From assembly GCF_025717535.1 (NCBI RefSeq), contig NZ_JAJIRO010000002.1:682001-746000 (forward strand): a stretch of DNA of 64,000 bases. Direction: 5' to 3'. Positions 1-64,000 of this stretch are shown one piece after another (the first letter of the stretch is position 1; each line of letters begins with the position of its first letter). The notes below the pieces were generated by a model. The model was not told where the DNA came from and did not search any database. It saw nothing but the letters and a program-made list of their open reading frames with translations. Source of the stretch: Paucibacter sp. Y2R2-4 (GTDB lineage: Bacteria > Pseudomonadota > Gammaproteobacteria > Burkholderiales > Burkholderiaceae_C). A program made the position numbers and the translations under genes.

Positions 1-1
1 G

Positions 2-628
2 CCTGTGCAAAGTGTCACATTGCTGGTGGTCAGCAAGACCTTTCCGGGCAGCGCTGTGCGGGAGGCTGTGGCCGCCGGTGAACGCTGCTTTGGCGAGAAT
101 TATGTCCAGGAAGGCTTGGACAAAATCGCCGAATTGGCCGATCTACGCGGCGCTATTGAGTGGCATCTGATCGGGCCGCTGCAAAGCAATAAGACGCGGC
201 CGGTTGCCGAAACTTTTGACTGGGTGCACAGCGTCGATCGTTTGAAGACGGCGCAGCGCCTGTCCGAGCAGCGCCCGGCCCATTTGCCTCCCTTGAACAT
301 TTGCTTGCAAGTCAATATCAGCGGCGAGGCCAGCAAGAGCGGCGTCAGCGCGGCCGACTTGCCGGCGCTGGCGGCCGCCGTGGCGGACCTGCCGCGCCTG
401 CGCCTGCGCGGCCTGATGGCCATCCCCGAGCCCGCCGCTGACTTCGAATCTCAGCGTCAGCCGCACCGAGCCCTGGCCGCCCTGCATCAGCAGTTGCAAG
501 CCCGCCTTGGTGCGCAGTTCGACACCTTGTCGATGGGCATGAGTGCCGATCTGGAGGCTGCAGTAGCAGAAGGCGCCAGCTTGGTGCGCGTCGGCTCGGC
601 CATCTTTGGTGCCCGCCAGGCTCGCTGA
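2..628 (+). CDS. yggS: YggS/PROSC family pyridoxal-phosphate homeostasis protein (5' end cut by window)
   Basis: Cytosolic PLP-binding protein of the YggS family, which buffers pyridoxal phosphate and affects amino-acid and vitamin B6 balance; no enzymatic reaction is established for the family. The frame is open from the first bases, so the start lies upstream. The visible part opens at the VSKTFP motif, whose lysine holds PLP, followed by FGENYVQE, then HLIGPLQSNK, and ends with the typical SMGMSADLEAA and GSAIFG motifs that bind the phosphate. About 20-25 N-terminal residues are missing compared with the usual 230. In many proteobacteria yggS lies beside pilT or proC; here the cytochrome genes follow 18 bases downstream. 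Confidence 0.93.
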   Translation, partial: PVQSVTLLVVSKTFPGSAVREAVAAGERCFGENYVQEGLDKIAELADLRGAIEWHLIGPLQSNKTRPVAETFDWVHSVDRLKTAQRLSEQRPAHLPPLNICLQVNISGEASKSGVSAADLPALAAAVADLPRLRLRGLMAIPEPAADFESQRQPHRALAALHQQLQARLGAQFDTLSMGMSADLEAAVAEGASLVRVGSAIFGARQAR

Positions 629-646
629 TTTCCTAGGACTCGACTG

Positions 647-1360
647 ATGAACTTGCTTCGCCTGCGCCGCTGGGCGCTGATCACGGGTTTTTTGAGCCTG
701 CTCGGGCTGCAAGCCCAACAACTGCACGCCGCCCCCGGCTTTGAGGACACGATTGCACAGCGCGCCCAGGCCTGCACCTTGTGCCACGGCAAAGAGGGCC
801 GGGCCGCGGCCGATGGCTATTACCCACGTCTGGCCGGCAAGCCTCAGGGCTATCTTTACAAACAGTTGCTCAATTTTCGCGACGGCCGGCGCCATTACGG
901 CCCGATGAGCGAGCTGATCGAGCCCTTGAGCGACGCCTACCTGAACGAGCTGGCCGGCTACTTTGCGCAGCTGAGCCTGCCCTACCCGCCCAGCCAGCCG
1001 CCCGGCTTGCCCCAAAGCGCGCTGGCCCAGGGTCAAAAATTGATCTTGAACGGTGACCCAGTGCGCAAGCTGCCGGCCTGCGTGCAATGTCATGGCCAAG
1101 CGCTGACCGGTGTGCAGCCCTTCATTCCTGGCCTGCTGGGCTTGCCGCGAGACTATTTGAACGGGCAGTTAGGCGCCTGGCGCAGCGGTCTTCGGCACGC
1201 CGTTGCGCCCGACTGCATGGCCCAGATCGCCAAGTTGCTGACGACTGAAGAGATCAATGCCATCTCGCATTTCCTGGCCGGGCAGAACCTGGCTCCGAAT
1301 GCCAAGCCCGCTGCAGCCTTGCCAGCGCCGCTGCCCATGAGCTGTGGAGGTCTGCAATGA
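647..1360 (+). CDS. Secreted di-heme cytochrome c (c4-like)
   Basis: A 237-residue exported electron carrier. It has a signal peptide (residues about 1-28, ending at LHAA) and two CXXCH haem sites, CTLCH at 43-47 and CVQCH at 145-149, each in a class I cytochrome c fold, so it resembles the two-domain cytochrome c4 family. Candidate distal haem ligands are Met residues in GPMSEL and in the second half. The ATG follows yggS by 18 bases, and the stop overlaps the next cytochrome gene by four bases (ATGA), which indicates translational coupling. Inference: the two proteins form one periplasmic electron-transfer chain. The dehydrogenase or oxidase partner is not in the window. Confidence 0.88.
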   Translation: MNLLRLRRWALITGFLSLLGLQAQQLHAAPGFEDTIAQRAQACTLCHGKEGRAAADGYYPRLAGKPQGYLYKQLLNFRDGRRHYGPMSELIEPLSDAYLNELAGYFAQLSLPYPPSQPPGLPQSALAQGQKLILNGDPVRKLPACVQCHGQALTGVQPFIPGLLGLPRDYLNGQLGAWRSGLRHAVAPDCMAQIAKLLTTEEINAISHFLAGQNLAPNAKPAAALPAPLPMSCGGLQ

Positions 1361-2652
1361 AAAGCAAGACCGCTCGCTGGCTCTTGATCGCGCTGCTGGG
1401 CCTGGGGTGCTTGGGCGGCTTGGCGCTGTACAGCCTCAATCATTTGGATGAAGGTGCACAGCAAGCCGCCAGCCGCCAAGAATCGAGCGCCAGCCTGGTG
1501 CAACGCGGCGAGTACCTGGCACGCGTGGGCAACTGCATGGGCTGCCACACCGCACGCGGCGGCGCGCCCTATGCGGGCGGCCGCGCCATCCCCACGCCCT
1601 TCGGCAGCGTGTTCGCGCCCAATCTGACGCCGGACGCTGACACCGGCCTGGGACGCTGGAACGAGGCTCAGTTTTGGGCCGCACTTCACAACGGCCGCGC
1701 CCCTGATGGGCGGCTCTACACGCCGGCCTTTCCCTTCAGCAACTACAGCTTGCTCACACGCGAAGACGCCAAGGCCTTGTTTGCCTATTTGCACAGCTTG
1801 CCGGCCGTTGCTCAGCCCAATCGCGCCCATGAACTGCGCTTCCCATACAACACACAAGCCGCCATGGCAGTGTGGCGTGCGCTCTATTTCCGGCCGGCGG
1901 TCTATAACCCTGAGCCCCAACAGAGTGCCGAGTGGAACCGCGGCGCCTATTTGAGCCAAGGCCTGGGCCACTGCAATGCCTGCCATGCCACGCGCAACGC
2001 CTTGGGAGCCACATCGGGCCCCAATGACTTCTCCGGCGGCATGCTGGAAGGCCTGGGCTGGTATGCCCCGTCGTTGCACGCCGCAGAGGAAGGCAGCGTT
2101 GCACACTGGGACAAGCAAGCACTGACCCAGTGGTTGAAGACCGGTTTGAACGCCCATTCCAGCGCGCTGGGGCCCATGGCCGAGGTCATTCAAGGCAGCA
2201 CCCAGCACCTCAGTCAAGAGGACCTGAACGCGATGGCCACTTATCTGCAAAGCCTGCCGCAGCATCCAGCCCCAGGGGCAAAGGCTCAGCAAAGGCCCGA
2301 ACTCAAGCTGCGCGAAATCGGCGAAGCGCTGTACGGCGAGCATTGCGCCAGCTGCCACGGCGCTCAAGGCCAGGGTGTGGCCGGCGCCTATCCGAGCTTG
2401 CTCCAGAACCGCACGGTCTTGATGAGCAACCCAGCCAATCTGCTGCGCATCATCCAGCGCGGCGGCTTCGCGCCCAGCACAGCGGACAACCCGCGCCCCT
2501 TCGGCATGCCGCCCTTTGGCGGCGTCTTGGATGACACCCAGCAGGCCGCCCTGGCCAGCTTTGTGCGCAATGCCTGGGGCAACAAGCCTCATGGCGAGGC
2601 CGATGTGCGCCCGGTCGATGTGCTGCGCCTAAAAACACGCCGGGTCGACTGA
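1357..2652 (+). CDS. Tri-heme cytochrome c, alcohol/aldehyde dehydrogenase cytochrome-subunit type
   Basis: A 431-residue protein with an N-terminal hydrophobic segment (about residues 8-27) and three CXXCH motifs: CMGCH at 60-64, CNACH at 206-210 and CASCH at 330-334. This three-domain arrangement is that of the membrane-associated cytochrome subunit of gluconate, sorbitol, alcohol or aldehyde dehydrogenases, which pass electrons from a periplasmic dehydrogenase to ubiquinone or an oxidase. Motifs typical of the family include FAPNLTPD after the first haem and AYPSL after the third. It overlaps the upstream di-heme cytochrome by ATGA. No catalytic dehydrogenase subunit is adjacent, so the electron donor is unknown. 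An alternative role is a generic periplasmic shuttle. Confidence 0.88.
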   Translation: MKSKTARWLLIALLGLGCLGGLALYSLNHLDEGAQQAASRQESSASLVQRGEYLARVGNCMGCHTARGGAPYAGGRAIPTPFGSVFAPNLTPDADTGLGRWNEAQFWAALHNGRAPDGRLYTPAFPFSNYSLLTREDAKALFAYLHSLPAVAQPNRAHELRFPYNTQAAMAVWRALYFRPAVYNPEPQQSAEWNRGAYLSQGLGHCNACHATRNALGATSGPNDFSGGMLEGLGWYAPSLHAAEEGSVAHWDKQALTQWLKTGLNAHSSALGPMAEVIQGSTQHLSQEDLNAMATYLQSLPQHPAPGAKAQQRPELKLREIGEALYGEHCASCHGAQGQGVAGAYPSLLQNRTVLMSNPANLLRIIQRGGFAPSTADNPRPFGMPPFGGVLDDTQQAALASFVRNAWGNKPHGEADVRPVDVLRLKTRRVD

Positions 2653-3012
2653 GCACCACGCTGGGGCAAGCCCCCATCCGGGGGATCTCCCCCGCATTTG
2701 CCGCGCAATTGTTCACGGCAGGCCTTCGCTCGCGTGAACGCAAAAGCAGCGCCAAGCCCGACACTTCGGTACCGCGCCAAGCGAGCTGAATTCGGCTGAT
2801 TTTTGAAAGCCGACATGACTGAACCAGCAAGGCGCGACTTAATTCACAGCGCCTGTTGAAACGCATGAAAACCCTGATCAAGAAATCAAGTGCCCGGGTC
2901 GAAAGCCAAACAGGCGTTTTACGGCGCCAGCGTCAGAACCCGGCCAAGACATCCGTCGCGTGCCAGTTCTGGGCGCCCTGAAAAACAATCCTTGACGAGG
3001 GGCTCTCCACCC
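2653..3012. other. Non-coding gap before the chemoreceptor gene
   Basis: This 360-base gap holds the alternating GC hairpin at 2671-2693 and the Shine-Dalgarno-like GAGGGG about ten bases before the chemoreceptor ATG. I looked for a sigma-28 (FliA-type) promoter and found no convincing -35/-10 pair. No small gene or RNA was recognised. Confidence 0.5.
2671..2693 (+). terminator. GC-rich alternating hairpin after the cytochrome genes
   Basis: CCCCC at 2671-2675 can pair with GGGGG at 2680-2684, and that same G-run can instead pair with CCCCC at 2689-2693. It lies 19 bases after the tri-heme cytochrome stop. No T-run follows, so it is at best a weak or factor-assisted terminator. Confidence 0.35.
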
Positions 3013-4572
3013 ATGAATTTCTTGACTCAGCTGCGCATCAGCCAGCGTTTGGCCGTCAGTTACGGCTTGTTGATTTTGTTGTTGATTGCCATCGGCAGCT
3101 ATGGCGCCCTGACCGCCAATCGGCTGGCGAAAGACTTGGACCGCACGGCCAACTCCAGCCTGGTGAAGATCGCTTCCGCGAATGCGCTGGAAGGCCAAGT
3201 GAACGTGATCGCACGCGCTTCTCGCGACCTGCTCTTGTTGGATGAAGCCCGCCAGATCAAGAAGCAAAACACGGCCATCGACACCGCGCTGCAAGAAACC
3301 GAAAAGCAGCTGAGCAGCCTGGAAGCCACGCTGGACAGCGGCAAAGAGAAAGACCTGGTGGCCACGGTGCGAGAGTCTGAGCTCAAGTTCGCAGCCGCCG
3401 TCACCAAGTTCCGCAAGGTGCAAAAAGATGGCAGCCCGGATGAAGCCCGTGAAAGCCTGATCACCGATGTGCGCCCCGCTCAACAAGCCTATCAAGACGG
3501 CCTCAAAGGCCTGGTCGATCTGCAGTTCGACAGCGCCCGCACGCTGGCCGTTGAGGGCGGTGAAATGGCCCGCTCCTCGATCTTGCTGACCGCGGTGCTG
3601 GTGATCGTGGCGGCCGTGATCGGCGTGGGCGGCGGCTTTGTGATCGCTCGCTCCATCGTCCTGCCGGCGCAAAAAGCGCAACAAGCCGCCGAGGCCATCA
3701 GCTCCGGCGACCTGACCCAACACATCGTCGTGGAAGGTTCGGACGAACTCGCACAAATGCTCAAGGCCATGCAAGACATGCAACATGCCTTGTCTGGCGT
3801 GGTCAGCAGCGTCAGCGACGCCGCCGGCGAAGTGGCCCAGAACTCCTCGGACATTGCCGACAGCAATGTGAACCTGTCCGACCGCACCGCCCGCTCGGCC
3901 GCCAGCCTGCAAAACACCGCCGCCTCGGTGGAACAGATCGCCGCGAATCTGAACGGCGCCAGCGACCTGACCCGCCGTGCCGCCAGCATCGCCACCAAGG
4001 CGCGTCAATCGGCCCAGGCCGGTGGCACCGTGGTGTCCAAGGTGGTCGACACCATGGAAGAAATCAGCGCCAGCTCCAAGAAGATTGGCGACATCATCGG
4101 CGTCATCGATGGCATCGCCTTCCAGACCAATATCCTGGCTTTGAATGCCGCAGTGGAAGCGGCGCGTGCCGGTGAACATGGACGCGGTTTCGCGGTGGTG
4201 GCCTCGGAAGTGCGCGCCCTGGCCTCTCGTTCTGCCGCTGCGGCCAAGGAGATCAAGGTCCTGATTCAGGAGTCCTCGGTCAAGGTGGAGAACGGCACGG
4301 CTCTGGTCAACAACGCCGGCATCACCATCCGCAGCGTGGTCGACGAAGTCAACAATATGGGCCAGCTGATCGAAGAGATTTCGCACTCAGCCCAAGAGCA
4401 AGCGGCCGGTGTTGGCGTGGTCAATAACGCCATGAATGAGCTGGACCGCACCACCCAACAAAACACCACCTTGGTGGACGATCTGGGCCGCTCGACCGAC
4501 GCGCTGAAGTCCAGCTCCTCCCGTCTGCTGGACGCGGTGGGTTTCTTCCGAGCCGCCGGCGCGAATGCCTGA
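3013..4572 (+). CDS. Methyl-accepting chemotaxis protein (Tsr-like, periplasmic sensor)
   Basis: A 519-residue inner-membrane chemoreceptor. Order: TM1 (about residues 10-30), a periplasmic four-helix-type ligand domain (about 35-190), TM2 (about 192-215, rich in V/I/G), HAMP, then the long cytoplasmic signalling coiled coil. The CheA/CheW-binding hairpin is nearly canonical ([20 protein letters not shown], then [17 protein letters not shown]). The ATG at 3013 was chosen because GAGGGG lies about ten bases upstream and the protein then begins directly with a short cytoplasmic tail and TM1; a longer open frame reaches 2890. No C-terminal NWETF-like CheR tether is present. The ligand is unknown. 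cheZ lies elsewhere in the window at 29.2-29.8 kb. Confidence 0.94.
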
Positions 4573-4655
4573 GTTGCTGAACTGATTCATTTCCTGACTC
4601 CCAATTCCCCCCCTCTCTCTCTCCGTCCTCACTTTTTTCTCGTAGACAAGACATC

Positions 4656-4997
4656 ATGAGCAAGACTTCCCTCCCCAGCCTGCTGCGTTCGGCCTCTGTT
4701 CTGTGCGGCGCCCTCGCCGTGGCCTTCAGCGCCTATGCCTCGGCACCCAAGATCCTGAAGAAGGTGCCGCCAGAGTTCCCGCCAGAAGCCAGCAAGCAGT
4801 CGATCAAGTCGGGCACCGTCAAGGCCAAGATGGCCATCGAAGCCGACGGCTCGGTGTCGGGCGTTGACATCGTCGAAGCACAACCCCGCAAGGTCTTCGA
4901 CAAGGCCGTGACCCGCGCCCTGATGGACTGGCGCTTTGAAGGCAGCGGCGAAAAGCAATCGCATGAAGTCAAGCTGGTGTTCAGCAACGAAGACTGA
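4656..4997 (+). CDS. Stand-alone TonB C-terminal domain protein, exported
   Basis: A 113-residue protein made of a cleavable-looking signal peptide (residues about 1-29, ending AYASA) followed by a TonB C-terminal-like domain: PPEFPPEA near the start, GTVKAKMAIEADGSVSGV in the middle, and ALMDWRFEG near the end. Unlike true TonB it has no proline-rich spacer and no uncleaved ExbB-binding helix, so it probably does not transduce energy alone. Similar small TonB-box proteins in Burkholderiales have unknown roles. It lies 83 bases after the chemoreceptor, behind a pyrimidine-rich tract, and before a hairpin terminator. Domain assignment is secure; function is not. Confidence 0.82.
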   Translation: MSKTSLPSLLRSASVLCGALAVAFSAYASAPKILKKVPPEFPPEASKQSIKSGTVKAKMAIEADGSVSGVDIVEAQPRKVFDKAVTRALMDWRFEGSGEKQSHEVKLVFSNED

Positions 4998-5012
4998 TCG
5001 CCTCTTCAAGAC

Positions 5013-5039
5013 CTCACGCGCGGCCAGGGCCCGCGTGAG
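5013..5039 (+). terminator. Hairpin terminator after the TonB-domain gene
   Basis: CTCACGCG at 5013-5020 pairs perfectly with CGCGTGAG at 5032-5039 around an 11-base GC-rich loop, starting 15 bases after the stop codon. No T-run follows, so termination may be weak or Rho-assisted. Confidence 0.5.
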
Positions 5040-5083
5040 TGAACGACAGCGCGCGCGAAGACCGCTGCATTAAACTGCGCTCT

Positions 5084-5584
5084 ATGTCCGCCCTGTCGCA
5101 CCCTCAAAGCCTTGCCTGGCTGCGCACCCTTGTCTGGGTGATTGCGCTGGTGCTGCCTCTGCAGGCGCAGGCGCGGGTGTTGATGCTGTCATGCGCCAGC
5201 AGCCATGCGGCCATGCAAACGCTAGAACAGAGTTCGCAGGGGTCGCAGGGTGCTCACGCCATGCACGCCATGCACCGTGAGGCCATGGACATGGCTTCGC
5301 CAAGTGCTCCCGGCCATGATCACCAAGCCATGCTGCAAGCTGCAGCACTGGCCGGCGATGATCATCGTTCGGCTGACTCAAGCACTCCCTCACATGCCTG
5401 CAGCAGCGGCTGCGCCGACTGCTGTGTCGCCGCAGTGATGCCCAGCGTCGCCGTGATGGCCCAGGCCCCCTCCGGCCATAGCCTGCGCAGCAGCGCGCCA
5501 GAGCCCGCCAGCTTGGCCGTCGTGCCCGGCGGCCTCGAGCGGCCGCCCAAAGCCTCTTTCCTCGCGTTTTCTCCTTTGGCTTGA
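5084..5584 (+). CDS. Exported Cys/His/Met-rich protein of the copper cluster (DUF2946-like)
   Basis: A 166-residue protein starting at the ATG at 5084, chosen because a hydrophobic export segment (LVWVIALVLPLQAQA) follows 15-20 residues later; an in-frame GTG at 5039 exists but lies in the terminator hairpin. The mature part is rich in His and Met (HAMHAMHREAMDMA, GHDHQAML) and has a compact cysteine cluster, CSSGCADCC, near residue 120. This resembles small DUF2946-type proteins of metal clusters. It heads a co-directional set with a His-tailed protein, TolC, a multicopper oxidase and a CusF-like protein, so periplasmic copper binding is the likely job (inference). No clear ribosome binding site precedes the ATG. 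Confidence 0.72.
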   Translation: MSALSHPQSLAWLRTLVWVIALVLPLQAQARVLMLSCASSHAAMQTLEQSSQGSQGAHAMHAMHREAMDMASPSAPGHDHQAMLQAAALAGDDHRSADSSTPSHACSSGCADCCVAAVMPSVAVMAQAPSGHSLRSSAPEPASLAVVPGGLERPPKASFLAFSPLA

Positions 5585-5745
5585 GGCCAAGCGCTCGGCT
5601 TGAGCCGCGCTGCCTTAAGCCTGGGAGTCCTGAGCACTGCCCAGCGTGTTGAATCACGCACGTGTTCCCAATCAAGGCAGGCCTTGAACGACGCGTAGGC
5701 CGGCGGCTCTGCTTTCCTTCTTTTTCATCCTCACGCGAGGACCTC

Positions 5746-6150
5746 ATGCATACAGACCATGCCATGCCACGAGCAACCGCCGCATGCGGCGCGCCTATGG
5801 CCAAAGCCCGAAGCTGTCTCACACTGAGTTTCATGCTGCTGACCTGGGTCGCTGGCTTGCAAGCCCAGCCAAGCGAAGCGGACGCCAAGCCCTCCCCGGC
5901 AGACCCCGGCGCGCCCATCAGCGCACAGCCCGTTCCTGCCGCTTTGAAGGACTACAAAGCTTTTGCGGACCCGATCACGCCACGCGACTGGCGCGCGGCG
6001 AATCGGCGCGTGCAGGAAGCCGGAGGCTGGCGCGCCTATGCCAAAGAGGCGGCAGCAGACAAGGCTGCACCTGCGGCCTCAGCGGCCTCAGCGGCCAGCG
6101 CGGTCGCCCCGCGCCAAGCCCATCACCATCATCACGGAGGCCAGCCATGA
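5746..6150 (+). CDS. Small exported protein with C-terminal histidine tail, copper cluster
   Basis: A 134-residue protein. The ATG at 5746 has GCGAGG seven to twelve bases upstream. A signal peptide-like segment (LTLSFMLLTWVAGLQAQ) is followed by a short conserved-looking block, DPITPRDWRAANRRVQEAGGWRAYAKEA when read piecewise, an Ala/Ser-rich linker, and a C-terminal HHHHH stretch followed by GGQP. The His tail could bind copper or another soft metal. Its stop overlaps the TolC start by four bases (ATGA), so the two are translated together. I do not know a characterised homologue; proteins with the DWRAAN...GGWRAYA block are, from memory, found beside TolC genes in Burkholderiales copper loci. 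Confidence 0.78.
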   Translation: MHTDHAMPRATAACGAPMAKARSCLTLSFMLLTWVAGLQAQPSEADAKPSPADPGAPISAQPVPAALKDYKAFADPITPRDWRAANRRVQEAGGWRAYAKEAAADKAAPAASAASAASAVAPRQAHHHHHGGQP

Positions 6151-7601
6151 GGTTCAATCTAGAGCTTCGCTCCGGCAGTCTCATCTTGTGGCTGGGCCTC
6201 GCCCTGCTGAGCGGTTGCGCCAGCTTGGACCCACAAGCGCGCTTTGCTCCCGTTCAGGCGCAAGCCCAACAAAGCCTGCAGCAAGAGCTTCAATGGGCGC
6301 GTACGCCCGAGCAGCGCGAGGCGCTCGACGCTCGGGTCACTGAACTTCTGCAGCAGCAAGCAACGCTCACAGCAGACCGAGCAGTGCAAATTGCCCTGCT
6401 CAACCACCGCGGTCTGCAAGCGCAGATGCATCAACTCGGCATCGCTGACGCCGCGCTGGTGCAAGCCAGCCGTCTGCCCAATCCAGGCATCAGCATTGGG
6501 CGGATGCGCCGGGGCGAGGAGTTAGAGATTGAACGCGGCCTGCACTTCAATCTGATGCGCTTGCTGAGCAGCGCCCCGAGTGCACGCATCGCCGCCTTAG
6601 ACCTGCAGCGGGTGCAGCAGGACTTGAGTCTGCAAGTCTTGAGCGTGGCGGCCGAGGCGCGCCACGCCTATTGGCAAGCCTTGGCGGCGCAACAGTTGCT
6701 GCACTACAGCCAGCAGGTGATGAGCGCGGCTGAGGCCGGCGCCGAACTGGCTCGGCGCATGGCCGAAGCCGGCAATCTGAACAAGCTGCAACAGGCACGC
6801 GAACACAGCTTTTACGCCGACGCAGCGTTGGGCCAAGCCCGCGCCGAGATGGAAGCCGGCTCGCAGCGCGAACGCCTGGTCCGCAGCCTAGGGCTTTGGG
6901 GTCAGCAACTCAGCCTGCTGAAGCTGCCCGATCGGCTGCCCGACCTGCCGACCCAGGCGCGCGAGCTGCCGGAAGTGGAGCGAATCGCCATTGAGCAGCG
7001 TCTGGATGTGCAAGCCGCCAAACAGGCCGCAGCACTCAGCGCCGAGCAACTGGGGCTGACACGCCGCACCCGCTTCATCAATGTGCTGGAGCTGGGCCTG
7101 GCCAGCAATCGCAGCAATCTGGAACCCACCCAAAGCGGCTTTGAGCTGAGCCTGGAATTGCCCCTCTTCGATTGGGGCGAGGCCCGGCTGGCCCATGCCG
7201 AGTCTCGCTATATGCAGGCCTTGGAACGTACCGCTCAAATTGCCATCCAGGCCCGCTCGGAGGCGCGCGAGGCTTATGGCCAATACCGGAGCTTCTACGA
7301 CATCGCACGCCACTATCGCGATGAGCTTGTGCCATTGCGCAAACGCATCTCGGAGGAGAACCTGCTGCGCTACAACGGCATGTTCATTGGCACTTTTGAG
7401 TTGTTGGCCGACGCCCGGACCCAGATCAGCACGGTGGCCGCCGCCATTGCCGCGCAGCGCGACTTCTTCATCGCCGAAGCGGCTTTGAATCAAGCGCTGC
7501 TGGGCCCCTTAAGCGGATCGAGCGGCTCCAGCGGCTCCAGCGGCTCCAGCAGCGCCGCCACCCCCATGTCCACCGCCGCTGAAGCCAGCGGCGGCCATTG
7601 A
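6147..7601 (+). CDS. TolC-family outer-membrane efflux lipoprotein
   Basis: A 484-residue outer-membrane factor for a tripartite efflux or related export system. The ATG at 6147 has an ACGGAGG site six bases upstream and overlaps the previous stop. The N-terminus is a lipoprotein signal (WLGLALLSGC, lipobox cysteine about residue 19). Two long helical repeats follow, typical of the TolC/CusC fold, including ASRLPNPGISIG and SLELPLFDWGEARLAHAE. The C-terminus is odd: a low-complexity SGSSGSSGSSGSSSAA tail encoded by nine-base repeats. No RND pump or membrane fusion gene is adjacent. The next gene is a multicopper oxidase, an arrangement found in copper-resistance loci. Confidence 0.92.
   Translation: MRFNLELRSGSLILWLGLALLSGCASLDPQARFAPVQAQAQQSLQQELQWARTPEQREALDARVTELLQQQATLTADRAVQIALLNHRGLQAQMHQLGIADAALVQASRLPNPGISIGRMRRGEELEIERGLHFNLMRLLSSAPSARIAALDLQRVQQDLSLQVLSVAAEARHAYWQALAAQQLLHYSQQVMSAAEAGAELARRMAEAGNLNKLQQAREHSFYADAALGQARAEMEAGSQRERLVRSLGLWGQQLSLLKLPDRLPDLPTQARELPEVERIAIEQRLDVQAAKQAAALSAEQLGLTRRTRFINVLELGLASNRSNLEPTQSGFELSLELPLFDWGEARLAHAESRYMQALERTAQIAIQARSEAREAYGQYRSFYDIARHYRDELVPLRKRISEENLLRYNGMFIGTFELLADARTQISTVAAAIAAQRDFFIAEAALNQALLGPLSGSSGSSGSSGSSSAATPMSTAAEASGGH
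7512..7547 (+). repeat. Nine-base tandem repeat coding a Ser-Gly tail
   Basis: Four consecutive nine-base units (AGCGGATCG once, then AGCGGCTCC three times) near the 3' end of the TolC gene encode repeated Ser-Gly-Ser units. Such in-frame repeats can vary in copy number by slippage without breaking the frame. Confidence 0.85.
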
Positions 7602-7612
7602 AAGTGAACACC

Positions 7613-9016
7613 ATGGTTTCCCGTCGCAATCTTTTCTTAGGCGCGGGCGCAGTGGCTGCGGCCAGCGTGTCGCGCGTCGCCTTGAGCGCCATTCCCGAAG
7701 CGGTGCAGCACAGCAGCGCCGACACCGCGCCGCCACTCCTTCCACCGAACGGCCGGCCCTACAACCCCGTTGTGACCCTGAATGGCTGGACCCTGCCCTG
7801 GCGCATGAATGCCGGCGTCAAGGAATTCCATCTGGTGGCCGAACCGGTGGTGCGCGAAATGACGCCCGGCTTCAGCGCACACCTGTGGGGCTATAACGGC
7901 CAATCGCCCGGCCCCACCATCGAAGTGGTCGAAGGCGACAGGGTGCGCATCTACGTCAGCAACCGCCTGCCCGAACACACCAGCGTGCATTGGCATGGCC
8001 AGCGTCTGCCCAATGGCATGGACGGCGTCTCCGGCCTGACGCAGCCCGCCATCAAGCCGGGCCAGACCTTTGTTTATGAGTTCACCGCACGCCGTCCCGG
8101 CACGTTCATGTACCACCCGCATGCGGATGAGATGACGCAGATGGCCATGGGCATGATGGGTATGTGGATCACCCACCCCAAGCAGCGCAATCACCCGCAG
8201 ATTGCCGAGGTGCAGCGTGACTTCTGCTTCCTGCTGGCCAGCTATGACGTCGAGCCGGGCAGCTACACGCCCAAGCCGATGACGATGACAGAGTTCAACC
8301 TCTGGACCTGGAACAGCCGAATCTTCCCCGGCATCGATTCGCTAAACGTGCGCCAGGGCGACCGGGTACGACTGCGGGTCGGCAATCTGACCATGACCAA
8401 CCACCCCATCCATCTGCATGGCCATGAGTTTGAGGTCACGGGCACCGACGGTGGCCCGGTGCCCAAAAGCGCCCGTTGGCCCGAGGTGACCACCGATGTG
8501 GCGGTGGGGCAAATGCGGCAGATCGAGTTCATTGCCGATGAAGAGGGCGACTGGGCCCTGCATTGCCACAAGAGCCATCACACCATGAATGCCATGGGGC
8601 ACAACGTGCCGAACCTGATCGGCGTGGATCACCGCGGCCTGGCCGCCAAGATCACCCGGCTGATTCCCGACTACATGGTGATGGGCGAGCGCGGCATGGC
8701 CGATATGGCCGAGATGGAGATGCCCTTGCCCGAGAACACCGCGCCAATGATGACCGGCACCGGCCCCTATGGCGGGCTTGAGATGGGCGGCATGTTCAGC
8801 GTCTTGAAGGTGAGGCGCGAGCAAAAACCAGGCGACTACAGCGACCCGGGCTGGTGGGCCGAGCGCGCGCCCAAGGGCAGCGTGGCTCGCCTCTACGAAG
8901 GCGCCCTGCCCGCAGCCCCACAGCCACAAGCCCCTGCCAGCGACAAGCCAACCAGCCTCAAGCCAGCCAGCGCCGAAGTCACCGTGCGCAAGCCGGGCGC
9001 CGGCCACAAACACTGA
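7613..9016 (+). CDS. Tat-exported multicopper oxidase (copper tolerance)
   Basis: A 467-residue periplasmic multicopper oxidase, probably a cuprous oxidase. The twin-arginine signal SRRNLFLGAG starts at residue 3. All four copper-ligand motifs are present: HWH at 126-128, HPH at 168-170, HPIHLH at 264-269, and HCH at 317-319 with H323 and M328, so C318, H323 and M328 complete the type 1 site. A Met-rich stretch (AEMEMP, MMTGTG, LEMGGM) lies after the last copper motif. The ATG at 7613 is preferred; an in-frame TTG at 7598 overlaps the TolC stop and a GTG lies at 7604. It sits between TolC and a CusF-like gene. Confidence 0.93.
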   Translation: MVSRRNLFLGAGAVAAASVSRVALSAIPEAVQHSSADTAPPLLPPNGRPYNPVVTLNGWTLPWRMNAGVKEFHLVAEPVVREMTPGFSAHLWGYNGQSPGPTIEVVEGDRVRIYVSNRLPEHTSVHWHGQRLPNGMDGVSGLTQPAIKPGQTFVYEFTARRPGTFMYHPHADEMTQMAMGMMGMWITHPKQRNHPQIAEVQRDFCFLLASYDVEPGSYTPKPMTMTEFNLWTWNSRIFPGIDSLNVRQGDRVRLRVGNLTMTNHPIHLHGHEFEVTGTDGGPVPKSARWPEVTTDVAVGQMRQIEFIADEEGDWALHCHKSHHTMNAMGHNVPNLIGVDHRGLAAKITRLIPDYMVMGERGMADMAEMEMPLPENTAPMMTGTGPYGGLEMGGMFSVLKVRREQKPGDYSDPGWWAERAPKGSVARLYEGALPAAPQPQAPASDKPTSLKPASAEVTVRKPGAGHKH

Positions 9017-9061
9017 ACGCGCTGAACTGCCCCGGATCCTACTTATTGCGACCTACACATC

Positions 9062-9424
9062 ATGAAAAACACCACCCGCATCCTCATCGCCCTGGCCGCT
9101 GCGGCAAGCTTGTCCTGCCTGCCCGAACTCGCGATCAGCCACGACCCTGCAAGCCATGCCAAGCCCGCTGCCGCGGCTTCTGAACAGGCCGAAGCCTGGA
9201 CCGAAGCCGAGGTAAGACGCATCGAGCTGGCCACCCGCAAGCTCACGCTCAAGCATGGCGAGATCAAGAACCTGGACATGCCGGCCATGACCATGGTCTT
9301 CACCCTGAAGCCTGGTGCGTCGGGCGAAGACCTGCTGCCGCAACTCCGGGTGGGCGAGCGCATCCTCTTCCGGGCCGAGATGGCGCAGGGCAAGACCTGG
9401 CTGGTGGAATTGAAGCGCCCCTGA
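9062..9424 (+). CDS. CusF-like periplasmic copper-binding protein
   Basis: A 120-residue protein with a signal peptide (about residues 1-23) and a CusF/CusB C-terminal-type OB fold: VRRIELATRKLTLKHGEI, then NLDMPAMTMVF. CusF binds Cu(I) through one His, two Met and a stacking Trp. Here the His and both Met (MTM context) are kept, but the Trp position is occupied by Met (DMPAMTM), as in CusB-fused relatives. It is the last gene of the copper set, 45 bases after the oxidase, and probably carries Cu(I) to it or to an efflux pump (inference). No CusA/CusB genes are in the window. Confidence 0.88.
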   Translation: MKNTTRILIALAAAASLSCLPELAISHDPASHAKPAAAASEQAEAWTEAEVRRIELATRKLTLKHGEIKNLDMPAMTMVFTLKPGASGEDLLPQLRVGERILFRAEMAQGKTWLVELKRP

Positions 9425-9508
9425 GCCCTTGGGTTTCGGGCCCTCAAGTTCTAGGCCAAGCAGCCGAAGTCCAAAGACCAAGTTGTCCAAGGACTGAGGG
9501 GTGCCTGC

Positions 9509-10030
9509 ATGGCCGACAGCCACAGCGTCAATCCAAGCCAAACCCTGCCGGAACTCGAAGCCGCGCTGGCCAAGATGGTGCATGAGCGCTATTTCGAAGC
9601 CGAGAGCGACGACGAGGCCGAGATGCAGGCACTGGCCGCCAAGGACTGCGAGTACCTGATGACTCGCATCCGCTGCCTGGAACTCAGCCTGAAAGCGGCG
9701 GATGATGAATTGGCCTGGATAGGCCCGGCGGCGCGCAGCTCACCGGCGCAATCGCTGCGCCGCATCAAGGCCTTGTGCGGCCGCTACCCGGACCTGTTCA
9801 GCGCCATGCAAGCGGTGGCAGTCACGCACCCCGGTGTGTCGCGTGAGATGCTGGCCATGGCCATCAAACAGTTCCGGCGCGATGCCGAGGCCTATACCCA
9901 GGAAGACCTGGTCGGCCTGCTGACCTGCGTCACCCATGGCGCCCTGCAGGCCTTTGAGGCGGTGCTACGCACCCGCAAAGGCGCCGACCGCAAGGCGGCG
10001 GCTCTGCCCTGGGGCAAACACACCGATTGA
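9509..10030 (+). CDS. Hypothetical protein, helical, 173 residues
   Basis: An intact gene with a weak GAGGGG site upstream of ATG 9509. The product is acidic at the N-terminus (ESDDEAEM), predicted mostly helical, soluble, with no signal peptide or membrane segment and two or three scattered cysteines. I recognise no family. Codon use matches the neighbours. It lies between the copper cluster and a convergent cold-shock-domain gene, so genomic context says little about its job. Confidence 0.7.
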   Translation: MADSHSVNPSQTLPELEAALAKMVHERYFEAESDDEAEMQALAAKDCEYLMTRIRCLELSLKAADDELAWIGPAARSSPAQSLRRIKALCGRYPDLFSAMQAVAVTHPGVSREMLAMAIKQFRRDAEAYTQEDLVGLLTCVTHGALQAFEAVLRTRKGADRKAAALPWGKHTD

Positions 10031-10056
10031 TCGCCGAGCGAACCGGCAAACGGGCT

Positions 10057-10503
10057 TCAACGCAACACGCTTGCGCCGGCCGCCAGCTTGGTGCCGCCCG
10101 CGGTCTTGTGGCCCAGCAACTTGGCTACGTGGCGGCCATCCGCCTGCGAATAGTCCAAGCCAATCAAGGCCCCTGCGCTCAAGAGCAAGACCAAAACCGC
10201 ACAGGCAGCGTAAGCCAGAGTCGGTCGACGTGACTTCAAAGCGGGTCGCTTGGAGCGATGGCGCTCCAAGGCCGTTTCGGCGAATGTAGGTGTGGGTTTG
10301 GGGCGCATCACGCGCGCCGCCTGTTTCTGGCCGTTGCTTCCTGACACAACTTCGAAGCTGAGCAACTCGTTTTGCATTGGCTGCGAACTGCTGGCCGGAA
10401 AGGCCGAGATATGCACGAACAGCGCCTGGCCACCATGCAAGGGTGTGATGGCGCCAAAGCCGCGCTCCACATGCCACTGTGTCAATGTGCCTTCGAATCG
10501 CAT
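10057..10503 (-). CDS. Cold-shock-domain protein with C-terminal membrane anchor
   Basis: A 148-residue protein. Residues 1-68 form a cold-shock (S1-like OB) domain: the opening MRFEGTLTQWHVERGFGAI corresponds to the RNP1 region (normally KGFGFI), then ALFVHISAF corresponds to RNP2 (normally VFVHFSAI). A basic linker (ERHRSKRPALKSRRP) leads to one membrane helix near residues 95-117 (YAACAVLVLLLSAGALIGL). The C-terminal tail has Lys and His residues and ends in a small repeat-like AGG/AAG stretch. Nucleic-acid binding at the inner membrane face is an inference. Related CSD-membrane fusions, often with DUF1294, occur in proteobacteria; here the DUF1294 domain is not evident. Confidence 0.85.
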   Translation of the reverse strand: MRFEGTLTQWHVERGFGAITPLHGGQALFVHISAFPASSSQPMQNELLSFEVVSGSNGQKQAARVMRPKPTPTFAETALERHRSKRPALKSRRPTLAYAACAVLVLLLSAGALIGLDYSQADGRHVAKLLGHKTAGGTKLAAGASVLR

Positions 10504-10716
10504 GATTTTTCCCTCTGAACGATAGGCCTGAGGTCAAACCCGCCCAGCCAAGGCGAGCACGGCCGCAAGCGCCGCCCCCTGTTTTCTTATGGCTCTCATG
10601 GTGCCGCAAGCAGAAAAAGCAGCTGCAACAGTTGGTAAGCAAGTGCATGCCGCCGGGCACATCAGGAGCCGCGACAATAGCCAGGTCAGCGCAGCAAAAA
10701 AGAAAGAGCAAGAAGC

Positions 10717-11733
10717 ATGGCCATCAACTGGTTCCCCGGGCATATGAATTCGACCCGGAACGCGATCAACGAACGGATGAAGGCCGGGCTCGATGTGGTC
10801 ATCGAGATGCTGGACGCCCGCATCCCCGGCTCCAGCGCCAACCCGCTGCTGGCCCAGCTGACCGAAGGCAAGCCCACGCTCAAGCTCTTGAATAAGCAAG
10901 ACCTGGCCGACCCCGAACGCACCGCGCTGTGGATGGCGCATTACAACGCCCTGCCCGACACCCGCGCGATTGCGCTGGACGCCAGCATCAAAGCCCCGGC
11001 GCAAGCGCTGATCAAGGCCTGCCGCGAGCTGGCGCCGCTGCGCGGTGGCATGGTCAAGCCGGTGCGGGTCTTGATCTGCGGCATCCCCAACGTCGGCAAG
11101 TCCACCTTGATCAACACCTTGGCGTCCAAGCGGGCGGCCAAGACCGGCGATGAGCCCGGCATCACCAAGATCGAGCAAAAAATCGTGCTGGCCGAAGACT
11201 TCTATCTCTTCGACACGCCCGGCATGTTGTGGCCCCGCATTGCCATCGAGGAGAGTGGCTACAACCTGGCCGCCAGCGGCGCCATCGGCCGCAATGCTTT
11301 TGAAGAAGATGAGGTCGCGCTGGAGCTGCTGGACTATCTGCGGGTGCACTACCCCACCCAGCTGATCGAGCGCTACAAGCTCGGCGACATCAGCGGTTTG
11401 AATGATGAGGAACTGCTGACGGCCATCGGCCGCAAGCGCGGGGCCATGCTCAGCGGCGGCCGCGTCAATTTGCAAAAAGCCGCGGAAGTGCTGATTTACG
11501 AATTCCGCCAGTGCATCCTCGGCCGCATCACGCTGGAAACACCCGAAGAGTTCAAGCAATGGGCCGCCAAGGCCGAGGCAGCGGAAGCGGCGCGTAAAGC
11601 CAAGGCCGATGCCCGCAAGGCTCGGCGCAAGGGCAGCGGCGTTCGCGAGGCCAGTTCGGGCTCAGCCCCGCAGACCGAGGGTGAGCACGCTGAAAACGCT
11701 GAGGACGCTGAAGACGAGGCCAGCGAAGACTGA
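10717..11733 (+). CDS. ylqF: Ribosome biogenesis GTPase YlqF/RbgA
   Basis: A 338-residue circularly permuted GTPase that acts in late assembly of the large ribosomal subunit. The order of motifs shows the permutation: G4 NKQD at 59-62, then G1 GIPNVGKS at 122-129, G2-region DEPGITK, and G3 DTPG at 166-169. A helical C-terminal RNA-binding domain follows. The last 50 residues are an extra charged tail, first Lys/Arg/Ala-rich and then acidic (EHAENAEDAEDEASED), encoded by near-perfect nine-base repeats. The start MAINWFPGHM is the family's classic N-terminus. It is followed by a hairpin terminator and a convergent PstS-like gene. Confidence 0.96.
   Translation: MAINWFPGHMNSTRNAINERMKAGLDVVIEMLDARIPGSSANPLLAQLTEGKPTLKLLNKQDLADPERTALWMAHYNALPDTRAIALDASIKAPAQALIKACRELAPLRGGMVKPVRVLICGIPNVGKSTLINTLASKRAAKTGDEPGITKIEQKIVLAEDFYLFDTPGMLWPRIAIEESGYNLAASGAIGRNAFEEDEVALELLDYLRVHYPTQLIERYKLGDISGLNDEELLTAIGRKRGAMLSGGRVNLQKAAEVLIYEFRQCILGRITLETPEEFKQWAAKAEAAEAARKAKADARKARRKGSGVREASSGSAPQTEGEHAENAEDAEDEASED
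11688..11718 (+). repeat. Short tandem repeats in the acidic tail of YlqF
   Basis: Three nine-base units built on ACGCTGA followed by two purines sit in frame at the 3' end of ylqF and encode His/Asn/Asp-Ala-Glu triplets. The repeat explains the acidic tail and may vary in copy number. Confidence 0.6.
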
Positions 11734-11734
11734 A

Positions 11735-11756
11735 TCGACGGCCGAACGGCTGTCGA
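11735..11756. terminator. Hairpin between convergent ylqF and PstS-like gene
   Basis: TCGACGGCCG at 11735-11744 pairs with CGGCTGTCGA at 11747-11756, a ten-base stem with one G-T wobble and a two-base loop. It sits between two convergent genes, so it can serve both. There is no T-run. Confidence 0.5.
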
Positions 11757-11770
11757 CTCAAGATGCCCCC

Positions 11771-12211
11771 TCACTCGACCACCAAGACCACCTTGACGCT
11801 GGCGTCGACGGCCGACTTCTCGATATAGCCGATGGCATCCACATTGGCAGCCACATACTTTTTCACATCGGCTGCGCTGGGTAACTCCTTGGGCGGCGTG
11901 GCCTTGCCGGAAAAGGTCAGGCGCGACCAAGCCGCCTTCACCTGCGCGCCGGTCTTGCCCGCCGCCTTGCTGTAAAACTGCTCACGCACACTGCTGGAGT
12001 CTGGCAAATCGGCCAGCGCCACCGTGCCGCCGCTGGGCAAGGTGCTGGACTTGCCCAGGAACAAAGCAGCCGCTTGCTCGGGCGTCAACGCGCTCAAGGG
12101 GCTCTTGGGGTTGACGATCACGGCGGTCTGCGCCGCGGCCCAGCTGCTCAGGCCGCACAACAGCAAGGCCACAAGGACGCGGGACTTGGACTTCAAGTAA
12201 GAATTTTTCAT
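11771..12211 (-). CDS. Short PstS-like periplasmic substrate-binding protein (copy 1)
   Basis: A 146-residue exported protein. ATG 12211 has an AGGA site upstream; a signal peptide (VALLLCGLSSWAAAQ) is followed by a segment like the phosphate-binding domain of PstS: SPLSALTPEQAAALFLGK, then a DSSSVREQFY stretch where PstS has its Ser/Gly phosphate loop, and AIGYIEKSAV near the end. It is far shorter than true PstS (about 320 residues), so it is a one-lobe-type member, and no PstCAB genes are nearby. It lies 62 bases downstream of a porin-like gene. The same porin plus short-PstS order recurs at 51.7-53.6 kb. Anion sensing or capture is an inference. Confidence 0.82.
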   Translation of the reverse strand: MKNSYLKSKSRVLVALLLCGLSSWAAAQTAVIVNPKSPLSALTPEQAAALFLGKSSTLPSGGTVALADLPDSSSVREQFYSKAAGKTGAQVKAAWSRLTFSGKATPPKELPSAADVKKYVAANVDAIGYIEKSAVDASVKVVLVVE

Positions 12212-12273
12212 GGCTGTGTCCTGATCATGGAATGCAAATGCTGGGTTCATTCAATGCCTGTCGGTGCCAAGGC

Positions 12274-13431
12274 CTAGAACACCACGTCGTAGGAAGCACT
12301 CATCAGCTGCGCATTGCCCGCCCCTGGAACGGCACTGCTGTCGCGAACGCGGTCAAACTGCAGCTTCAAAGCGCCGCCCTTGTGCAACTCATAGCGCAGG
12401 GCCAGCAGTTGGCTGCGTAGCTTGACGGGTGAATAGGCTGCCGCGTCATAGCTGCTTTCCAGATAGGCGCTGGTGCCGCCGGTCAGGGTGAAGGCGCCCA
12501 TGCGGTAGCCCACGGTCAGCAAGTAGTACTTGGCCTTGTAGTTCAGCGACTGCCGCTTGGCCTGACCGAACTCGCTGCGCACAATCCAGTTGTCAATGTC
12601 GGCATTCAAGGCCAGACCCACGAAGTCTTGTTTGGGCCCGTTCGATTCAACATCCACCACGCCGCTGTCACGGTCGACCTGCTTGAAGGTGCTGCGCACA
12701 TAACTCAAGCGGCCGGTGAACCAGTCTCTAGAAAACTCGAAACTGACGCCGCCGATATCGCCCCACTCCACATCCTTGGGGGATTCGTTGTAGAGCCGCG
12801 AATAGGGGTTCTTCTTGCTGCTCTCGTTGCCGATCAGCGCCTCGGTGCGCAAGGACCAGGCGCCAACTTCGCTTGAATAGCTCAGGCTGGCGCCGTTGTA
12901 ATTGACCACGTCCCAGCCGTATACATCCGGGCTGGGTCTTATGGTGTTGTAGGCATAGCCCACGTCCTGAAAGTCGGAGTAGTAGTACAGCGGCAAGCGC
13001 TTGCGCCCAACTTGCAGCGTCCATTCGGGCGCGATTTGATAGGCCAGGTAGAGCCACTCAAGGTTCAAAGCCTGGTCCTTGACGGCGCGGGTCGTGAGCT
13101 GAGTCGTCGCGCTCCACTGCGGATTGAATTTGACGGTGGCCTGCAGGCCGGCCCTCGACTCGGGCGAGGCCGTCACATCGTCACCATACACACCGGCATG
13201 GCCCCAATCAGCAATGAAACGGGTGCAGTTATTGCTGTGTGCGGGCGCGAGGCCGCTGCTGACACAAGAGCCCGAGGTTCGCCCCAGGACCAAAGATGCA
13301 AAGCCCGATGTGCTGAGCTCTTGTGCATGGGCGCCCAGTTGCAGGCCCAAGCCCAGACTCAACAATGCCAAGACGCCCCGGCTGCGCGCCGTTGAACCTG
13401 AACCCAAGAACGCCTGTCGACGATGCACCAT
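12274..13431 (-). CDS. Porin-like outer-membrane beta-barrel (copy 1)
   Basis: A 385-residue protein with a signal peptide (LALLSLGLGLQLGAHAQ) and many alternating amphipathic strands, ending in a C-terminal phenylalanine (SASYDVVF), the Bam insertion signal. WLYLAYQIAPEWTLQVGRKRLPL and DVGYAYNTIRPSPDVYGWDVV (given here in shorter pieces of a longer barrel) match the strand pattern of short trimeric-type porins seen beside PstS-like proteins. It precedes the short PstS-like gene on the same strand, so barrel and binding protein are probably co-transcribed. Substrate unknown. Confidence 0.82.
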   Translation of the reverse strand: MVHRRQAFLGSGSTARSRGVLALLSLGLGLQLGAHAQELSTSGFASLVLGRTSGSCVSSGLAPAHSNNCTRFIADWGHAGVYGDDVTASPESRAGLQATVKFNPQWSATTQLTTRAVKDQALNLEWLYLAYQIAPEWTLQVGRKRLPLYYYSDFQDVGYAYNTIRPSPDVYGWDVVNYNGASLSYSSEVGAWSLRTEALIGNESSKKNPYSRLYNESPKDVEWGDIGGVSFEFSRDWFTGRLSYVRSTFKQVDRDSGVVDVESNGPKQDFVGLALNADIDNWIVRSEFGQAKRQSLNYKAKYYLLTVGYRMGAFTLTGGTSAYLESSYDAAAYSPVKLRSQLLALRYELHKGGALKLQFDRVRDSSAVPGAGNAQLMSASYDVVF

Positions 13432-13678
13432 GCCAAGCTCCAGTCAGAGTAGAGGGAAAAACTGCTTCACCAAACATCTCTGTACCCAGGGCTTGAAGCG
13501 GAGCCTGCTGCGCGTGATCTCGTCGCTGGCCCCCTGCCCTTGTTGCGGCACCCGCTTGACCCCTCCCGAAGCCAAGCTTTGCTGCAACGATAGCCAAATC
13601 AGGGCGGCATGGCAGGGTTTTCACTCGGGCTTTGGAACAAAAACCACAGGGCTTGCCTGCAAGCTGGCGCTTCGTTAA

Positions 13679-14581
13679 CTAGTTCTCAGTTGGCAGACCC
13701 AAGAGTTGCCGGGTTTCGTCGGGACTGGCGATTCCCCGGCCCGCCCGCACTGCGCAAGCCGCCAAAGCCTCGATCAAGGCCCCGTTGCCGCTGGCTCGCT
13801 CGCCATCGGGGAGATAAAAAGTGTCCTCCAGCCCTGTGCGCAACATGCCACCCAGATCCGCGGTGAGCTGATGCACCGGCCAAATTTCCTGCCGGCCGAT
13901 CAGCGTGGTCTGCCAAATGGCCTCGTCGACCAAATAGCGCGGCAAAAGCTTCAGCAAGTCGCCATCCACCGGCATGCCCGAGGCCACGCCCATCACCAGG
14001 TTGTACTCGGGCCGCCCCATCTCGGGCTTGAACATGCCGGACTTCACAAACATGCCCACCGCCCGCACGATGCCGACATCGAAGCACTCGAACTCGGGAT
14101 GCACGCCGCATTCGCTCATCACATCCAAAAAGGCCTGGATCTTGGACACCGGGTTGTCAAAGACCATGGGCGGCCAGGCCCAGCGGCCGTCGTCTTTGAG
14201 CTTGAGGTAGTTGAGGCTGCCCGCATTGCAGGCGGCAACCTCGGGCTTGACGCGCCGGATGCAAGCGGCGGGGCCGGAGATGTCCGCACCGATCACTCCA
14301 GTCGTTAGGTTGATGATGACGCCGGGACAGGCCGCGCGGATGGCGGCGATGACCTGATCCGCCACCTCCGGGTCCCAACTGGGCAGATGACCCAGGCCCT
14401 CCTCCTGCATGCGCAGATGCACATGCATCACCGACGCACCGGCATTGAAGGCGTCGCGGGCCTCAGCCGCCATCTGGGCCGGCGTCACCGGCACCGGGTG
14501 CTGCTTGGGATTGGTCAGCACCCCGGTCAGGGCGCAGGTGAGCACCGCTTTGTCGCTGCGCAGGCTTTGGGGCATCTTCAT
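13679..14581 (-). CDS. BKACE family beta-keto acid cleavage enzyme (DUF849)
   Basis: A 300-residue TIM-barrel, Zn-dependent enzyme. BKACE proteins condense a beta-keto acid with acetyl-CoA to give acetoacetate and a new CoA ester; the best-known member cleaves 3-keto-5-aminohexanoate in lysine fermentation. Visible motifs: LTCALTGVLTNP at the start, VMHVHLRM (metal-binding HXH), PGVIINLTTG, PEFECFDVG and WPVHQLTADLGG. The ATG at 14581 shares one base with the upstream atuF-like stop, so the two are translationally coupled and it ends the atu-like operon. In that place it may do the chain-cleaving step for a terpene-derived keto or hydroxy acid (inference). The exact substrate cannot be read from the sequence. 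Confidence 0.9.
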   Translation of the reverse strand: MKMPQSLRSDKAVLTCALTGVLTNPKQHPVPVTPAQMAAEARDAFNAGASVMHVHLRMQEEGLGHLPSWDPEVADQVIAAIRAACPGVIINLTTGVIGADISGPAACIRRVKPEVAACNAGSLNYLKLKDDGRWAWPPMVFDNPVSKIQAFLDVMSECGVHPEFECFDVGIVRAVGMFVKSGMFKPEMGRPEYNLVMGVASGMPVDGDLLKLLPRYLVDEAIWQTTLIGRQEIWPVHQLTADLGGMLRTGLEDTFYLPDGERASGNGALIEALAACAVRAGRGIASPDETRQLLGLPTEN

Positions 14582-16575
14582 CACTCGCTTCCCTTCACTT
14601 CTTCCGAGACTTCCATGACTTGCAGTTCCACCAAGACATCGCCTGCGGCCACTGCATCTTTTGGCGCTGCGTGAATGGCTTTGACGCGCGCGGCCATGCC
14701 CGCTGTCAGCCACATCTCCATCTTCATGGCCTCAACGCTGAGCAAGGCCTGACCCTCGCTGACCCTGTCGCCCACCTGCACCAGCAGCTGCGCGACCAGG
14801 CCGGCCACCGGCGAGCAGGCACGCAAAGGATCATCGGCGCGCTGGGCGCTCTGCGGAAAGGCCGAGACCTCGCTGAAAACATGACAAGCCGCCTCGCTGA
14901 CCAAGTGCAGCTCGGGCCCGTCCGGCGTTTCGGTGCCGCGACAGATGAGGCGGCGCTGCACCCCATCGAGGCGCACACGGGTCCAGCCATCGCCGACTTC
15001 GGGCAAGCGTTCAAAGTCATGCTGCTGGCCCGAGTCGGTGATGCGAACCTGCTGACCCAAACAAGCCACACGCAAGCTCTTGCGCTCCGCGCCGCATTGC
15101 AGGCTGAGCTGAAACGCTTGCACGCAGATCGGCCGCGCTGAGGCCGGGCCTGCCGCCAAGGCCATCAATCCTGCGGCGATCAGCCAATCGCGATGCTGCG
15201 GCTGGGGTCGCTGCATCAGCGCTGCGCCTGCCTGAGCCCAGGCGTCCAGCGTGCCAGTATCCATTCGGGCCTCGGCAAAGACTGGGTGTTGCAGCAGATC
15301 CCGCAGAAAGCGACCGTTATTGCGCAGCCCCAGCAGGGGCAGGTCTTCAAGGGCCGCGCTCAAACGACGCCGCGCATCATCGCGGTCACGGCCATGCACG
15401 ATCAGCTTGGCCACCATGGCATCGTAAAAAGGCGAGACCTCGTCGCCCTCTTGGATGCCCGCATCGACGCGCACATCCGCTTGTGTCCTTTGCGGCGCCC
15501 AGCCAATGATGCGGCCGGTCTGCGGCGCGAAGGCTTCATAAGGATCCTCGGCATACAAGCGCGCCTCGATGGCGTGGCCGCTGAACTGGATCTGTTCCTG
15601 ACGCAAGGGCAAGGCCCCGCCGGCCGCCACTCTCAGCTGCCATTCGACCAAGTCCAAGCCGGTGATCGCCTCGGTGACCGGATGCTCCACCTGAAGCCGG
15701 GTGTTCATCTCCAAGAAGTGATGCTTCAACTCAGCGTCCACGATGAACTCCACCGTGCCCGCGCCCACATAGCCTACGGCCAGGGCGGCAGCCACCGCAT
15801 CGCGGCCCATGGCTTCGCGCATGGCCGGGCTGACGATGGGCGAAGGCGCTTCTTCAATCACCTTCTGCCGGCGCCGCTGGGCGGTGCAGTCGCGCTCACC
15901 AAGATGCACAGCATTGCCTCGGTTATCCGCAAAGACCTGCACCTCGATATGACGCCCACCCTCAATCAGGCGTTCCAACATCAGGTTGCCATCGCCAAAA
16001 GCACTCTCGGCCTCACGCCGTGCGCCGGCAATGGCTTGCGCCAGCTCGCTGGTTTGCAAGGCCAGGCGCATGCCACGGCCACCGCCGCCGGCCACCGCCT
16101 TGACCAGCAAGGGGAAGCCCAAGGCCTCGGCCTCGCGCTGCAAGCTGGCATCGTCTTGCTGCTCGCCCAAATAGCCGGGCGCGCAGGGCACACCCGCTGC
16201 CAACATGCGGCGTTTGGCACCAGCCTTATTGCCCATGGACAAGATGCTGGCCGCAGGTGGCCCAATGAACACCAGCCCGGCGTCCACACAGGCCTGGGCA
16301 AAGTCGGCCCGCTCGGACAAAAAGCCATAGCCGGGGTGAATAGCATCGGCGCCAGTCGCGCGCGCCGCAGCCAGAATTGCCTCGATGTTCAGATAGGACT
16401 GAGCCGCCGGCGAGGCGCCGATGTGCACGGCCTCATCGGCCTGCAGCACATGCGGCGCGCCGCGGTCGGCGTCGCTATAGACCGCCACGCAGCGATAGCC
16501 GAGCCGGCGCGCCGTGCGCAGGATGCGGCAGGCAACCTCGCCCCGGTTGGCGATCAAGATCTTTGAAAAACTCAT
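14581..16575 (-). CDS. atuF: Biotin carboxylase/biotin carrier subunit, geranyl-CoA (or methylcrotonyl-CoA) carboxylase alpha
   Basis: A 664-residue alpha subunit: biotin carboxylase (about 1-450; ATP-grasp glycine loop GGGGRGM, EMNTRLQVEHPVTE), a linker BT domain, and a C-terminal biotinyl domain with the biotin lysine in VEAMKME. It carboxylates biotin with ATP and bicarbonate; the beta subunit (18.8-20.4 kb) then transfers CO2 to the acyl-CoA. The start at 16575 overlaps the upstream hydratase stop by four bases. The operon order SDR-beta-dehydrogenase-hydratase-alpha is that of atuBCDEF in Pseudomonas, which favours geranyl-CoA over methylcrotonyl-CoA; sequence alone does not exclude a leucine (liu) role. 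Confidence 0.88.
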   Translation of the reverse strand: MSFSKILIANRGEVACRILRTARRLGYRCVAVYSDADRGAPHVLQADEAVHIGASPAAQSYLNIEAILAAARATGADAIHPGYGFLSERADFAQACVDAGLVFIGPPAASILSMGNKAGAKRRMLAAGVPCAPGYLGEQQDDASLQREAEALGFPLLVKAVAGGGGRGMRLALQTSELAQAIAGARREAESAFGDGNLMLERLIEGGRHIEVQVFADNRGNAVHLGERDCTAQRRRQKVIEEAPSPIVSPAMREAMGRDAVAAALAVGYVGAGTVEFIVDAELKHHFLEMNTRLQVEHPVTEAITGLDLVEWQLRVAAGGALPLRQEQIQFSGHAIEARLYAEDPYEAFAPQTGRIIGWAPQRTQADVRVDAGIQEGDEVSPFYDAMVAKLIVHGRDRDDARRRLSAALEDLPLLGLRNNGRFLRDLLQHPVFAEARMDTGTLDAWAQAGAALMQRPQPQHRDWLIAAGLMALAAGPASARPICVQAFQLSLQCGAERKSLRVACLGQQVRITDSGQQHDFERLPEVGDGWTRVRLDGVQRRLICRGTETPDGPELHLVSEAACHVFSEVSAFPQSAQRADDPLRACSPVAGLVAQLLVQVGDRVSEGQALLSVEAMKMEMWLTAGMAARVKAIHAAPKDAVAAGDVLVELQVMEVSEEVKGSE

Positions 16576-17378
16576 TGCGGTGCCCACCGTGGTTTGCGCT
16601 GCTCTACAAAAGCCATCACGCCCTCTTGACCTTCCGGCCCCGCCGCCGCGTGAGCAAAGGCCTCGGCCGCCTCTTCCACCAGCGAGGCCGCCTCGTGATG
16701 GCAGGCGCGCGCCATCAAGCGCTTGGTCGCCGCAACCGCCTGGGGCGCGCACTGCAGCATGCCGCTGAGATGGCGCGTCAGCGCGGCGTCCAATTGGGCG
16801 CCGGCATGCAGCTCATGCACCAGGCCGAGCTGCAAGGCCTGGGCGGCATCAAGCCGCCCGCCACAAACCGCCAGGCGCCGCGCTTGCGAATATCCGAGGC
16901 GCTCGACCAAGAAGGGCGCAATCTGCGCCGGCACCAGGCCCAGCGAGGTCTCGGGCAAACGAAAGCTGACCGTCTCGCTGGCCAAGACCAAGTCAGCCAC
17001 GCAGGCCAGACCAAAGCCTCCGCCCATCACCGAGCCCTCCAGCACCGCCACCACGGCCAAAGGGCTGCGCGCAAAGGCGCCGCACAGATGGCCAAAGGCG
17101 GCATTCATCTGCTGCAACACGCCAGCGCCCTCGTCGGCCATGCGCATGCGCGCTTGCGCCATGTCCTTCAGGTCGGCGCCGGCACAAAAATGGCCGCCGG
17201 CACCGCGCAAGACCAACACGCGGACTTCGCCGCCCTCTTCGGCATCGGCCAGAGCGACGCGCAACTCGGCCACCATTTCCAGCGAGAGCGCGTTGCGGAC
17301 CTCCGGCCGATTCAAGCTCAGGTGCAGAACCCCACCGGCTTCGCGGCGCAGTTCCAGCGTTTTGTAGTGCTGCAGCAT
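16572..17378 (-). CDS. atuE: Enoyl-CoA hydratase, isohexenylglutaconyl-CoA hydratase-like
   Basis: A 268-residue crotonase-fold enzyme. The start MLQHYKTLEL at 17378 has ACGAGGAGGG upstream. Motifs: LNRPEVRNALS, GAGGHFCAGADLKDM (oxyanion hole), VVAVLEGSVMGGGFGLACVAD, and PETSLGLVPAQIAPF with the catalytic-region glutamates. It would hydrate the carboxylated product, isohexenylglutaconyl-CoA in terpene catabolism or methylglutaconyl-CoA in leucine catabolism. Its stop overlaps the alpha-subunit start by four bases, and it lies 17 bases after the acyl-CoA dehydrogenase, both consistent with one operon. Confidence 0.88.
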   Translation of the reverse strand: MLQHYKTLELRREAGGVLHLSLNRPEVRNALSLEMVAELRVALADAEEGGEVRVLVLRGAGGHFCAGADLKDMAQARMRMADEGAGVLQQMNAAFGHLCGAFARSPLAVVAVLEGSVMGGGFGLACVADLVLASETVSFRLPETSLGLVPAQIAPFLVERLGYSQARRLAVCGGRLDAAQALQLGLVHELHAGAQLDAALTRHLSGMLQCAPQAVAATKRLMARACHHEAASLVEEAAEAFAHAAAGPEGQEGVMAFVEQRKPRWAPQ

Positions 17379-17395
17379 GGCGATGCCCTCCTCGT

Positions 17396-18550
17396 TCAGT
17401 GGCTGCCTTTGGGCAGCGTGCCTTCGAGCTTGCAGATGATGCCCAGCATCACTTCGTCCGCCCCGCCGCCAATAGACACCAGCCGCCCATCGCGGAAGGC
17501 CTGGCTGATGGGGTTGTCCCAGGTGAAGCCCATGCCGCCCCAGTACTGCAAGCAGCTGTCCGCCACCTCGCGGATCAGCCGCCCGCATTTGAGCTTGGCC
17601 ATAGAGGCCAGCTTCATCACGTCCTTGCCCGCCACATACTGTTCCACCGCGGAATAGGTCAGCGCCCGCAGCGCCTCCACCTCGGTGCGCAACTCGGCCA
17701 AACGGAAGTGCACCACTTGGTTGTCCAGGATGCTCTTGCCAAAGGCCTTGCGCTCGCGGGTGTACTCAATCGTCAGATCGATCAGGCGGTCTAGATTTTT
17801 CAGTGAGGAGGCCGCGCCCCAGAGACGCTCCTCTTGGAACTGCATCATCTGGAACATAAAGCCCAGGCCCTCTTGGCCGATCAGATTGCGCTTGGGCACG
17901 CGGACGTTGTCGAAGAAAAGCTGCGCGGTGTCGGACGCGTCCATGCCGATCTTGTGGATCTTCTGACGGCTGATCCCGACGGCGTCCATGGGCACCACGA
18001 TCAAGCTCTTGTTCTTGTGCACCGGGCCTTCGCTGGTATTGGCCAAGAGACAGCACCAGTCGGCTTGCATGCCGTTGGTGATCCACATCTTGCCGCCATT
18101 AATCACATAGTCACCGCCTTCGCTGCGCGCCGTGGTCTTGACCGCAGCCACGTCTGAGCCGCCCCCCACTTCGCTGACGCCGATGCAGCCGACCAAATCA
18201 CCCGCGATGGAGGGCGTTAGGAACTCGCGTCGCAACTCATCACTGCCGAAGCGCGCCAGCGCCGGGGTGCACATATCGGTGTGCACGCCAATGCCCATGG
18301 GCACACCGGCGCAGTAGCAGGTACCCAGGGCCTCGGCCATCACCATCGAGTAGCTGAAGTCCAGCCCAGCGCCACCAAACTCCTCCGGATACTTCAGGCC
18401 CAAGAGGCCCAAGTCGCCCAGCTTCTTGAACACCGCGTGCGCGGGGAACTGCTCGGCCTTCTCCCATTCGGGCACATAGGGGTTCAGCTCTTTCTCGACA
18501 AACTTGGCCACCGTGTCGTAGAGGGCGCGGTGTTCTGGGCTCAGGTTCAT
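17396..18550 (-). CDS. atuD: Acyl-CoA dehydrogenase, citronellyl-CoA dehydrogenase-like
   Basis: A 384-residue FAD-dependent dehydrogenase. The ATG at 18550 (MNLSPEHRALY) matches the family start; the open frame runs further upstream only because the inserted repeat at 18574-18735 has no stop in that frame. Motifs: IGVSEVGGGSDVAAVKTTAR (FAD-binding), MWITNGMQADW, and YTRERKAFGKSI. The usual C-terminal YEGTxE is replaced by GGGADEVMLG, so the catalytic base must come from another helix, as in isovaleryl-CoA dehydrogenases. In the atu order it would oxidise citronellyl-CoA to geranyl-CoA. It is separated from the upstream carboxyltransferase by 204 bases that are mostly a repeat element. Confidence 0.87.
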   Translation of the reverse strand: MNLSPEHRALYDTVAKFVEKELNPYVPEWEKAEQFPAHAVFKKLGDLGLLGLKYPEEFGGAGLDFSYSMVMAEALGTCYCAGVPMGIGVHTDMCTPALARFGSDELRREFLTPSIAGDLVGCIGVSEVGGGSDVAAVKTTARSEGGDYVINGGKMWITNGMQADWCCLLANTSEGPVHKNKSLIVVPMDAVGISRQKIHKIGMDASDTAQLFFDNVRVPKRNLIGQEGLGFMFQMMQFQEERLWGAASSLKNLDRLIDLTIEYTRERKAFGKSILDNQVVHFRLAELRTEVEALRALTYSAVEQYVAGKDVMKLASMAKLKCGRLIREVADSCLQYWGGMGFTWDNPISQAFRDGRLVSIGGGADEVMLGIICKLEGTLPKGSH

Positions 18551-18573
18551 ATCTAGGTCTCCGTGCTTGTTGT

Positions 18574-18735
18574 AGAACTTGTCCGTCAATAGTCGGGGTC
18601 GGCTGCCGGTCGCTTTGAACGCATGGCTGCGTTGCAGATCCTCGCGATACCTCCGGGTATCGCTCCGGTATGCGCCTTGCTCTGCGCTCAAATCGTCTCG
18701 CCACCCTCTGACCCACCTATTGACGGACAAGTTCT
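18574..18735. mobile_element. MITE-like inverted-repeat element inside the atu-like operon
   Basis: AGAACTTGTCCGTCAATAG at 18574-18592 and its exact reverse complement at 18717-18735 bound a 162-base unit. Both arms continue inward with imperfect pairing. Inside lies another perfect hairpin, GCGATACC/GGTATCGC at 18644-18663. There is no transposase gene, so this is a non-autonomous or REP-type element. It splits the gap between the beta-subunit and dehydrogenase genes and would fold into a long stem in the operon mRNA. No direct target duplication was evident. Confidence 0.75.
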
Positions 18736-18754
18736 TAGAAATCCGAGCTCGGGC

Positions 18755-20365
18755 CTAAAGCCGCGCCACGCCAAAGCTATTGCCATGCAGATGGCGTTGA
18801 TCGGCCTCACGCGCTAGGCTCAGAGCAAGGGCCAGCGTGCGGCGGGTATCGCGCGGGTCGATCACGCCGTCGTCCCAGAGCCGGGCGGTGCCGAAGAGCA
18901 CGCTGGACTCACGGTCGATGCGGGCGCGCAGCTGCTCGCTCATGGCGGACAAGGCTTCGTCATTGACCTCAGCGCCCATGCGCTCCAGCTTGGCCCGGTT
19001 GATGATGTCCATCACCTTGGCGGCCTGCGCGCCTCCCATCACCGCGGTGCGGGCCGTTGGCCAGGAGAAGATGAAACGCGGATCGAAACCGCGACCACAC
19101 ATGCCGTAGTTGCCGGCCCCGAAAGAGCCGCCCAGCACGATGGTGAACTTGGGCACCCTCGCATTGGCCACCGCCTGAATCATCTTGGCCCCATGCTTGA
19201 TGGCGCCGCCGCGCTCGGCGGCCTTGCCCACCATATAGCCGGTGGTGTTCTGCAGAAAGACCAAGGGCGTGCCGCTCTGGTCGCAGAGTTGAATGAACTG
19301 CGCGGCCTTGGTGGACCCCTGCGGCTGGATCGGCCCGTTATTGCCAATCAGGCCGACGCGTTGGCCTTCGATGCGCGCGTGGCCACAAACCGTCTCGACG
19401 GCGTACTCGGCCTTGAACTCCAAAAAGTCCGAGCCATCGACCACGCGGGCGATCACCTCGCGCACGTCATAGGGCTCGCGCTCATCTTGCGGCACCACGC
19501 CCAGCAGCTCTTCGCTGGGATACAAGGGCAAGGGAGCAGGGATTGGAGCCTTGACCTCATCCCAATTCAATTGCCCCAGCAACTCGCGGGTCAGCGCGAT
19601 CGCGTGCGCATCGTTCTCGCTCAGGTACTCGCCCAGGCCGGTGATGCGCGCATGGGTGTCGGAACCGCCCAACTCTTCGTCACTGGCATCCTCGCCAATC
19701 GCGGCCTTGACCAGCGGAGGGCCCGCCAGATAAATGCTGGAGCGATCCTTCACCAGCACCACATAGTCCGACAAGCCTGGCAGATAGGCACCACCGGCCG
19801 TGCTGGAGCCATGCACCACGGCGACCTGCGGCAGGCCCATGGCCGAAAGACGCGCTTGGTTGGCAAAGCTGCGCCCGCCTTCCACAAACATCTCGCTTTG
19901 GTACATCAGATTAGCGCCGCCGCTCTCCACCAAATAGATCAGTGGCAGCTTGTTCTCGCGCGCAATCTCCTGGGCCCGCAGCGCTTTCTTCAAGCCCATG
20001 GGCGCCACTGTGCCGCCCTTGATGGCGCTGTCGCTGGCGGAAATCATCACCCGCTTGCCGGTCACCACACCGATGCCGACGATGGAACCGCCGCCCAGCA
20101 CCGCCTTCTTGCCATCGTCATCGTGCATACCCAAACCGGCCAAGGGCGACAACTCCAGAAAGCCGGAGTCGCGATCTAAGAGGCGGGCCACCCGTTCACG
20201 AGGCAAGAGCTGACCCCGGGCCTCGAACTTGGCGCGCTTGCTTTCCGATTCAGCCACCACCTTGGCCTCCAGCGCGCGAATCTCGGCCAAGCGCTCGTTC
20301 ATGCGCCGCGCATTGGCGGCAAAGGCGGTCGAGCGCGGGTTGATGCGGCTGTGGATGACGCTCAT
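18755..20365 (-). CDS. atuC: Carboxyltransferase beta subunit, geranyl-CoA carboxylase-like
   Basis: A 536-residue crotonase-fold carboxyltransferase that moves CO2 from biotin to an unsaturated acyl-CoA. Motifs: LVESGGANLMYQSE, VVHGSSTAGGAYLPGLSDY, IYLAGPPLVKAAIGEDASDE, FLQNTTGYMVG and GGSFGAGNYGMCGRGFDP. The segment GLGMHDDDGKKAVLGGG and the MGLKKALRAQEIA region follow, from memory, the AtuC pattern rather than the LiuB (methylcrotonyl) pattern, supporting geranyl-CoA as substrate. The start overlaps the upstream SDR stop by four bases (ATGA). It must pair with the alpha subunit four kilobases downstream in the operon. Confidence 0.88.
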   Translation of the reverse strand: MSVIHSRINPRSTAFAANARRMNERLAEIRALEAKVVAESESKRAKFEARGQLLPRERVARLLDRDSGFLELSPLAGLGMHDDDGKKAVLGGGSIVGIGVVTGKRVMISASDSAIKGGTVAPMGLKKALRAQEIARENKLPLIYLVESGGANLMYQSEMFVEGGRSFANQARLSAMGLPQVAVVHGSSTAGGAYLPGLSDYVVLVKDRSSIYLAGPPLVKAAIGEDASDEELGGSDTHARITGLGEYLSENDAHAIALTRELLGQLNWDEVKAPIPAPLPLYPSEELLGVVPQDEREPYDVREVIARVVDGSDFLEFKAEYAVETVCGHARIEGQRVGLIGNNGPIQPQGSTKAAQFIQLCDQSGTPLVFLQNTTGYMVGKAAERGGAIKHGAKMIQAVANARVPKFTIVLGGSFGAGNYGMCGRGFDPRFIFSWPTARTAVMGGAQAAKVMDIINRAKLERMGAEVNDEALSAMSEQLRARIDRESSVLFGTARLWDDGVIDPRDTRRTLALALSLAREADQRHLHGNSFGVARL

Positions 20366-21267
20366 TTCAGTACCTCAGGCACGGCCGCGCGATGAAAGCC
20401 GTCAAAGGCCGGTGTGCCCGCGTGATCGATGGAGGGGAACATCGGATTTCCCAGCGAAGCGCCGCCGTCGATTTGCAGCGTCACGCCGGTGATGAAACCG
20501 GCCGCGGGCGAGAGCAAGAAGACAATAGCCGAGCTGATCTCGGCCTCGCTGGCCAGGCGGCGCAGCGGCACATGGTCTTTGAGCTTGCGAATCATGGGCT
20601 TGATCGCATCGCCATAACTGTCCATGCCACTGGAGGCCACCCAGCCCGGTGCCACCGCATTCACCCGCACCCCGGCATGGGCCCACTCAAAGCTGGCACT
20701 CATGGTCAGATTGCTCATGCCGGCGCGCGCCGCGCCGCTGTGCGCCATGCCGGGCATGCCGTTGCGGAAGTCGGCCGTCATATTGACGATGGCGCCACGG
20801 CCCTGCCCCTGCATGCTTTGTGTGAAAATCTCGCGCATCATCAAGAAGCCGCCGGTCAAATTGTTGGCCACCACCGCCTCAAAGCCGCGCTTGCTGATCA
20901 TCATCAGCGGCGCCGGGAACTGCCCACCGGCGTTGTTAACGAGGCCATGAATCGGGCCATGCTCGGCGATCACGCCAGCCACCTGGGCCTTGACCGCTTC
21001 GTCATCGCGGATGTCAAAAGCACGCCAGGCGCACAGCCCGCCGTCGGCTTGGATCTCTGCGGCCACGGCCTTGAGCTTTTCTTCGCTGCGGCCCGAGATC
21101 AAGACCTTGGCGCCCAGAGACGCCAACTCATGCGCCACACAGCGACCAATCCCGGAGCCGCCGCCGGTCACCCAGATCAACTGACCCGCAAACAGGCCGG
21201 GGCGAAATACCGAGCGATAGTGGGACGACGAAGGCTCAGCCTTCGGAACAGCGGCAACCTCACTCAT
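20362..21267 (-). CDS. atuB: SDR oxidoreductase, AtuB/2,4-dienoyl-CoA reductase-like
   Basis: A 301-residue short-chain dehydrogenase fold with a clear cofactor site (VTGGGSGIG) and NNAGG. The usual YXXXK catalytic motif is absent: the aligned segment is AHSGAARAGM, i.e. His and Arg in place of Tyr and Lys, similar to 2,4-dienoyl-CoA reductases. The start MSEVAAVPKAEPSS at 21267 is preferred because GCAGGAG lies upstream; a GTG at 21285 overlaps that site. It is the first gene of the minus-strand operon and is coupled by ATGA to the beta subunit. Likely role: redox step on a citronellol- or geraniol-derived intermediate; exact reaction uncertain. Confidence 0.85.
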   Translation of the reverse strand: MSEVAAVPKAEPSSSHYRSVFRPGLFAGQLIWVTGGGSGIGRCVAHELASLGAKVLISGRSEEKLKAVAAEIQADGGLCAWRAFDIRDDEAVKAQVAGVIAEHGPIHGLVNNAGGQFPAPLMMISKRGFEAVVANNLTGGFLMMREIFTQSMQGQGRGAIVNMTADFRNGMPGMAHSGAARAGMSNLTMSASFEWAHAGVRVNAVAPGWVASSGMDSYGDAIKPMIRKLKDHVPLRRLASEAEISSAIVFLLSPAAGFITGVTLQIDGGASLGNPMFPSIDHAGTPAFDGFHRAAVPEVLK

Positions 21268-21310
21268 AGGGGCAAGCTCCTGCACTGCGGCAATTCGGCA
21301 CTTAGCGATC

Positions 21311-21329
21311 CATGCCTGAGCCAGGCATG
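21311..21329. promoter_or_regulatory. Perfect palindrome, possible operator upstream of atuB-like gene
   Basis: CATGCCTG at 21311-21318 and CAGGCATG at 21322-21329 form a perfect inverted repeat with a three-base centre, 44 bases upstream of the atuB-like start in the divergent gap. It could be an operator for the MerR-type regulator encoded at 21.8 kb. Confidence 0.45.
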
Positions 21330-21350
21330 ACCTTGTGGGTTGATAGCTTC

Positions 21351-21358
21351 CGTTAACG
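21351..21358. promoter_or_regulatory. CGTTAACG palindrome, LiuR-type operator candidate
   Basis: An eight-base perfect palindrome in the 219-base region between the divergent atuB-like and SCP2 genes. MerR-type regulators of the LiuR group are known to bind short palindromes with an ACGTNNACGT-like core; this site resembles such a core, but I cannot confirm the match without a motif model. Confidence 0.4.
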
Positions 21359-21486
21359 TCACCCCTATTGCCTATCGGTGATTACCATGAAACTAAGGGC
21401 AGCGTTTGTGCGTAGCATGCAGACACGCTTGGAGTGCCCAACCCAGGCCCAGCCCCTTCGCAGATACCCCACAACAGGAGAGCCCT

Positions 21487-21783
21487 ATGGACATGCAAGC
21501 CGCTACCACTGCCCTGCGCGCCAAAGTCGGAGACGACAGCGGCCTCAATGCCATCCTCAAGTTCGACTGCGGCGCCGATGGCGTGGCGGTGATTGATGGC
21601 AAGTCGGTGCCGAACAGCGTCAGCAATGAAGACCGCGAAGCCGACTGCACCGTGGCCATCTCGCTGGAGAACCTGGCCGCCCTTTTGAGCGGCGAGCTCA
21701 ATCCCATGAACGGCTTCATGATGGGCAAGTTCAAAGTCTCGGGCGATATGAGCGTGGCCATGAAGCTGCAACGCGTGGTTTGA
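21487..21783 (+). CDS. SCP2 sterol-binding-fold protein
   Basis: A 98-residue single-domain SCP2 protein starting at ATG 21487 behind AGGAG. Its segments SGLNAILKFDCGADGVAVIDG, DCTVAISLENLAALL and NPMNGFMMGKFKVSGDMSVAMKL (read in pieces) are the standard lipid-binding tunnel fold. SCP2 proteins bind fatty acyl-CoA or isoprenoid lipids. It opens the plus-strand arm of the degradation locus, directly before the MerR regulator, with which it touches or overlaps. A role as carrier of a hydrophobic CoA ester is an inference from context. Confidence 0.92.
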   Translation: MDMQAATTALRAKVGDDSGLNAILKFDCGADGVAVIDGKSVPNSVSNEDREADCTVAISLENLAALLSGELNPMNGFMMGKFKVSGDMSVAMKLQRVV

Positions 21784-21800
21784 GCGCTGCAGCCGCAAGC

Positions 21801-22286
21801 ATGGACCTCAAGCTCATGAGCAGCAGTAGCCAGAACAGCAGCACGGCAGCGCGCACCGCCGCCGCCCGCGAGGTGTTGAATCAAAGCGCGGCCGGTGCAC
21901 CGGTGGAAGCTTTGTTCGGCATCACCGAGTTGTGCGCCGAGTTTGATTTGTCGGCCCGCGCCATCCGCTTTTATGAGGATAAGGGCCTGCTGCAACCACG
22001 CCGCGTCAATGGCGCGCGGGTCTACACCCAGCGCGACCGCACTCGGCTGAAGTTGATTTTGCGCGCCAAGGCCTTGGGTTCCTCACTGGCGGAGATCAAG
22101 CAATTCTTGGACCTGTACGGCACCCACGGCGAGGGCCGTGCCAAGCAATTGCAGTTCACGCTGGAGCGCACCGATCAGGCGATTGCCGAGTTAGAACAAA
22201 AGCGCGCCCATATCGAGGCAACCCTCGCCGAGTTGCGCCTGATCAACACATCGGTGCGCCAGCAACTGGCCGCCCAGGAGAAGTAA
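21801..22286 (+). CDS. MerR family regulator, LiuR-like
   Basis: A 161-residue regulator with the MerR winged helix near residues 45-110 (FGITELCAEFDLSARAIRFYE, then RVYTQRDRTRLKLILRAK) and a C-terminal dimerising coiled coil (TLERTDQAIAELEQKRAHIEATL). No metal-binding cysteines follow the coil, so it is not a metal sensor. This class includes LiuR, which represses branched-chain amino-acid and related acyl-CoA catabolism in proteobacteria. The ATG at 21801 was chosen; a TTG at 21780 overlaps the SCP2 stop and an ATG at 21816 is also possible. It likely controls both arms of the locus through the divergent gap. Confidence 0.85.
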   Translation: MDLKLMSSSSQNSSTAARTAAAREVLNQSAAGAPVEALFGITELCAEFDLSARAIRFYEDKGLLQPRRVNGARVYTQRDRTRLKLILRAKALGSSLAEIKQFLDLYGTHGEGRAKQLQFTLERTDQAIAELEQKRAHIEATLAELRLINTSVRQQLAAQEK

Positions 22287-22291
22287 ACACC

Positions 22292-23473
22292 ATGTCTGCC
22301 CTGCCTCTTTTTCCTTCAAGCTGGATCAGCGAAGAGCACCGGATGCTGCAAGACTCGGTCGCCCGATTCTTCAAGCAGGAATGGGTGCCGCGCGCGGCCG
22401 AGTGGCGCGAGGCCGGCATGATGGGCCGCGACACCTGGCTGCAGGCCGGCGCCAACGGTCTGCTGTGCGCCTCTATGCCTGAGGAATATGGTGGCGGTGG
22501 CGGCGACTTCGGTCATGACGCCATCATCCTGCTGGAGCAAGCCAAGGCGAACTTGAGCGGCTTTGGCGGCGGCCTGCACTCGGCCATCGTGGGGCCTTAC
22601 ATCCTGCACTACGGTAGCGAGGAACAAAAGCAGCGCTGGCTGCCCAAGATGGCCAGCGGCGAACTGGTCGGCGCCATCGCCATGACCGAGCCGGGCACCG
22701 GCTCTGACCTGCAAAACGTGGCCACCCATGCCCGCCGAGATGGCGATCACTATGTGCTGAGCGGGCAAAAAGTCTTCATCACCAATGGCCAGAACGCCAA
22801 TCTGATCATCGTCGTCTGCAAGACCGACAAGACGCAAGCTGCCAAGGGGATCTCGCTGCTGGTGGTGGAAGTCGAGAAGGCCGACGGCACTTTGGTCGAC
22901 GGCTTCCGCCGCGGCCGCAATCTGGACAAGATCGGCATGAAGGCGCAAGACACTTCGGAGCTCTTCTTCGACGAGGTGCGGGTGCCGGTGGCGAATCTGC
23001 TCGGTGGCGCCAATGGCGAAGAAGGCCAAGGTTTTTTCCAGCTGATGCAAGAGCTGCCGCAGGAGCGGCTGATCATTGCCGTCACAGCGGTTGGCTCGAT
23101 GGAGCGCGCACTCACTGAGACATTGGCCTACACCCAGGAACGCAAGGCCTTTGGCAAGACGATTTGGAACTTCCAGAACACACGATTCAAGCTGGCCGAG
23201 GTGCAGTCTCAGGTGCTGGCCGCTCGCGCCTTTGTCGATGCCTGCATGGAAGCGCATTTGAAGGGCCAACTTGATGCCGCCCGCGCCGCCCTTGCCAAGG
23301 CCTGGACCACCGACCTCGCCTGCAAGGTGATGGACGAGTGCCTGCAACTTTTTGGCGGCTATGGCTACATGATGGAGTACCCCATCGCCGAGCTCTACGC
23401 CGACGCCCGCGTGGCCCGCATCTATGGCGGCACCAACGAAATCATGAAAGAGTTGGCGTCGCGGTTTATGTGA
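22292..23473 (+). CDS. Acyl-CoA dehydrogenase (long-chain/isovaleryl group)
   Basis: A 393-residue FAD enzyme with AMTEPGTGSDLQNVATHARR (FAD and substrate loop), VFITNGQNANL, LAYTQERKAFGKTIWNFQNT and the C-terminal RIYGGTNEIMKEL. Glycine in IYGGT rather than glutamate places it with long-chain and isovaleryl-CoA dehydrogenases, whose catalytic Glu is on an earlier helix. Start at ATG 22292, five bases after the regulator stop, with CAGGAG upstream. Likely desaturates acyl-CoAs produced after the terpene chain has been shortened (inference). Confidence 0.92.
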   Translation: MSALPLFPSSWISEEHRMLQDSVARFFKQEWVPRAAEWREAGMMGRDTWLQAGANGLLCASMPEEYGGGGGDFGHDAIILLEQAKANLSGFGGGLHSAIVGPYILHYGSEEQKQRWLPKMASGELVGAIAMTEPGTGSDLQNVATHARRDGDHYVLSGQKVFITNGQNANLIIVVCKTDKTQAAKGISLLVVEVEKADGTLVDGFRRGRNLDKIGMKAQDTSELFFDEVRVPVANLLGGANGEEGQGFFQLMQELPQERLIIAVTAVGSMERALTETLAYTQERKAFGKTIWNFQNTRFKLAEVQSQVLAARAFVDACMEAHLKGQLDAARAALAKAWTTDLACKVMDECLQLFGGYGYMMEYPIAELYADARVARIYGGTNEIMKELASRFM

Positions 23474-23508
23474 GCCGCACCTCTCCGCGCGTTCCCAGTG
23501 CGGAATCT

Positions 23509-23653
23509 GACATTGAGCGGGCACCCACATCGAAACGAACAAGCAGGCTGTGTGCAAGACGGGCGGCCGGGCGCTCTGCGGAGGGAAGTAAAGGAGGAGC
23601 CGGCGAAGCCGGCGGGGGACATGGACGGAGCAGAGTGACCGGTCGCCTTGATC
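23509..23653. repeat. Possible dispersed repeat between dehydrogenase and thiolase genes
   Basis: The 253-base gap holds a purine-rich, low-complexity stretch with GCCGGC/GCCGGC pairing at 23599-23613 (loop GAA) and segments such as GGGGGACATGGACGGAGC. Its composition is unlike the flanking genes, and similar stretches recur, from memory, in Burkholderiales genomes. No second copy is present in this window, so repeat status needs a genome search. Confidence 0.4.
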
Positions 23654-23726
23654 CGCCAGACTTGAAACCCAAGCTTGCGCAAGACACCACGGCCAACACA
23701 CGACAAGAAAGCAGGAGACACGGCCC

Positions 23727-24935
23727 ATGAACTTCGATTCCTACATCTACGACCACGTCCGCACTCCACGCGGCAAAGGCAAAAAAGACGGCGGCCTGCA
23801 TCAGGCCAGCCCCGTCTGGCTGCTGCGCACGCTTTTGCAGGCCCTGGCGCAGCGGCAATCGCTGGACACCGCCCTGGTGGACGATGTGGTGTTGGGCTGC
23901 GTGACGCCAGTGGGCGAACAAGGGGCGGACATTGCCCGCACCGCAGTGCTAGACGCCGGCTGGGCCGAGAGCGTGACCGGGGTGACGCAGTCGCGGTTCT
24001 GCGCCTCGGGGCTGGAGTCCGTCAACCTCGCCGCAGCCAAGGTCGCCAGCGGCTTTGAGCGCTTGGTGGTGGCCGGCGGCGTGGAATCCATGAGCCGCTG
24101 GCCCATGGGCAGCGACGGTGGCGCCTGGTTCATGGACCCGCGCATCAATCAAGCGCTGGGCTTTATTCCACAAGGCATCAGCGCCGACCTGATTGCAGCG
24201 CTGGAAGGCTTCAGTCGCACCGATGTGGACAGCTTTGCAGTGGAATCCCATCGCCGAGCCAACACCGCTCGGTCACAAAGTTACTTCAGCAAGTCACTCG
24301 TGCCGGTGTATGACATCGCCGGCCTCTTGCTGCTGGCCCAAGACGAAACCATACGCCCCGGCACCAGCCTGGATACCTTGGCCAAGCTCGACCCCAGTTT
24401 CGCCATGATGGGCCAAATGGGCTTCGACGCCACCGCCCTGCGCAAGTACACCACGCTGGAACGCGTCCCGCATATTCATCATGCCGGCAACTCCTCCGGC
24501 ATCGTCGATGGCGCGGCGCTGATGCTGATCGGCAACAAGGCCGGTGGCGAAGCGGCAGGGCTGAAACCCCGTGCCCGCATCCGCGCAGCGGCGGTGATCG
24601 GCTCCGAGCCCACCATCATGCTCACCGGCCCCACACCGGCCTGCCAAAAAGCACTGAAACAAGCCGGCATGCAAGCCGCCGACATCGACCTCTGGGAAAT
24701 CAACGAAGCCTTTGCCGTGGTGCCGATGAAGACAGCGCGCGACCTGGGGCTTAGCTTGGACCGGGTCAATGTGAACGGCGGCGCCATTGCCATGGGCCAC
24801 CCGCTCGGGGCCACCGGCTGCGTCATTCTGGGCACCCTGCTCGATGAGTTGGAGCGCCGCAACTTGAGCACAGGCTGCGCCACGCTCTGCGTGGGCGGCG
24901 GCATGGGCATTGCCACCATCATCGAAAGGGTCTGA
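23727..24935 (+). CDS. Acetyl-CoA C-acyltransferase (thiolase)
   Basis: A 402-residue thiolase that splits 3-ketoacyl-CoA with CoA. All three catalytic regions are present: the nucleophile Cys in [12 protein letters not shown], the His in [14 protein letters not shown], and the second Cys in [11 protein letters not shown]. Start ATG 23727 has GCAGGAG upstream. It is followed two bases later by the FadB/FadJ-type gene, the usual pair for a beta-oxidation cycle. In this locus it may release acetyl-CoA from 7-methyl-3-oxo-6-octenoyl-CoA and shorter products (inference). Confidence 0.95.
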
Positions 24936-24937
24936 TC

Positions 24938-27091
24938 GTGAGCAAGGCTTTGAACATTGAACGCGGCGCGGACGGCATCGTCATCGCCACCATGGACCTC
25001 CCCGGCCATTCGATGAATGTGCTGAACGAGGCCTTGTCTGCGCCGCTGGCTGGCCTGACCGATCTGCTGGAGCAAGACGCCAGCGTCACCGGCCTGATCC
25101 TGCGCTCGGGCAAAAAAGACTTTCTGGCCGGCGCCGACATCGACCGCCTGCGCGCGCTGAGCACGGCCCAAGAAGCCTTTGATGCCTCGATGGCGCTGAA
25201 GCACTTCATTCGCCGCTTTGAGCGCTGCGGCAAGCCGGTGGTGGCCATCATCAACGGCATGTGCCTGGGCGGCGGGCTGGAGATCGCGATGGGCTGCCAC
25301 TGGCGCATCGTCATCGACGACGGCCGCGCCAAGCTGGGCCTGCCCGAGGTCAAGTTGGGCCTGCTGCCGGGCGGCGGCGGCACCCAGCGCCTGCCGCGCC
25401 TGGTGGGCATGCAACAAGCCTTGCAATGGATGAGCGAAGGCACGGAGGTGCGCGCCGCCCAGGCCTTGTCCAGCGGTTTGGTGAACGCCTTGGCCGCTAA
25501 CCCCGAGGACGCGCTGATGCAAGCGCGCGCCTGGATCAGCGCCAACAAGTCGCCCAAGCAGCCCTGGGATGCGCCCAAGTTCCGCTACCCCGGCGGCGAC
25601 TCACGCTCGCCCGCCGTGGCGCAGATGCTGGCGATTGCGCCCTCCATGGCCTCGGCCAAGAGCTATGGCAATTGCCCGGCGCTGAGCCACATCATGTCCA
25701 GTGTCTTCGAAGGCGGCCTGACCGACTTTGACCGCGCCTTGGAAATCGAAGCGCGTTACTTCGCCGCCTGCGCCATCAGCCCCGAATCGAAGAACATGAT
25801 CGGCACGCTCTGGTACCAGCTGAATGCGCTGAAGAAAGGCGCCTCACGGCCCGCCGGCCTACCGCGCAGCAAAGTCAGCAAGTTGGGCATTCTGGGCGCT
25901 GGCATGATGGGCGCAGGCATAGCCTATGTTTCGGCCAAAGCCGGCATCGAGGTCGTGCTTTTGGACAGCAGCCAGGCTGCCGCCGACAAAGGCAAGCAGT
26001 ACTCGCAAGAGCTGCTGGACAAGGCTGTCAAAAAAGGCCGCAGCACGCCCGAGAAGCGCGATGCCCTGCTCGCCAAAATCACCCCGACCACAAGCTATGC
26101 AGACTTGGCCGGCTGCGATCTGATCATCGAAGCGGTGTTCGAAGACCGGGCAGTCAAGGCCGATGTGACGCGGCAGGCCGAGGCCATCATCGCTGCAGAC
26201 GCGGTGTTCGCCTCCAACACTTCCACCCTGCCCATCACCGGCCTGGCCCAGGCCTCGCAGCGGCCGGCGCAGTTCATCGGCCTGCATTTCTTCTCGCCGG
26301 TGGACAAGATGCCGCTGGTGGAAATCATCGTCGGCAAGGAGACTTCGGACGAGACGCTGGCGCGAGGCTTTGACTATGTGCTGCAGATCGGCAAGACGCC
26401 CATCGTCGTGAACGACTCGCGCGGCTTCTACACCAGCCGGGTCTTTGCCACCTATGTGATGGAGGGCCTGGCCCTGCTGGCCGAAGGCGTGCATCCGCGC
26501 TCGATTGAAATGGCGGGCCTGCAAGCCGGCATGCCGATGCCGCCACTGGCCTTGCAAGACGAGGTCTCGCTGAGCTTGGGCCTGCATGTGGCCGAGCAAA
26601 CGCGCAAGGATCTGGCCGCAGAAGGGATCCGTTATGTCGAACATCCCGGCGAGCCGGTCTTGCGCCAACTCTGCGCGTTGGGCCGTATCGGCAAGAAGGG
26701 CGGCCAAGGTTTTTATGACTACGCCCAAGGCGAGAAGAGCTTGTGGCCGGGTCTGGCAGAGTTGTACCCGCTGAAGGCCGAGCAAGCCAGCCAGGCCGAG
26801 CTGATCGACCGCCTGATGTTCGCCCAGGCCAATGAGGCTGCGCGCTGCTTGCAAGAAGGCGTGCTGCGCTCGGTGGCCGATGCCAATATCGGCAGCATCT
26901 TCGGTTGGGGCTTTGCGCCCTTCCAAGGCGGCGCGCTGCAGTTCATCAACGCCTATGGCCTGCCTGCCTTTGTGGCGCGTGCTCAAGCGCTGGCGGCGCA
27001 ATATGGCGAGCGCTTTGCCCCGGCGCAGCGCTTGGTAGAGATGGCCGCCAAGGGCGAGCGTTTTGAAGAAGGCGGGCCAGGCGAGCCCTGA
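24938..27091 (+). CDS. Bifunctional enoyl-CoA hydratase/3-hydroxyacyl-CoA dehydrogenase (FadB/FadJ type)
   Basis: A 717-residue fusion. N-terminal crotonase domain (about 1-200) with [22 protein letters not shown] and [20 protein letters not shown]; then a Rossmann 3-hydroxyacyl-CoA dehydrogenase ([20 protein letters not shown] at about 310) with [17 protein letters not shown] and two C-terminal helical domains. It hydrates enoyl-CoA and oxidises the 3-hydroxy product with NAD. The GTG start at 24938 has AAAGGG upstream. It is the last gene of the plus-strand arm and ends five bases before a convergent MFS gene. Confidence 0.95.
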
Positions 27092-27095
27092 TCCC

Positions 27096-28268
27096 TCAAG
27101 CGCTCGGCTCGCGCATCAAAACCGTCAGCAAGCCCAGGCCCAAGGCCAGCACCGCGGCCGTGATCCACAGCGCCCCTCGGTAGCTGCCGCTGGCTTGCGC
27201 CATCGCGCCGGCCAGCGCCGGGGCGCCTACTTGGGCGAGGCCATAGCTCAGCGTCAGCCGGGCCATGGCCTTGCCGGGGTTGTGCGGCGCGCGCCGCCCC
27301 ACCAGCGCCAGCGTCAGGCTGACGATGCCGATGAAGGTGGCGCCGTAGAGCAAGGCGCCGGACAAGGCCGCTGCCAGTCCGTCGGACCAGGCCGGTAGCA
27401 AGACCGACAGAATCTGCAAGGCAAAGGCAGCAAACAAAGCCTTCAACTCACCCCAGCGCCGCGCCACCCGGTCCCAGATAAAAACGGCCGGCGTGGCCGC
27501 CAAACCCACCAAGGCCCAGGCCCAAGGCCCCTGACCGGCCAGCAGCGGCTGGCGCTCGACGATCGCAACGGTAAAAGTGGCGCTGATCACAAAGCCCCAG
27601 CCGGCGCAGAAGTACATGGCCATCATCAGCGCCATCCAGCGCCGGGCCGGTACTGCGGGGGCGGCAAGTGCGGCGCTTGGTGCCGGCGGCACCGGCGGCC
27701 GCCAGGCCCAAGCCGGCGCAAGAAACAGCAGGCCAATACCAGCAAAGCCCAGCCATTGCTGCGACCAACTCAGCGCCCATTCCGCCATCAAGTAAGCGCC
27801 CAGCGCCGACACCACAATGCCTAAGCCCAGTCCGATGAAATGAAGGCCTAGCTCCGGCCGGCGGCCTTGCCGCATCAGCCAAGCCAGCACCAGGCCCGAG
27901 CCCAGCAACATGCCGGCGGCGCCGCACAAGCCGCCCAGATAGCGCGATAAAGCCCAGACCCACAGCTGATCACTCAGGCCCATCAAGGCGGTGATCAAAA
28001 GGCTCAGCAGCAGACCGGCGCTATAGAGCCGCTGCCGCAAGGCCGGGCCGTCCATCCAAGCGGCCAAGAGCGCACCACTCATATAGCCCAGGTAATTGAT
28101 GGAGGCGAGCCAGCCGCCCTGCAAATGGCTGAGCCCAGCCTGGGTCTGCATCAAGGGCAAGAGCGGCGTGTAGGCAAAGCGCGCCAAACCAATCGTCAAG
28201 ACCAAGCCGCAAATACCGCCGACGATGACTTGCCAGGCTTTCAAGGTTTCGGCAGGGGTATTTGGCAT
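27096..28268 (-). CDS. YbfB/YjiJ family MFS transporter
   Basis: A 390-residue inner-membrane protein with 12 predicted helices. The opening, IGLARFAYTPLLPLMQ, is the family signature, followed by GWLASINYLGYMSGAL. The substrate is unknown for most of the family. It is convergent with the beta-oxidation gene and divergent from mtfA, so it is probably a single-gene unit. Codon use is ordinary. Confidence 0.9.
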   Translation of the reverse strand: MPNTPAETLKAWQVIVGGICGLVLTIGLARFAYTPLLPLMQTQAGLSHLQGGWLASINYLGYMSGALLAAWMDGPALRQRLYSAGLLLSLLITALMGLSDQLWVWALSRYLGGLCGAAGMLLGSGLVLAWLMRQGRRPELGLHFIGLGLGIVVSALGAYLMAEWALSWSQQWLGFAGIGLLFLAPAWAWRPPVPPAPSAALAAPAVPARRWMALMMAMYFCAGWGFVISATFTVAIVERQPLLAGQGPWAWALVGLAATPAVFIWDRVARRWGELKALFAAFALQILSVLLPAWSDGLAAALSGALLYGATFIGIVSLTLALVGRRAPHNPGKAMARLTLSYGLAQVGAPALAGAMAQASGSYRGALWITAAVLALGLGLLTVLMREPSA

Positions 28269-28332
28269 GGCCCAAGCCTAAGCGATCCGGCGCCGACTTG
28301 TAATCAGCAACTGCGCGCCCATATGGAAGCCT

Positions 28333-29169
28333 ATGGACACGAATGCCCTGCCCCTCTTGCTGACCATCGCTTTGGCGCTGGTCTTGATCTTGTGGCTGGC
28401 GAGCGGCCCCTTGCTGCAGCGCCGGCGTCGACACCGTCTGCGTGCGCAAGCCTTCCCGCAGGCCTGGCGGCGCATCTTGCGGCGCCGCGTGCCCTTGGCG
28501 CAGCGCTTGCCGGCAGACTTGCATCTGCGGCTCAAGCAAGAGATTCAGGTGTTTTTGGCTGAGAAGCCCATCATCGGTTGCGATGGCTTGGTGGTGACCG
28601 ATGAGATGCGCGTCACCATCGCAGCGCAGGCCTGCTTGCCGCTGCTGGGGGCGCGGCGCGACTACTACCCCAAGCTGAAGCAGATCCTGCTTTACCCCGG
28701 CGCCTTTATGGTGGACCGCCCGGTCACCGAGGCTGGCGGTGTGCTACGCGAACAGCGCCGTGCACTGGCTGGGGAGAGTTGGGTCCAGGGTCAGGTCTTG
28801 CTGTCTTGGCGCGATGTGCAGGCGGGTGCCGCCGACCCGTCCGATGGCCACAATGTGGTCATTCATGAGTTTGCGCACCAACTCGATCAAGCCAAAGGCC
28901 ATGCCAATGGCGCGCCGGTCTTGGCCGATGCCCAGGCCTACCGGCGCTGGTCCACGGTGATGCAAAACGAGTTTGATGCGCTGCGAGCCCGCCTGGCGCA
29001 GGGCGAGCCGGGCCTGATCGACACTTACGGCGCCACCGATCCGGCCGAGTTCTTCGCCGTCTGCAGCGAGTTGTTCTTTGAACGGCCGCTGGACTTAGCG
29101 ATGCAGCATCCCGCCTTGTACGGGCAATTGAGCAGCTATTACCGGCTCAACCCGATCGCTTGGCAGTAA
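28333..29169 (+). CDS. mtfA: MtfA-type M90 zinc metallopeptidase
   Basis: A 278-residue protein with an N-terminal hydrophobic helix (residues about 6-25) followed by the peptidase domain with HEFAH at 178-182 and a downstream DPAEFFAVCSELFFE carrying the third ligand glutamate. In E. coli MtfA binds the glucose repressor Mlc (DgsA) and has aminopeptidase activity. The N-terminal membrane helix is typical of proteobacterial forms. It is transcribed away from the MFS gene and converges on cheZ. Confidence 0.93.
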   Translation: MDTNALPLLLTIALALVLILWLASGPLLQRRRRHRLRAQAFPQAWRRILRRRVPLAQRLPADLHLRLKQEIQVFLAEKPIIGCDGLVVTDEMRVTIAAQACLPLLGARRDYYPKLKQILLYPGAFMVDRPVTEAGGVLREQRRALAGESWVQGQVLLSWRDVQAGAADPSDGHNVVIHEFAHQLDQAKGHANGAPVLADAQAYRRWSTVMQNEFDALRARLAQGEPGLIDTYGATDPAEFFAVCSELFFERPLDLAMQHPALYGQLSSYYRLNPIAWQ

Positions 29170-29184
29170 GTCAGGATTTAGAGT

Positions 29185-29808
29185 TCAAAAGCCCAAAGAG
29201 GCCAGCAAGTCGTCCACATCGTCTTGCTGCAAGGCCTTGTCCGGGGTCTGCACGCCTTCCAGACTTTGGCTGGCAGAGTCGCTGAACTCGGGCTTGGGTG
29301 GCTCGAACTGGGCCAACATATGCTCCAGCGGCGCTTCCACGCTTTCCAGCATGCCGACCACTTTATTGATGACTTGGCCGGACAGATCTTGAAAGCCCTG
29401 GGCCATCATGATCTCGGTGTGCAAAGACTTTTCGCGGCTGGCAAAACTGGCCGCATTGGCGGCATAAGCGGCGCAGAGTTTGAGCATCTGGCGCGCGCGG
29501 TCGACCGTCAAATCCGGCGCCAAAGCCATGCGGCACAGGGTTTCTGAGAGATCCGAGCCCTGGCGGCGCACCTGTTCGGCATCATCTTGGGCCGCATCGA
29601 CCAGGCCCAGCACCTTGGTGGCGGCCTCTTCGGTCATGCTGCGCACATAGGCCAGACGCTCGCAGGCATCGGGCAGTTCTTGCACCACTTTGTGCAGAAC
29701 CTGCACCGGGTCCTGGGCCGCCAAAGCGGTCTCAGCCGACTCGGCCGCCACGGCGACAGGGGTTTCAGACACTGGGGACGGACTCACTTGCTGAAGAACT
29801 GCTGACAT
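29185..29808 (-). CDS. cheZ: Chemotaxis phosphatase CheZ
   Basis: A 207-residue CheY-P phosphatase. The catalytic helix carries QGFQDLSGQVINKVV with D141 and Q145, equivalent to Asp143 and Gln147 of E. coli. The C-terminal peptide QDDVDDLLASLGF is the CheY-binding tail. Start MSAVLQQ at 29808 has GGGAG upstream; a longer open frame reaches 29850. CheZ is confined to beta- and gammaproteobacteria, which supports the taxonomic reading. No other che operon genes adjoin; the nearest chemotaxis gene is the receptor at 3.0 kb. Confidence 0.95.
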   Translation of the reverse strand: MSAVLQQVSPSPVSETPVAVAAESAETALAAQDPVQVLHKVVQELPDACERLAYVRSMTEEAATKVLGLVDAAQDDAEQVRRQGSDLSETLCRMALAPDLTVDRARQMLKLCAAYAANAASFASREKSLHTEIMMAQGFQDLSGQVINKVVGMLESVEAPLEHMLAQFEPPKPEFSDSASQSLEGVQTPDKALQQDDVDDLLASLGF

Positions 29809-29957
29809 GGTGATCGACTCCCTGAACTGCCCGCCCACTACCGGCGGCAAAAAACCTGGCAGCGATTATCGAGACACCCCCCGGTTTGCGGGTCAAACGC
29901 GCTTCAAGCCGCCGCCATGTTTGAGAGATTTTTCACAACTTGCGAGCTAGCGGGACC

Positions 29958-30650
29958 TCAAGTCCAAAGGTCCAGCGGGGCCTCGCGGGTCAAGGCACGC
30001 AAGATGTCGCTGCGGGACAGAAAGCCCAGCATATTGCCGTACTCGTCCACCACCGGCAGGCCGGGCAGGCGCAGGTCCAACAAGGCTTGCGCGACTTCGC
30101 GTATCGGCGTGTCCGGCCGCGCGGCCGGCACCGGGCTCCACATCACCTGTGCGACAGGTTGGTCCAGCCAATCCAGCCAGGCTTGGCTATCTTCCAAATG
30201 TTGTGGCCCAGGCAGCAGATCGGCCCGCAAGAGCAAACCGACCAGGCGGCCATGCGCATTGACCACGGGCGCCTGCCCTACGCCGGCCCGGCTCAGCAGC
30301 GCCAGCCCCTGGGCCAGCGTCGACTGCAAAGGCACGGTGTGCAGGCGCCGGCTCATCAATTGCTCCACCAAGCTCAGCACATGGCGCTCCGCCGTGCCCT
30401 CGCCCATGGACTGCGCCTGCTGATAAGCCGCCAAGGCATCGCTGGGGCGCGGCTCGGCGCCACCCAGGGCCGGCAATGCCGTGTCAGGCGCCGGGCCGGC
30501 CAGCAAGACGCCCGGCGCTTGCAAGGCCGGGTCCGCTTGCACCGGCTCGATCGCCCGGACCCGGGATACCGCCTGCACCGGGCTCAGCTCACGCAAACCC
30601 TCGAGCCGGCCGCTGAACACCCGGCCATTGAGCCCATAAACGGTGAACAT
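29958..30650 (-). CDS. Tandem CBS-domain protein
   Basis: A 230-residue protein. Residues 1-90 are a low-complexity N-terminal part with no recognised fold; residues about 95-225 hold two CBS motifs (LMSRRLHTVPLQSTLAQGLAL, then VMWSPVPAARPDTPIREVAQALLD, closing with LPVVDEYGNMLGFLSRSDILRA). CBS pairs bind adenine nucleotides or S-adenosyl ligands and often regulate partner domains. It starts five bases after a GGDEF gene, so the two are probably co-translated and may act together. Ligand unknown. Confidence 0.88.
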   Translation of the reverse strand: MFTVYGLNGRVFSGRLEGLRELSPVQAVSRVRAIEPVQADPALQAPGVLLAGPAPDTALPALGGAEPRPSDALAAYQQAQSMGEGTAERHVLSLVEQLMSRRLHTVPLQSTLAQGLALLSRAGVGQAPVVNAHGRLVGLLLRADLLPGPQHLEDSQAWLDWLDQPVAQVMWSPVPAARPDTPIREVAQALLDLRLPGLPVVDEYGNMLGFLSRSDILRALTREAPLDLWT

Positions 30651-30655
30651 GGCCG

Positions 30656-31834
30656 CTAGCCTCCCGCCAGCAGGGCGGGCTGTGGCAGAGCCACCTCGAC
30701 CCGGTTGCGGCCGTTCTGCTTGGCGCGGTAGAGCGCGGCATCGGCGGCGCCGACCAATTTGTCGGCCGTGTCGCCCCCAGTGACCGCCCCGCCACGCACG
30801 CCGATGCTGATGGTGACGGCAATGCTGTGCGCGCCCCATTGCGTGGGCGTGGCCTCCACCGCTTGTCGCAGCGCCTCGGCCAAGGTTTGCGCGCCCTCCA
30901 AGCTGGTATCGGGCAGGATGACCAAAAATTCTTCGCCACCAAAGCGACCAATCTGGTCCTGAGCCCGCAGCCGACTTTGCAGAATCTGGGCCACGCCGCG
31001 CAAGACCATATCGCCGGCCTGATGGCCGTAGCCATCATTGACATGCTTGAAGTGATCAATGTCCAGCATCAAGACACTCAGGTACTGGCCTTGTCGCTGC
31101 GCCCGCGCCACGGTGTTCAAGAGTTGGTCGGTGATGGCGCGCCGGTTCGCCATGCCGGTCAGCATGTCCTTCATGGCCAACTCAAAATTGAGCCGTTCGG
31201 CGCGCTCCACCGTCATATAGACAAAACCCAAAGTGATGCTCAGGATCACCCACATGGAAATCAAAAACACCAGCGCCAGCCAGCGGCTGGTGTCGGCCCC
31301 GGACTGGTCGTCCAGCGCACCCGTGATCGCCGCCGCCGAGCGCAGCGACAGAATCAACAAAAGCACCGAGAACGCGCCCACCAGGATGTAGCGGCCGCGG
31401 CCATGCTGCTTTTGGCCCGGGTGCAACAAGGCCAGCAAGATCACGCCGATCTGATAGCAAAACACCAGGGTCACGCTGAGTACCCGCCAGCGCGGCTGGT
31501 TCAGCGACAGCAGCGTCAAGAAGGGCACCAAGACCACCGGCAAAGACCAGCGCAGCCCCAAGCTCTCAGCGCCTTGAAAGCGCCTCAGGGCCACTTGCAT
31601 CAAGACCAGAGCGAGTGCACAGGCCGTGTTGCCCGTCACGAGGATCACGCCGAAGGACAAAAAATCCCGCAGGGCAAAGACGGCTTGGCTGGCGCCATAG
31701 AAGAGCAGAGCCAGCGCCCAGGCCCACAAGGCATGCCGAGCCGGCTGCCCCCAGGCCATGAATGCAACCCAGAAAGACAGCAGCAAAGCGACCGAAGTCA
31801 CCACCACGAACAGGGTCTGCATGTCCAGGCTCAT
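30656..31834 (-). CDS. Membrane-bound GGDEF diguanylate cyclase
   Basis: A 392-residue protein with six to seven predicted N-terminal helices (about 1-210) and a GGDEF domain with an intact GGEEF active site at 299-303 and DIDHFKHVNDGYGH. The RXXD inhibitory site is at RAQD just upstream of the active site. It makes cyclic di-GMP from GTP. It is followed at once by the CBS gene. The membrane part may sense a small ligand (inference). Confidence 0.94.
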   Translation of the reverse strand: MSLDMQTLFVVVTSVALLLSFWVAFMAWGQPARHALWAWALALLFYGASQAVFALRDFLSFGVILVTGNTACALALVLMQVALRRFQGAESLGLRWSLPVVLVPFLTLLSLNQPRWRVLSVTLVFCYQIGVILLALLHPGQKQHGRGRYILVGAFSVLLLILSLRSAAAITGALDDQSGADTSRWLALVFLISMWVILSITLGFVYMTVERAERLNFELAMKDMLTGMANRRAITDQLLNTVARAQRQGQYLSVLMLDIDHFKHVNDGYGHQAGDMVLRGVAQILQSRLRAQDQIGRFGGEEFLVILPDTSLEGAQTLAEALRQAVEATPTQWGAHSIAVTISIGVRGGAVTGGDTADKLVGAADAALYRAKQNGRNRVEVALPQPALLAGG

Positions 31835-31905
31835 GGGCGCATTCTAGAAGGCGAACGCTTGTTCGCGCTAACGGATCAATCGCTCAGGGCCGAAGTCGCT
31901 GCTGA

Positions 31906-32799
31906 TCAGGGTTTGATCAGAGTTTGCAGGTCCTGCAAGCCGGCTTCATCCAGGCGGCCGCTGAGGCGCGCCAAGCGCAATTGGCGTTGTGCCAGCTGTC
32001 GGTAAAAAGCGCCGTGATCGCCAGCCATGGCGTCCAGCGCTTGCAAATGGGTGGCGACCACGCCCAGGTCACCCCGTGAGATCGGGCCAGACAGCGCACC
32101 GCTCAGTCCACGCGCCTCGGCCGCGTCCAGCGTGCCTCGAGCCAGGGGCAGCAAGGCCGACAAAGCGGCCGATTCCGGCAGCCCCACCTCGGCCCACAAC
32201 TGCGCCGCCTCATCCAACATCGACAGCAAGAAACTGGCCGAGTAACTGGCCGCCGCATGGTAAGCCGCACGGCTGCCGGGCGGCAGTTGCAAAGGCCTCA
32301 TGCCCAGCCGATCGGCCAAGTCATGCAAGCGCTGCTGCAGATCAGCATCGGGCGAGCCCAGCTCGATGGCCACAGTGCTGCCGGCAAGCAGGTGCTCGGC
32401 ACGCGCGGGGTCTGAAAAAATCTGCAGCGGATGAAAGCCCGCCGTCTGCGCGCCCGCCCGCGTGGCCGCCGCCAGGGCGCTCAACTCGGTCGCGCCGCTA
32501 CAGTGCAAGGCCAACTGCGCGGACCTCCAGGGCAGGCGATCGGCCAGCGACGCAATCGCATCGTCAGACACGGTCAAAAACACCCAGTCGGCCGCTTCCA
32601 CCGCCTGCTCGGGGCTCAAGGCCTGGCAAGCCGGAAGCTGCGCGGCCAGTTCTTCAGCGGCCGCCGTCGAGCGGCTGGCCACCGCCACCACATCCGCCCC
32701 TCGAGCCGCGCAGGCGCGGGCCAGGGTCCGCCCCAGGCGGCCTGCGCCTACAAAGGCCAGGCGGGGCGAGTGATGGCTCGGTGGCGGCGTTTTGATCAA
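31906..32799 (-). CDS. Rossmann-fold DUF2520 protein (NADP reductase-like)
   Basis: A 297-residue protein with an N-terminal NADP-binding motif (LAFVGAGRLGRTLARA) and a C-terminal DUF2520 helical domain (AAYHAAASYSASFLLSML; TLDAAEARGLSGALSGPI). Members resemble ketopantoate reductase and F420-dependent oxidoreductases; the substrate is unknown. The first codon is TTG at 32799, overlapping the methyltransferase stop by four bases (TTGA), so translational coupling to that gene is likely; no suitable ATG lies near. Confidence 0.9.
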   Translation of the reverse strand: MIKTPPPSHHSPRLAFVGAGRLGRTLARACAARGADVVAVASRSTAAAEELAAQLPACQALSPEQAVEAADWVFLTVSDDAIASLADRLPWRSAQLALHCSGATELSALAAATRAGAQTAGFHPLQIFSDPARAEHLLAGSTVAIELGSPDADLQQRLHDLADRLGMRPLQLPPGSRAAYHAAASYSASFLLSMLDEAAQLWAEVGLPESAALSALLPLARGTLDAAEARGLSGALSGPISRGDLGVVATHLQALDAMAGDHGAFYRQLAQRQLRLARLSGRLDEAGLQDLQTLIKP

Positions 32800-33644
32800 G
32801 GCTTGACGAACTTCAGCGTCATGCGGTCGCTCTCACCAATGGCTTCGAAGCGGGCGCGGTCCTTGTCTTTGCTGGCAAAGCTGGGCGGCAGGTCCCAGAC
32901 GCCGTTCGGGTGGTCCGCCTTGTCCTTCGGGTTCGCATTGACCTCGCTCGTGGCCACCAGCTTGAAGCCGGCGCCCTCGGCCATGCGGATCACATAGGCC
33001 TGATGGACGTAGCCGCTTTCGGCCTTTTCGGTTTGCGTGGCGCTGGCTGGCAGGCGATGGTCCACCACGCCGAAGACGCCGCCCGGCTTCAGGGCCGTGA
33101 AAACGCTCTTGAAAACCGCCTGGGTCTTGGCTTCGCCCAAGGACACCCAGTTGTGGACATTGCGGAAGGTCAGCACCATATCGGCGCTGCCGGGCTTGGC
33201 GTAGTCCAGCTTGCCGGTGCCGGCGGCAAACACGGTCACTTGTGCGCGGTCGTAGAGCGCCGGGCTGGCGGCCAACTTTTCCTTCATGCGCGCGGCGCTG
33301 CGCTGAAAGTAAGCCTGCTCGGAGGCCGGATCATCACCCGCCAGGATCAGCTGCCCCTTGTCGCGCAGATAGGGCGCCAAGATCTCGGTGTACCAGCCGC
33401 CGCCGGGCGACAACTCCACCACGGTCATGGTCGGCTTGATGCCAAAAAAGCTCAGCGTCTCGTAGGGATGGCGTGCGGCATCACGCGCCACAAAAGCCGG
33501 CGTGCGATGGCTGCCGGCGATGGCGGCCTTCAGCGCCTCATCCGCCGAGGTCTGCGCATGGGCGGACGAGAGCGTGGTCACCGCGGCCACCAAACCCAGG
33601 CCTGCCAGCAGGGCGCTTCGACGAGACTTGTGCAGCAAATTCAT
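32796..33644 (-). CDS. Predicted secreted class I SAM-methyltransferase-like protein
   Basis: A 282-residue protein with a cleavable-looking signal peptide (RSALLAGLGLVAAVTTLSSAHA) and a Rossmann methyltransferase fold: MTVVELSPGGGWYTEILAPYL is motif I, followed by a DMVLTFRNVHNWV region. SAM is not thought to be available in the periplasm, so the protein may be inactive, bind another ligand, or stay cytosolic. ATG 33644 was chosen because GGAGA lies upstream; a TTG at 33650 is also in frame. It precedes the DUF2520 gene with a four-base overlap. Confidence 0.87.
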   Translation of the reverse strand: MNLLHKSRRSALLAGLGLVAAVTTLSSAHAQTSADEALKAAIAGSHRTPAFVARDAARHPYETLSFFGIKPTMTVVELSPGGGWYTEILAPYLRDKGQLILAGDDPASEQAYFQRSAARMKEKLAASPALYDRAQVTVFAAGTGKLDYAKPGSADMVLTFRNVHNWVSLGEAKTQAVFKSVFTALKPGGVFGVVDHRLPASATQTEKAESGYVHQAYVIRMAEGAGFKLVATSEVNANPKDKADHPNGVWDLPPSFASKDKDRARFEAIGESDRMTLKFVKP

Positions 33645-33790
33645 GGTCAAGGATTCTCCGAATCAGGGGGATGAAGTGCAAACAGGCGCGAGTATGGCTT
33701 GCCTGCGAAGACCTTGCCGAAAGGCATGAGCGAAAATAGGCCCATACCCCGCCACACCCGGCGCCCTAACTCCAAGGCTTTGCCCCCACC

Positions 33791-34135
33791 ATGTCGAACC
33801 CCAGCGCCTGCCCTGTCTGCACACTTGAAAACACCTACCGCGACGGCGAAATGAATATCTGCCCTGACTGCGGCCACGAGTGGAGCGACAGCACCGCGCA
33901 GGACAGTGCAGCCGAAGACGGCGTCAAAGTGGTCCGCGATGCCAATGGCCAAGTCTTGGTCGACGGCGACTCCGTCATCCTGATCAAGGACCTGAAGGTC
34001 AAAGGCTCGTCCATCGTGCTGAAAAAAGGCAGCAAGGCCAAAGGCATTCGCCTGGTCGACGGCGACCATGATGTGGACTGCAAGATCGACGGCGTCAGCC
34101 TCAGCCTCAAGTCGGAATTCCTAAAGAAGGCTTGA
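33791..34135 (+). CDS. yjdM: YjdM/PhnA family zinc-ribbon protein
   Basis: A 114-residue protein with an N-terminal zinc ribbon ([22 protein letters not shown]) and a C-terminal SH3-like PhnA domain ([26 protein letters not shown]). Once annotated as phosphonoacetate hydrolase by mistake, the family has no established reaction. It is transcribed alone, divergent from the methyltransferase gene. Confidence 0.95.
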
Positions 34136-34261
34136 GTCACTGTTGGGGCTTGCTCCCGCAGGGGCCTAATTCGGGCCCAATTCGGGTCCAAATACGCCCA
34201 TTCCAAACTAAAAAGTAAGTATTCAGAGTTCTTCAGACAAGTTTCAGAACTTTTCAAACGA

Positions 34262-34347
34262 GATTGGCCCGCTTCGCCGCAGCATGCGGCCTCGTGACCT
34301 TGAGGCATCCGCAACGCCGCAAAGCCCAAACCCGGGCCAATCTTTTT
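34262..34347 (+). promoter_or_regulatory. Attenuator-like leader hairpin before the DoxX gene
   Basis: GATTGGCCCG at 34262-34271 pairs perfectly with CGGGCCAATC at 34333-34342, which is followed directly by TTTTT and then AAAGGA, the ribosome site of the DoxX gene. Inside the 61-base loop is another perfect hairpin, GCCGCA/TGCGGC at 34276-34290. A stem ending in a T-run just before a gene could stop transcription, so this may be a regulated leader. Confidence 0.5.
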
Positions 34348-34363
34348 CAAAGGACTCTGATTC

Positions 34364-34807
34364 ATGTTGTTCACCCCCACCCACGATGCACGCTCCGATG
34401 CGCGCAGCCAGCAAGCCCTGATCGCACTGCGACTCACCATCGCCCTGCTGATCGCCATCCACGGCTGGACCCGCTTCCTGCATGGTCATGTGCCCGGTTT
34501 CGGCGTTTACCTGGGTCAGCACGGCCTGCCCATGGCCGCCTTTCTAGGCGCCACCATGACCGCGCTGGAAGCCTTGGCCCCCTTGCTGCTGAGCTGGCGC
34601 CGCATCGTCTTCCCGATGAGCCTGGTCTATGCCTTCATCTACATGGTCGGTATCCCGGTTCACCATCTGCAAAACGGCTGGTTTTCATCCGGCAGCGAGG
34701 TGGATGGCTGCGAGTACCCAGTGCTGATGATCGTCTGCTTCCTTTGTGTGGCCTGGCAACACGCGCCGCAATCGCTGCGCCGCCCGGGGCTTGTCGCTGC
34801 GGCTTGA
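34364..34807 (+). CDS. DoxX family membrane protein
   Basis: A 147-residue inner-membrane protein with four predicted helices. ALIALRLTIALLIAIHGWTR opens the domain, and VPGFGVYLGQHGLPM and AFLGATMTALEAL follow; the last helix is LMIVCFLCVAW. DoxX members are linked to respiratory or redox-stress functions, but most roles are unproven. It is preceded by AAAGGA and by an attenuator-like hairpin. Confidence 0.9.
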   Translation: MLFTPTHDARSDARSQQALIALRLTIALLIAIHGWTRFLHGHVPGFGVYLGQHGLPMAAFLGATMTALEALAPLLLSWRRIVFPMSLVYAFIYMVGIPVHHLQNGWFSSGSEVDGCEYPVLMIVCFLCVAWQHAPQSLRRPGLVAAA

Positions 34808-34953
34808 CGAGCGTGAGCCGATAGTCGCAGCGCCGGCGCCCTAGAATCCGCCAGCGCCGGCCCCAAGCCGGCATGCGCCAAGCCCGGCCGGCGCGACCCA
34901 CCAGGGGTTGCGCTGTGTAAACAAAGCGGGAAGGCACTCTGACCAGACCAGCC

Positions 34954-35886
34954 GTGGACCGAAGCTCCGATCAAGATTTTCTGCTGGGCGACTGGCGCGT
35001 GATGCCGAACAGTGGGCAGATCTGCCTGGCTGACAGCTGCGTTCGCCTGGAAGCCCGCAGCATGCGCCTGCTGGTCTATCTGGCCGAGCGGGCTGGCGAG
35101 GTCGTCAGCATCGAGGAATTGCTGGAACAAGTCTGGCCCGGCGTGGTGGTCTCGCCAGACTCGGTCTACCAAGCCATTGCTGGACTCCGCAAATCGCTCG
35201 GAGACGACCCCAAACAAGCGCGCTACATAGCCACCGTGCCCCGCATGGGCTACCGCTTGGTGGCCCCACTCGGCGCTAGCGATGCCGTGCCGCCTGAACT
35301 CATTGAACCGAGCGAGACCGCCGCCGCAAAGGCTTCGACGACAAGCAACACAGCGACACCGGACCGCGTCGGCCAGACTTGGTTCAAGCCGGGATTGATC
35401 ATGACTCTCGTGGCCTTGCTGCTGGCCCTCGGCATGGGGATCTGGTCGGCCAACCGCGCGCCTGCAAGCAAGGCGGCCATTGTGGTGCTGCCCTTTCTGG
35501 ATCTGAGCCCCGAGATGGATCAAGAGGTGTTTGCCGACGGCATGACCGAGTCCCTGATCGAGATGCTGAGCAAACAGCCGCGCCTCAGCGTTGCGGCGCG
35601 CTCGCTGGCGTTTGCCTACAAAGGCAAGGGCACGCCGATCGGTGAGATCGCCAAGGCCTTGGGGGCGAACTATGTGCTGGAGGGCAGCGTTCACAAGTCG
35701 GGCCAGACCCTGCGAGTCAGCGCCCAACTCGTTCGGGTCGAACAAGGTTTCGTGGTCTGGTCTGAATCCTATGACCGGCCCGCCACCGATCTGCTGATGA
35801 TTCAGGACGATATCGCCGCCGAAGTCGGACGCGCGCTGCTCCCCTCACTGAATCCCCCGCCCGGCCTCACGGCCTCCTCTCCATAA
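34954..35886 (+). CDS. CadC-like membrane-anchored winged-helix regulator
   Basis: A 310-residue one-component regulator: an N-terminal OmpR/PhoB-type winged helix (residues about 10-105; VSIEELLEQVWPGVVVSPDSVYQAIAGLRK and YIATVPRMGYRLV, given in pieces), one membrane helix (about 148-168, IMTLVALLLALGMGIW), and a periplasmic FlgO/TolB-N-like domain (AIVVLPFLDLSP; GTPIGEIAKALGANYVLEGSV). The family senses envelope signals and binds DNA from the membrane. GTG is the start; no strong ribosome site was found. Target genes unknown; the neighbouring LysE gene is convergent. Confidence 0.9.
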   Translation: MDRSSDQDFLLGDWRVMPNSGQICLADSCVRLEARSMRLLVYLAERAGEVVSIEELLEQVWPGVVVSPDSVYQAIAGLRKSLGDDPKQARYIATVPRMGYRLVAPLGASDAVPPELIEPSETAAAKASTTSNTATPDRVGQTWFKPGLIMTLVALLLALGMGIWSANRAPASKAAIVVLPFLDLSPEMDQEVFADGMTESLIEMLSKQPRLSVAARSLAFAYKGKGTPIGEIAKALGANYVLEGSVHKSGQTLRVSAQLVRVEQGFVVWSESYDRPATDLLMIQDDIAAEVGRALLPSLNPPPGLTASSP

Positions 35887-35890
35887 GCTG

Positions 35891-36571
35891 TCAGGCCTCC
35901 AAGCCGTGCCAGCCCCCCCACAGTCCGGCCAGCGCAGCCAGTATCAAGAGCAAGCCCACCCCGAACATCATGCGGCGCTGGGTGGCCAGCCGCGGCGGTC
36001 TCGCCTTATGGGCCAGCGCCACCAGCAACAAGACCGTGCCGTAAATAGCAATCTGGTTGCCGGCGATGATGGCGCCGAGCAGGAAGGCCTGCGCCCCCAC
36101 GCTGCGCACCTCGCTACGCAAAAAGGCCGGGAACACCGCCAGCATGAAGGCATAGGCCTTGGGGTTGAGCAGGCAATTCAAGATGCCGCTGCGAAACACC
36201 GCCCACAAGCTGCCCGCCGGCATCGGAGCCGCTTGGGCGGCAGCACCCTCGGGCATGTTCTCCACCTTGCCCAGTTGGCGGGCACTGCGCATCAAGCCCC
36301 AACCGATCCAGGCCATATAGGCCGAGCCGGCCAGCAGGAGCAGTTGAAACGCCCCCGGCCACCAGCGCAGCAAGGCCGCCACGCCGCTGAGATTGATCAG
36401 CACATGCAGCAGGCCGCCCACCACGATGCCCGCCAAGGCGGCCACGCCACCGCGCAGGCCCCGTGCCAAGGCGCTGCCGGTGATGAAAGCCATGTCCATG
36501 CCGGGCAGCACGATGATGCCGAAGGTCAGGGCAAAAAAGAGCCAAAGGCTGCTGGAGGTATCCATCGTCAT
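35891..36571 (-). CDS. LysE/RhtB family exporter
   Basis: A 226-residue inner-membrane protein with about six helices and the family start FALTFGIIVLPGMDMAFI followed by GSALARGLRGG. It exports amino acids or their analogues; the substrate is unknown. The start at 36571 is preferred because AGGGA lies eight bases upstream; ATGs at 36580 and 36565 are alternatives. It converges on the CadC-like regulator with four bases between stops and diverges from the WYL regulator, which may control it (inference). Confidence 0.93.
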   Translation of the reverse strand: MTMDTSSSLWLFFALTFGIIVLPGMDMAFITGSALARGLRGGVAALAGIVVGGLLHVLINLSGVAALLRWWPGAFQLLLLAGSAYMAWIGWGLMRSARQLGKVENMPEGAAAQAAPMPAGSLWAVFRSGILNCLLNPKAYAFMLAVFPAFLRSEVRSVGAQAFLLGAIIAGNQIAIYGTVLLLVALAHKARPPRLATQRRMMFGVGLLLILAALAGLWGGWHGLEA

Positions 36572-36674
36572 TGCAAACATCCCTGAAGGGATCCGGAAGA
36601 AAGTGGCGGCAGTCTAGGGGCTTGATAGGACAGAATCTGCCCTGTATTGAATGCTAGGAACCAAGGAGAGCCCG

Positions 36675-37646
36675 ATGGGCCAAGACAAACCCACCGGCCG
36701 GGTGCTGGCCTTGCTGGAACTGCTGCAATCACAAGCCCTGTTGCGCGGGCCGGAGCTGGCGCGGCGCCTCGACGTAGATGCCCGCACTCTGCGCCGCTAC
36801 ATCGTCCACTTGAGTAATTTGGGCGTGCCGGTCCAGGCGCAGCGCGGCCGCGACGGCGGCTACCGGCTGCGGCCCGGCTTCAAACTGCCGCCGATGATGT
36901 TCACCACGGACGAGGCGCTGGCTTTGGGCATGGGCTTGCGCGCGGCCCGTGAGCTGGGCTTGGACGGCATCTTGCCGGCCATCTCCAGCACCCAAGCCAA
37001 GCTGGAGCGGGTGATGCCGCAAGGCTTGCACCGCCGCATTGCGGACTTGAACGAGGTGGTGACGCTGGACACGCGTCGCCACGGCGCCGGGCAGCGCCAG
37101 CTGGGCTCGGGCATCAAAGACTGCTTGCCCGCACTCAGCGCCGCGACTCGTGCCCAACAGCGGGTGAACCTGGACTATTTGGCCGGCGACGGCGAAAGCA
37201 GCGAGCGCGCCGTTGACCCCTATGGCCTGGCGCTGCGCGGCGGCGCTTGGTATCTGGTGGGCTATTGCCATTTGCGCCAAGACCTGCGCACCTTTCGCCT
37301 GGACCGTATCCGCGCCCTGCAAGCCCTGCCGGCCAGCTTTGCACGCCCCCAGAACTTTGATGTGCAGCAGCATTTGAGCGAGGCAATCGCCACCTTGCCG
37401 CGCAATCACACGGTGGAGCTGCTGATCAAGGCAGACCTCGCCCAGGCGCAGGCCTGGATTGCGCCCGAGCTGGGCCAGCTCAGCAGCACCCGTGGCGGGG
37501 TGAGGCTGAACGCACAGATCGACGCCCTGCCCGCCTTTGCGCGCGAGCTGGCCGCCTGGCCATTTGCTTTCAAGATCATCAAACCCATCGCTTTGCGCCG
37601 CGCGCTCGCGGCCCATGCGCAAGCGCTGCTGGACTTGGCAAGCTGA
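36675..37646 (+). CDS. YafY-type HTH and WYL domain regulator
   Basis: A 323-residue regulator. ATG 36675 has AAGGAG seven bases upstream. The N-terminal helix-turn-helix (GPELARRLDVDARTLRRYI; GRDGGYRLRPGF) is followed by the WYL region (RVNLDYLAGDGES, DPYGLALRGGAWYLVGYCH, RTFRLDRI) and a C-terminal WCX-type domain. WYL proteins bind nucleic-acid or nucleotide ligands and often repress neighbouring genes. It is divergent from the LysE gene. Confidence 0.94.
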   Translation: MGQDKPTGRVLALLELLQSQALLRGPELARRLDVDARTLRRYIVHLSNLGVPVQAQRGRDGGYRLRPGFKLPPMMFTTDEALALGMGLRAARELGLDGILPAISSTQAKLERVMPQGLHRRIADLNEVVTLDTRRHGAGQRQLGSGIKDCLPALSAATRAQQRVNLDYLAGDGESSERAVDPYGLALRGGAWYLVGYCHLRQDLRTFRLDRIRALQALPASFARPQNFDVQQHLSEAIATLPRNHTVELLIKADLAQAQAWIAPELGQLSSTRGGVRLNAQIDALPAFARELAAWPFAFKIIKPIALRRALAAHAQALLDLAS

Positions 37647-37678
37647 GCGGCCGCAGGCTTCGGGCCTGCCATCAAGCA

Positions 37679-38149
37679 TCACCCCACCGGCAGTGCCGTC
37701 TCGTACTTGACCTCGCGCAGCACCACATTGCTGCGCACACTGGCCACACCGGGCACCTTGAAGATCTGGCCTTGCAGGAACAGGTCGTAGGCCTTCATAT
37801 CGGGCACGACGACCTTGATCACATAGTCGGCCTCGCCGGTGATGCCGTGGCATTCGATGATTTCGCGGCTGGCCAGCACCAGGCGCTCGAACTGCTCCAC
37901 CGCCCCCTCGCTGTGGCGCACCAGGCTGACGTTAGCGAGCACGCAGATATTGAGGCCCAGTTTTTCGCGGTCCACCAGTGCCACATGGCGGCGGATCACG
38001 CCGCTGTCTTCCAGCTCCTTGATGCGGCGCCAGACCGGTGTGGCCGACAGGCCCACCTTGTCAGCCAGGGTCTGGGTGCTTTGCCGGCAGTCGGCCTGCA
38101 AGGCTTCCAAAATCTGTTTGGTGGCCCGATCGAAACGATCCATTTCCAT
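37679..38149 (-). CDS. Lrp/AsnC family transcriptional regulator
   Basis: A 156-residue regulator with an N-terminal HTH (ADKVGLSATPVWRRIKELEDSGVI) and a C-terminal RAM/AsnC ligand domain (GEADYVIKVVVPDMKAYDLF). The ATG at 38149 follows AAAGGAG. It is divergent from the indolepyruvate oxidoreductase gene with 131 bases between starts and is the likely amino-acid-responsive controller of that gene; this pairing is common in proteobacteria. Confidence 0.94.
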   Translation of the reverse strand: MEMDRFDRATKQILEALQADCRQSTQTLADKVGLSATPVWRRIKELEDSGVIRRHVALVDREKLGLNICVLANVSLVRHSEGAVEQFERLVLASREIIECHGITGEADYVIKVVVPDMKAYDLFLQGQIFKVPGVASVRSNVVLREVKYETALPVG

Positions 38150-38280
38150 TTAAGACTCCTTTGAGATGAATTCTCTCATTCGCCCGCTTGACAGCGGTAA
38201 ACAGAGCAACAAACACTTGGCCCTCTGACGAAAAATCCCGGCCAGCCATCGCTCGTTCGATCGTCCCTCGAGGAAAGCCC

Positions 38281-41200
38281 ATGTCCAGCTCAGAAATCCA
38301 AACCACCAGCCCCGCTCCCCAGGAGCCCGCGCTGCGGGACTACAAGCTCTCGGACAACCTCGCGGCCACCAGCGGCGCGGTCTTCCTGACCGGCACCCAA
38401 GCACTGGTGCGCTTGCTGCTGGCGCAAAAAGCGCAGGACGAAAGCAAGGGCCTGAACACCGCCGGTTTTGTCTCCGGCTACCGCGGCAGCCCGCTGGGCA
38501 TGGTGGACCAGCAGCTCTGGAAGGCCAAGAAGTTCCTCGAGGCAGCCAAGGTCAACTTCCTGCCCGCCATCAACGAAGACCTGGCCGCCACCGCCTGCCT
38601 CGGCGTGCAGCGCGTGGCCCTGGACCCGAAGCGCACGGCCGATGGCGTGTTCGCCATGTGGTACGGCAAGGGCCCGGGCGTGGACCGCTCGGGCGATGCA
38701 CTCAAGCATGGCAATGTCTACGGCACCTCGAAGTTAGGCGGCGTGCTGGTGGTTTGCGGCGACGACCATGGCTGTGTCTCGTCGAGCACCCCGCACCAGA
38801 GCGATCTGGCCCTACAGGCCTGGCACATGCCCATCGTGCACCCGGGCAATGTGGCGGAGTATCTGGAGTTCGGCCTCTACGGCTGGGCGCTCAGCCGCTT
38901 CTCTTCCACCTGGGTCGGCTTCAAAGCGATCTCCGAGGTGGTGGAATCGGGCATGACGGTGGACCTGGACAGCGTGCCGCTGGACTTTGAGCTGCCGGTC
39001 GATCACAAGCCCCCGGTGGACCTGCACATCCGCGCGGTCGACCTGCCCTCGCTGGAGCTGGAAACGCGCCTCGAGCACAAGCTGAACGCCGTCAAGGCCT
39101 TTGCCAAGCTCAACAGCATCGACAAGCACATCGTCGTGAGCCCGCGCGCCAGCCTGGGCATCGTCACCGTGGGCAAAGCGCATTACGACTTCATGGAAGT
39201 GCTGCGCCGCCTGGACCTGGACCCCAATGCCCTGGCCGCCGCCGGCGTGCGGGTCTACAAGGTCGGCCTGGTGTTCCCGCTGGAGGCCTCACGCATGAGC
39301 GAGTTCGCCCAGGGCCTGACCGACATGCTGGTGATCGAAGAGAAAGCCCCGGTCGTCGAGCGCCAGATCAAGGAACTGCTCTACCACCTGCCCGATGCGC
39401 AACGCCCGCGCGTGGTGGGCAAGACCGATGAGCATGGCCAGGCCGTGCTGAGCGCTTTAGGCGAGCTGCGCCCCTCGCGCATCATGAACACGGTGGCCGA
39501 CTGGCTGGCCCGCCTCAACCCCGCGCTGGACCGCCGCCATCTGGTGGTGGATTTCCTCACCCCCTGCCTGCTCTCCAACGCGGCCGATGGCGTCCGCCGC
39601 CAGCCCTACTTCTGCTCGGGCTGCCCGCACAACACCTCGACCAAGCTGCCCGAAGGCTCACGAGCCCTGGCCGGCATCGGCTGCCACTTCATGGCCAGCT
39701 GGATGGAGCGCGGCACCTCAGGGCTCATCCAGATGGGCGCCGAGGGCGTGGACTGGGCGGCGCACAGCCGCTTCACGACCGAGAAGCATGTGTTCCAGAA
39801 TCTGGGTGACGGCACCTACTACCACTCGGGCTATTTGGCCATCCGCCAGGCCATCGCCGCCAAGACCAATATCACCTACAAGATCCTCTACAACGACGCG
39901 GTCGCCATGACCGGCGGCCAGCCGGTGGACGGCCAAACCAGCGTGCCCCAGATCGCCCGCCAGGTGGAGGCCGAGGGCGTGAAGCGCCTGGTGGTGGTGA
40001 GCGACGAGCCGCAGAAGTACCAAGGCCACGAGAACCTGTTCCCGCCGGGCACCACCTTCCACGACCGCAGCGAGCTCGACGCGGTGCAGCGCGAGCTGCG
40101 TGAGATCGAGGGCGTGACGGTGCTGATCTACGACCAGACCTGCGCCGCCGAGAAGCGCCGCCGTCGCAAGAAGAAAGAGTTTGTCGACCCGCCCAAGCGG
40201 ATCTTCATCAACGAGGCGGTGTGTGAGGGTTGCGGTGACTGCGGCCAGGCCAGCAACTGCCTGTCGGTCGTGCCGGTGGAAACCGATTTCGGCCGCAAGC
40301 GCGCCATCGAACAAAGCAGCTGCAACAAAGACTTCAGCTGCGTCAATGGCTTTTGCCCTAGCTTTGTTTCGGTGCATGGCGCGCAGCTGAAGAAGCGCGT
40401 GGGCGGTGGCTTCACCGCGCAAGACCTGGCACGCGAGATCGCGGCGATTGGCACGCCCAAACCCTGGAACTGGACGGGGCCTTTTGACCTCTTGGTCACC
40501 GGCGTGGGCGGCACCGGTGTGGTGACCGTGGGCGCCTTGGTGTCCATGGCCGCGCACCTGGAGGGCAAGCAAGCCTCGGTGCTGGACTTCATGGGCTTTG
40601 CGCAAAAAGGCGGCTCGGTGCTGAGCTTTGTGCGCGTGGCGCCAACGCAAGACCTGCTCAACCAAGTGCGCATCGACACCCAACAGGCCGATGTGCTCTT
40701 GGCCTGCGATATGGTGGTGGGCGCTTCGCCCGATGCCTTGGGCACCGTCAAGCCCGGCCGCACCATCATCGTGGCCAACACCCATGAGCTGCCCACCGCC
40801 GCCTTTGTGCGCAACCCCGATGCCAGCCTGCAAGGCGACTCGCTGCTGGCCAAGATGCGCCATGCAATTGCCGATGACAGCCTGCTCTCCACCCTGGATG
40901 CGCAAGCCATCGCCCAAGACCTGATGGGCGACACCATGCCCAGCAACATCATCATGCTGGGCGCCTGCTATCAGCGCGGCCTCATTCCTCTGAGCCAAGG
41001 CGCTTTGCTGCGCGCCATGGAACTCAATGGTGTGGCGGTGGAAGGCAACAAGACCGCCTTTGCCCTGGGCCGCTTGGCGATTGGTGCACCTGAAGCGTTG
41101 GACCGCCTGCGCGGCGGCGGTTCCACCGAGCACAAGGTGCAACTGCTCTTGGGTCAAGACAAGCTGGATGGGCCTGACGGCTTGATCGCCCGCCGCATGC

Positions 41201-41871
41201 AACATCTGAGTGCCTATCAAGACGACGCCTATGCGCAGCATTATGCCGCTTTGGTCGCTCGCGTGCGCAAGGCCGAATCCGCCTTGGGCGAAGCCGGCAA
41301 GGCCGAGCGCCTGTCCAAGGCCGTGGCCCGCTACTACGCCAAGCTCTTGGCCATCAAGGACGAGTACGAAGTCGCCCGCCTCTACACCGACGGCAAGTTC
41401 GAAGCGGCCATGAAGGCGCAGTTCGACAACTGGGAGCGCCTGAGCTTCCACCTGGCTCCACCGCTGATCGCCAAGCCCGGCGCCGATGGCCGAGCCAAGA
41501 AGATCGAAATGGGCAGCTGGACCTTCAAGGCCTTCAAGCTCTTGGCCAAATTCAAGGGCCTGCGCGGCGGCGCACTCGACATCTTCGGCAAGACCGAAGA
41601 GCGGCGCATGGAGCGCCAGCTGATCAAAGACTACGAGGCGCTGGTGGACGAGTTGCTGGCGGGGCTGAGCGCCGAGAAGCTAGACATCGCCCTGCAACTG
41701 GCCCGCTTGCCCGAGCAGATCCGCGGTTACGGCCATGTCAAGCATGCGAACGTGGTGACAGCCCAAGCCAAACAAAAAGCACTGCTGGACCACTTCCACG
41801 GCCGCAGCGCCGAGCCGGTGGCGCAGAACGTCGCCATGCCGCAGCGGATCAAGAGCGTGGCGGAACTCTGA
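38281..41871 (+). CDS. Fused indolepyruvate ferredoxin oxidoreductase
   Basis: A 1196-residue single-chain enzyme that oxidatively decarboxylates aryl or branched 2-keto acids to acyl-CoA. Order: N-terminal pyrimidine-binding domain (GFVSGYRGSPLGMVD), a TPP domain (SGCPHNTSTKLPEGSRALAG), an Fe-S region with C648, C651, C654 and C660 in EGCGDCG...NC, then a gamma domain (VTGVGGTGVVTVGALVSMAA). The start MSSSEIQ has GAGGAAAG upstream. It is divergently controlled by an Lrp regulator and followed by a terminator hairpin. Likely used in aromatic or branched amino-acid degradation. Confidence 0.95.
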   Translation: MSSSEIQTTSPAPQEPALRDYKLSDNLAATSGAVFLTGTQALVRLLLAQKAQDESKGLNTAGFVSGYRGSPLGMVDQQLWKAKKFLEAAKVNFLPAINEDLAATACLGVQRVALDPKRTADGVFAMWYGKGPGVDRSGDALKHGNVYGTSKLGGVLVVCGDDHGCVSSSTPHQSDLALQAWHMPIVHPGNVAEYLEFGLYGWALSRFSSTWVGFKAISEVVESGMTVDLDSVPLDFELPVDHKPPVDLHIRAVDLPSLELETRLEHKLNAVKAFAKLNSIDKHIVVSPRASLGIVTVGKAHYDFMEVLRRLDLDPNALAAAGVRVYKVGLVFPLEASRMSEFAQGLTDMLVIEEKAPVVERQIKELLYHLPDAQRPRVVGKTDEHGQAVLSALGELRPSRIMNTVADWLARLNPALDRRHLVVDFLTPCLLSNAADGVRRQPYFCSGCPHNTSTKLPEGSRALAGIGCHFMASWMERGTSGLIQMGAEGVDWAAHSRFTTEKHVFQNLGDGTYYHSGYLAIRQAIAAKTNITYKILYNDAVAMTGGQPVDGQTSVPQIARQVEAEGVKRLVVVSDEPQKYQGHENLFPPGTTFHDRSELDAVQRELREIEGVTVLIYDQTCAAEKRRRRKKKEFVDPPKRIFINEAVCEGCGDCGQASNCLSVVPVETDFGRKRAIEQSSCNKDFSCVNGFCPSFVSVHGAQLKKRVGGGFTAQDLAREIAAIGTPKPWNWTGPFDLLVTGVGGTGVVTVGALVSMAAHLEGKQASVLDFMGFAQKGGSVLSFVRVAPTQDLLNQVRIDTQQADVLLACDMVVGASPDALGTVKPGRTIIVANTHELPTAAFVRNPDASLQGDSLLAKMRHAIADDSLLSTLDAQAIAQDLMGDTMPSNIIMLGACYQRGLIPLSQGALLRAMELNGVAVEGNKTAFALGRLAIGAPEALDRLRGGGSTEHKVQLLLGQDKLDGPDGLIARRMQHLSAYQDDAYAQHYAALVARVRKAESALGEAGKAERLSKAVARYYAKLLAIKDEYEVARLYTDGKFEAAMKAQFDNWERLSFHLAPPLIAKPGADGRAKKIEMGSWTFKAFKLLAKFKGLRGGALDIFGKTEERRMERQLIKDYEALVDELLAGLSAEKLDIALQLARLPEQIRGYGHVKHANVVTAQAKQKALLDHFHGRSAEPVAQNVAMPQRIKSVAEL

Positions 41872-41887
41872 GGCCCACACTGAAAGA

Positions 41888-41924
41888 CGCGTCCTCTCGA
41901 TAGCCCGGACTTCGAGACGACGCG
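41888..41924 (+). terminator. Hairpin terminator after the indolepyruvate oxidoreductase gene
   Basis: CGCGTCCTCTCGA at 41888-41900 pairs with TCGAGACGACGCG at 41912-41924, a thirteen-base stem with a single mismatch and an eleven-base loop, starting 16 bases after the stop. A short T-poor tail follows, so it may be Rho-assisted. Confidence 0.55.
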
Positions 41925-41944
41925 CTTGGGGTTATCGTTCAAGG

Positions 41945-42736
41945 GTGAAACACGCGCCCCGCTTTTCTCGTCGAACCCAGGCTCTGGTGCGGCTGCTGGC
42001 CGCGTCGTGGCTTGGCTTGATTGGCCTTGCCGCGGGACCTACAGCTTTTGCGGCAGCGACAGTGCCCATTTGTGTCGGCGACTTCCCACCGTTCAACAGC
42101 CCCAAGCTGCCCAAGCAAGGGCCCGTGATCGAGATCACCACCGAGGCCTTCAAGCGCTTGGGCTATGAAATCCAAACCCAATTCATGCCCTGGGCTCGCA
42201 TCTTGAAAGAGGGCGAAGACAAGAACTGCCTGGTCTTGGGCATGTGGCGCAATGCGCAGCGCGAACAAGTGTTCAACTTCTCATTGCCGATTGTTCAGCA
42301 AGAGCTGGGCTTCTTCATCAAGCGAGAGTCCAAGATCAAAGACTGGCGCGAGCCCGGCTTGCTCCAGCAACAACTGATCGGCGTGGAGCGAGCCAGCTAT
42401 TTGCCACCGGCACTACAGGAACCCGGGATCCGGCTGGACCCGTCGGCGGGCATCAAGTTCAACCTTCAAAAACTCGCGCGTGATCGTATTCAGCTGACCT
42501 TTGGCAACAAAGACAGCGGCCTGTACATCATCAAAAACGAGCCCGATCTACAAGGCACAGTGCGATGGCTGCCTCCCGGCATTGAGCGCAAAGACACTTA
42601 CCTGGCCTGCGCCAAGAATCACCCCGAGCAAGAGGCGCTGCTGGACGCCTTCAATCAGGGCCTGCGCAGCATGCGGGCCGATGGCAGCTTTCAGAAAATT
42701 CTCAGAGAAGCTGGTTTATCGTCCTCAGCGCCTTGA
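41945..42736 (+). CDS. Family 3 periplasmic solute-binding protein
   Basis: A 263-residue exported protein. A signal peptide (residues about 1-36) precedes the SBP_bac_3 fold: VPICVGDFPPFNSP, then GPVIEITTEAFKRLGYE, FMPWARILKEGE, and DGSFQKILREAG at the end. Such proteins bind amino acids or related small molecules; a Cys after the mature start and one in LACAK are unusual. The GTG start at 41945 is forced by the frame. No ABC permease is adjacent, so it may be a stand-alone sensor or work with a distant transporter. Confidence 0.9.
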   Translation: MKHAPRFSRRTQALVRLLAASWLGLIGLAAGPTAFAAATVPICVGDFPPFNSPKLPKQGPVIEITTEAFKRLGYEIQTQFMPWARILKEGEDKNCLVLGMWRNAQREQVFNFSLPIVQQELGFFIKRESKIKDWREPGLLQQQLIGVERASYLPPALQEPGIRLDPSAGIKFNLQKLARDRIQLTFGNKDSGLYIIKNEPDLQGTVRWLPPGIERKDTYLACAKNHPEQEALLDAFNQGLRSMRADGSFQKILREAGLSSSAP

Positions 42737-42763
42737 GATATCACCGAAGCCGCCTGCCAAAAA

Positions 42764-43420
42764 TCAAGCCAATCCCTTGAATGGGCCCGAGTGCAGCCAG
42801 CTCTCAATTTGCGTTTGCCGGTCATTGCCCCAGAAGGGCTCACCATCGATGATGAAGAACGGCGCGCCAAAAACCCCGGCGGCGATGGCCGCGTCATTGG
42901 CGGCCTTCAAACGGTCTTTCCATTGCGGATCGGACCAAGCGGCCTCAGCGGCGTCGGCGTCCAAACCGCTTTGCGCCGCCAATTCCTTCAGTTGCACAGG
43001 ATCATTCAAGGCCACGCCGCGCGCGAAGTAGGCGCGAAAGCCCGCTCTGGCCCAAGCCACGGCTCGCGCCGGATCTTGACTGTTGAGCCACCAGAACACC
43101 CGAGCCGCGTTCTGCGTCGGGATGGGGAAGCTCTCCGGCTGCCGGTAAGGCAGGCCCGCAAACTGCGCCGAGCGCTCAAAGTCACGCAAGGCGTATTCAC
43201 GTTTGAGCGGATAGGCCACCGGCGGCTTGAGTTCCGCCACCTGGAACAGCGCGCCCAGCAAGACCGCATGCCACTGCACGCGGCGCCCATGGCGCGCGGC
43301 GACGGCATCGATCCACTCCGACGCGATGTAAGAGTAAGGCGAAGAAAAATCGAAATAGAACTGGATGGAGCCGCGCTGCATGGCTTGCGCGGCGCGTTCG
43401 GGAAAGGTGGTTTCAAGCAT
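42764..43420 (-). CDS. DsbA-fold 2-hydroxychromene-2-carboxylate isomerase family protein
   Basis: A 218-residue thioredoxin-fold (kappa GST-like) protein. Motifs: FYFDFSSPYSYIASEWIDA near the start and GVFGAPFFIIDGEPFWGNDR near the end. NahD-type members isomerise a chromene carboxylate in naphthalene degradation with glutathione; most relatives are of unknown substrate. No aromatic-degradation genes are nearby, so only the family is assigned. It converges on the solute-binding protein gene. Confidence 0.9.
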   Translation of the reverse strand: MLETTFPERAAQAMQRGSIQFYFDFSSPYSYIASEWIDAVAARHGRRVQWHAVLLGALFQVAELKPPVAYPLKREYALRDFERSAQFAGLPYRQPESFPIPTQNAARVFWWLNSQDPARAVAWARAGFRAYFARGVALNDPVQLKELAAQSGLDADAAEAAWSDPQWKDRLKAANDAAIAAGVFGAPFFIIDGEPFWGNDRQTQIESWLHSGPFKGLA

Positions 43421-43509
43421 GGGTCAACAGTGGAACATTTCAGCGCTGTGCGGCACCCGGATAAGCACGCAACGCTCTGCGCACAGATGGCGCAAATTCA
43501 CGGAAAAGA

Positions 43510-43547
43510 GAAAGGGGCCAAGCCTCGCGGCCTGACCCCATTTTTTC
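43510..43547 (-). terminator. Bidirectional intrinsic terminator after the DUF11-like lipoprotein gene
   Basis: GGGGCCAAGCC at 43514-43524 pairs (two mismatches) with GGCCTGACCCC at 43529-43539. On the plus strand ATTTTTT follows; on the minus strand the stem is followed by TTTCTCTTTTC. It lies downstream of the minus-strand lipoprotein gene and upstream of nothing on the plus strand, so it mainly terminates the former. Confidence 0.75.
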
Positions 43548-43595
43548 TCTCGTCCTCAGAAAGTAAACGCGATGACGCGATTCGCGCCTGCCGCC

Positions 43596-44510
43596 TTACT
43601 GAGGCGTGAGGACGGTAGCCTCGTCGTTGCCGGAATTACTGTCTCCTTTGACACGTGTCTTGACACCGAATACCAAGCCCGCACTCTTACCTGCAGCGAA
43701 CTGATACGGCAGTTTGATCACCACCGTCTCGCCCTTGGGCAAGCTGGGCACCGTCATCAAGGGAGAGCTCAGGGTACTCGGGCAAACTGCGGCACCCGTC
43801 GCGCTGCAAGTGATGGTGCCCAAGGTGGGGGCGTTCTCCGCTGGGGTGCTCGTAAACAAAAGCCCGACCGGCACGTCGGTGGCGGTATCCGGACCTTGGT
43901 TGCTCAAGGTAATCACATACTCAAAGTTGCCGCCGGCAGGCACGGCCACCGTGGGTCCGGTGGCTTGCACGCCAACGTCCACGCTATAGGCCTTGACGCC
44001 CACGGACTGGCTGCTGCTGGACAACTGGCCGCCATTGCTGGTGCTGGCCGCGGCGGACATATTGACCGTGCCGCTGGTGCCCGCTTTGATCTGACCTTCC
44101 ACATCAAAAGTGAGCGTCGCACCAGGCTGCAGATTGCTGACCAAGATGCGTGAGCCGCCGCCGGCAGGACAAGCGCTGCCCGCGTTGTCCGACGAGCATC
44201 GGACCACCTTGAAGTCAAGCAGCACGGCATCAGCGGAGACGCTGAAGTCGGTCGAGCCTGCCACGCCCTTGCCGACATTGCTCAGCTTGACGGTGGCCAT
44301 GGTTTGCGTATTGCCCGACGGAATCGGGTTGCCAGCAGGCTTGATGCTGACCGAAACTTCGGCCGCGTCCACAGGAGGGGGGGGCGTCACCTCGCCGCCA
44401 CCACCGCCGCCGCCACATGCGCTCAGCAAAGCAGCCGCGGACAAAGAAGCCACTGCCAGCAGCGGGCGAAGACGAGGGCTGGTTTTGAATGGGGTGGCTT
44501 GCTTGTCCAT
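43596..44510 (-). CDS. Lipoprotein with DUF11/CARDB-like beta-sandwich repeats
   Basis: A 304-residue exported lipoprotein: signal and lipobox (SLSAAALLSAC, followed by seven glycines), a Pro-rich linker, and two immunoglobulin-like repeats. The first (about 75-185) contains TMATVKLSNVGKG; the second (about 190-300) begins VDVGVQATGPTVAVPAGGN and has ITLSNQGPDTATDV, the DUF11 hallmark. Four cysteines occur as two close pairs, likely disulfides. Such domains are carried on cell-surface adhesins and scaffolds. ATG 44510 has GAGAGA upstream. Function unknown. Confidence 0.88.
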   Translation of the reverse strand: MDKQATPFKTSPRLRPLLAVASLSAAALLSACGGGGGGGEVTPPPPVDAAEVSVSIKPAGNPIPSGNTQTMATVKLSNVGKGVAGSTDFSVSADAVLLDFKVVRCSSDNAGSACPAGGGSRILVSNLQPGATLTFDVEGQIKAGTSGTVNMSAAASTSNGGQLSSSSQSVGVKAYSVDVGVQATGPTVAVPAGGNFEYVITLSNQGPDTATDVPVGLLFTSTPAENAPTLGTITCSATGAAVCPSTLSSPLMTVPSLPKGETVVIKLPYQFAAGKSAGLVFGVKTRVKGDSNSGNDEATVLTPQ

Positions 44511-44722
44511 GGATATCTCTCGAGGGCTTTCAAAAAGGCTGGGGTCTAGGCCTGGCGGCGAAATGCATCGGTCGGTCACCTCCTATACAGAGGGGTTTCT
44601 GACGTTGAGGCGGCATTCTAGGAATCCCACTTTCGCCTGTCTGTGTAAGTTTTGTACAAAGACGAAGCCGCCCCCCTGATCCAGGCTTTCATTGCCCTCC
44701 TCAAAGCCCCGAGTCCAGCCAA

Positions 44723-45853
44723 TCAAGCCAGCGCGCGGCCGATCAAGATCTTTTGCACTTCAGAAGTGCCTTCATAGATCTGGCAGACGCGCACATCACG
44801 GTAGATGCGCTCAACCGGGAAGTCGCTCACATAGCCGTAGCCGCCGTGCACCTGGATGGCGTCGGAGCAAACACGCTCGGCCATCTCGGTGGCGAAGAGC
44901 TTGGCCATGGCTGCCTCTTTCAGGCAAGGCTGACCGGCATCCTTCAAGCTGGCGGCATGGTGGATCAGTTGGCGCGCCGCTTCGATCTGCGTGGCCATAT
45001 CGGCCAGCTTGAAGTTGATGGCTTGGTGCTTGAAGATCGCTTGACCAAAGGAGCTGCGTTCCTTGCTGTACTTCAAGGCCGCTTCAAAAGCCGCACGCGC
45101 CATGCCCACGGCTTGCGAGGCAATGCCGATGCGGCCACCCTCCAGGCCCGACAAGGCGATCTTCAGGCCTTGGCCTTCTTCGCCCAAACGATTGGCCACC
45201 GGCACGCGGCAGTTTTCAAAGCGGATCTGCGCGGTGTCGCTGGCATGCTGGCCCATCTTGTCTTCGATGCGGTCCACTTCGTAACCGGGCGTGGTCGTCG
45301 GCACCAAGAAGGCGCTGATGCCCTTCTTGCCCGCCGCCTTGTCGGTCACCGCCATGACGATGGCCACATCGCCGTTCTTGCCGCTGGTGATGAACTGCTT
45401 GACGCCGTTCAGCACGTATTCGTCACCGTCCAACACAGCGGTGGTGCGCAAACCGCCAGCCTCCGAGCCTACATGCGGCTCGGTCAGGCAAAACGCGCCC
45501 AACATATCGCCGCGCGCCAGCGGCTTCAGAAAGCGCTGCTTTTGGTCTTCATTGCCAAAGGCCATCAGGATGGAGCAGACCGGGCAGTTGTTCACGCTGA
45601 CCACCGTCGAAGTGGCGCCATCACCAGCACCAATCTCTTCCAAGATGATGCTTAAGCCCAGATAGTCCAGGCCCGCGCCGTCGTACTCGGTGGGCACGGC
45701 CACGCCGTAGCAACCCAGCTCGGCCAAGCCCTGCAACTCAGCGGCTGGGAAGTGATGGGTCTTGTCCCAGTGCGCCGCCTTCGGCGCGATTTCGGTTTGC
45801 ACATAAGCGCGGATCGCGTCCTGGATGGCGCGGTGGTCGTCGGAAAGCAGCAT
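44723..45853 (-). CDS. Acyl-CoA dehydrogenase (short/branched-chain group)
   Basis: A 376-residue FAD enzyme with FCLTEPHVGSEAGGLRTTAV, QFITSGKNGDVAIV, and the C-terminal VCQIYEGTSEVQKILIGRAL carrying the catalytic glutamate in the classical position. This matches short-chain and 2-methyl-branched acyl-CoA dehydrogenases. It stands as a single-gene unit; it could serve amino-acid or fatty-acid degradation and is distinct from the two dehydrogenases of the 17-23 kb locus. Confidence 0.93.
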   Translation of the reverse strand: MLLSDDHRAIQDAIRAYVQTEIAPKAAHWDKTHHFPAAELQGLAELGCYGVAVPTEYDGAGLDYLGLSIILEEIGAGDGATSTVVSVNNCPVCSILMAFGNEDQKQRFLKPLARGDMLGAFCLTEPHVGSEAGGLRTTAVLDGDEYVLNGVKQFITSGKNGDVAIVMAVTDKAAGKKGISAFLVPTTTPGYEVDRIEDKMGQHASDTAQIRFENCRVPVANRLGEEGQGLKIALSGLEGGRIGIASQAVGMARAAFEAALKYSKERSSFGQAIFKHQAINFKLADMATQIEAARQLIHHAASLKDAGQPCLKEAAMAKLFATEMAERVCSDAIQVHGGYGYVSDFPVERIYRDVRVCQIYEGTSEVQKILIGRALA

Positions 45854-45963
45854 GGCGTTTGTCTCGGATAAGTCTGTATTCAGGCGCCACGCGCCTCAAG
45901 CGCGCAGCAAAACCTGAACGATACCGCGTCCGGCGAAGCCTGCCTTCGCTCAGGGCATGCGGC

Positions 45964-45985
45964 GCGGGGCGATGCCATGCCCCGC
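45964..45985 (-). terminator. Hairpin downstream of the first PEP-CTERM gene
   Basis: GCGGGGC at 45964-45970 and GCCCCGC at 45979-45985 form a perfect seven-base stem with an eight-base loop, 12 bases after the stop of the minus-strand gene. No T-run is visible. Confidence 0.45.
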
Positions 45986-45996
45986 ACGCCCCAGCA

Positions 45997-46671
45997 TCAA
46001 GCCTGCTTGCGGCGGCGCGCGACGGTCACGCCCGCCAATGCCAGGCCGACCAAGGCCAAAGAAGCGGGCTCGGGCACATGGTTGCTCAGGGCCACATTGT
46101 TCAGCGCAAAGTACTCGGTACTGGAGTTATTGCCTGAAGCGTAGCCGTAGCCGATCCAGCGCAGCGAGTGCGTGCCCGCGCTCAGGCCAGACTTCAAATC
46201 AATGTTCACGGTCGAACCGTTGGTGCCAGCCGAGGCGAGCAAATTTGTGGCCAAGTCCAACCAGCCATCGCCGTTGTTGATCTGCACTGCGAACTTGTAC
46301 CCAGGCGCAGTTGGGAAAAACGCATTGTGGTTGTGGAAATGCGTGAAGCTCAGTGACAGATCATTCATGGCCTGTGCCAAGGTGAAAGTCAGCGAAGGCG
46401 TGTTGTTGCTGTTGTTGAAATAACGTGTCGCCGAGACCTTGCCGTAGGTGCCACCAAAAGGCTCCACGCCATTGTTGCCGGTGTTGAAGCTGGCATTGCT
46501 CACGCCCGCCGCTGTGCTTGAGGCGGCAATGCCGCTGATCTGGCCCAGTTTGGCGTTCTCAAAATCCCAGGCCGCCACCACACCGGCCTGCGCCGAGGCG
46601 CTCAGCGCAGACAGCGCCACGGTCATGGCAGCCAGGCCCAGCTTGGACGTGGATGTGTTGATTTGCTTCAT
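45997..46671 (-). CDS. PEP-CTERM sorting-domain secreted protein
   Basis: A 224-residue exported protein: signal peptide (residues about 1-29), a beta-rich body with asparagine-rich stretches (FNTGNNGVEPFG, YFNNSNNTP), and a C-terminal sorting signal VPEPASLALVGLALAG followed by a basic RRRKQA end. The PEP-CTERM signal is processed by exosortase (EpsH/XrtA-type) and rhomboid-like steps and targets proteins to the exopolysaccharide envelope. No exosortase gene is in the window. The carbohydrate- or matrix-binding body is an inference. Confidence 0.93.
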   Translation of the reverse strand: MKQINTSTSKLGLAAMTVALSALSASAQAGVVAAWDFENAKLGQISGIAASSTAAGVSNASFNTGNNGVEPFGGTYGKVSATRYFNNSNNTPSLTFTLAQAMNDLSLSFTHFHNHNAFFPTAPGYKFAVQINNGDGWLDLATNLLASAGTNGSTVNIDLKSGLSAGTHSLRWIGYGYASGNNSSTEYFALNNVALSNHVPEPASLALVGLALAGVTVARRRKQA

Positions 46672-47012
46672 TGGATTCCCCCGCTTCTTTCATCAAAATT
46701 GGTTGATGACAAAGCCAGACTTGCGCAACTCCTGTGTGCAGTGATCATGACGTTTGACGAGCGAATTATGGGAAGCAAGCCCCCGATAAACACCCCTCAA
46801 CTGCGGTGTTAGGTTTTCACGAAACGCGAGGGGACTAGAGCTAAAACGCAGACGCCCATCCGAAGAGAACGCCGATGAATAGGGGCCTTTATGGCCTTGA
46901 CACCCAAACCCACTTCTTTGACGAATCGGCCAATCGACACTTCAAGCCACAACACAAAGTGCCGAAAAGCGGAACAAATTCACGCTCGGCGTGTGGCGCC
47001 AAAGACAAGCCC
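46672..47012. other. Non-coding gap between PEP-CTERM and SDR genes
   Basis: A 341-base gap upstream of the PEP-CTERM gene and downstream of the SDR gene, less GC-rich than its flanks. It holds the GGGGGAAT ribosome site of the PEP-CTERM gene. I looked for a sigma-54 site (GG/GC 10 bases apart) as reported for some PEP-CTERM genes and found no good match. No small gene recognised. Confidence 0.45.
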
Positions 47013-47681
47013 TTACCAGCTCAGTCGTTCGCCGTCGTAGTTGATGAAGCTGCCCTGGTCGGCCGGGCTCAAACCCGCCATCACCGAGCGCATGCCGGCC
47101 ACGCTGGTGTGCACCTCAATGTCCGCGTCCTCGCCACCCATCTCGGTGCGCACCCAGCCGGGATGCACGCTGATGCACATCGCCTTGTCTTGCAGCAACA
47201 AAGACGCATCCTTCAGCACCGAATTCACCGCCGCTTTGGAGGCGCGGTACAGCCAGCCCTGGCCATTGCTGCGCAAGCTGATCGAGCCCATGCGCGAGGA
47301 GATGATGGCCAGGCGCGCTCCCGGCGCCAAGGCATCTTGCAACTGCGGCAGCACCCGCATCGGCCCCAAGACATTGGTCTGCATGACGGTGTTGAATTCG
47401 GCCTCGGTCGGCGTTTGCAGCCCATTGGAACGCGGGCCGTAAACACCCGCCACCAAGACCACCTGATCGAAGGCATAGCCGTCGATCTGCCAAGCCAGGC
47501 CCGAGGCGCTGGCGGTGTTCATGACGTCCAACTTCAGCGCCACCGCACCCAGATCACGCAGGCGCTGCAGCCCGGCCTCGTCGCGCGCCGTGGCCACCAC
47601 CCGGTCGCCCGCCTCGCGCGCCTGACGCACCCATTCCAAACCAATGCCGCGCGAAGCGCCGACGATCAAGACTGAGGCCAT
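47013..47681 (-). CDS. SDR family oxidoreductase, C-factor-like
   Basis: A 222-residue short-chain dehydrogenase with VLIVGASRGIGLEWVRQA (cofactor site), VLVAGVYGPR, the catalytic Ser in IISSRMGSI and YRASKAAVNSV as the YXXXK motif, so it is a complete catalytic SDR, unlike the atuB-like protein in this window. The ATG at 47681 was chosen; the open frame extends to 47909. The substrate is unknown. It is divergent from the large regulator gene. Confidence 0.92.
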   Translation of the reverse strand: MASVLIVGASRGIGLEWVRQAREAGDRVVATARDEAGLQRLRDLGAVALKLDVMNTASASGLAWQIDGYAFDQVVLVAGVYGPRSNGLQTPTEAEFNTVMQTNVLGPMRVLPQLQDALAPGARLAIISSRMGSISLRSNGQGWLYRASKAAVNSVLKDASLLLQDKAMCISVHPGWVRTEMGGEDADIEVHTSVAGMRSVMAGLSPADQGSFINYDGERLSW

Positions 47682-47841
47682 GTTCGAGAGTTCCAAGTGA
47701 TTGGGAGAGCTGGGCGCGATTCTGCCCCAGCCCCTGCCTGCCCCTGCTTGCACGGGCTTGTGTTGGGCCGAACTGCTGAGGGCTGCGCGCGGAGCGGGTG
47801 TCATCTCGGACGGGCATACTGCCGCCTGATTCTGGACCGCC

Positions 47842-50800
47842 ATGCCGCTCAAGCCCCCCGATCCCTCTGCTTTCGCCACTGCCGCTGCGAGCCCGCAGCC
47901 AGCCGCCAAGACCTCGCCTCAGCTGCGTCTGCTGGGCGGCTTTGAATTGCGCGGCGCGCAGGGCCAGGTCTTGCCCCTGCCCTACGACAAGGTGCGCGCC
48001 CTGTTGGCCATGCTGGTCTTGCAGACCGGGCCGCTGTCGCGCGAGCTGCTGGCCGAAACCCTGTGGCCAGACTCCGCGCTAGAGCAGGCGCGCGCCAATC
48101 TGCGCCGCGCCTTGTTCGATTTGCGCCGGGTGCTGGCCCAGCTTTGGCCCGAACAGCCGGACCTCGAGCCGCTGCGGAGCGACAAAAAGCAGTTGCAGCT
48201 GCGCGATGACCTGGCCTGGCAACTGGACTGCCGAGACTTCGCCCTCGCGCAACTGGATGCCGCCACGCCGCAAGCCGAGGCACGCCGCCAGGCTCTGCAG
48301 CAGGCCATGGGCCTTTATCGCGGTCCGCTGCTGGACGGCTTGCAATTGCCCGAGGCGCCCGGCTTTGAGGCCTGGCTGCAGCCGCGCCGCGAAGCCTTGC
48401 TGCGCCAGGCCCAACAGGTGCTGGAGGCGCTGGGCCAGTTGCATGAAGACGCCGGTGAGGTCCAAGCTGCTCTGGCCTGCGCGCGCCGCGCCCTGGCCCA
48501 AGACCCCTGGTGCGAGCTGGCCCTGCGCCGTTGCATGCGCTTGCTGGCGCCCACCGCTGCCGGCGAGGCGCTGGCCTTGTTCGAGCAGTTCCGCAAGCAG
48601 CTGCAAGCCGAGCTGCAGCTGCAACCGCAGGCCGCCACCCTGGCCCTGGCCGAGGGTCTGCGCCAGACTTCATCGCTCGCCCCCGAGGTCCCGACCGCAA
48701 GAGCCGAACGCCGCCGCGTCGTCGCCCTGGCCTGCGAATGGGAAGCCCCGGCCGACGAAGCCGACCGCGAGGCCGAGGCCCTGGCCGCCGCCCTGCAAGC
48801 TCGGCTACAGCAAGCTCGCCAGCTGCTGCAGGCGCGCGGCGCCCATGTGCAGCGCGCCGAGGGCGGCGAGCTCTTGGCCTTTTTCGGCCACCCGCGCGCA
48901 CAAGAGCAAGCGCCGCGCCTGGCCCTGGATGCGGCGCTGGAGCTGGCCGCCGCGCAGGAAGAAAACAGCCGCCAGCCCTGGGCTCTGCGCCAGGGCCTGC
49001 ATGTGGGCTGGGTCCATGCCGACCCCGAACAGGCCTCTCCCGACAGTGTCGGTGCGCTCTCGCGCCTGGCGCGCAAGCTGGCCTTGCAGGCCGAGGCGGG
49101 CCATATCGGCGTCAGCGCCGAGCTGCGCCAGCAAAGCGAACGTCACCACCGTTTCGCCATGCCCCACACACCGGGGGGCAGCGCCGAGCTGCTGGGCGCC
49201 CGCCCGGCGCAAACTGCCAGCCGCCTGGACACGCTCAAGCCCATGGTCGGCCGCAGCACCGAGCTGGCCCAGCTGCAAGAGGAATGGGCGCGAGCCCAGC
49301 AGGGGGCACGCACGGTCTGGGTGCAAGGCGAGCCCGGCCTGGGCAAGACCCGGCTGCTGCTGGCCTTGCGCCAGCAAGTCGCGGCTCAGCCGGGGCACAG
49401 TGGGCAGCCTGCTCCGCCCATCTCACAGCTGCATTGCCGCCCCGAGTACCGCCACACCCCGCTGCAGCCGGTGCGCGCCACGCTGCGCCGGCGCCTGGGT
49501 GCCGCGCTGGAGGGCGACGAAGCGCAAGCCGAACAAGCCCTCGGCCTCCTCTTGCTGCAGGCCGGCATCGCCCCGGCCGCGCAAGCTGGCGCGCTGAGCC
49601 TGCTGCGCCCACTGCTGCTGCAGAGCCAGGCCGACACCGCCGCGAGCGAACCGCTGCACAAGCGCGAGCTGCAAACCTTGCTCTGCGAGCTGTTCGAAGG
49701 CCTGGCTCAAGGCCGGCCGCAGCTGCTGCTGCTCGAAGACCTGCACTGGGCCGACCCGTCCACGCTGGAGCTGCTGCAGCTGCACCTGCAACGACATCTG
49801 CAGCGCCCCGCCGCTCAGCGCGCTCCGGGCCTGCTGCTGCTCAGCTCCCGCGAGGCGCCGCCCGAAGACCTGCGCGCCAGCCTCGACCTCTGTCTGACGC
49901 TCAGCCCCTTGCCTGCCGATGACATGGGCCGCCTGATCGACCTGCTCGAGGGCAGCCCACCGCCCGCGGCCCAGCGCCAGCAAGTGCTGCAACGCGCCGG
50001 CGGTGTGCCGCTGTTTGCCGAAGAGCTGGTGCGCTCGCTGCGCCTGCGGCCCGAAGACAAGGTGCCCGCCACGCTCTGGGACCTGTTGGCCGCCAGCCTC
50101 GACCGCCTGCCGCCCGAGGCCAAACGCCTGGCCCAGGGCGCGGCTCTGCTGGGCAGCAGCTGCTCGCCGGCCTTGCTGCAAGAGCTGCTGCAGCTGCCGG
50201 CCGGGCCGCTGGCGCAGCAGTTGGCCCAGCTGGCGCGGCTCGATCTGCTGCAAGCCCACGGGCCGCAACACTGGCAGTTCCGCCATGCCTTGATTCGCGA
50301 CGCGGCACTGGAGACCCTCAGCGCCGGCGAGCGCCGCGCCTTGCACCGCCGCGCCGCCCAGACCTTGATGGGCCCCTTCGCCAGCCTCGCCGCCGATGCA
50401 CCCGAGGCCCTGGCCCAGCATTTGCACGCCGCCGGCGACCCGGTGGCCGCGCATTACTGGCTGCAAGCGGCCGAGCGCGCCGCCGCCCAATCGGCGCACC
50501 AGGAGGCGCGCCACGGTTTCGAGCAAGGCCTGGCCGCCCTGCAATTGCCCGAGGCCACGCCGGCCCTGCTGCAGCGCCTGCGCCTGCCCTTGCTGATGGG
50601 CCTGGGCCACGGCCTGTTGGCCCTGGAGGGCTATGGCTCGCCGGCCGCGCGCCAGTGCTACCGCCAGGCGCTGCAAGCCTGCGACGAAGCCGGTGCCAGC
50701 AGTGGCCCAGGCCAGCGCTTCCAAGCGCTCTGGGGCTTGTGGCTGGGCAGCCGCAGCGGCCCGGATGAGCGCCCCGTGCTGGACCTGGCGCAGGAGCTGC

Positions 50801-51660
50801 TGACGGTGGCCGCCGACACCGGCGATGCCGCTGCCGCCGTGCAAGCGCGTTATGCCCTGGGCAATAACCAGTTCTTCCTGGGCCACTTGCAAGCCTCGTG
50901 CGAAGCCCTGGCCGAGGCGGCCGCAGCGGGCGAACGCCTGCCCGCCCGCCAACGCACCCAGCTGACCCAGCGCTTTGGCGAGCATGGCGGCATCGCCGCG
51001 CGCGCCATGTTGGGCTGGCCCTTGGCTTTGCAGGGCCGGGTGGACGAGGCCCTGGTGCAAAGCCAGCTTGGCTTGCAGCAAGCACGCGAACTTGGCCACG
51101 CCCACACCCTGGGTTTTGCCCTGGCCATGAACGCAGTGCTGCAGCGCCATCTGCGCCGCCCCGAGGCCGCCATGCCGCTGAGCCTGGAGCTGCTGGCCCT
51201 GGCCGAGCGTCATGGCCTGGCCCTGTGGCAGGCCGTGGGCGCCCTGGTGCTGGGCTGGAGCCAAGCAGCCGGTGGCGACCCGGCCGGCCTGCTGCCCATC
51301 CGCCAGGCGGCCAGCGCCTCGGCCGTGGCCATGCCCAGCACCGAAGCGACCTTCCTCTCCTTTCTGATCGAAGCCTTGCTGAACCTGGGCCAGGCCGAGG
51401 AGGCCCTGGCGCAAGTGGACGCCTGCCTGCCCAAGGCGCAAGAGCGGCAGGAGTTCTACCTGCTGCCCGAGCTCTGGCGCATGCGTGCCCAGGCCCTGGC
51501 TGCCTTGGACGGGCCAGGCGCCGAAATTGAACAAGCGCTGGATGAAGCCTTGAAGGCCGGCCAAGCCATGGGGGCCGACTTGCTCTTGCAGCGCAGCGCC
51601 GCTCAGCGCCAGGCCCTGTTCAAGGGCTCTCCCGGCCTTTCAACGGAAATTCAACGCTAG
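47842..51660 (+). CDS. Large SARP/BTAD-type transcriptional activator with cyclase-like and AAA ATPase domains
   Basis: A 1272-residue regulator. Order: OmpR-type winged helix (about 27-105; LRLLGGFELRGAQG), BTAD helical repeats (about 115-270; ALQQAMGLYRGPLLDGL), a degenerate class III nucleotide-cyclase-like domain (about 288-435; RRRVVALACEW, FFGHPRAQEQ, LHVGWVHADP), an AAA/NACHT-like ATPase with P-loop GEPGLGKT at 496-503 and LLLLEDLHWADPS at about 628-640, and a long TPR-like tail (about 850-1260). The cyclase domain has lost the metal-binding Asp pair. It resembles the AfsR/PknK-like regulator class. It lies 68 bases before an outer-membrane barrel gene and probably controls the operon that follows (inference). 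Confidence 0.9.
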   Translation: MPLKPPDPSAFATAAASPQPAAKTSPQLRLLGGFELRGAQGQVLPLPYDKVRALLAMLVLQTGPLSRELLAETLWPDSALEQARANLRRALFDLRRVLAQLWPEQPDLEPLRSDKKQLQLRDDLAWQLDCRDFALAQLDAATPQAEARRQALQQAMGLYRGPLLDGLQLPEAPGFEAWLQPRREALLRQAQQVLEALGQLHEDAGEVQAALACARRALAQDPWCELALRRCMRLLAPTAAGEALALFEQFRKQLQAELQLQPQAATLALAEGLRQTSSLAPEVPTARAERRRVVALACEWEAPADEADREAEALAAALQARLQQARQLLQARGAHVQRAEGGELLAFFGHPRAQEQAPRLALDAALELAAAQEENSRQPWALRQGLHVGWVHADPEQASPDSVGALSRLARKLALQAEAGHIGVSAELRQQSERHHRFAMPHTPGGSAELLGARPAQTASRLDTLKPMVGRSTELAQLQEEWARAQQGARTVWVQGEPGLGKTRLLLALRQQVAAQPGHSGQPAPPISQLHCRPEYRHTPLQPVRATLRRRLGAALEGDEAQAEQALGLLLLQAGIAPAAQAGALSLLRPLLLQSQADTAASEPLHKRELQTLLCELFEGLAQGRPQLLLLEDLHWADPSTLELLQLHLQRHLQRPAAQRAPGLLLLSSREAPPEDLRASLDLCLTLSPLPADDMGRLIDLLEGSPPPAAQRQQVLQRAGGVPLFAEELVRSLRLRPEDKVPATLWDLLAASLDRLPPEAKRLAQGAALLGSSCSPALLQELLQLPAGPLAQQLAQLARLDLLQAHGPQHWQFRHALIRDAALETLSAGERRALHRRAAQTLMGPFASLAADAPEALAQHLHAAGDPVAAHYWLQAAERAAAQSAHQEARHGFEQGLAALQLPEATPALLQRLRLPLLMGLGHGLLALEGYGSPAARQCYRQALQACDEAGASSGPGQRFQALWGLWLGSRSGPDERPVLDLAQELLTVAADTGDAAAAVQARYALGNNQFFLGHLQASCEALAEAAAAGERLPARQRTQLTQRFGEHGGIAARAMLGWPLALQGRVDEALVQSQLGLQQARELGHAHTLGFALAMNAVLQRHLRRPEAAMPLSLELLALAERHGLALWQAVGALVLGWSQAAGGDPAGLLPIRQAASASAVAMPSTEATFLSFLIEALLNLGQAEEALAQVDACLPKAQERQEFYLLPELWRMRAQALAALDGPGAEIEQALDEALKAGQAMGADLLLQRSAAQRQALFKGSPGLSTEIQR

Positions 51661-51728
51661 CTCGGCAAGCTCTCGCTTAATTTCAGGCCCGCCACACATG
51701 CTGCGGGCCGTAGCGAGGGGATGCTTTG

Positions 51729-53096
51729 ATGCGGACAAGACCAAAACAACACAGGCGCCCGGCCGCCTGGGCGCTGGTAAGCCTGGGCCTGAGCCTTTCT
51801 TTGGCCGGCGCCAGGACCTATGCGGCCGAAGAAAGCAACGACAACCGCGGCAACCCGCTGCGTTTCTCTGGCTTTGCCACCTTGGGTCTGACCCACAACG
51901 ACAACGCCACGGCCGGCGCCGTCACCTCCTTCTCGCAGCTCAAGCCGGTGTACCAAGGCTGGTCGGCCAATATGGACACCGTGCTGGGTCTGCAGTTGGA
52001 ATGGCAGCCGCTGAACAGCACCACCTTTCAAGTGCAAGGCGTGGCGCGAGCCGGCGAAGACATGCAGCCGCGCCTGCGCATCGCCGCCCTGCGCCAGCAA
52101 CTGGGCCAAGGTCTGAGCCTGAACCTGGGCCGCATGCGCAGCCCGCTGTTCTTTGACTCCAGCATTGCCGAGATCGGCTATGCCAATCTGACCGTGCGCC
52201 CCTCTCCGACCATCTACGGCGTGATCAACAGCGTCGCCAGCTTGGACGGTGCCGATCTGCAGTGGCGCCTCAACCTGGGCGACGCCAGCCTGCTGGCGCA
52301 GGTCTTCGGCGGCCGCTACGACTACACCCACCGCTTCAACAACTTCTCGCCCGCCCTGTCGGCCGATGCCAGCCTGCGCGGCCTGCTCGGCTTCAGCCTC
52401 AGCGCCAATCTGCAAGACTTGACCCTGCGCGTCTCACGCACCGAGATTGACCGTTATGTGCTGCGCTCCGATCAAGTCACTCAAATCAACACCGGCCTCA
52501 CCCAGCTCAGCGGCGCTTTGCAGCAGATGACCCTCAACCCCATGCTGCCACCGGCCATGGCGGCCGCCTTGCAGGCCAAGGCACAGGGACTGGACGCCTT
52601 GCGCAACCCTTTCGACAACCGCCCCATCTACACCAGCGTCGGCCTGGACGGCAACTGGCAGCGCTGGCGCCTCTTGGCCGAGCTGACCTGGATGGACCCG
52701 CGCAACGATCTGGTCGGTCGCGGCACCGGCTACAGCCTCACCCTGGCGCGCAGCTTCGGTGATTTCACACCCTATTTGAATGTGGCCCAGCTGAAGCGCT
52801 CCAGCGCCAAGCTCAACACCTCGACGCTGGCCCCCACCGGCCTGAACCCGCAGCTCGACGCCGGGCTGAGCCAGCTGCAGCAGGGCTTTGACCAGGCCCA
52901 GCAGTTCGCCGACATCAGCAGCCGCTCGCTCAGCTTCGGCCTGCGCTGGGACTGGCGCGAGAACATGGCGATCAAAACCCAGCTCGACTTGGTGCGCACG
53001 CCCAATGCCAACACGCCTGGCCCGCTGGCCGTGCCTAAGCTGCCCTTCGACAACAAGCTCCAGCTGTTCAGCGTCACGCTGGACGCGGTGTTCTGA
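51729..53096 (+). CDS. Porin-like outer-membrane beta-barrel (copy 2)
   Basis: A 455-residue barrel with a signal peptide (ALVSLGLSLSLAGARTYAA) and many amphipathic strands, ending in a C-terminal phenylalanine (VTLDAVF). It shares the layout of the 12.3-13.4 kb barrel: FSGFATLGLTHNDNATAG at the start and FDNRPIYTSVGLDGNWQRW in the middle; both are followed by a short PstS-like gene. ATG 51729 has GAGGGG eight bases upstream. The next gene follows after seven bases. Substrate unknown. Confidence 0.84.
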   Translation: MRTRPKQHRRPAAWALVSLGLSLSLAGARTYAAEESNDNRGNPLRFSGFATLGLTHNDNATAGAVTSFSQLKPVYQGWSANMDTVLGLQLEWQPLNSTTFQVQGVARAGEDMQPRLRIAALRQQLGQGLSLNLGRMRSPLFFDSSIAEIGYANLTVRPSPTIYGVINSVASLDGADLQWRLNLGDASLLAQVFGGRYDYTHRFNNFSPALSADASLRGLLGFSLSANLQDLTLRVSRTEIDRYVLRSDQVTQINTGLTQLSGALQQMTLNPMLPPAMAAALQAKAQGLDALRNPFDNRPIYTSVGLDGNWQRWRLLAELTWMDPRNDLVGRGTGYSLTLARSFGDFTPYLNVAQLKRSSAKLNTSTLAPTGLNPQLDAGLSQLQQGFDQAQQFADISSRSLSFGLRWDWRENMAIKTQLDLVRTPNANTPGPLAVPKLPFDNKLQLFSVTLDAVF

Positions 53097-53103
53097 GGAG
53101 GGC

Positions 53104-53577
53104 ATGGACATGAACTTCGCAAAACACTTGTCGCCCCGTACGACCTCCACCTTATTTGCTCTGCTGACCCTGCTTTGGCTTGCCTCGTCACAGCCTGCGC
53201 TGGCCGCCAACGAACTGGTCGTGATCGCCCACAAAGACGTGGCGTTGGACAAGATCAGCCCCGAGCGCATGACGCAGATCTATCTGCGCCAGCAACAAAA
53301 CTGGCCCGATGGCCAAGCTATCCAGCCCATCGACCTGCGCGAGGGCAGCGGCCTGCGCCGCGCTTTCTATGACCAGGTCACCGGCCGCAGCCCTGGCCAG
53401 CTGCGCGCCTTCTGGGCACGCCAGAGCTTCACCGGCATGGGCTTGCCGCCGCGCCAGGTGGACAGCGATGAAGAAGTCACTCGCCTGGTGCAAAGCACGC
53501 CGGGCGCGATTGGCTACGTCTCACGCAAGCCCAGCGGCGCGGGCGTGAAAGTCCTGCTGACCGCCAATCTGGACTGA
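53104..53577 (+). CDS. Short PstS-like periplasmic substrate-binding protein (copy 2)
   Basis: A 157-residue exported protein behind GAGGAGG, with a signal peptide ending at PALAA and a one-lobe PstS-like fold: VIAHKDVALDKISPERMTQI, then R79-E-G-S-G in LREGSGLRRAF, matching the phosphate-binding RE-GSG loop of PstS better than copy 1 does, and PGAIGYVSRKPSG near the end. No Pst ABC genes are adjacent. It lies between the barrel and the HAMP/phosphatase protein, so it may be a ligand-binding input to that sensor (inference). Confidence 0.84.
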   Translation: MDMNFAKHLSPRTTSTLFALLTLLWLASSQPALAANELVVIAHKDVALDKISPERMTQIYLRQQQNWPDGQAIQPIDLREGSGLRRAFYDQVTGRSPGQLRAFWARQSFTGMGLPPRQVDSDEEVTRLVQSTPGAIGYVSRKPSGAGVKVLLTANLD

Positions 53578-53582
53578 CTGTT

Positions 53583-56150
53583 GTGACGACTGCCGCCACC
53601 GACCTCGGCCGCACGCAAACCAGCTGGCTGCGCCTGCTGGCGCCGGCCAGTTGGCTGTCGGGGCGGCTGAGTTTTTCGCGCAAGTTCCTGCTGGTCGGCG
53701 CGGTCATGCTGGTCGCCCTGGCCATGCTGAGCTGGCCGCTGCTGCGCAAGGCCAGCCAAGACGCACAAAGCGCCGAACTGGAGCGCCGCGGCCTGGCCGC
53801 CCTGGCCCAACAAGCGAGCGTGCTCAACACCTTGGTGCGCCAGCGCGGTGAACTCAAGGCCGAGCGCAGCGACGCCCAAGCCGTCAAGGCGGCCAACGCT
53901 GAACTGCAAGCCTTGCTGAGCTGGGCGTCCGCGCCGCAGGCGCCAACCCAGGCCCCATCCGTCAGCGCCCTGCCCAGCACCTTGCCCGCTCTGGCGCAGC
54001 GCCTGCAGCAGCAATGGCAGCAGTTGCAAGACCTGGGCGCGCAAGAGGACGATGCCCAGCGCCGCTTTGCCGCCCACACCGGCACCATCAACGCCCTGCT
54101 GGCCTTGATGCGCGAAAGCGCCCGCGCCCACCGCCTCAATGTGGACCCCAAGCTGGACGCGGCGTTTGAAATGCTCAGCCACCGCCTGCCCCTGCTGATG
54201 GAGACCCTGGCCAAGCAACAAGACGCGCTGGCCCTGTCCAGCGACAGCATGGCCAGCTACGCGGTGGCCGCCCAAGTGGTGCTGAGCGAGGCCACGCCCG
54301 CCCTGCGCGCCGGCATGCAGCAGCTGCTGGCGCCGGGCGACCGCGCTGGCCTGCAGGCCCAACTGGACGAACTGCTGGCCCGCATCGAACGCCAGCAAGA
54401 CGCCGTCGACAAAGTGCTGGATGCGCCCCAAGCCCTTGCCGAGCTGCGCCCCATCGCCAGCGCCAATCTGGCCCAAGCCCAAGCCTTGCTGGTGGCCAGC
54501 ACCGTGCAGGCCGACGCCTTGCTGCAAGAGCGCCTGACCCAGCTGCGCCGCAGCCAGTGGCAGGTGGGCGCGCTGTTGGTGGGGGCGATGGCGGCGATTG
54601 CCTATCTCTTCGCCGGCATCTATGTCTCCACCCTGCGCTCGCTGCGCCGGCTCTCACAAGGCACGCAAGACTTCTGCGCCGGCCGGCTGGACACCCGCAT
54701 CCACATCGACACCCAAGACGAGCTGGTCCTGGTGGCGGGCAACTTCAACACCGTGGCCTCTGAGGTGGGGCGTTTGCTCGATGTGATCCGCGAGCAAAAC
54801 GAGTCGCGCCAGCGCGAGCTGGAGCGCCTGGTGCAACAGCGCACCCTGGAGTTGGCCGACAAGAACGACCAGTTGCACCTGGCCGCCCTGCGCGTGCAAG
54901 AAGAGCTGGAGTCGGCCCGCGATATGCAGCAGGCCATCCTCCCGCAGCACTTCCCCGACACGGCGGACTTCTCCATGCAAGCCTGCATGCACCCGGCGCG
55001 CGAGTTGGGTGGTGATTTCTATGACTGTTTCGCGCTCTCGGGTGGCCGCTGGGGTTTTTTGGTCGCCGATGTGGCCGGCAAAGGTGTGGGCGCGGCCTTC
55101 TTCATGGCGGTCTCGCGCACGGTGCTGCAAGACCTGGCACAAGACGAACTCGGCCCCGAAGAAGTGTTGGCCCGTGCCAATGATTTGCTCAGCGGGCGCA
55201 ACCCCATGGAGCTGTTCGTCACCGCCTGCTACTGCATCTACGACCCGCGCGACGGCAGCCTCGCCTACGCCAGCGCCGGCCACCCGCCGCCGCTCTTGCG
55301 CAGCGCCCAAGGCGAGGTGCAGGCGCTGGACTGCGCGCGCGACATCGCCCTGGGCGTGCTGCCCGGCATGAGCTACAGCCGCCGCCACGCGCAGCTCGCA
55401 AGCGGCGACACCCTATTGCTCTACACCGACGGCATCACCGAAGCCTTTGACGCCGCCGAACGCGCCTATGGCGAAGAGCGCCTGATCGCCTGGCTGCGCA
55501 ACAGCCGCGAGCCCCAAGCCGCCGCCAAGCTGGCCAGCCTGGTGCGCGATGTGGCCGACTTCGTCGGTGGCGCCGAACCCAGTGATGACCTGACCGCCCT
55601 GCTGCTCTGCGGCAAGCCACGCACCGAGGGCGAGCCCTTGGCCGAAGCCCCCACCGATTCCCCCGACCTGTCCGCCAGCCCCCAAGCCCAAGGAGCTCTG
55701 ACCGTGAGCCACACCCCCCTGGAACTGAAGAACAAAACCTTGCTGTTGGAGTACCGCTTGGACAGCCGCGTCGAGGAGATCGCGCCGCTGGCCGAAGCGG
55801 TGGACGAAGCCCTGGCCGAGCGGCCCGATCTGGCCTTTGCCGTCAACCTCTGCCTGGAAGAGCTGATCACCAACACCATCCAACACGGCCTGCACGGCGC
55901 GCCCGACCGCCCCATCCATGTGCGGCTCTCACGCTCGGACGAGTGGTTGGAAATCATCCTCAAAGACGACGCCCCGCCCTTCGACCCCTTTGTCGAAGCG
56001 CCCGAGCCCAGCCTGGACGCCGGCGTGGAAGAACGTGCCGTCGGCGGCCTGGGCGTGCACATGGTCAAAACCATGATGGACGAAGTGCGCGCCTTCTACG
56101 ACGGCAGCGGCAACCTGATCGTGCTGCTCAAAACCCTCAAGAAGCCTTGA
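53583..56150 (+). CDS. HAMP sensor fused to PP2C-SpoIIE phosphatase and RsbW-like kinase domain
   Basis: An 855-residue inner-membrane regulator. TM1 (about 36-54), periplasmic helical region (about 55-320), TM2 (about 325-345), HAMP and coiled coil (about 345-450), PP2C/SpoIIE phosphatase (about 460-685; D478 in GGDFYD, D496 in DVAGKG, D668-D669 before LTALLL bind metals), then a GHKL anti-sigma kinase domain (about 710-850; N764 in EELITNTIQHG, GGLGVHMVK). Both opposing enzymes of a partner-switching system are in one chain, as in HsbR, but with a HAMP sensor in place of a receiver. The GTG start lies five bases after the PstS-like stop. Confidence 0.93.
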   Translation: MTTAATDLGRTQTSWLRLLAPASWLSGRLSFSRKFLLVGAVMLVALAMLSWPLLRKASQDAQSAELERRGLAALAQQASVLNTLVRQRGELKAERSDAQAVKAANAELQALLSWASAPQAPTQAPSVSALPSTLPALAQRLQQQWQQLQDLGAQEDDAQRRFAAHTGTINALLALMRESARAHRLNVDPKLDAAFEMLSHRLPLLMETLAKQQDALALSSDSMASYAVAAQVVLSEATPALRAGMQQLLAPGDRAGLQAQLDELLARIERQQDAVDKVLDAPQALAELRPIASANLAQAQALLVASTVQADALLQERLTQLRRSQWQVGALLVGAMAAIAYLFAGIYVSTLRSLRRLSQGTQDFCAGRLDTRIHIDTQDELVLVAGNFNTVASEVGRLLDVIREQNESRQRELERLVQQRTLELADKNDQLHLAALRVQEELESARDMQQAILPQHFPDTADFSMQACMHPARELGGDFYDCFALSGGRWGFLVADVAGKGVGAAFFMAVSRTVLQDLAQDELGPEEVLARANDLLSGRNPMELFVTACYCIYDPRDGSLAYASAGHPPPLLRSAQGEVQALDCARDIALGVLPGMSYSRRHAQLASGDTLLLYTDGITEAFDAAERAYGEERLIAWLRNSREPQAAAKLASLVRDVADFVGGAEPSDDLTALLLCGKPRTEGEPLAEAPTDSPDLSASPQAQGALTVSHTPLELKNKTLLLEYRLDSRVEEIAPLAEAVDEALAERPDLAFAVNLCLEELITNTIQHGLHGAPDRPIHVRLSRSDEWLEIILKDDAPPFDPFVEAPEPSLDAGVEERAVGGLGVHMVKTMMDEVRAFYDGSGNLIVLLKTLKKP

Positions 56151-56200
56151 GGCCAACGTCCTGCCTGCCTACCGAATTCGACCCAAAGAAAGACACCCCC

Positions 56201-56545
56201 ATGAGCTTCGAACACCAAAGCAGCGATGAACAAGGCAGCCGCCTGCTCAGTCTCAAAGGCCGCATCGACAGCGCCACCGCCGGCGCCTTTGAGCAAGCCG
56301 TGCAAGACCTGTTCGCCACGCCCGGCGCCCGCGCCCTGCTGGACTTTGCCGCCGTGGACTACATCTCCAGCGCCGGCCTGCGCGTGGTGCTGATGGCCGC
56401 CAAACGCGCCAAGCAAGCGCAGGGCCGTTTGCTGCTTTGCGGCCTGCCCCAGCATGTGCGCGAAGTGTTTGAGATCAGCGGCTTCTTGAAGATCATCGAC
56501 AGCGTCACCGACCGCGCCGAGGGTCTTCGCCAGTTGAGCGCCTGA
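56201..56545 (+). CDS. STAS-domain anti-sigma factor antagonist
   Basis: A 114-residue single-domain protein of the SpoIIAA/RsbV type: SLKGRIDSATAGAFEQAV, then ALLDFAAVDYISSAGLRVVLM with the phosphorylatable serine in ISSAGLR. It is the expected partner of the upstream kinase/phosphatase: phosphorylated when the kinase dominates and active when dephosphorylated. The target it releases (an anti-sigma factor, cyclase or regulator) is not obvious; the large activator at 47.8 kb is one candidate. ATG 56201 lies 50 bases after the sensor gene. Confidence 0.94.
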   Translation: MSFEHQSSDEQGSRLLSLKGRIDSATAGAFEQAVQDLFATPGARALLDFAAVDYISSAGLRVVLMAAKRAKQAQGRLLLCGLPQHVREVFEISGFLKIIDSVTDRAEGLRQLSA

Positions 56546-56568
56546 CTGCGAATTCCCACGGTTCCTTC

Positions 56569-58233
56569 ATGAGCATCTTTTTCAGCCTGTTCGCCGGGCT
56601 GGGCCTGTTCTTCATCGGCGTTCGCCTGATCAGCAGCAATCTGCGTCAGGTGATCGGCCGCCGCCTGCGCCAGCTGATTGCGCGCGCCGTCACCAGCGCG
56701 GGCTCGCTGGCCTTGTTCGGCCTGCTGGCCGGCGCAGTGATGCAAAGCGTCAACGCCGTCATCCATGTGCTGGTGGCCCTGGTCACCGCCGGGGCCATGG
56801 ACCGCAAGCGTGCCTTCCCCATCATCCGCTGGGCCAATCTGGGCACCTCGCTGCTGGCCCTGGTGGCCGCCATTGACTTGCATGCTCTGGCCCTGTGCCT
56901 GGTCGGCCTGACGGGCATTGCCTACTACCAGCAGATCGACCAATCCACCCGCTGGCGCCACGCCGTTGGCGCGCTGCTGGGCTTGGGCCTGCTGTTCCTG
57001 GGCACCGACTTCATCAAGACCGGCGCGGCCATGCTGCGCACCGCCCCTTGGCTGCGCGAGCAGATCGCCGAGCTGGGCGTCTGGCTGCTGCCCAGCTTCT
57101 TCATCGGCGCGGCGGTGGCCTGGGCCGCGCAGTCGTCCACCACGGTGGTGGTCATCACCATGAGCCTGGCGGCCGGCGGCCTGATTGGCTGGAACGGCGG
57201 CGCCATGCTGGTGATGGGCGCCGGCCTGGGCTCAGCCGCCTCGGCCTGGAACCTGGCCGGCCGCTTGCAAGGCAGCGCGCGCCAGCTGGTGCTGTTCCAG
57301 GTCTTGCTGCGCCTGCAGGGCCTGCTGCTCACCTTCATCTTCTACGCCTGCAACCGCTGGCTCTTGGACGAGCCCTTCGGCCGCCTGCTCGATCACTTTG
57401 ACATGGGCTTGCCCGCGCGGCTGGCAGCCTTCTATATGGTGGTGCAAGTGCTCAGCGACCTGGGCAGCCGCGCGCTAGAAAAACCCAGCCTGCGCTGGCT
57501 GCAAGCCTGGGCTGCGCCCTCGCTGCAAGAGAACCTGAGCAAGCCCCACTTTGTGCACGACGAAGCGCTGGACGAAGCCGAAACCGCCCTGCTGCTGGCC
57601 GACAAAGAGCAGCAGCGCCTGCTCGCCTGCCTACCCGCTTATCTCGACGCACTGCGGCAAGACGCCCCCGCCGCCCTGGCCTCGGCAGACAAACGCCAGG
57701 CCGCCGAGAGCCAGGTGCTGCAGCTCTGCGAGCAGTTCTTGGTGGAGCTGGCCGACCGCCAGCGCAGCCGCGATGTGCTGGAGCGCAGCATGGTGCTGCG
57801 CGACCGCAACCGCCTGCTCGGCTCGCTGCAAGAGTCGCTGGCCGAGCTGCACCAGAGCACCCAGGCCGCCATGGGCGACCCCACCGTCGCACAGCTGCTG
57901 GACCAGCTGGTGCAAAGCCTCCACATGATGTTGGAAACCCTGGCCGAAACCGCCGCACTCGCCCAGCCCGACGCCGAAGACCTGGAGCTGCTGCGCAGCC
58001 TCACCCACGACCGCTCGGAGCTGATGGACGGCATACGCCGCCGCCTGCAAGGCAGCGAGCTGGACGCCGGCCTGCGCCAGGCCGTGTTCAGCGCCACCAC
58101 GGTGTTTGAGCGCTGCGTCTGGCTGGCGCGGCGCTATGTGTTGCTGCTGGACAGCCCCGCCGCTTCGCAAGCATCGATGCACGCGGCCGCGCACAACACC
58201 TCGCCCGCCTTCTCTCCCTCACCCAAGAACTGA
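56569..58233 (+). CDS. Na/Pi cotransporter family protein with PhoU-like C-terminal domain
   Basis: A 554-residue membrane protein. Two inverted transmembrane repeats (about 1-310) carry the family motifs AVMQSVNAVIHVLVALVTAGA and AVAWAAQSSTTVVVITMSLA, the QS...T phosphate-path motifs. The C-terminal 225 residues are helical and PhoU-like (LDEAETALLLADKEQQRLLAC; LEDRNRLL-like segments). Members take up or export phosphate, or sense it. No ribosome site is evident at ATG 56569; 23 bases separate it from the STAS gene. Its link with a PstS-like protein in the same operon suggests phosphate or another oxyanion as the signal. Confidence 0.92.
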   Translation: MSIFFSLFAGLGLFFIGVRLISSNLRQVIGRRLRQLIARAVTSAGSLALFGLLAGAVMQSVNAVIHVLVALVTAGAMDRKRAFPIIRWANLGTSLLALVAAIDLHALALCLVGLTGIAYYQQIDQSTRWRHAVGALLGLGLLFLGTDFIKTGAAMLRTAPWLREQIAELGVWLLPSFFIGAAVAWAAQSSTTVVVITMSLAAGGLIGWNGGAMLVMGAGLGSAASAWNLAGRLQGSARQLVLFQVLLRLQGLLLTFIFYACNRWLLDEPFGRLLDHFDMGLPARLAAFYMVVQVLSDLGSRALEKPSLRWLQAWAAPSLQENLSKPHFVHDEALDEAETALLLADKEQQRLLACLPAYLDALRQDAPAALASADKRQAAESQVLQLCEQFLVELADRQRSRDVLERSMVLRDRNRLLGSLQESLAELHQSTQAAMGDPTVAQLLDQLVQSLHMMLETLAETAALAQPDAEDLELLRSLTHDRSELMDGIRRRLQGSELDAGLRQAVFSATTVFERCVWLARRYVLLLDSPAASQASMHAAAHNTSPAFSPSPKN

Positions 58234-58254
58234 TTGTTGAGGCCCCCCACTGTG

Positions 58255-60093
58255 ATGCAAGCTCTGAGCCGCTGGCTGCCCCCGTCCAAGCCGGTGCGCC
58301 GGCCCTTCGAGCTGATCTACGCGGCCGATGAATGCCCGCCGCGTGGTGCGCTCGGCCTGCTGGCCTTGCAACATGCGGCCACGGTGCTGGCCTTGATTGC
58401 CCATGTGCTGGCCGCCGCCAAGATCGCGGGCTTGAGCCTGCCGCAAACCCACTCCATCGTCGCCATGACCCTGCTGGGCATGGCCATGGGCACGGCACTG
58501 CAGGCCTGGGGCGGGCGCTGGGGTAGCGGCACCTTGCTGGTCTTCCAGCCCGACCCGATGATGATCACCGTGGCTGGCGCGGCCATCGCCAGCTACGGCC
58601 TGGGCTCCCTGGTGCAGGTAAGCCTGATTGCCGCCGGCGTCACGCTCTGCGTGGGCCCGCTGATGCGCCATCTGCGCGCCCTCTTCCCGCCCACCGTGGT
58701 GGGCACGGTGGTGTGCATGGGTGGCTTGGGGCTGGTAGAGCCGGCCATGCGCAATGCCTTGGGCATCCATGAAACGGCCCCGGTGGCCGGCAACTTGCAA
58801 ACGCTGCAGATCGACGGCATCAGCGCCCTCATCTCGGGCGCCACCCTGGCCAGCATCGTCGTGCTCTCGGTCTGGGGCGGGCGGCGCTTCAAGCTGCTGG
58901 GCGTGTTGGCGGGCTTGTTGATGGGCCTGCTGATCGCCGCGCTCAGCGACCGATTGCTGGGCCTGGAGTGGCTGCACAGCGCGCCTTGGTTGGCCCTGCC
59001 GCAGCCCATTGCGCCCAGCTTCAACCTCGGCCCCGAGATCATCTTTGCCATCGTGCTGATCGCCACGCTCAACCAGCTGGACAACATTGGCTGCCTGATC
59101 GTGATGGACAAGACCGACAACGCCGACTGGCGCCGCGCCGACATGCAAATGGTGGGCCGCGGCATCCGCGCCAATGGCGCGAGCGACTTTGTGAGCGGCC
59201 TGTTCGGCAGCTTCCCCACCGCGCCCAGCTCGGCCAATATCGCCCTGGTGCACGCCACCGGCTCCAGCAGCCGCTACATCGGCCTGGCCTGCGCGGCCCT
59301 GCTGCTGCTGGTGGCCCTGAGCCCGCTGCTGACCATGGCGCTCACGCTCATCCCGCAAGCCGTGCTGGGCGCCATCTCGCTCTATGCTGCCGCGTACTTG
59401 ATCGTCTCCGGCATCGAGATGATTGCCACCCGCGCGCTCGACAGCCGGGGCATCTTCATGGTGGGCCTGTCACTCTGCGCCGGCCTGGCCACCATGCTGA
59501 TGCCGGGCCTGAGCCAAGGCCTGCCCGATGGCCTGGCCATGCTGGCCGGTGACGGCTTTGTGGTCACCGGCGTTTGCGTGATGGGCCTGAACCTGCTGTT
59601 CCGCCTGGGCACCCGCTTGCGTGCCAGCTGCGAGCTGGACCCGCGCCTCGGGCCCATCAGCCACCAGCTCACCGCTTTTGTGGAGCGCCAAGGCGGCGCC
59701 TGGGGCGCCCGCATGGACATCGTCCGCCGCGCCGCCCTGGCCGCGCTGGAAGCCAGCGAAGCGATACAAGCCGCAGGCGGCGGCCGCCTGCTGGTGATAC
59801 GCGGCAGCTTTGATGAATTCAACTTCGACCTGGAACTGCTGCACGAAGGCGAGCCGCTGCGGGTGGGCGCTGCGGCCGAGCCGGGCGATGGCTCAGCGGG
59901 CAATGCGGCCGCTGTGCCGCTGGATCTGGATGCGCTGATGAACAGCGATGAAGACGATGTCGATATCGAAAGCCAACTCGACGCCGCCATGGCCCGCGTG
60001 TCAGGTGTGTTGATGCGCCACCTAGCAGACAAGCTCAGCAGCGCCAGCTTGGGGGCGGGGCAGGCGGTGTTGAGGTTGCATTTTGATCATTGA
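58255..60093 (+). CDS. NCS2 uracil/xanthine permease with C-terminal soluble domain
   Basis: A 612-residue protein. Residues about 1-460 are an NCS2 nucleobase transporter (LLALQHAATVLALIAHVL; FQPDPMMITVAGAAIASYG; FGSFPTAPSSANIALV). Residues about 470-612 form an extra soluble domain: FVERQGGAWGARMDIVRRAALAA, EASEAI, RGSFDEFNFDLELLHEGEPL, an acidic linker, then AMARVSGVLMRHLADKL and a closing RLHFDH (in pieces). The order of elements resembles a GHKL ATPase with a degraded N-box (Glu for Asn) and no glycine lid. ATG 58255 was chosen; GTG 58252 and TTG 58234 are also in frame. It ends the operon. Confidence 0.88.
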   Translation: MQALSRWLPPSKPVRRPFELIYAADECPPRGALGLLALQHAATVLALIAHVLAAAKIAGLSLPQTHSIVAMTLLGMAMGTALQAWGGRWGSGTLLVFQPDPMMITVAGAAIASYGLGSLVQVSLIAAGVTLCVGPLMRHLRALFPPTVVGTVVCMGGLGLVEPAMRNALGIHETAPVAGNLQTLQIDGISALISGATLASIVVLSVWGGRRFKLLGVLAGLLMGLLIAALSDRLLGLEWLHSAPWLALPQPIAPSFNLGPEIIFAIVLIATLNQLDNIGCLIVMDKTDNADWRRADMQMVGRGIRANGASDFVSGLFGSFPTAPSSANIALVHATGSSSRYIGLACAALLLLVALSPLLTMALTLIPQAVLGAISLYAAAYLIVSGIEMIATRALDSRGIFMVGLSLCAGLATMLMPGLSQGLPDGLAMLAGDGFVVTGVCVMGLNLLFRLGTRLRASCELDPRLGPISHQLTAFVERQGGAWGARMDIVRRAALAALEASEAIQAAGGGRLLVIRGSFDEFNFDLELLHEGEPLRVGAAAEPGDGSAGNAAAVPLDLDALMNSDEDDVDIESQLDAAMARVSGVLMRHLADKLSSASLGAGQAVLRLHFDH

Positions 60094-60435
60094 TGAATTG
60101 CCAGTTCGGGCACTGCAGGCCTCGACTATTGGCCCATTCGAGCCCAGGCTGACCGTGCTCACCCCAAGTGCCAGACAGCATTTGACGGCGGATTTCTCGG
60201 CGGAACTTGAAGCTCGTGACCGAGTGACTCTCTACAGCACCCGAGAATCAGTGATTACCCTTTCAACTTGAAATCTGACAACGAAATTTGCACAGCGGCT
60301 TTAGGTGTACGTTTGTCTCAGGTCTCCTCACTCGCGAGCCCCTCGGTCAGGGGGAGGTCACGTCGAGACATACCTGCTACCGTTACTCAATCAGTAGAGC
60401 CGCCACCAATTCAATCCCAGTCGGAAGGAAAAGCA
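60094..60435. other. Non-coding gap before the second PEP-CTERM gene
   Basis: A 342-base gap, lower in GC than its flanks. It contains GGAAGGAAAAGCA, the ribosome site of the PEP-CTERM gene. An open frame of 62 codons here lacks codon bias and a ribosome site. I saw no convincing sigma-54 or sigma-70 promoter and no hairpin of note. Confidence 0.45.
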
Positions 60436-61083
60436 ATGAAGAATTTGAAGGTTTTGGCAGTCGCAGTCCTCGCGCTAGGTTTTTCAGCAGCGCAAGCGGG
60501 CCTCGTCTACAGCAATGTCAATCTGTCCAATAATGGGAACGAGGCTACCAAGTGGTTGCAGGCGGAGGACTTTACCTTGTCCGCCAGCGCAACACTGACT
60601 TCAGCCACCGTGTACATGGGCGTGACTGCCGGCGCGGTACCTGCGGTGTGGGACGGCAACTGGCAGTGGGGCATCTACAGCAGCGCCGGTAGCCAACCAG
60701 ATGCGCTGTTGGCCAGCGGCTCTGGCATTTCCAGCGCAGTTGATTCGGGTCAGTCGTTTTTCAACTCGGCCGTCTACGCATTCACCTTTGATCTCAATGA
60801 TTTCGCGGCGACTGCAGGGCAAACTTACTACCTAGGTATCCATGCAGCGAAAGATTTTTCTCAACGTGCTGGCCTTTACTGGGTTGGGTCGCATGACAGC
60901 GTGGGCGGCACAGGCCAAGAACTCTATGAAGGCAACACCCCGTGGAATTCGAATGGCGTAGAGCACGCCTTCTCACTCTCCAGCGATCAGCGCAACAATG
61001 TGCCGGAACCTGGGTCCCTGGCGCTGCTGCTGGCTGCTGCTGCGGGCATGGCTGCCGGATATCGCCGACGCGCTGCCCGCTGA
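60436..61083 (+). CDS. PEP-CTERM sorting-domain secreted protein (second)
   Basis: A 215-residue exported protein: signal peptide (VLAVAVLALGFSAAQA), a beta-rich body (FTLSASATLTSATVYMG; FAATAGQTYYLGIHA) and a C-terminal VPEPGSLALLLAAAAGMAAG followed by YRRRAAR. The body resembles the choice-of-anchor type modules common in this class. ATG 60436 has GGAAGG upstream. Codon use is less GC-biased than in the operon before it, as often seen for envelope proteins of this type. Confidence 0.93.
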   Translation: MKNLKVLAVAVLALGFSAAQAGLVYSNVNLSNNGNEATKWLQAEDFTLSASATLTSATVYMGVTAGAVPAVWDGNWQWGIYSSAGSQPDALLASGSGISSAVDSGQSFFNSAVYAFTFDLNDFAATAGQTYYLGIHAAKDFSQRAGLYWVGSHDSVGGTGQELYEGNTPWNSNGVEHAFSLSSDQRNNVPEPGSLALLLAAAAGMAAGYRRRAAR

Positions 61084-61098
61084 AGCAAACTGAGTCGT

Positions 61099-61124
61099 CT
61101 GGCTGGGGCGATGTCCCCTGCCAG
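61099..61124 (+). terminator. Hairpin terminator after the second PEP-CTERM gene
   Basis: CTGGCTGGGG at 61099-61108 pairs with CCCCTGCCAG at 61115-61124, a ten-base stem with one mismatch and a six-base loop, 15 bases after the stop codon. Confidence 0.55.
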
Positions 61125-61454
61125 TCTGAGCCTGGCGAGAAATCTACAGGGCAACACATTCGACTCACGGGTGTAGCCCATCGGGGCTTGAGGGCCATGG
61201 CTTATTTGCAGCCCAGATGGCCTCGCCGAATTCTCCTCTTGACCCGCGCCTTGCACCCTACAAGCCTGCAAGCCTGGGGTCAGGTCTTTAATCATTAGAC
61301 CGACCTTTCTGCTGTTAACGATTTAAGACTTGACCCTGCGTCGGTTCCTGAGCTTCAGCGGCCAGACCCTGAAGTGTTCTATGCGGTGGCGATGGCCATT
61401 TAGTTGATGGGAATCACTACTTCTTTGTGCCCCCCGCTCTGTGCGCCGGACCGC
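61125..61454. other. Non-coding region with mobile-element remnant
   Basis: About 330 bases between the PEP-CTERM terminator and the end of the minus-strand secreted-protein gene. Apart from the inverted repeat at 61276-61337 it holds no recognised feature; reading frames in it are short and unbiased. It may be the scar of a lost insertion. Confidence 0.4.
61276..61337. repeat. Imperfect inverted repeat, possible REP/transposase-end remnant
   Basis: GGGGTCAGGTCTTTAA at 61276-61291 and TTTAAGACTTGACCCT at 61322-61337 form an inverted repeat matching at 13 of 16 positions. The GGGGTCAGGTCTT sequence is, from memory, a frequent end of REP-associated and IS200-like transposase elements in proteobacteria. 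No transposase gene remains. Confidence 0.5.
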
Positions 61455-61937
61455 TCAGTCAGTACACCAATCCCACTCCACCTCACTCAGCTTGCCCATG
61501 CCGAATCTGAAGGTGAACTTGTCGCTGCAGATCTCCGCAAGGCCTCGGTAGGCCATCCAGTTGGGGCCGCTTTCGTCGGGGGCGCCGAGTTGCTTTTGAA
61601 TATCCGCCGGGCTTGATGTGCCGATATAGAGGTCGCTGACGAGATGCCCGGGGCGGCTGACCCGCAGGGCTATGGGAGCTTGCTTACCTGGTGCGGCCGG
61701 CGACACCAGCCAAGAGGCAGCAATTCCCGAGCCTCGGAATTCCTTTCTGACCAGGGCAGCTTCCGCCCGAAGTGTTCTCACCTTGGACGGTGCGGCCAAG
61801 TCAATGGCGGCTTGGGTATATCCCTCGCCAAAGCGATAAACAATTTCGCGCCCACCTTGCTGTTCAGCGCTGGGTGCCGCTCCACACGCATTCGCAAGCA
61901 CGAGGGCGAAAACAAACACTGCGTTCGACTTGATCAT
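61455..61937 (-). CDS. Hypothetical exported protein, 160 residues
   Basis: An intact gene starting at ATG 61937. A signal peptide with a lipobox-like end (VFVFALVLANAC) suggests a lipoprotein or exported protein. The body has VYRFGEGYTQAAIDLAA, an ADIQKQLGAPDESGPNWMAYRG segment, and ends WDWCTD. The Q-LG-P-E-S-G pattern resembles the SmpA/OmlA-type small-lipoprotein fold (ORF with LG-P-D loop), but the similarity is loose. I do not recognise a family. Confidence 0.65.
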   Translation of the reverse strand: MIKSNAVFVFALVLANACGAAPSAEQQGGREIVYRFGEGYTQAAIDLAAPSKVRTLRAEAALVRKEFRGSGIAASWLVSPAAPGKQAPIALRVSRPGHLVSDLYIGTSSPADIQKQLGAPDESGPNWMAYRGLAEICSDKFTFRFGMGKLSEVEWDWCTD

Positions 61938-61996
61938 CAGAAGCGATCCCAAAGTGATGGTGTTGATGCTTAAACCCCGCGCTTGGGCGCATCCAC

Positions 61997-62638
61997 TCAC
62001 CCTCGCCCCATCTCCTGCAACAAGCTCCTCACCTTGGTGGTGATGATGTCCACCGCCGGGCCATTGGCGCCGTGGGGCAGGATGACGTCGGCGTTGCGCT
62101 TGGTGGGCTCGATGAACTGCTTGTGCATGGGGCGCACGGTGTCCATGTACTGGCTCACCACCGACTCGGTGCTGCGGCCCCGCTCCGAAATGTCGCGCTG
62201 CAGGCGGCGGATGAAGCGCACATCGGAGGCGGTGTCCACATAGATCTTCAGCGACATCATGTTGCGCAGCTTGTTGTCGTACAGGGCGAACAAGCCTTCC
62301 ACCACGATGATAGGCGCGGGGTTCACGGTGATGGTGTCGCTGGAGCGGTTGTCGGCCGCGAAGTCGTACGCCGGCATGGCGATGGCCTCGCCCTTGCGCA
62401 GCGCCGCCAGGTGCTGGGTCATCAGCGGCCAGTCAAAGGCATCCGGGTGGTCGTAGTTCTGCTTGCGCCGGTCTTCCGCCGGCATATGGGACTGGTCGCG
62501 GTAGTAGTCGTCTTGCATCACCACCGCCACGTTCTCAGCCCCGATGGCGGCCACCACCTGGCGCGTCACCGTCGATTTGCCGCTGCCGCTGCCGCCTGCG
62601 ACACCGATGACGAATGGTTTGTGAGTTGATTTGGGCAT
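61997..62638 (-). CDS. udk: Uridine kinase
   Basis: A 213-residue kinase that phosphorylates uridine and cytidine with GTP or ATP in pyrimidine salvage. The P-loop GVAGGSGSGKST is near residue 13, followed by VVMQDDYYRDQSHM, NYDHPDAFDWPLM and RDISERGRSTESVV, all family hallmarks. It is the only pyrimidine-salvage gene in the window apart from the NCS2 permease at 58.3 kb, which is on the other strand and not coupled to it. Confidence 0.96.
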   Translation of the reverse strand: MPKSTHKPFVIGVAGGSGSGKSTVTRQVVAAIGAENVAVVMQDDYYRDQSHMPAEDRRKQNYDHPDAFDWPLMTQHLAALRKGEAIAMPAYDFAADNRSSDTITVNPAPIIVVEGLFALYDNKLRNMMSLKIYVDTASDVRFIRRLQRDISERGRSTESVVSQYMDTVRPMHKQFIEPTKRNADVILPHGANGPAVDIITTKVRSLLQEMGRG

Positions 62639-63024
62639 GAGGGGTGGCGCTGCGGCGAGAGGGATCGGGGCCTGCGAAAAGGCAAGCGGGATGAGGGGTA
62701 GATTTTAGAAGGGCCGAGGGCGGCATTCGGAGTTCATGCGGCCGCAGCCCTGATCGCACCCCATTCGACTCATGCGTGGAGCAAGAGGGTCAGGCCTGAA
62801 TTTGAGACTCAGTCAAGGGATCAGGTGGCATGAGGCCTTGGAACTCAAGGCCGAACCGCGGTTTGCCCGAATTCTCCGGTTTGCCCGGCTTCCCCATCTT
62901 CCTGACCGCCGCCGTCACAGAGAACACCCGGTCAGAGCCGACTCTTTTGATCGTTCAACGCTGATTCAACGCTGCCTGTGCAGGATGGCGCTTGCCATCC
63001 CGCATTCAGCCTTAGGAATCACCG
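62639..63024. other. Structured upstream region of the autotransporter-like gene
   Basis: A 386-base gap shared by the divergent udk and the autotransporter-like gene. It holds three structured elements: the stem GGCCTTG/CAAGGCC at 62834-62852; direct repeats GGTTTGCCCG at 62860-62869 and 62878-62887; and direct repeats TTCAACGCTG at 62954-62963 and 62965-62974 beside a hairpin at 62983-63000. No promoter match is claimed. Confidence 0.5.
62983..63000 (+). promoter_or_regulatory. Perfect hairpin in the leader of the autotransporter-like gene
   Basis: GGATGGC and GCCATCC form a perfect seven-base stem around GCTT, 25 bases before the ATG at 63025. It could control translation or mRNA stability; it follows two tandem TTCAACGCTG repeats. 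Confidence 0.45.
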
Positions 63025-64000
63025 ATGAATCCGACTCAGCCCGTCCTCGCAAGCGCCACTCGCTCAAGGCAGCGACATATCGCCCGCCCCCTGGCCTTGA
63101 GCCTGGCTCTGGCCTTTGCGGCGCTGCCGATGGCGCCCGCCACGGGCGCAACCGTCATCACACTGAAGCCGGGCCTGCCGCTGACGCTGAACGACGATTT
63201 CGACCGCGACTACGGCCTGCAATGGGGCGACACCGTCTTTGACGGCCAGGGCCAGTTGGTGAAGACCGGGGCCGGTGCGATCCGCTGGCGCAACGCCAAG
63301 CTCACCTTCGCGCTGCTCGAGGGCAGCTTGATTGACATCCAGGCGGGTACTTTCTACGGCGGCGCCTCGGGCCGCGACGACTGGCGAAACAACAAGGCCG
63401 ATTTGAAGGTCAGCGGCACCGGCATCTTCGATGGCGGCAACGCCAATGTGCAGGTCGGCGCCCTGAACGGCAACGGTCTGATCCGCACCGGCGCTACCAG
63501 CGGCACGGGTTACCAGACCTTCACCCTGGGTGTGAGTAATCTGGACGGTAGCTTTGCCGGCGTGGTGGCTGACGCGCTCGGCCCGGGCCGCCTCACCAAG
63601 GTCGGCAGCGGCACGCAGATTCTGAGCGGCAACAACACCTACACAGGGGGCACCCATGTGGCGGCGGGCACCTTGGCCATCGGCAATGGCGGCAGCAGCG
63701 GCAGCATCCTGGGACCGGTGCAGGTGGACGCCGGCGCCAGCCTCGCCTTCAACCGTTCTTCCGACCTGACCTTTGCAGGCGCGATCTCTGGGGGCGGGCA
63801 GTTGCTCAAGCAGGGCTCTAGCGTCTTGACGCTCAGTACCCCCTTGGACGCTGCACTGAGCGTGCGCGTCGAAGACGGCTACCTGGAGGTGGCCACACCT
63901 TGGAAAAGCACAGCCGAGGTCAGCATTCTCGATCGTGGCTCGTTGAGCCTGACAAGAGGCGCAAGCGAACTTTCGGGACTGCTTCGGATGGAGTCCGGTG
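63025..64000 (+). CDS. Autotransporter-type passenger with beta-strand (PATR) repeats, 3' end outside window
   Basis: The frame is open from ATG 63025 to the window end, giving 325 residues of a longer protein. A long basic signal peptide (residues about 1-42; RHIARPLALSLALAFAALPM) is followed by repetitive beta-helix sequence with the autotransporter-associated strand motif LTKVGSGTQILSGNNTYTGG, then HVAAGTLAIGNGG, and LLKQGSSVLTLS. Such passengers are exported by a C-terminal beta-barrel or a PEP-CTERM signal; the C-terminus is beyond the window, so the export route is unknown. No ribosome site stronger than TTAGGAATC is seen upstream. Confidence 0.87.
   Translation, partial: MNPTQPVLASATRSRQRHIARPLALSLALAFAALPMAPATGATVITLKPGLPLTLNDDFDRDYGLQWGDTVFDGQGQLVKTGAGAIRWRNAKLTFALLEGSLIDIQAGTFYGGASGRDDWRNNKADLKVSGTGIFDGGNANVQVGALNGNGLIRTGATSGTGYQTFTLGVSNLDGSFAGVVADALGPGRLTKVGSGTQILSGNNTYTGGTHVAAGTLAIGNGGSSGSILGPVQVDAGASLAFNRSSDLTFAGAISGGGQLLKQGSSVLTLSTPLDAALSVRVEDGYLEVATPWKSTAEVSILDRGSLSLTRGASELSGLLRMESG

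Follow-up and report, generated by a model that had tools for sequence, protein, structure and literature searches.

Closest described systems

The RsbU/RsbV/RsbW and SpoIIE/SpoIIAA/SpoIIAB systems combine a PP2C phosphatase, a GHKL kinase, and a STAS protein that carries a phospho-serine, and partner switching of this kind has to date been described chiefly for sigma factors and cyclases. In Pseudomonas aeruginosa, HsbR has PP2C and GHKL parts in one protein, and SiaC, of the SiaABCD system, is a STAS-like protein. HsbR is described as a response regulator that works on one STAS protein, HsbA, which is reported to act on FlgM and, via HsbR, on RpoS (PMC6482189); SiaC is described as directly activating the cyclase SiaD, a nontranscriptional effector (PMC8457831).

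Two families of transporters are also relevant. SulP/SLC26 anion transporters with STAS tails join a transport fold to a domain of the switch family, and the NCS2 nucleobase symporters, such as UraA and UapA, belong to the same fold family (PF00860) as the permease described below. To our knowledge, the RsbU-RsbW fusion Rv1364c has neither a HAMP membrane sensor nor transporter partners. It is a solved PP2C-GHKL fusion (PDB 3ke6), and it was matched both by the fusion protein described here and by our model of the permease tail (Z 12.3).

The operon and how it compares

The window, a 64,000-nucleotide stretch of Paucibacter sp. Y2R2-4 DNA, contains the following features.

47842..51660, + strand: BTAD/AAA_16 (SARP-like) regulator ORF, 1272 aa, upstream neighbor (PF03704, 51.8 bits; PF13191, 61.7 bits)
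51729..53096, + strand: predicted porin/barrel gene, 455 aa, input cassette
53104..53577, + strand: mini-PstS (half PBP-like domain), 157 aa, input cassette (PF12849, 27.0 bits)
53583..56150, + strand: HAMP/SpoIIE/GHKL fusion, 855 aa (PF00672, 29 bits; PF07228, 178.7 bits; PF13581, 72.9 bits)
55773..56126, + strand: RsbW-type GHKL kinase domain within the fusion, all catalytic residues present in the alignment
56201..56545, + strand: STAS anti-anti-sigma-type protein, 114 aa (PF13466, 64.2 bits; TIGR00377, 72.7 bits, above cutoff)
56369..56371, + strand: Ser57 codon of the STAS gene, predicted phospho-acceptor
56569..58233, + strand: member of the Na/Pi-cotransporter family, 554 aa, C-terminal region long (PF02690, 118.2 bits; NF037997, 72.6 bits)
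58255..60093, + strand: NCS2-fold permease with putative pseudo-kinase tail, 612 aa (PF00860, 153.9 bits)
59593..60090, + strand: permease C-terminal tail, predicted RsbW/SpoIIAB-type GHKL fold without most kinase residues (AF2 model, fold and profile comparison)
63025..64000, + strand: 5' end of a gene whose 1657-aa product is a PEP-CTERM protein that has autotransporter-type repeats (PATR and PEP-CTERM Pfam matches)

The layout agrees with that given in the first-pass annotation: six plus-strand genes lie between 51729 and 60093, separated by 7 bases (barrel to mini-PstS), 5 (mini-PstS to fusion), 50 (fusion to STAS), 23 (STAS to Na/Pi), and 21 (Na/Pi to permease, counted from the permease ATG; with a start at the in-frame TTG, 58234, the gap would be 0), and the 1272-residue activator ORF, for which Pfam finds BTAD and AAA_16 domains, ends 68 bases upstream of the barrel gene.

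As in the RsbU/V/W and SpoIIE/AA/AB systems, PP2C, GHKL kinase, and STAS protein occur together with their motifs intact. Unlike those systems, the operon joins its phosphatase and kinase in one chain after a HAMP sensor, bears a second RsbW-type domain (a putative pseudo-kinase) on a membrane permease, and lacks a sigma factor gene, none being found with Pfam and NCBIfam profiles among the seven genes from 47842 to 60093. It shares with HsbR the union of PP2C and GHKL in one protein. The single STAS partner is a further likeness to HsbR as described, but here a membrane HAMP sensor, encoded with a porin and mini-PstS, takes the place of the response regulator (PMC6482189). The operon also has no diguanylate cyclase, and its effector would be a transporter rather than the cyclase of SiaABCD. 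SulP proteins carry the STAS domain themselves, whereas the NCS2 permease carries the opposite, RsbW-type partner and the STAS protein is separate. In contrast to UraA and UapA, the tailed permeases lack the nucleobase ligand residues, have an RsbW-type tail, and form a clade of their own.

Conservation of the operon in relatives

Counting only loci that span the whole core, we found nine complete copies (L022, L023, L024, L026 to L029, L156, and L157), from Roseateles/Paucibacter relatives, strain UKL13-2, and Burkholderia guangdongensis. The order and strand of barrel, PBP, PP2C-GHKL, and STAS genes were kept in all nine, even in B. guangdongensis (L029), where identity of the fusion protein falls to 58%, and the genes were not found scattered among these relatives. 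This conservation is beyond chance, and the operon is real. There is nevertheless variation around the core: phosphatase and kinase are separate genes in two sister species (L156 and L157), which also lack the Na/Pi gene; a 1650-aa gene sits between mini-PstS and phosphatase in L022; and the permease is missing in L029, while only a short remnant of its N-terminal part is left in L023. In UKL13-2 and B. guangdongensis the core and the Na/Pi gene persist although no intact tailed permease accompanies them, which shows that the permease is not a required part. The fusion protein was matched in 9/18 genomes of the genus at an E value of 1e-100 and in 13/150 genomes of the family at 1e-30, two of these 13 matches being full length (the own genome and G013, of the same genus) and 11 partial.

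The switch core

Pfam matches and hydrophobicity give the fusion protein the order transmembrane segment, periplasmic part of about 275 aa, transmembrane segment, HAMP, PP2C/SpoIIE, and GHKL kinase, the hydrophobic stretches beginning at residues 29 to 37 and 326 to 333. Asp496, Asp616, and Asp668/669 of the PP2C domain, which we take to bind metal, are invariant in four aligned proteins (own included). In the kinase, E50, N54, D85, G111, G112, and G114 are present in 11/11 aligned sequences (own included), and Ser57 of the STAS protein, which presumably corresponds to SpoIIAA Ser58, is serine in 14/14; the best solved relative of the STAS protein is 4hyl. By these motifs, the three components make up a full partner-switch core of the RsbU/V/W type, as had been claimed. 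The likeness to HsbR/HsbA that had been claimed with it holds for the PP2C, GHKL, and STAS core but does not extend to a receiver, since Pfam gave no Response_reg match on the fusion, which has HAMP instead. The fusion scored 75.9 bits against the SiaA model, for which the cutoff is 700.

The permease and its tail

The permease has the Xan_ur_permease fold (PF00860 cutoff, 27), and it lies just over the cutoffs of PF00916 (Sulfate_transp; 24.5 bits, cutoff 23.2) and the purine/pyrimidine permease model NF037981 (40.6, cutoff 40) and under those of pbuX (189.5, cutoff 414) and ncs2 (146.2, cutoff 291.8). In UraA, the nucleobase is presumably bound by Glu241 and by Glu (or Gln) at position 290. 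Neither was kept in any of 40 tailed cores, nine of them from the own genus, whereas 10 aligned untailed NCS2 cores had Glu241 in 9 and Glu or Gln at position 290 in all 10. In a midpoint-rooted tree, the tailed cores group together in a single clade (support 0.959). The permease is probably not a nucleobase carrier by UraA chemistry, and the tailed NCS2 family, which is spread across our Proteobacteria-level sample, appears to have lost nucleobase recognition. By homology alone these proteins would be called xanthine or uracil permeases, substrate assignments that are probably mistaken.

The tail, put forward earlier as a target for interaction tests, has the predicted fold of an RsbW/SpoIIAB-type domain. 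In VIA comparisons of its AF2 model (pLDDT 84.7), the ten best entries were all anti-sigma kinases (Z 11.6 to 12.6), led by UsfX (8ih8; Z 12.6, 116 residues, rmsd 2.4) and including the RsbW domain of Rv1364c; LvrC (Z 10.0), SiaB (8.7), and histidine kinases (about 7) came lower. The first 16 Foldseek rows were UsfX/RsbW/SpoIIAB chains, four of them at an E value of <0.001, hhalign returned a probability of 92.2 with GHKL and of 0.2 with STAS as the control, and the tail of a relative (L106) was matched by our GHKL profile (E value, 1e-3). The tails nevertheless differ from the 11 kinases at the catalytic positions: the N-box Asn and Gly111, present in all 11, occur in 0/26 tails, Asp85, also in all 11, in 1/26, Gly112 in 3/26, and Gly114 in 2/26, and much of the conserved motif is missing from the tails of L104, L105, and L109. 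The N-box Glu is still found in 16/26, so the site is not wholly erased. The tail therefore seems to be a dead kinase copy, a relative of the RsbW fold rather than a canonical kinase.

A switch that may act on transport

We propose, at about even odds, that the operon encodes a partner switch that senses the periplasm, and that its STAS protein gates transport by docking on the pseudo-kinase tail of the permease. Gene order and domain logic suggest that the porin and secreted mini-PstS would relay a signal from the periplasm to the HAMP sensor and that this sensor would set the PP2C domain. With catalytic residues intact, and by the precedent of RsbU/V/W, the GHKL domain would phosphorylate Ser57 of the STAS protein and the PP2C domain would remove the phosphate. 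In one phosphorylation state the STAS protein would dock on the tail and change the transport state of the permease, and in the other it would be released; the Na/Pi protein may be a second client or part of the same response. Of this scheme, we infer the binding of STAS to the tail, the effect of that binding on transport, the substrates, and the signal. By canonical precedent the docking form would be unphosphorylated STAS, but the direction is uncertain because HsbA (PMC6482189) and BtrV (PMC8256260) are described as binding their partners when phosphorylated. If docking occurs, a periplasmic signal would reach a transporter without transcription, in a mirror image of SulP with its built-in STAS domain, and the tailed permeases would gain a testable signaling role. 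With a single kinase, a single phosphatase, one STAS protein, and a tail that is soluble, the system is small and open to testing.

It is also conceivable, though rather unlikely, that the tailed NCS2 protein serves as a receptor: its altered site would sense a ligand, perhaps an anion, the tail would hold or free STAS and so give the switch a second input, and the output would lie elsewhere, in a sigma factor, a cyclase, or a surface protein. The loss of both UraA ligand positions would suit this, as would the Arg or Lys at the Glu241 position in 17/40 tailed cores, a GAF-NCS2-tail fusion in G988 (L112), and a tail that, without most kinase residues, looks like a docking part; yet the permease core scores far above the Pfam permease cutoff, and the Na/Pi transporter is likewise linked to switch genes without such a tail. 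Receptors with a full transport fold are, moreover, rarer than transporters.

Linkage of the transporters to switch genes

The Na/Pi protein also exceeds the cutoff (50) of the Na_Pi_symport model NF037997, and Pfam found no switch-binding domain in it. Na/Pi cotransporters have a QSS motif in both repeats; here the second repeat reads QSST and the first QSVNAV, and the L108 protein has QSSTAV and QSSSVA.

Taking a STAS, GHKL, or PP2C gene within 5 kb as linkage, we found that 8/25 tailed NCS2 loci identified by the tail alone were linked, as were 9/14 loci of the Na/Pi subfamily (8/13 without L108, first found by its tail), compared with 0/17 for other NCS2 genes and 0/17 for mini-PstS loci (Fisher test against other NCS2, P = 0.009 for tails, 1e-4 for Na/Pi, and 2e-4 for Na/Pi without L108). 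Seventeen of the 25 tailed loci, two of them at contig edges, had no switch gene in that range, including three genes of G822 and both G1217 copies, and 5/14 Na/Pi loci had none nearby. The linked arrangements vary: a tandem PP2C-GHKL-STAS-NCS2 set with a receiver as input (L162), GHKL-STAS-NCS2 with divergent PP2C (L110), STAS-NCS2-PP2C runs (L102 and L103), dCache-PP2C-Na/Pi-GHKL with STAS just upstream (L170), and NCS2-STAS-GHKL with convergent Na/Pi (L108). Such pairings recur in distantly related bacteria. In the class of G608, the tail occurred in 6/8 genomes with the Na/Pi protein against 5/164; without G608, a genome selected because of its tail, the count was 5/7 (P = 4e-6), or 4/5 by genus (P = 3e-5). 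Somewhat tentatively, since we put it just short of even, partner switching could act directly on membrane transport, with tailed NCS2 permeases and the Na/Pi subfamily as its client set.

An ordinary gene-expression switch, in which STAS or GHKL would act on a sigma or anti-sigma factor elsewhere and the transporters would be coregulated cargo, is in our judgment unlikely. Canonical partner switches are described as acting on sigma factors (PMC8256260), and Lysobacteraceae loci (e.g., L033, L041, and L044) have PP2C-GHKL followed by STAS without matches to these transporters or the barrel. But the seven genes include no sigma factor, and such a switch leaves unexplained both the RsbW-type domain on the permease and the recurrence of both transporter subfamilies near switch genes in distant genomes.

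The input cassette

The 455-aa barrel is a predicted 16-stranded outer membrane porin: its AF2 model (pLDDT 87.8) has 16 long strands, and the protein has an N-terminal hydrophobic helix and a C-terminal Phe, with no Pfam match at E values up to 1. VIA placed OprP (2o4v; Z 25.6) and OprO (4rjw; 25.3) ahead of other porins (≤24.4), a lead of only 1.2 Z for OprP over general porins, and Foldseek ranked OmpC/OmpF-type porins first (E value, 4e-13). Mini-PstS, which has a signal-like N terminus, matches PF12849 (PBP_like_2) exactly at its cutoff of 27 and over less than half of the profile (90 to 185 of 267). We rejected its identification as a PstS phosphate-binding protein, since it is a half domain of 157 aa that scores 21.2 bits against the PstS model TIGR02136 (cutoff, 206.6). 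Homologues occur in 37/166 genomes of the class (own included), with four copies in the own genome, and 9/17 mini-PstS loci have a nearby gene that encodes an MCP or GGDEF/EAL motif. The porin and mini-PstS thus form an input cassette of a generic kind, which occurs next to chemoreceptors and GGDEF/EAL proteins as well, and are not the novelty of the locus for which the barrel and PstS-like gene had been taken.

The first-pass annotation had mini-PstS sensing periplasmic phosphate or oxyanion and informing STAS, the transporters, and the BTAD activator, which is improbable: the PBP_like_2 match, the Na/Pi family member, and the phosphate/pyrophosphate porins OprP/OprO at the top of the VIA ranking are outweighed by the half domain and its shared use, the narrow OprP lead and the Foldseek order, the uneven presence of the BTAD gene (below), and the other inputs of homologous clusters (dCache in L170, receiver in L162).

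Neighboring genes

The BTAD gene is present in 5/9 complete copies (L022, where it is cut at the locus edge, L026, L027, L028, and L157), L156 being scored from 4.7 kb of upstream sequence only. The regulator does not follow the operon and is an upstream neighbor, not a conserved part of the module, which argues against its proposed role as an output of the switch. In two relatives (L022/L019 and L024), homologues of the PEP-CTERM protein are encoded inside the operon or immediately ahead of it, and this protein with autotransporter-type repeats is possibly an associated output.

A conserved partner-switching operon

Six forward-strand genes at 51729 to 60093 encode a barrel, a small PstS-like protein (mini-PstS), a HAMP/PP2C(SpoIIE)/GHKL fusion, a STAS protein, a Na/Pi transporter, and an NCS2 permease. 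Checking the gene coordinates in the window confirmed the genes and intergenic gaps reported in the first-pass annotation, and its domain names hold with two exceptions: Pfam returned nothing for the barrel, and the PstS-like protein matches its profile only in part.

The host genome is 5.13 Mb, and close copies of the operon are found in named records, including Roseateles and Paucibacter. Among the nine copies in which the locus spans the whole core (L022, L023, L024, L026 to L029, L156, and L157), the order barrel, mini-PstS, HAMP-PP2C, GHKL, STAS is kept in all nine, with gene calls made by a simple script and some of the scanning profiles built partly from the loci they then scanned; gene order in relatives, proposed earlier as a check, thus supports the grouping. 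L022 has an insertion 3' of mini-PstS, a gene for a giant surface protein. PP2C and GHKL are separate genes in L156 and L157, so that either the long protein arose by fusion or the gene pair by splitting, the parts remaining neighbours in both cases. The Na/Pi gene is absent from these two loci. Burkholderia guangdongensis (L029) lacks the permease, and strain UKL13-2 (L023) has only a fragment of it. The fusion protein is present in 9 of 18 genomes of the genus; among 150 genomes sampled from the family, the only whole-length matches were two genus members, the other 11 being partial.

The BTAD (SARP-like) gene upstream (47842 to 51660) had been counted as part of the module, a view not upheld by its presence in five of the nine complete copies. 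Region 245 to 1255 of its product matches a TOMM kinase/cyclase fusion model at 305 bits (cut-off, 706), so a cyclase-like domain, in degenerate form, may lie between its BTAD and AAA_16 domains.

The permease combines a core lacking the UraA ligand residues with a predicted pseudo-kinase tail

By sequence, the solved structures related to the permease core are those of UraA and of a uric acid-xanthine permease. It clears the Pfam cut-off for Xan_ur_permease by a wide margin and that for Sulfate_transp by a narrow one (24.5 versus 23.2); among curated NCBIfam models it exceeds the cut-off only for NF037981, again narrowly (40.6 versus 40). In cores that carry the C-terminal domain described below ("tailed" cores), neither of the UraA ligand positions is retained: Glu241 is kept in 0 of 40, as is Glu or Gln at position 290, and the residue at 241 is Arg or Lys in 17 of the 40 and Asp in the permease of the window. 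Ten untailed cores, six of them close relatives of one another, have Glu241 in nine cases and Glu or Gln at 290 in all ten; seven of the 17 untailed control loci yielded no NCS2 core that was long enough or above threshold and so fall outside this alignment. Tailed cores form one clade (support, 0.959) in a midpoint-rooted tree, with 35 tailed tips remaining after near-identical ones were dropped.

The last ~160 residues of the permease gave no Pfam hit over the cut-off. A profile of seven tails aligned with the GHKL kinases of these clusters over 126 columns (hhalign probability, 92.2; E value, 5.9e-7); against STAS proteins the probability was 0.2. An AlphaFold2 model built from 26 tails (pLDDT, 84.7; pTM, 0.77) runs strand-helix-helix-strand-strand-helix-strand-strand, with an additional short helix at 112 to 116, and this predicted order is that expected for an RsbW-type domain. 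The solved structures closest to the model are UsfX, RsbW, and SpoIIAB. In the 26 aligned tails, six of them from the host's own genus, the N-box Asn is kept in none, Asp85 in one, Gly111 in none, Gly112 in three, and Gly114 in two; each of these residues is present in 11 of 11 aligned kinases. The N-box Glu is retained in 16 of the 26. Judged by its residues, the tail is a pseudo-kinase.

Several variants were seen. A second, partial copy of permease and tail lies 1.6 kb downstream in L024 (18080 to 19468); it is ~91% like that of the window and includes an unknown or masked stretch. L106 has two tailed NCS2 genes (8292 to 9977 and 10032 to 11924) on opposite strands, tail to tail, and the two sit on separate branches within the clade of tailed cores. 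In L112 (9581 to 12100) a domain scan placed a GAF domain N-terminal to the permease in one protein; this was seen in a single genus, and L113 (9527 to 12058), from the same genus, encodes a protein of similar length. L154 (6117 to 7946) and L155 (6530 to 8380) encode NCS2 permeases that keep Glu241 and carry a different tail, GHKL-like by eye (EEA motif); it was matched by neither the tail profile nor the GHKL profile, and no switch genes (STAS, GHKL, or PP2C) lie nearby.

Tailed permeases and Na/Pi transporters recur beside switch genes

The tail profile matched 7 of 369 genomes of the class, 4 of 398 of the phylum, and 5 of 300 of the order (own genome counted each time), and 11 of 172 in the class of G608, a genome chosen for its tail and counted here. 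Members of the Na/Pi subfamily turned up in 5 of 166 genomes with the own genome included and in 8 of 172 with G608 included. In the genome searches, scoring was limited to the top candidates of a permissive first pass, so absence is weak evidence.

Outside the own genus, 25 tailed genes were found via the tail; switch genes lie within 5 kb of eight and of none of the other 17, the contig-edge loci L111 and L161 being tallied as misses. By genus the figure is 7 of 17, with two contig-edge loci omitted. This tally leaves out own-genus loci and L035, L039, L042, L047, L053, and L054, whose retrieval by way of the phosphatase biases them towards linkage; L153 (a broken gene), L154, and L155 belong to neither the tailed nor the control group. 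For Na/Pi loci outside the own genome the count is 9 of 14, or 8 of 13 without L108, which is tallied for both transporters. Controls gave 0 of 17 for untailed NCS2 permeases (from the same and other class genomes) and 0 of 17 for mini-PstS loci, with several control loci (L192 to L194, L196, and L197) cut short by contig ends. Against the untailed control, Fisher's P was 0.009 for tails, 1e-4 for Na/Pi, and 2e-4 for Na/Pi without L108; counts are per locus, and phylogeny is allowed for only through the by-genus counts.

The two transporters also co-occur. In the class of G608, 6 of 8 Na/Pi-positive genomes are tail positive versus 5 of 164 others, assuming that the two samples of this class are the same genomes; without G608, the centre of both searches on account of its tail, the figure is 5 of 7 (P = 4e-6), or 4 of 5 by genus (P = 3e-5). 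In the own class, two of the four other Na/Pi-positive genomes are tail positive (G181 and G270, not G243 or G291). Some loci resemble a minimal operon: PP2C-GHKL-STAS-NCS2 (L162), STAS-NCS2-PP2C (L102 and L103), STAS followed by dCache-PP2C-Na/Pi-GHKL (L170), and NCS2-STAS-GHKL with a convergent Na/Pi gene (L108). The input domain varies (dCache in L170, a receiver in L162), and switch and transporter are constant.

A chance neighbourhood is ruled out by the nine conserved copies together with these linkage counts. A horizontally acquired island was also set aside: GC is higher in 48 to 60 kb, yet half of the genomes searched within the genus have the operon.

A candidate client of the STAS switch

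In canonical switches, phosphorylation of the STAS protein ends its grip on the RsbW-type protein (PMC8256260); HsbA and BtrV are described as deviating from this phosphorylation rule (PMC6482189 and PMC8256260), and STAS-type proteins may have targets other than sigma pathways, such as SiaD (PMC8457831). Since a pseudo-RsbW domain sits on a membrane protein encoded beside STAS, its kinase, and its phosphatase, the permease is best read as a putative STAS client. That STAS would dock on the tail and alter transport is the reading to which we give most weight, at about even odds. The tailed NCS2 protein may instead be a receptor, an input to the switch rather than its output, a possibility that we regard as rather unlikely. 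Nor do we favour an ordinary gene-expression switch with the transporters as passengers, which seems improbable.

The core switch, the porin, and the transport folds were already known. Among the open-licence PMC papers listed by our searches, none linked an NCS2 or a Na/Pi transporter with a partner switch. Nor did these listings show what appears to be new here, an NCS2 fold lacking the nucleobase ligands paired with a pseudo anti-sigma-kinase tail and recurring beside partner-switch genes.

A seemingly portable periplasmic input

The barrel is modelled as a 16-strand porin (pLDDT, 87.8). VIA placed the phosphate porins OprP and OprO at the top, with a lead of 1.2 Z over the porins that follow; by Foldseek, OmpC/OmpF porins come first. 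The earlier proposal that an oxyanion, perhaps phosphate, is the signal is, in our estimate, very unlikely to be right; it concerns the signal, and so overlaps and is compatible with STAS acting on the permease.

Of 166 class genomes, 37 have relatives of mini-PstS; the own genome is one of these and has four copies. At 17 mini-PstS loci, three of them the own genome's other copies, a barrel gene adjoins in 15 (8 by profile and 7 more by size and C-terminal Phe, the remaining 2 not being resolved), and nine have a nearby gene with short sequence motifs of MCP (five) or GGDEF/EAL (four) type. The adjoining barrels and varied neighbours make porin plus mini-PstS look like a periplasmic input module that can be moved between several outputs, and the pair, first presented as part of the novelty of the operon, is a generic cassette. 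A second pair lies in the window at 11771 to 12250 (-) and 12274 to 13431 (-) (L191), and further own-genome pairs are at C2:348723 and at C4:176661, the latter close to a gene with a GGDEF/EAL motif.

PEP-CTERM surface proteins near the operon

Giant PEP-CTERM proteins (45 to 48% identical) are encoded at three differing positions of the one locus, which suggests a functional tie; the output may concern the cell surface or biofilm. The region also has a small PEP-CTERM protein encoded on either side.

PEP-CTERM genes at the operon
Window 63025-64000 (L209:1026-5999): giant protein, ~1650 aa, autotransporter-type repeats; 2.9 kb 3' of the operon, other genes between
L022:4903-9855: giant homologue within the operon, between mini-PstS and phosphatase
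L024:3048-8093: giant homologue immediately 5' of the barrel
Window 45997-46671, - strand: small protein, weak similarity to PepA (flocculation protein), under cut-off
Window 60436-61083, + strand: small protein, weak PepA similarity, likewise under cut-off
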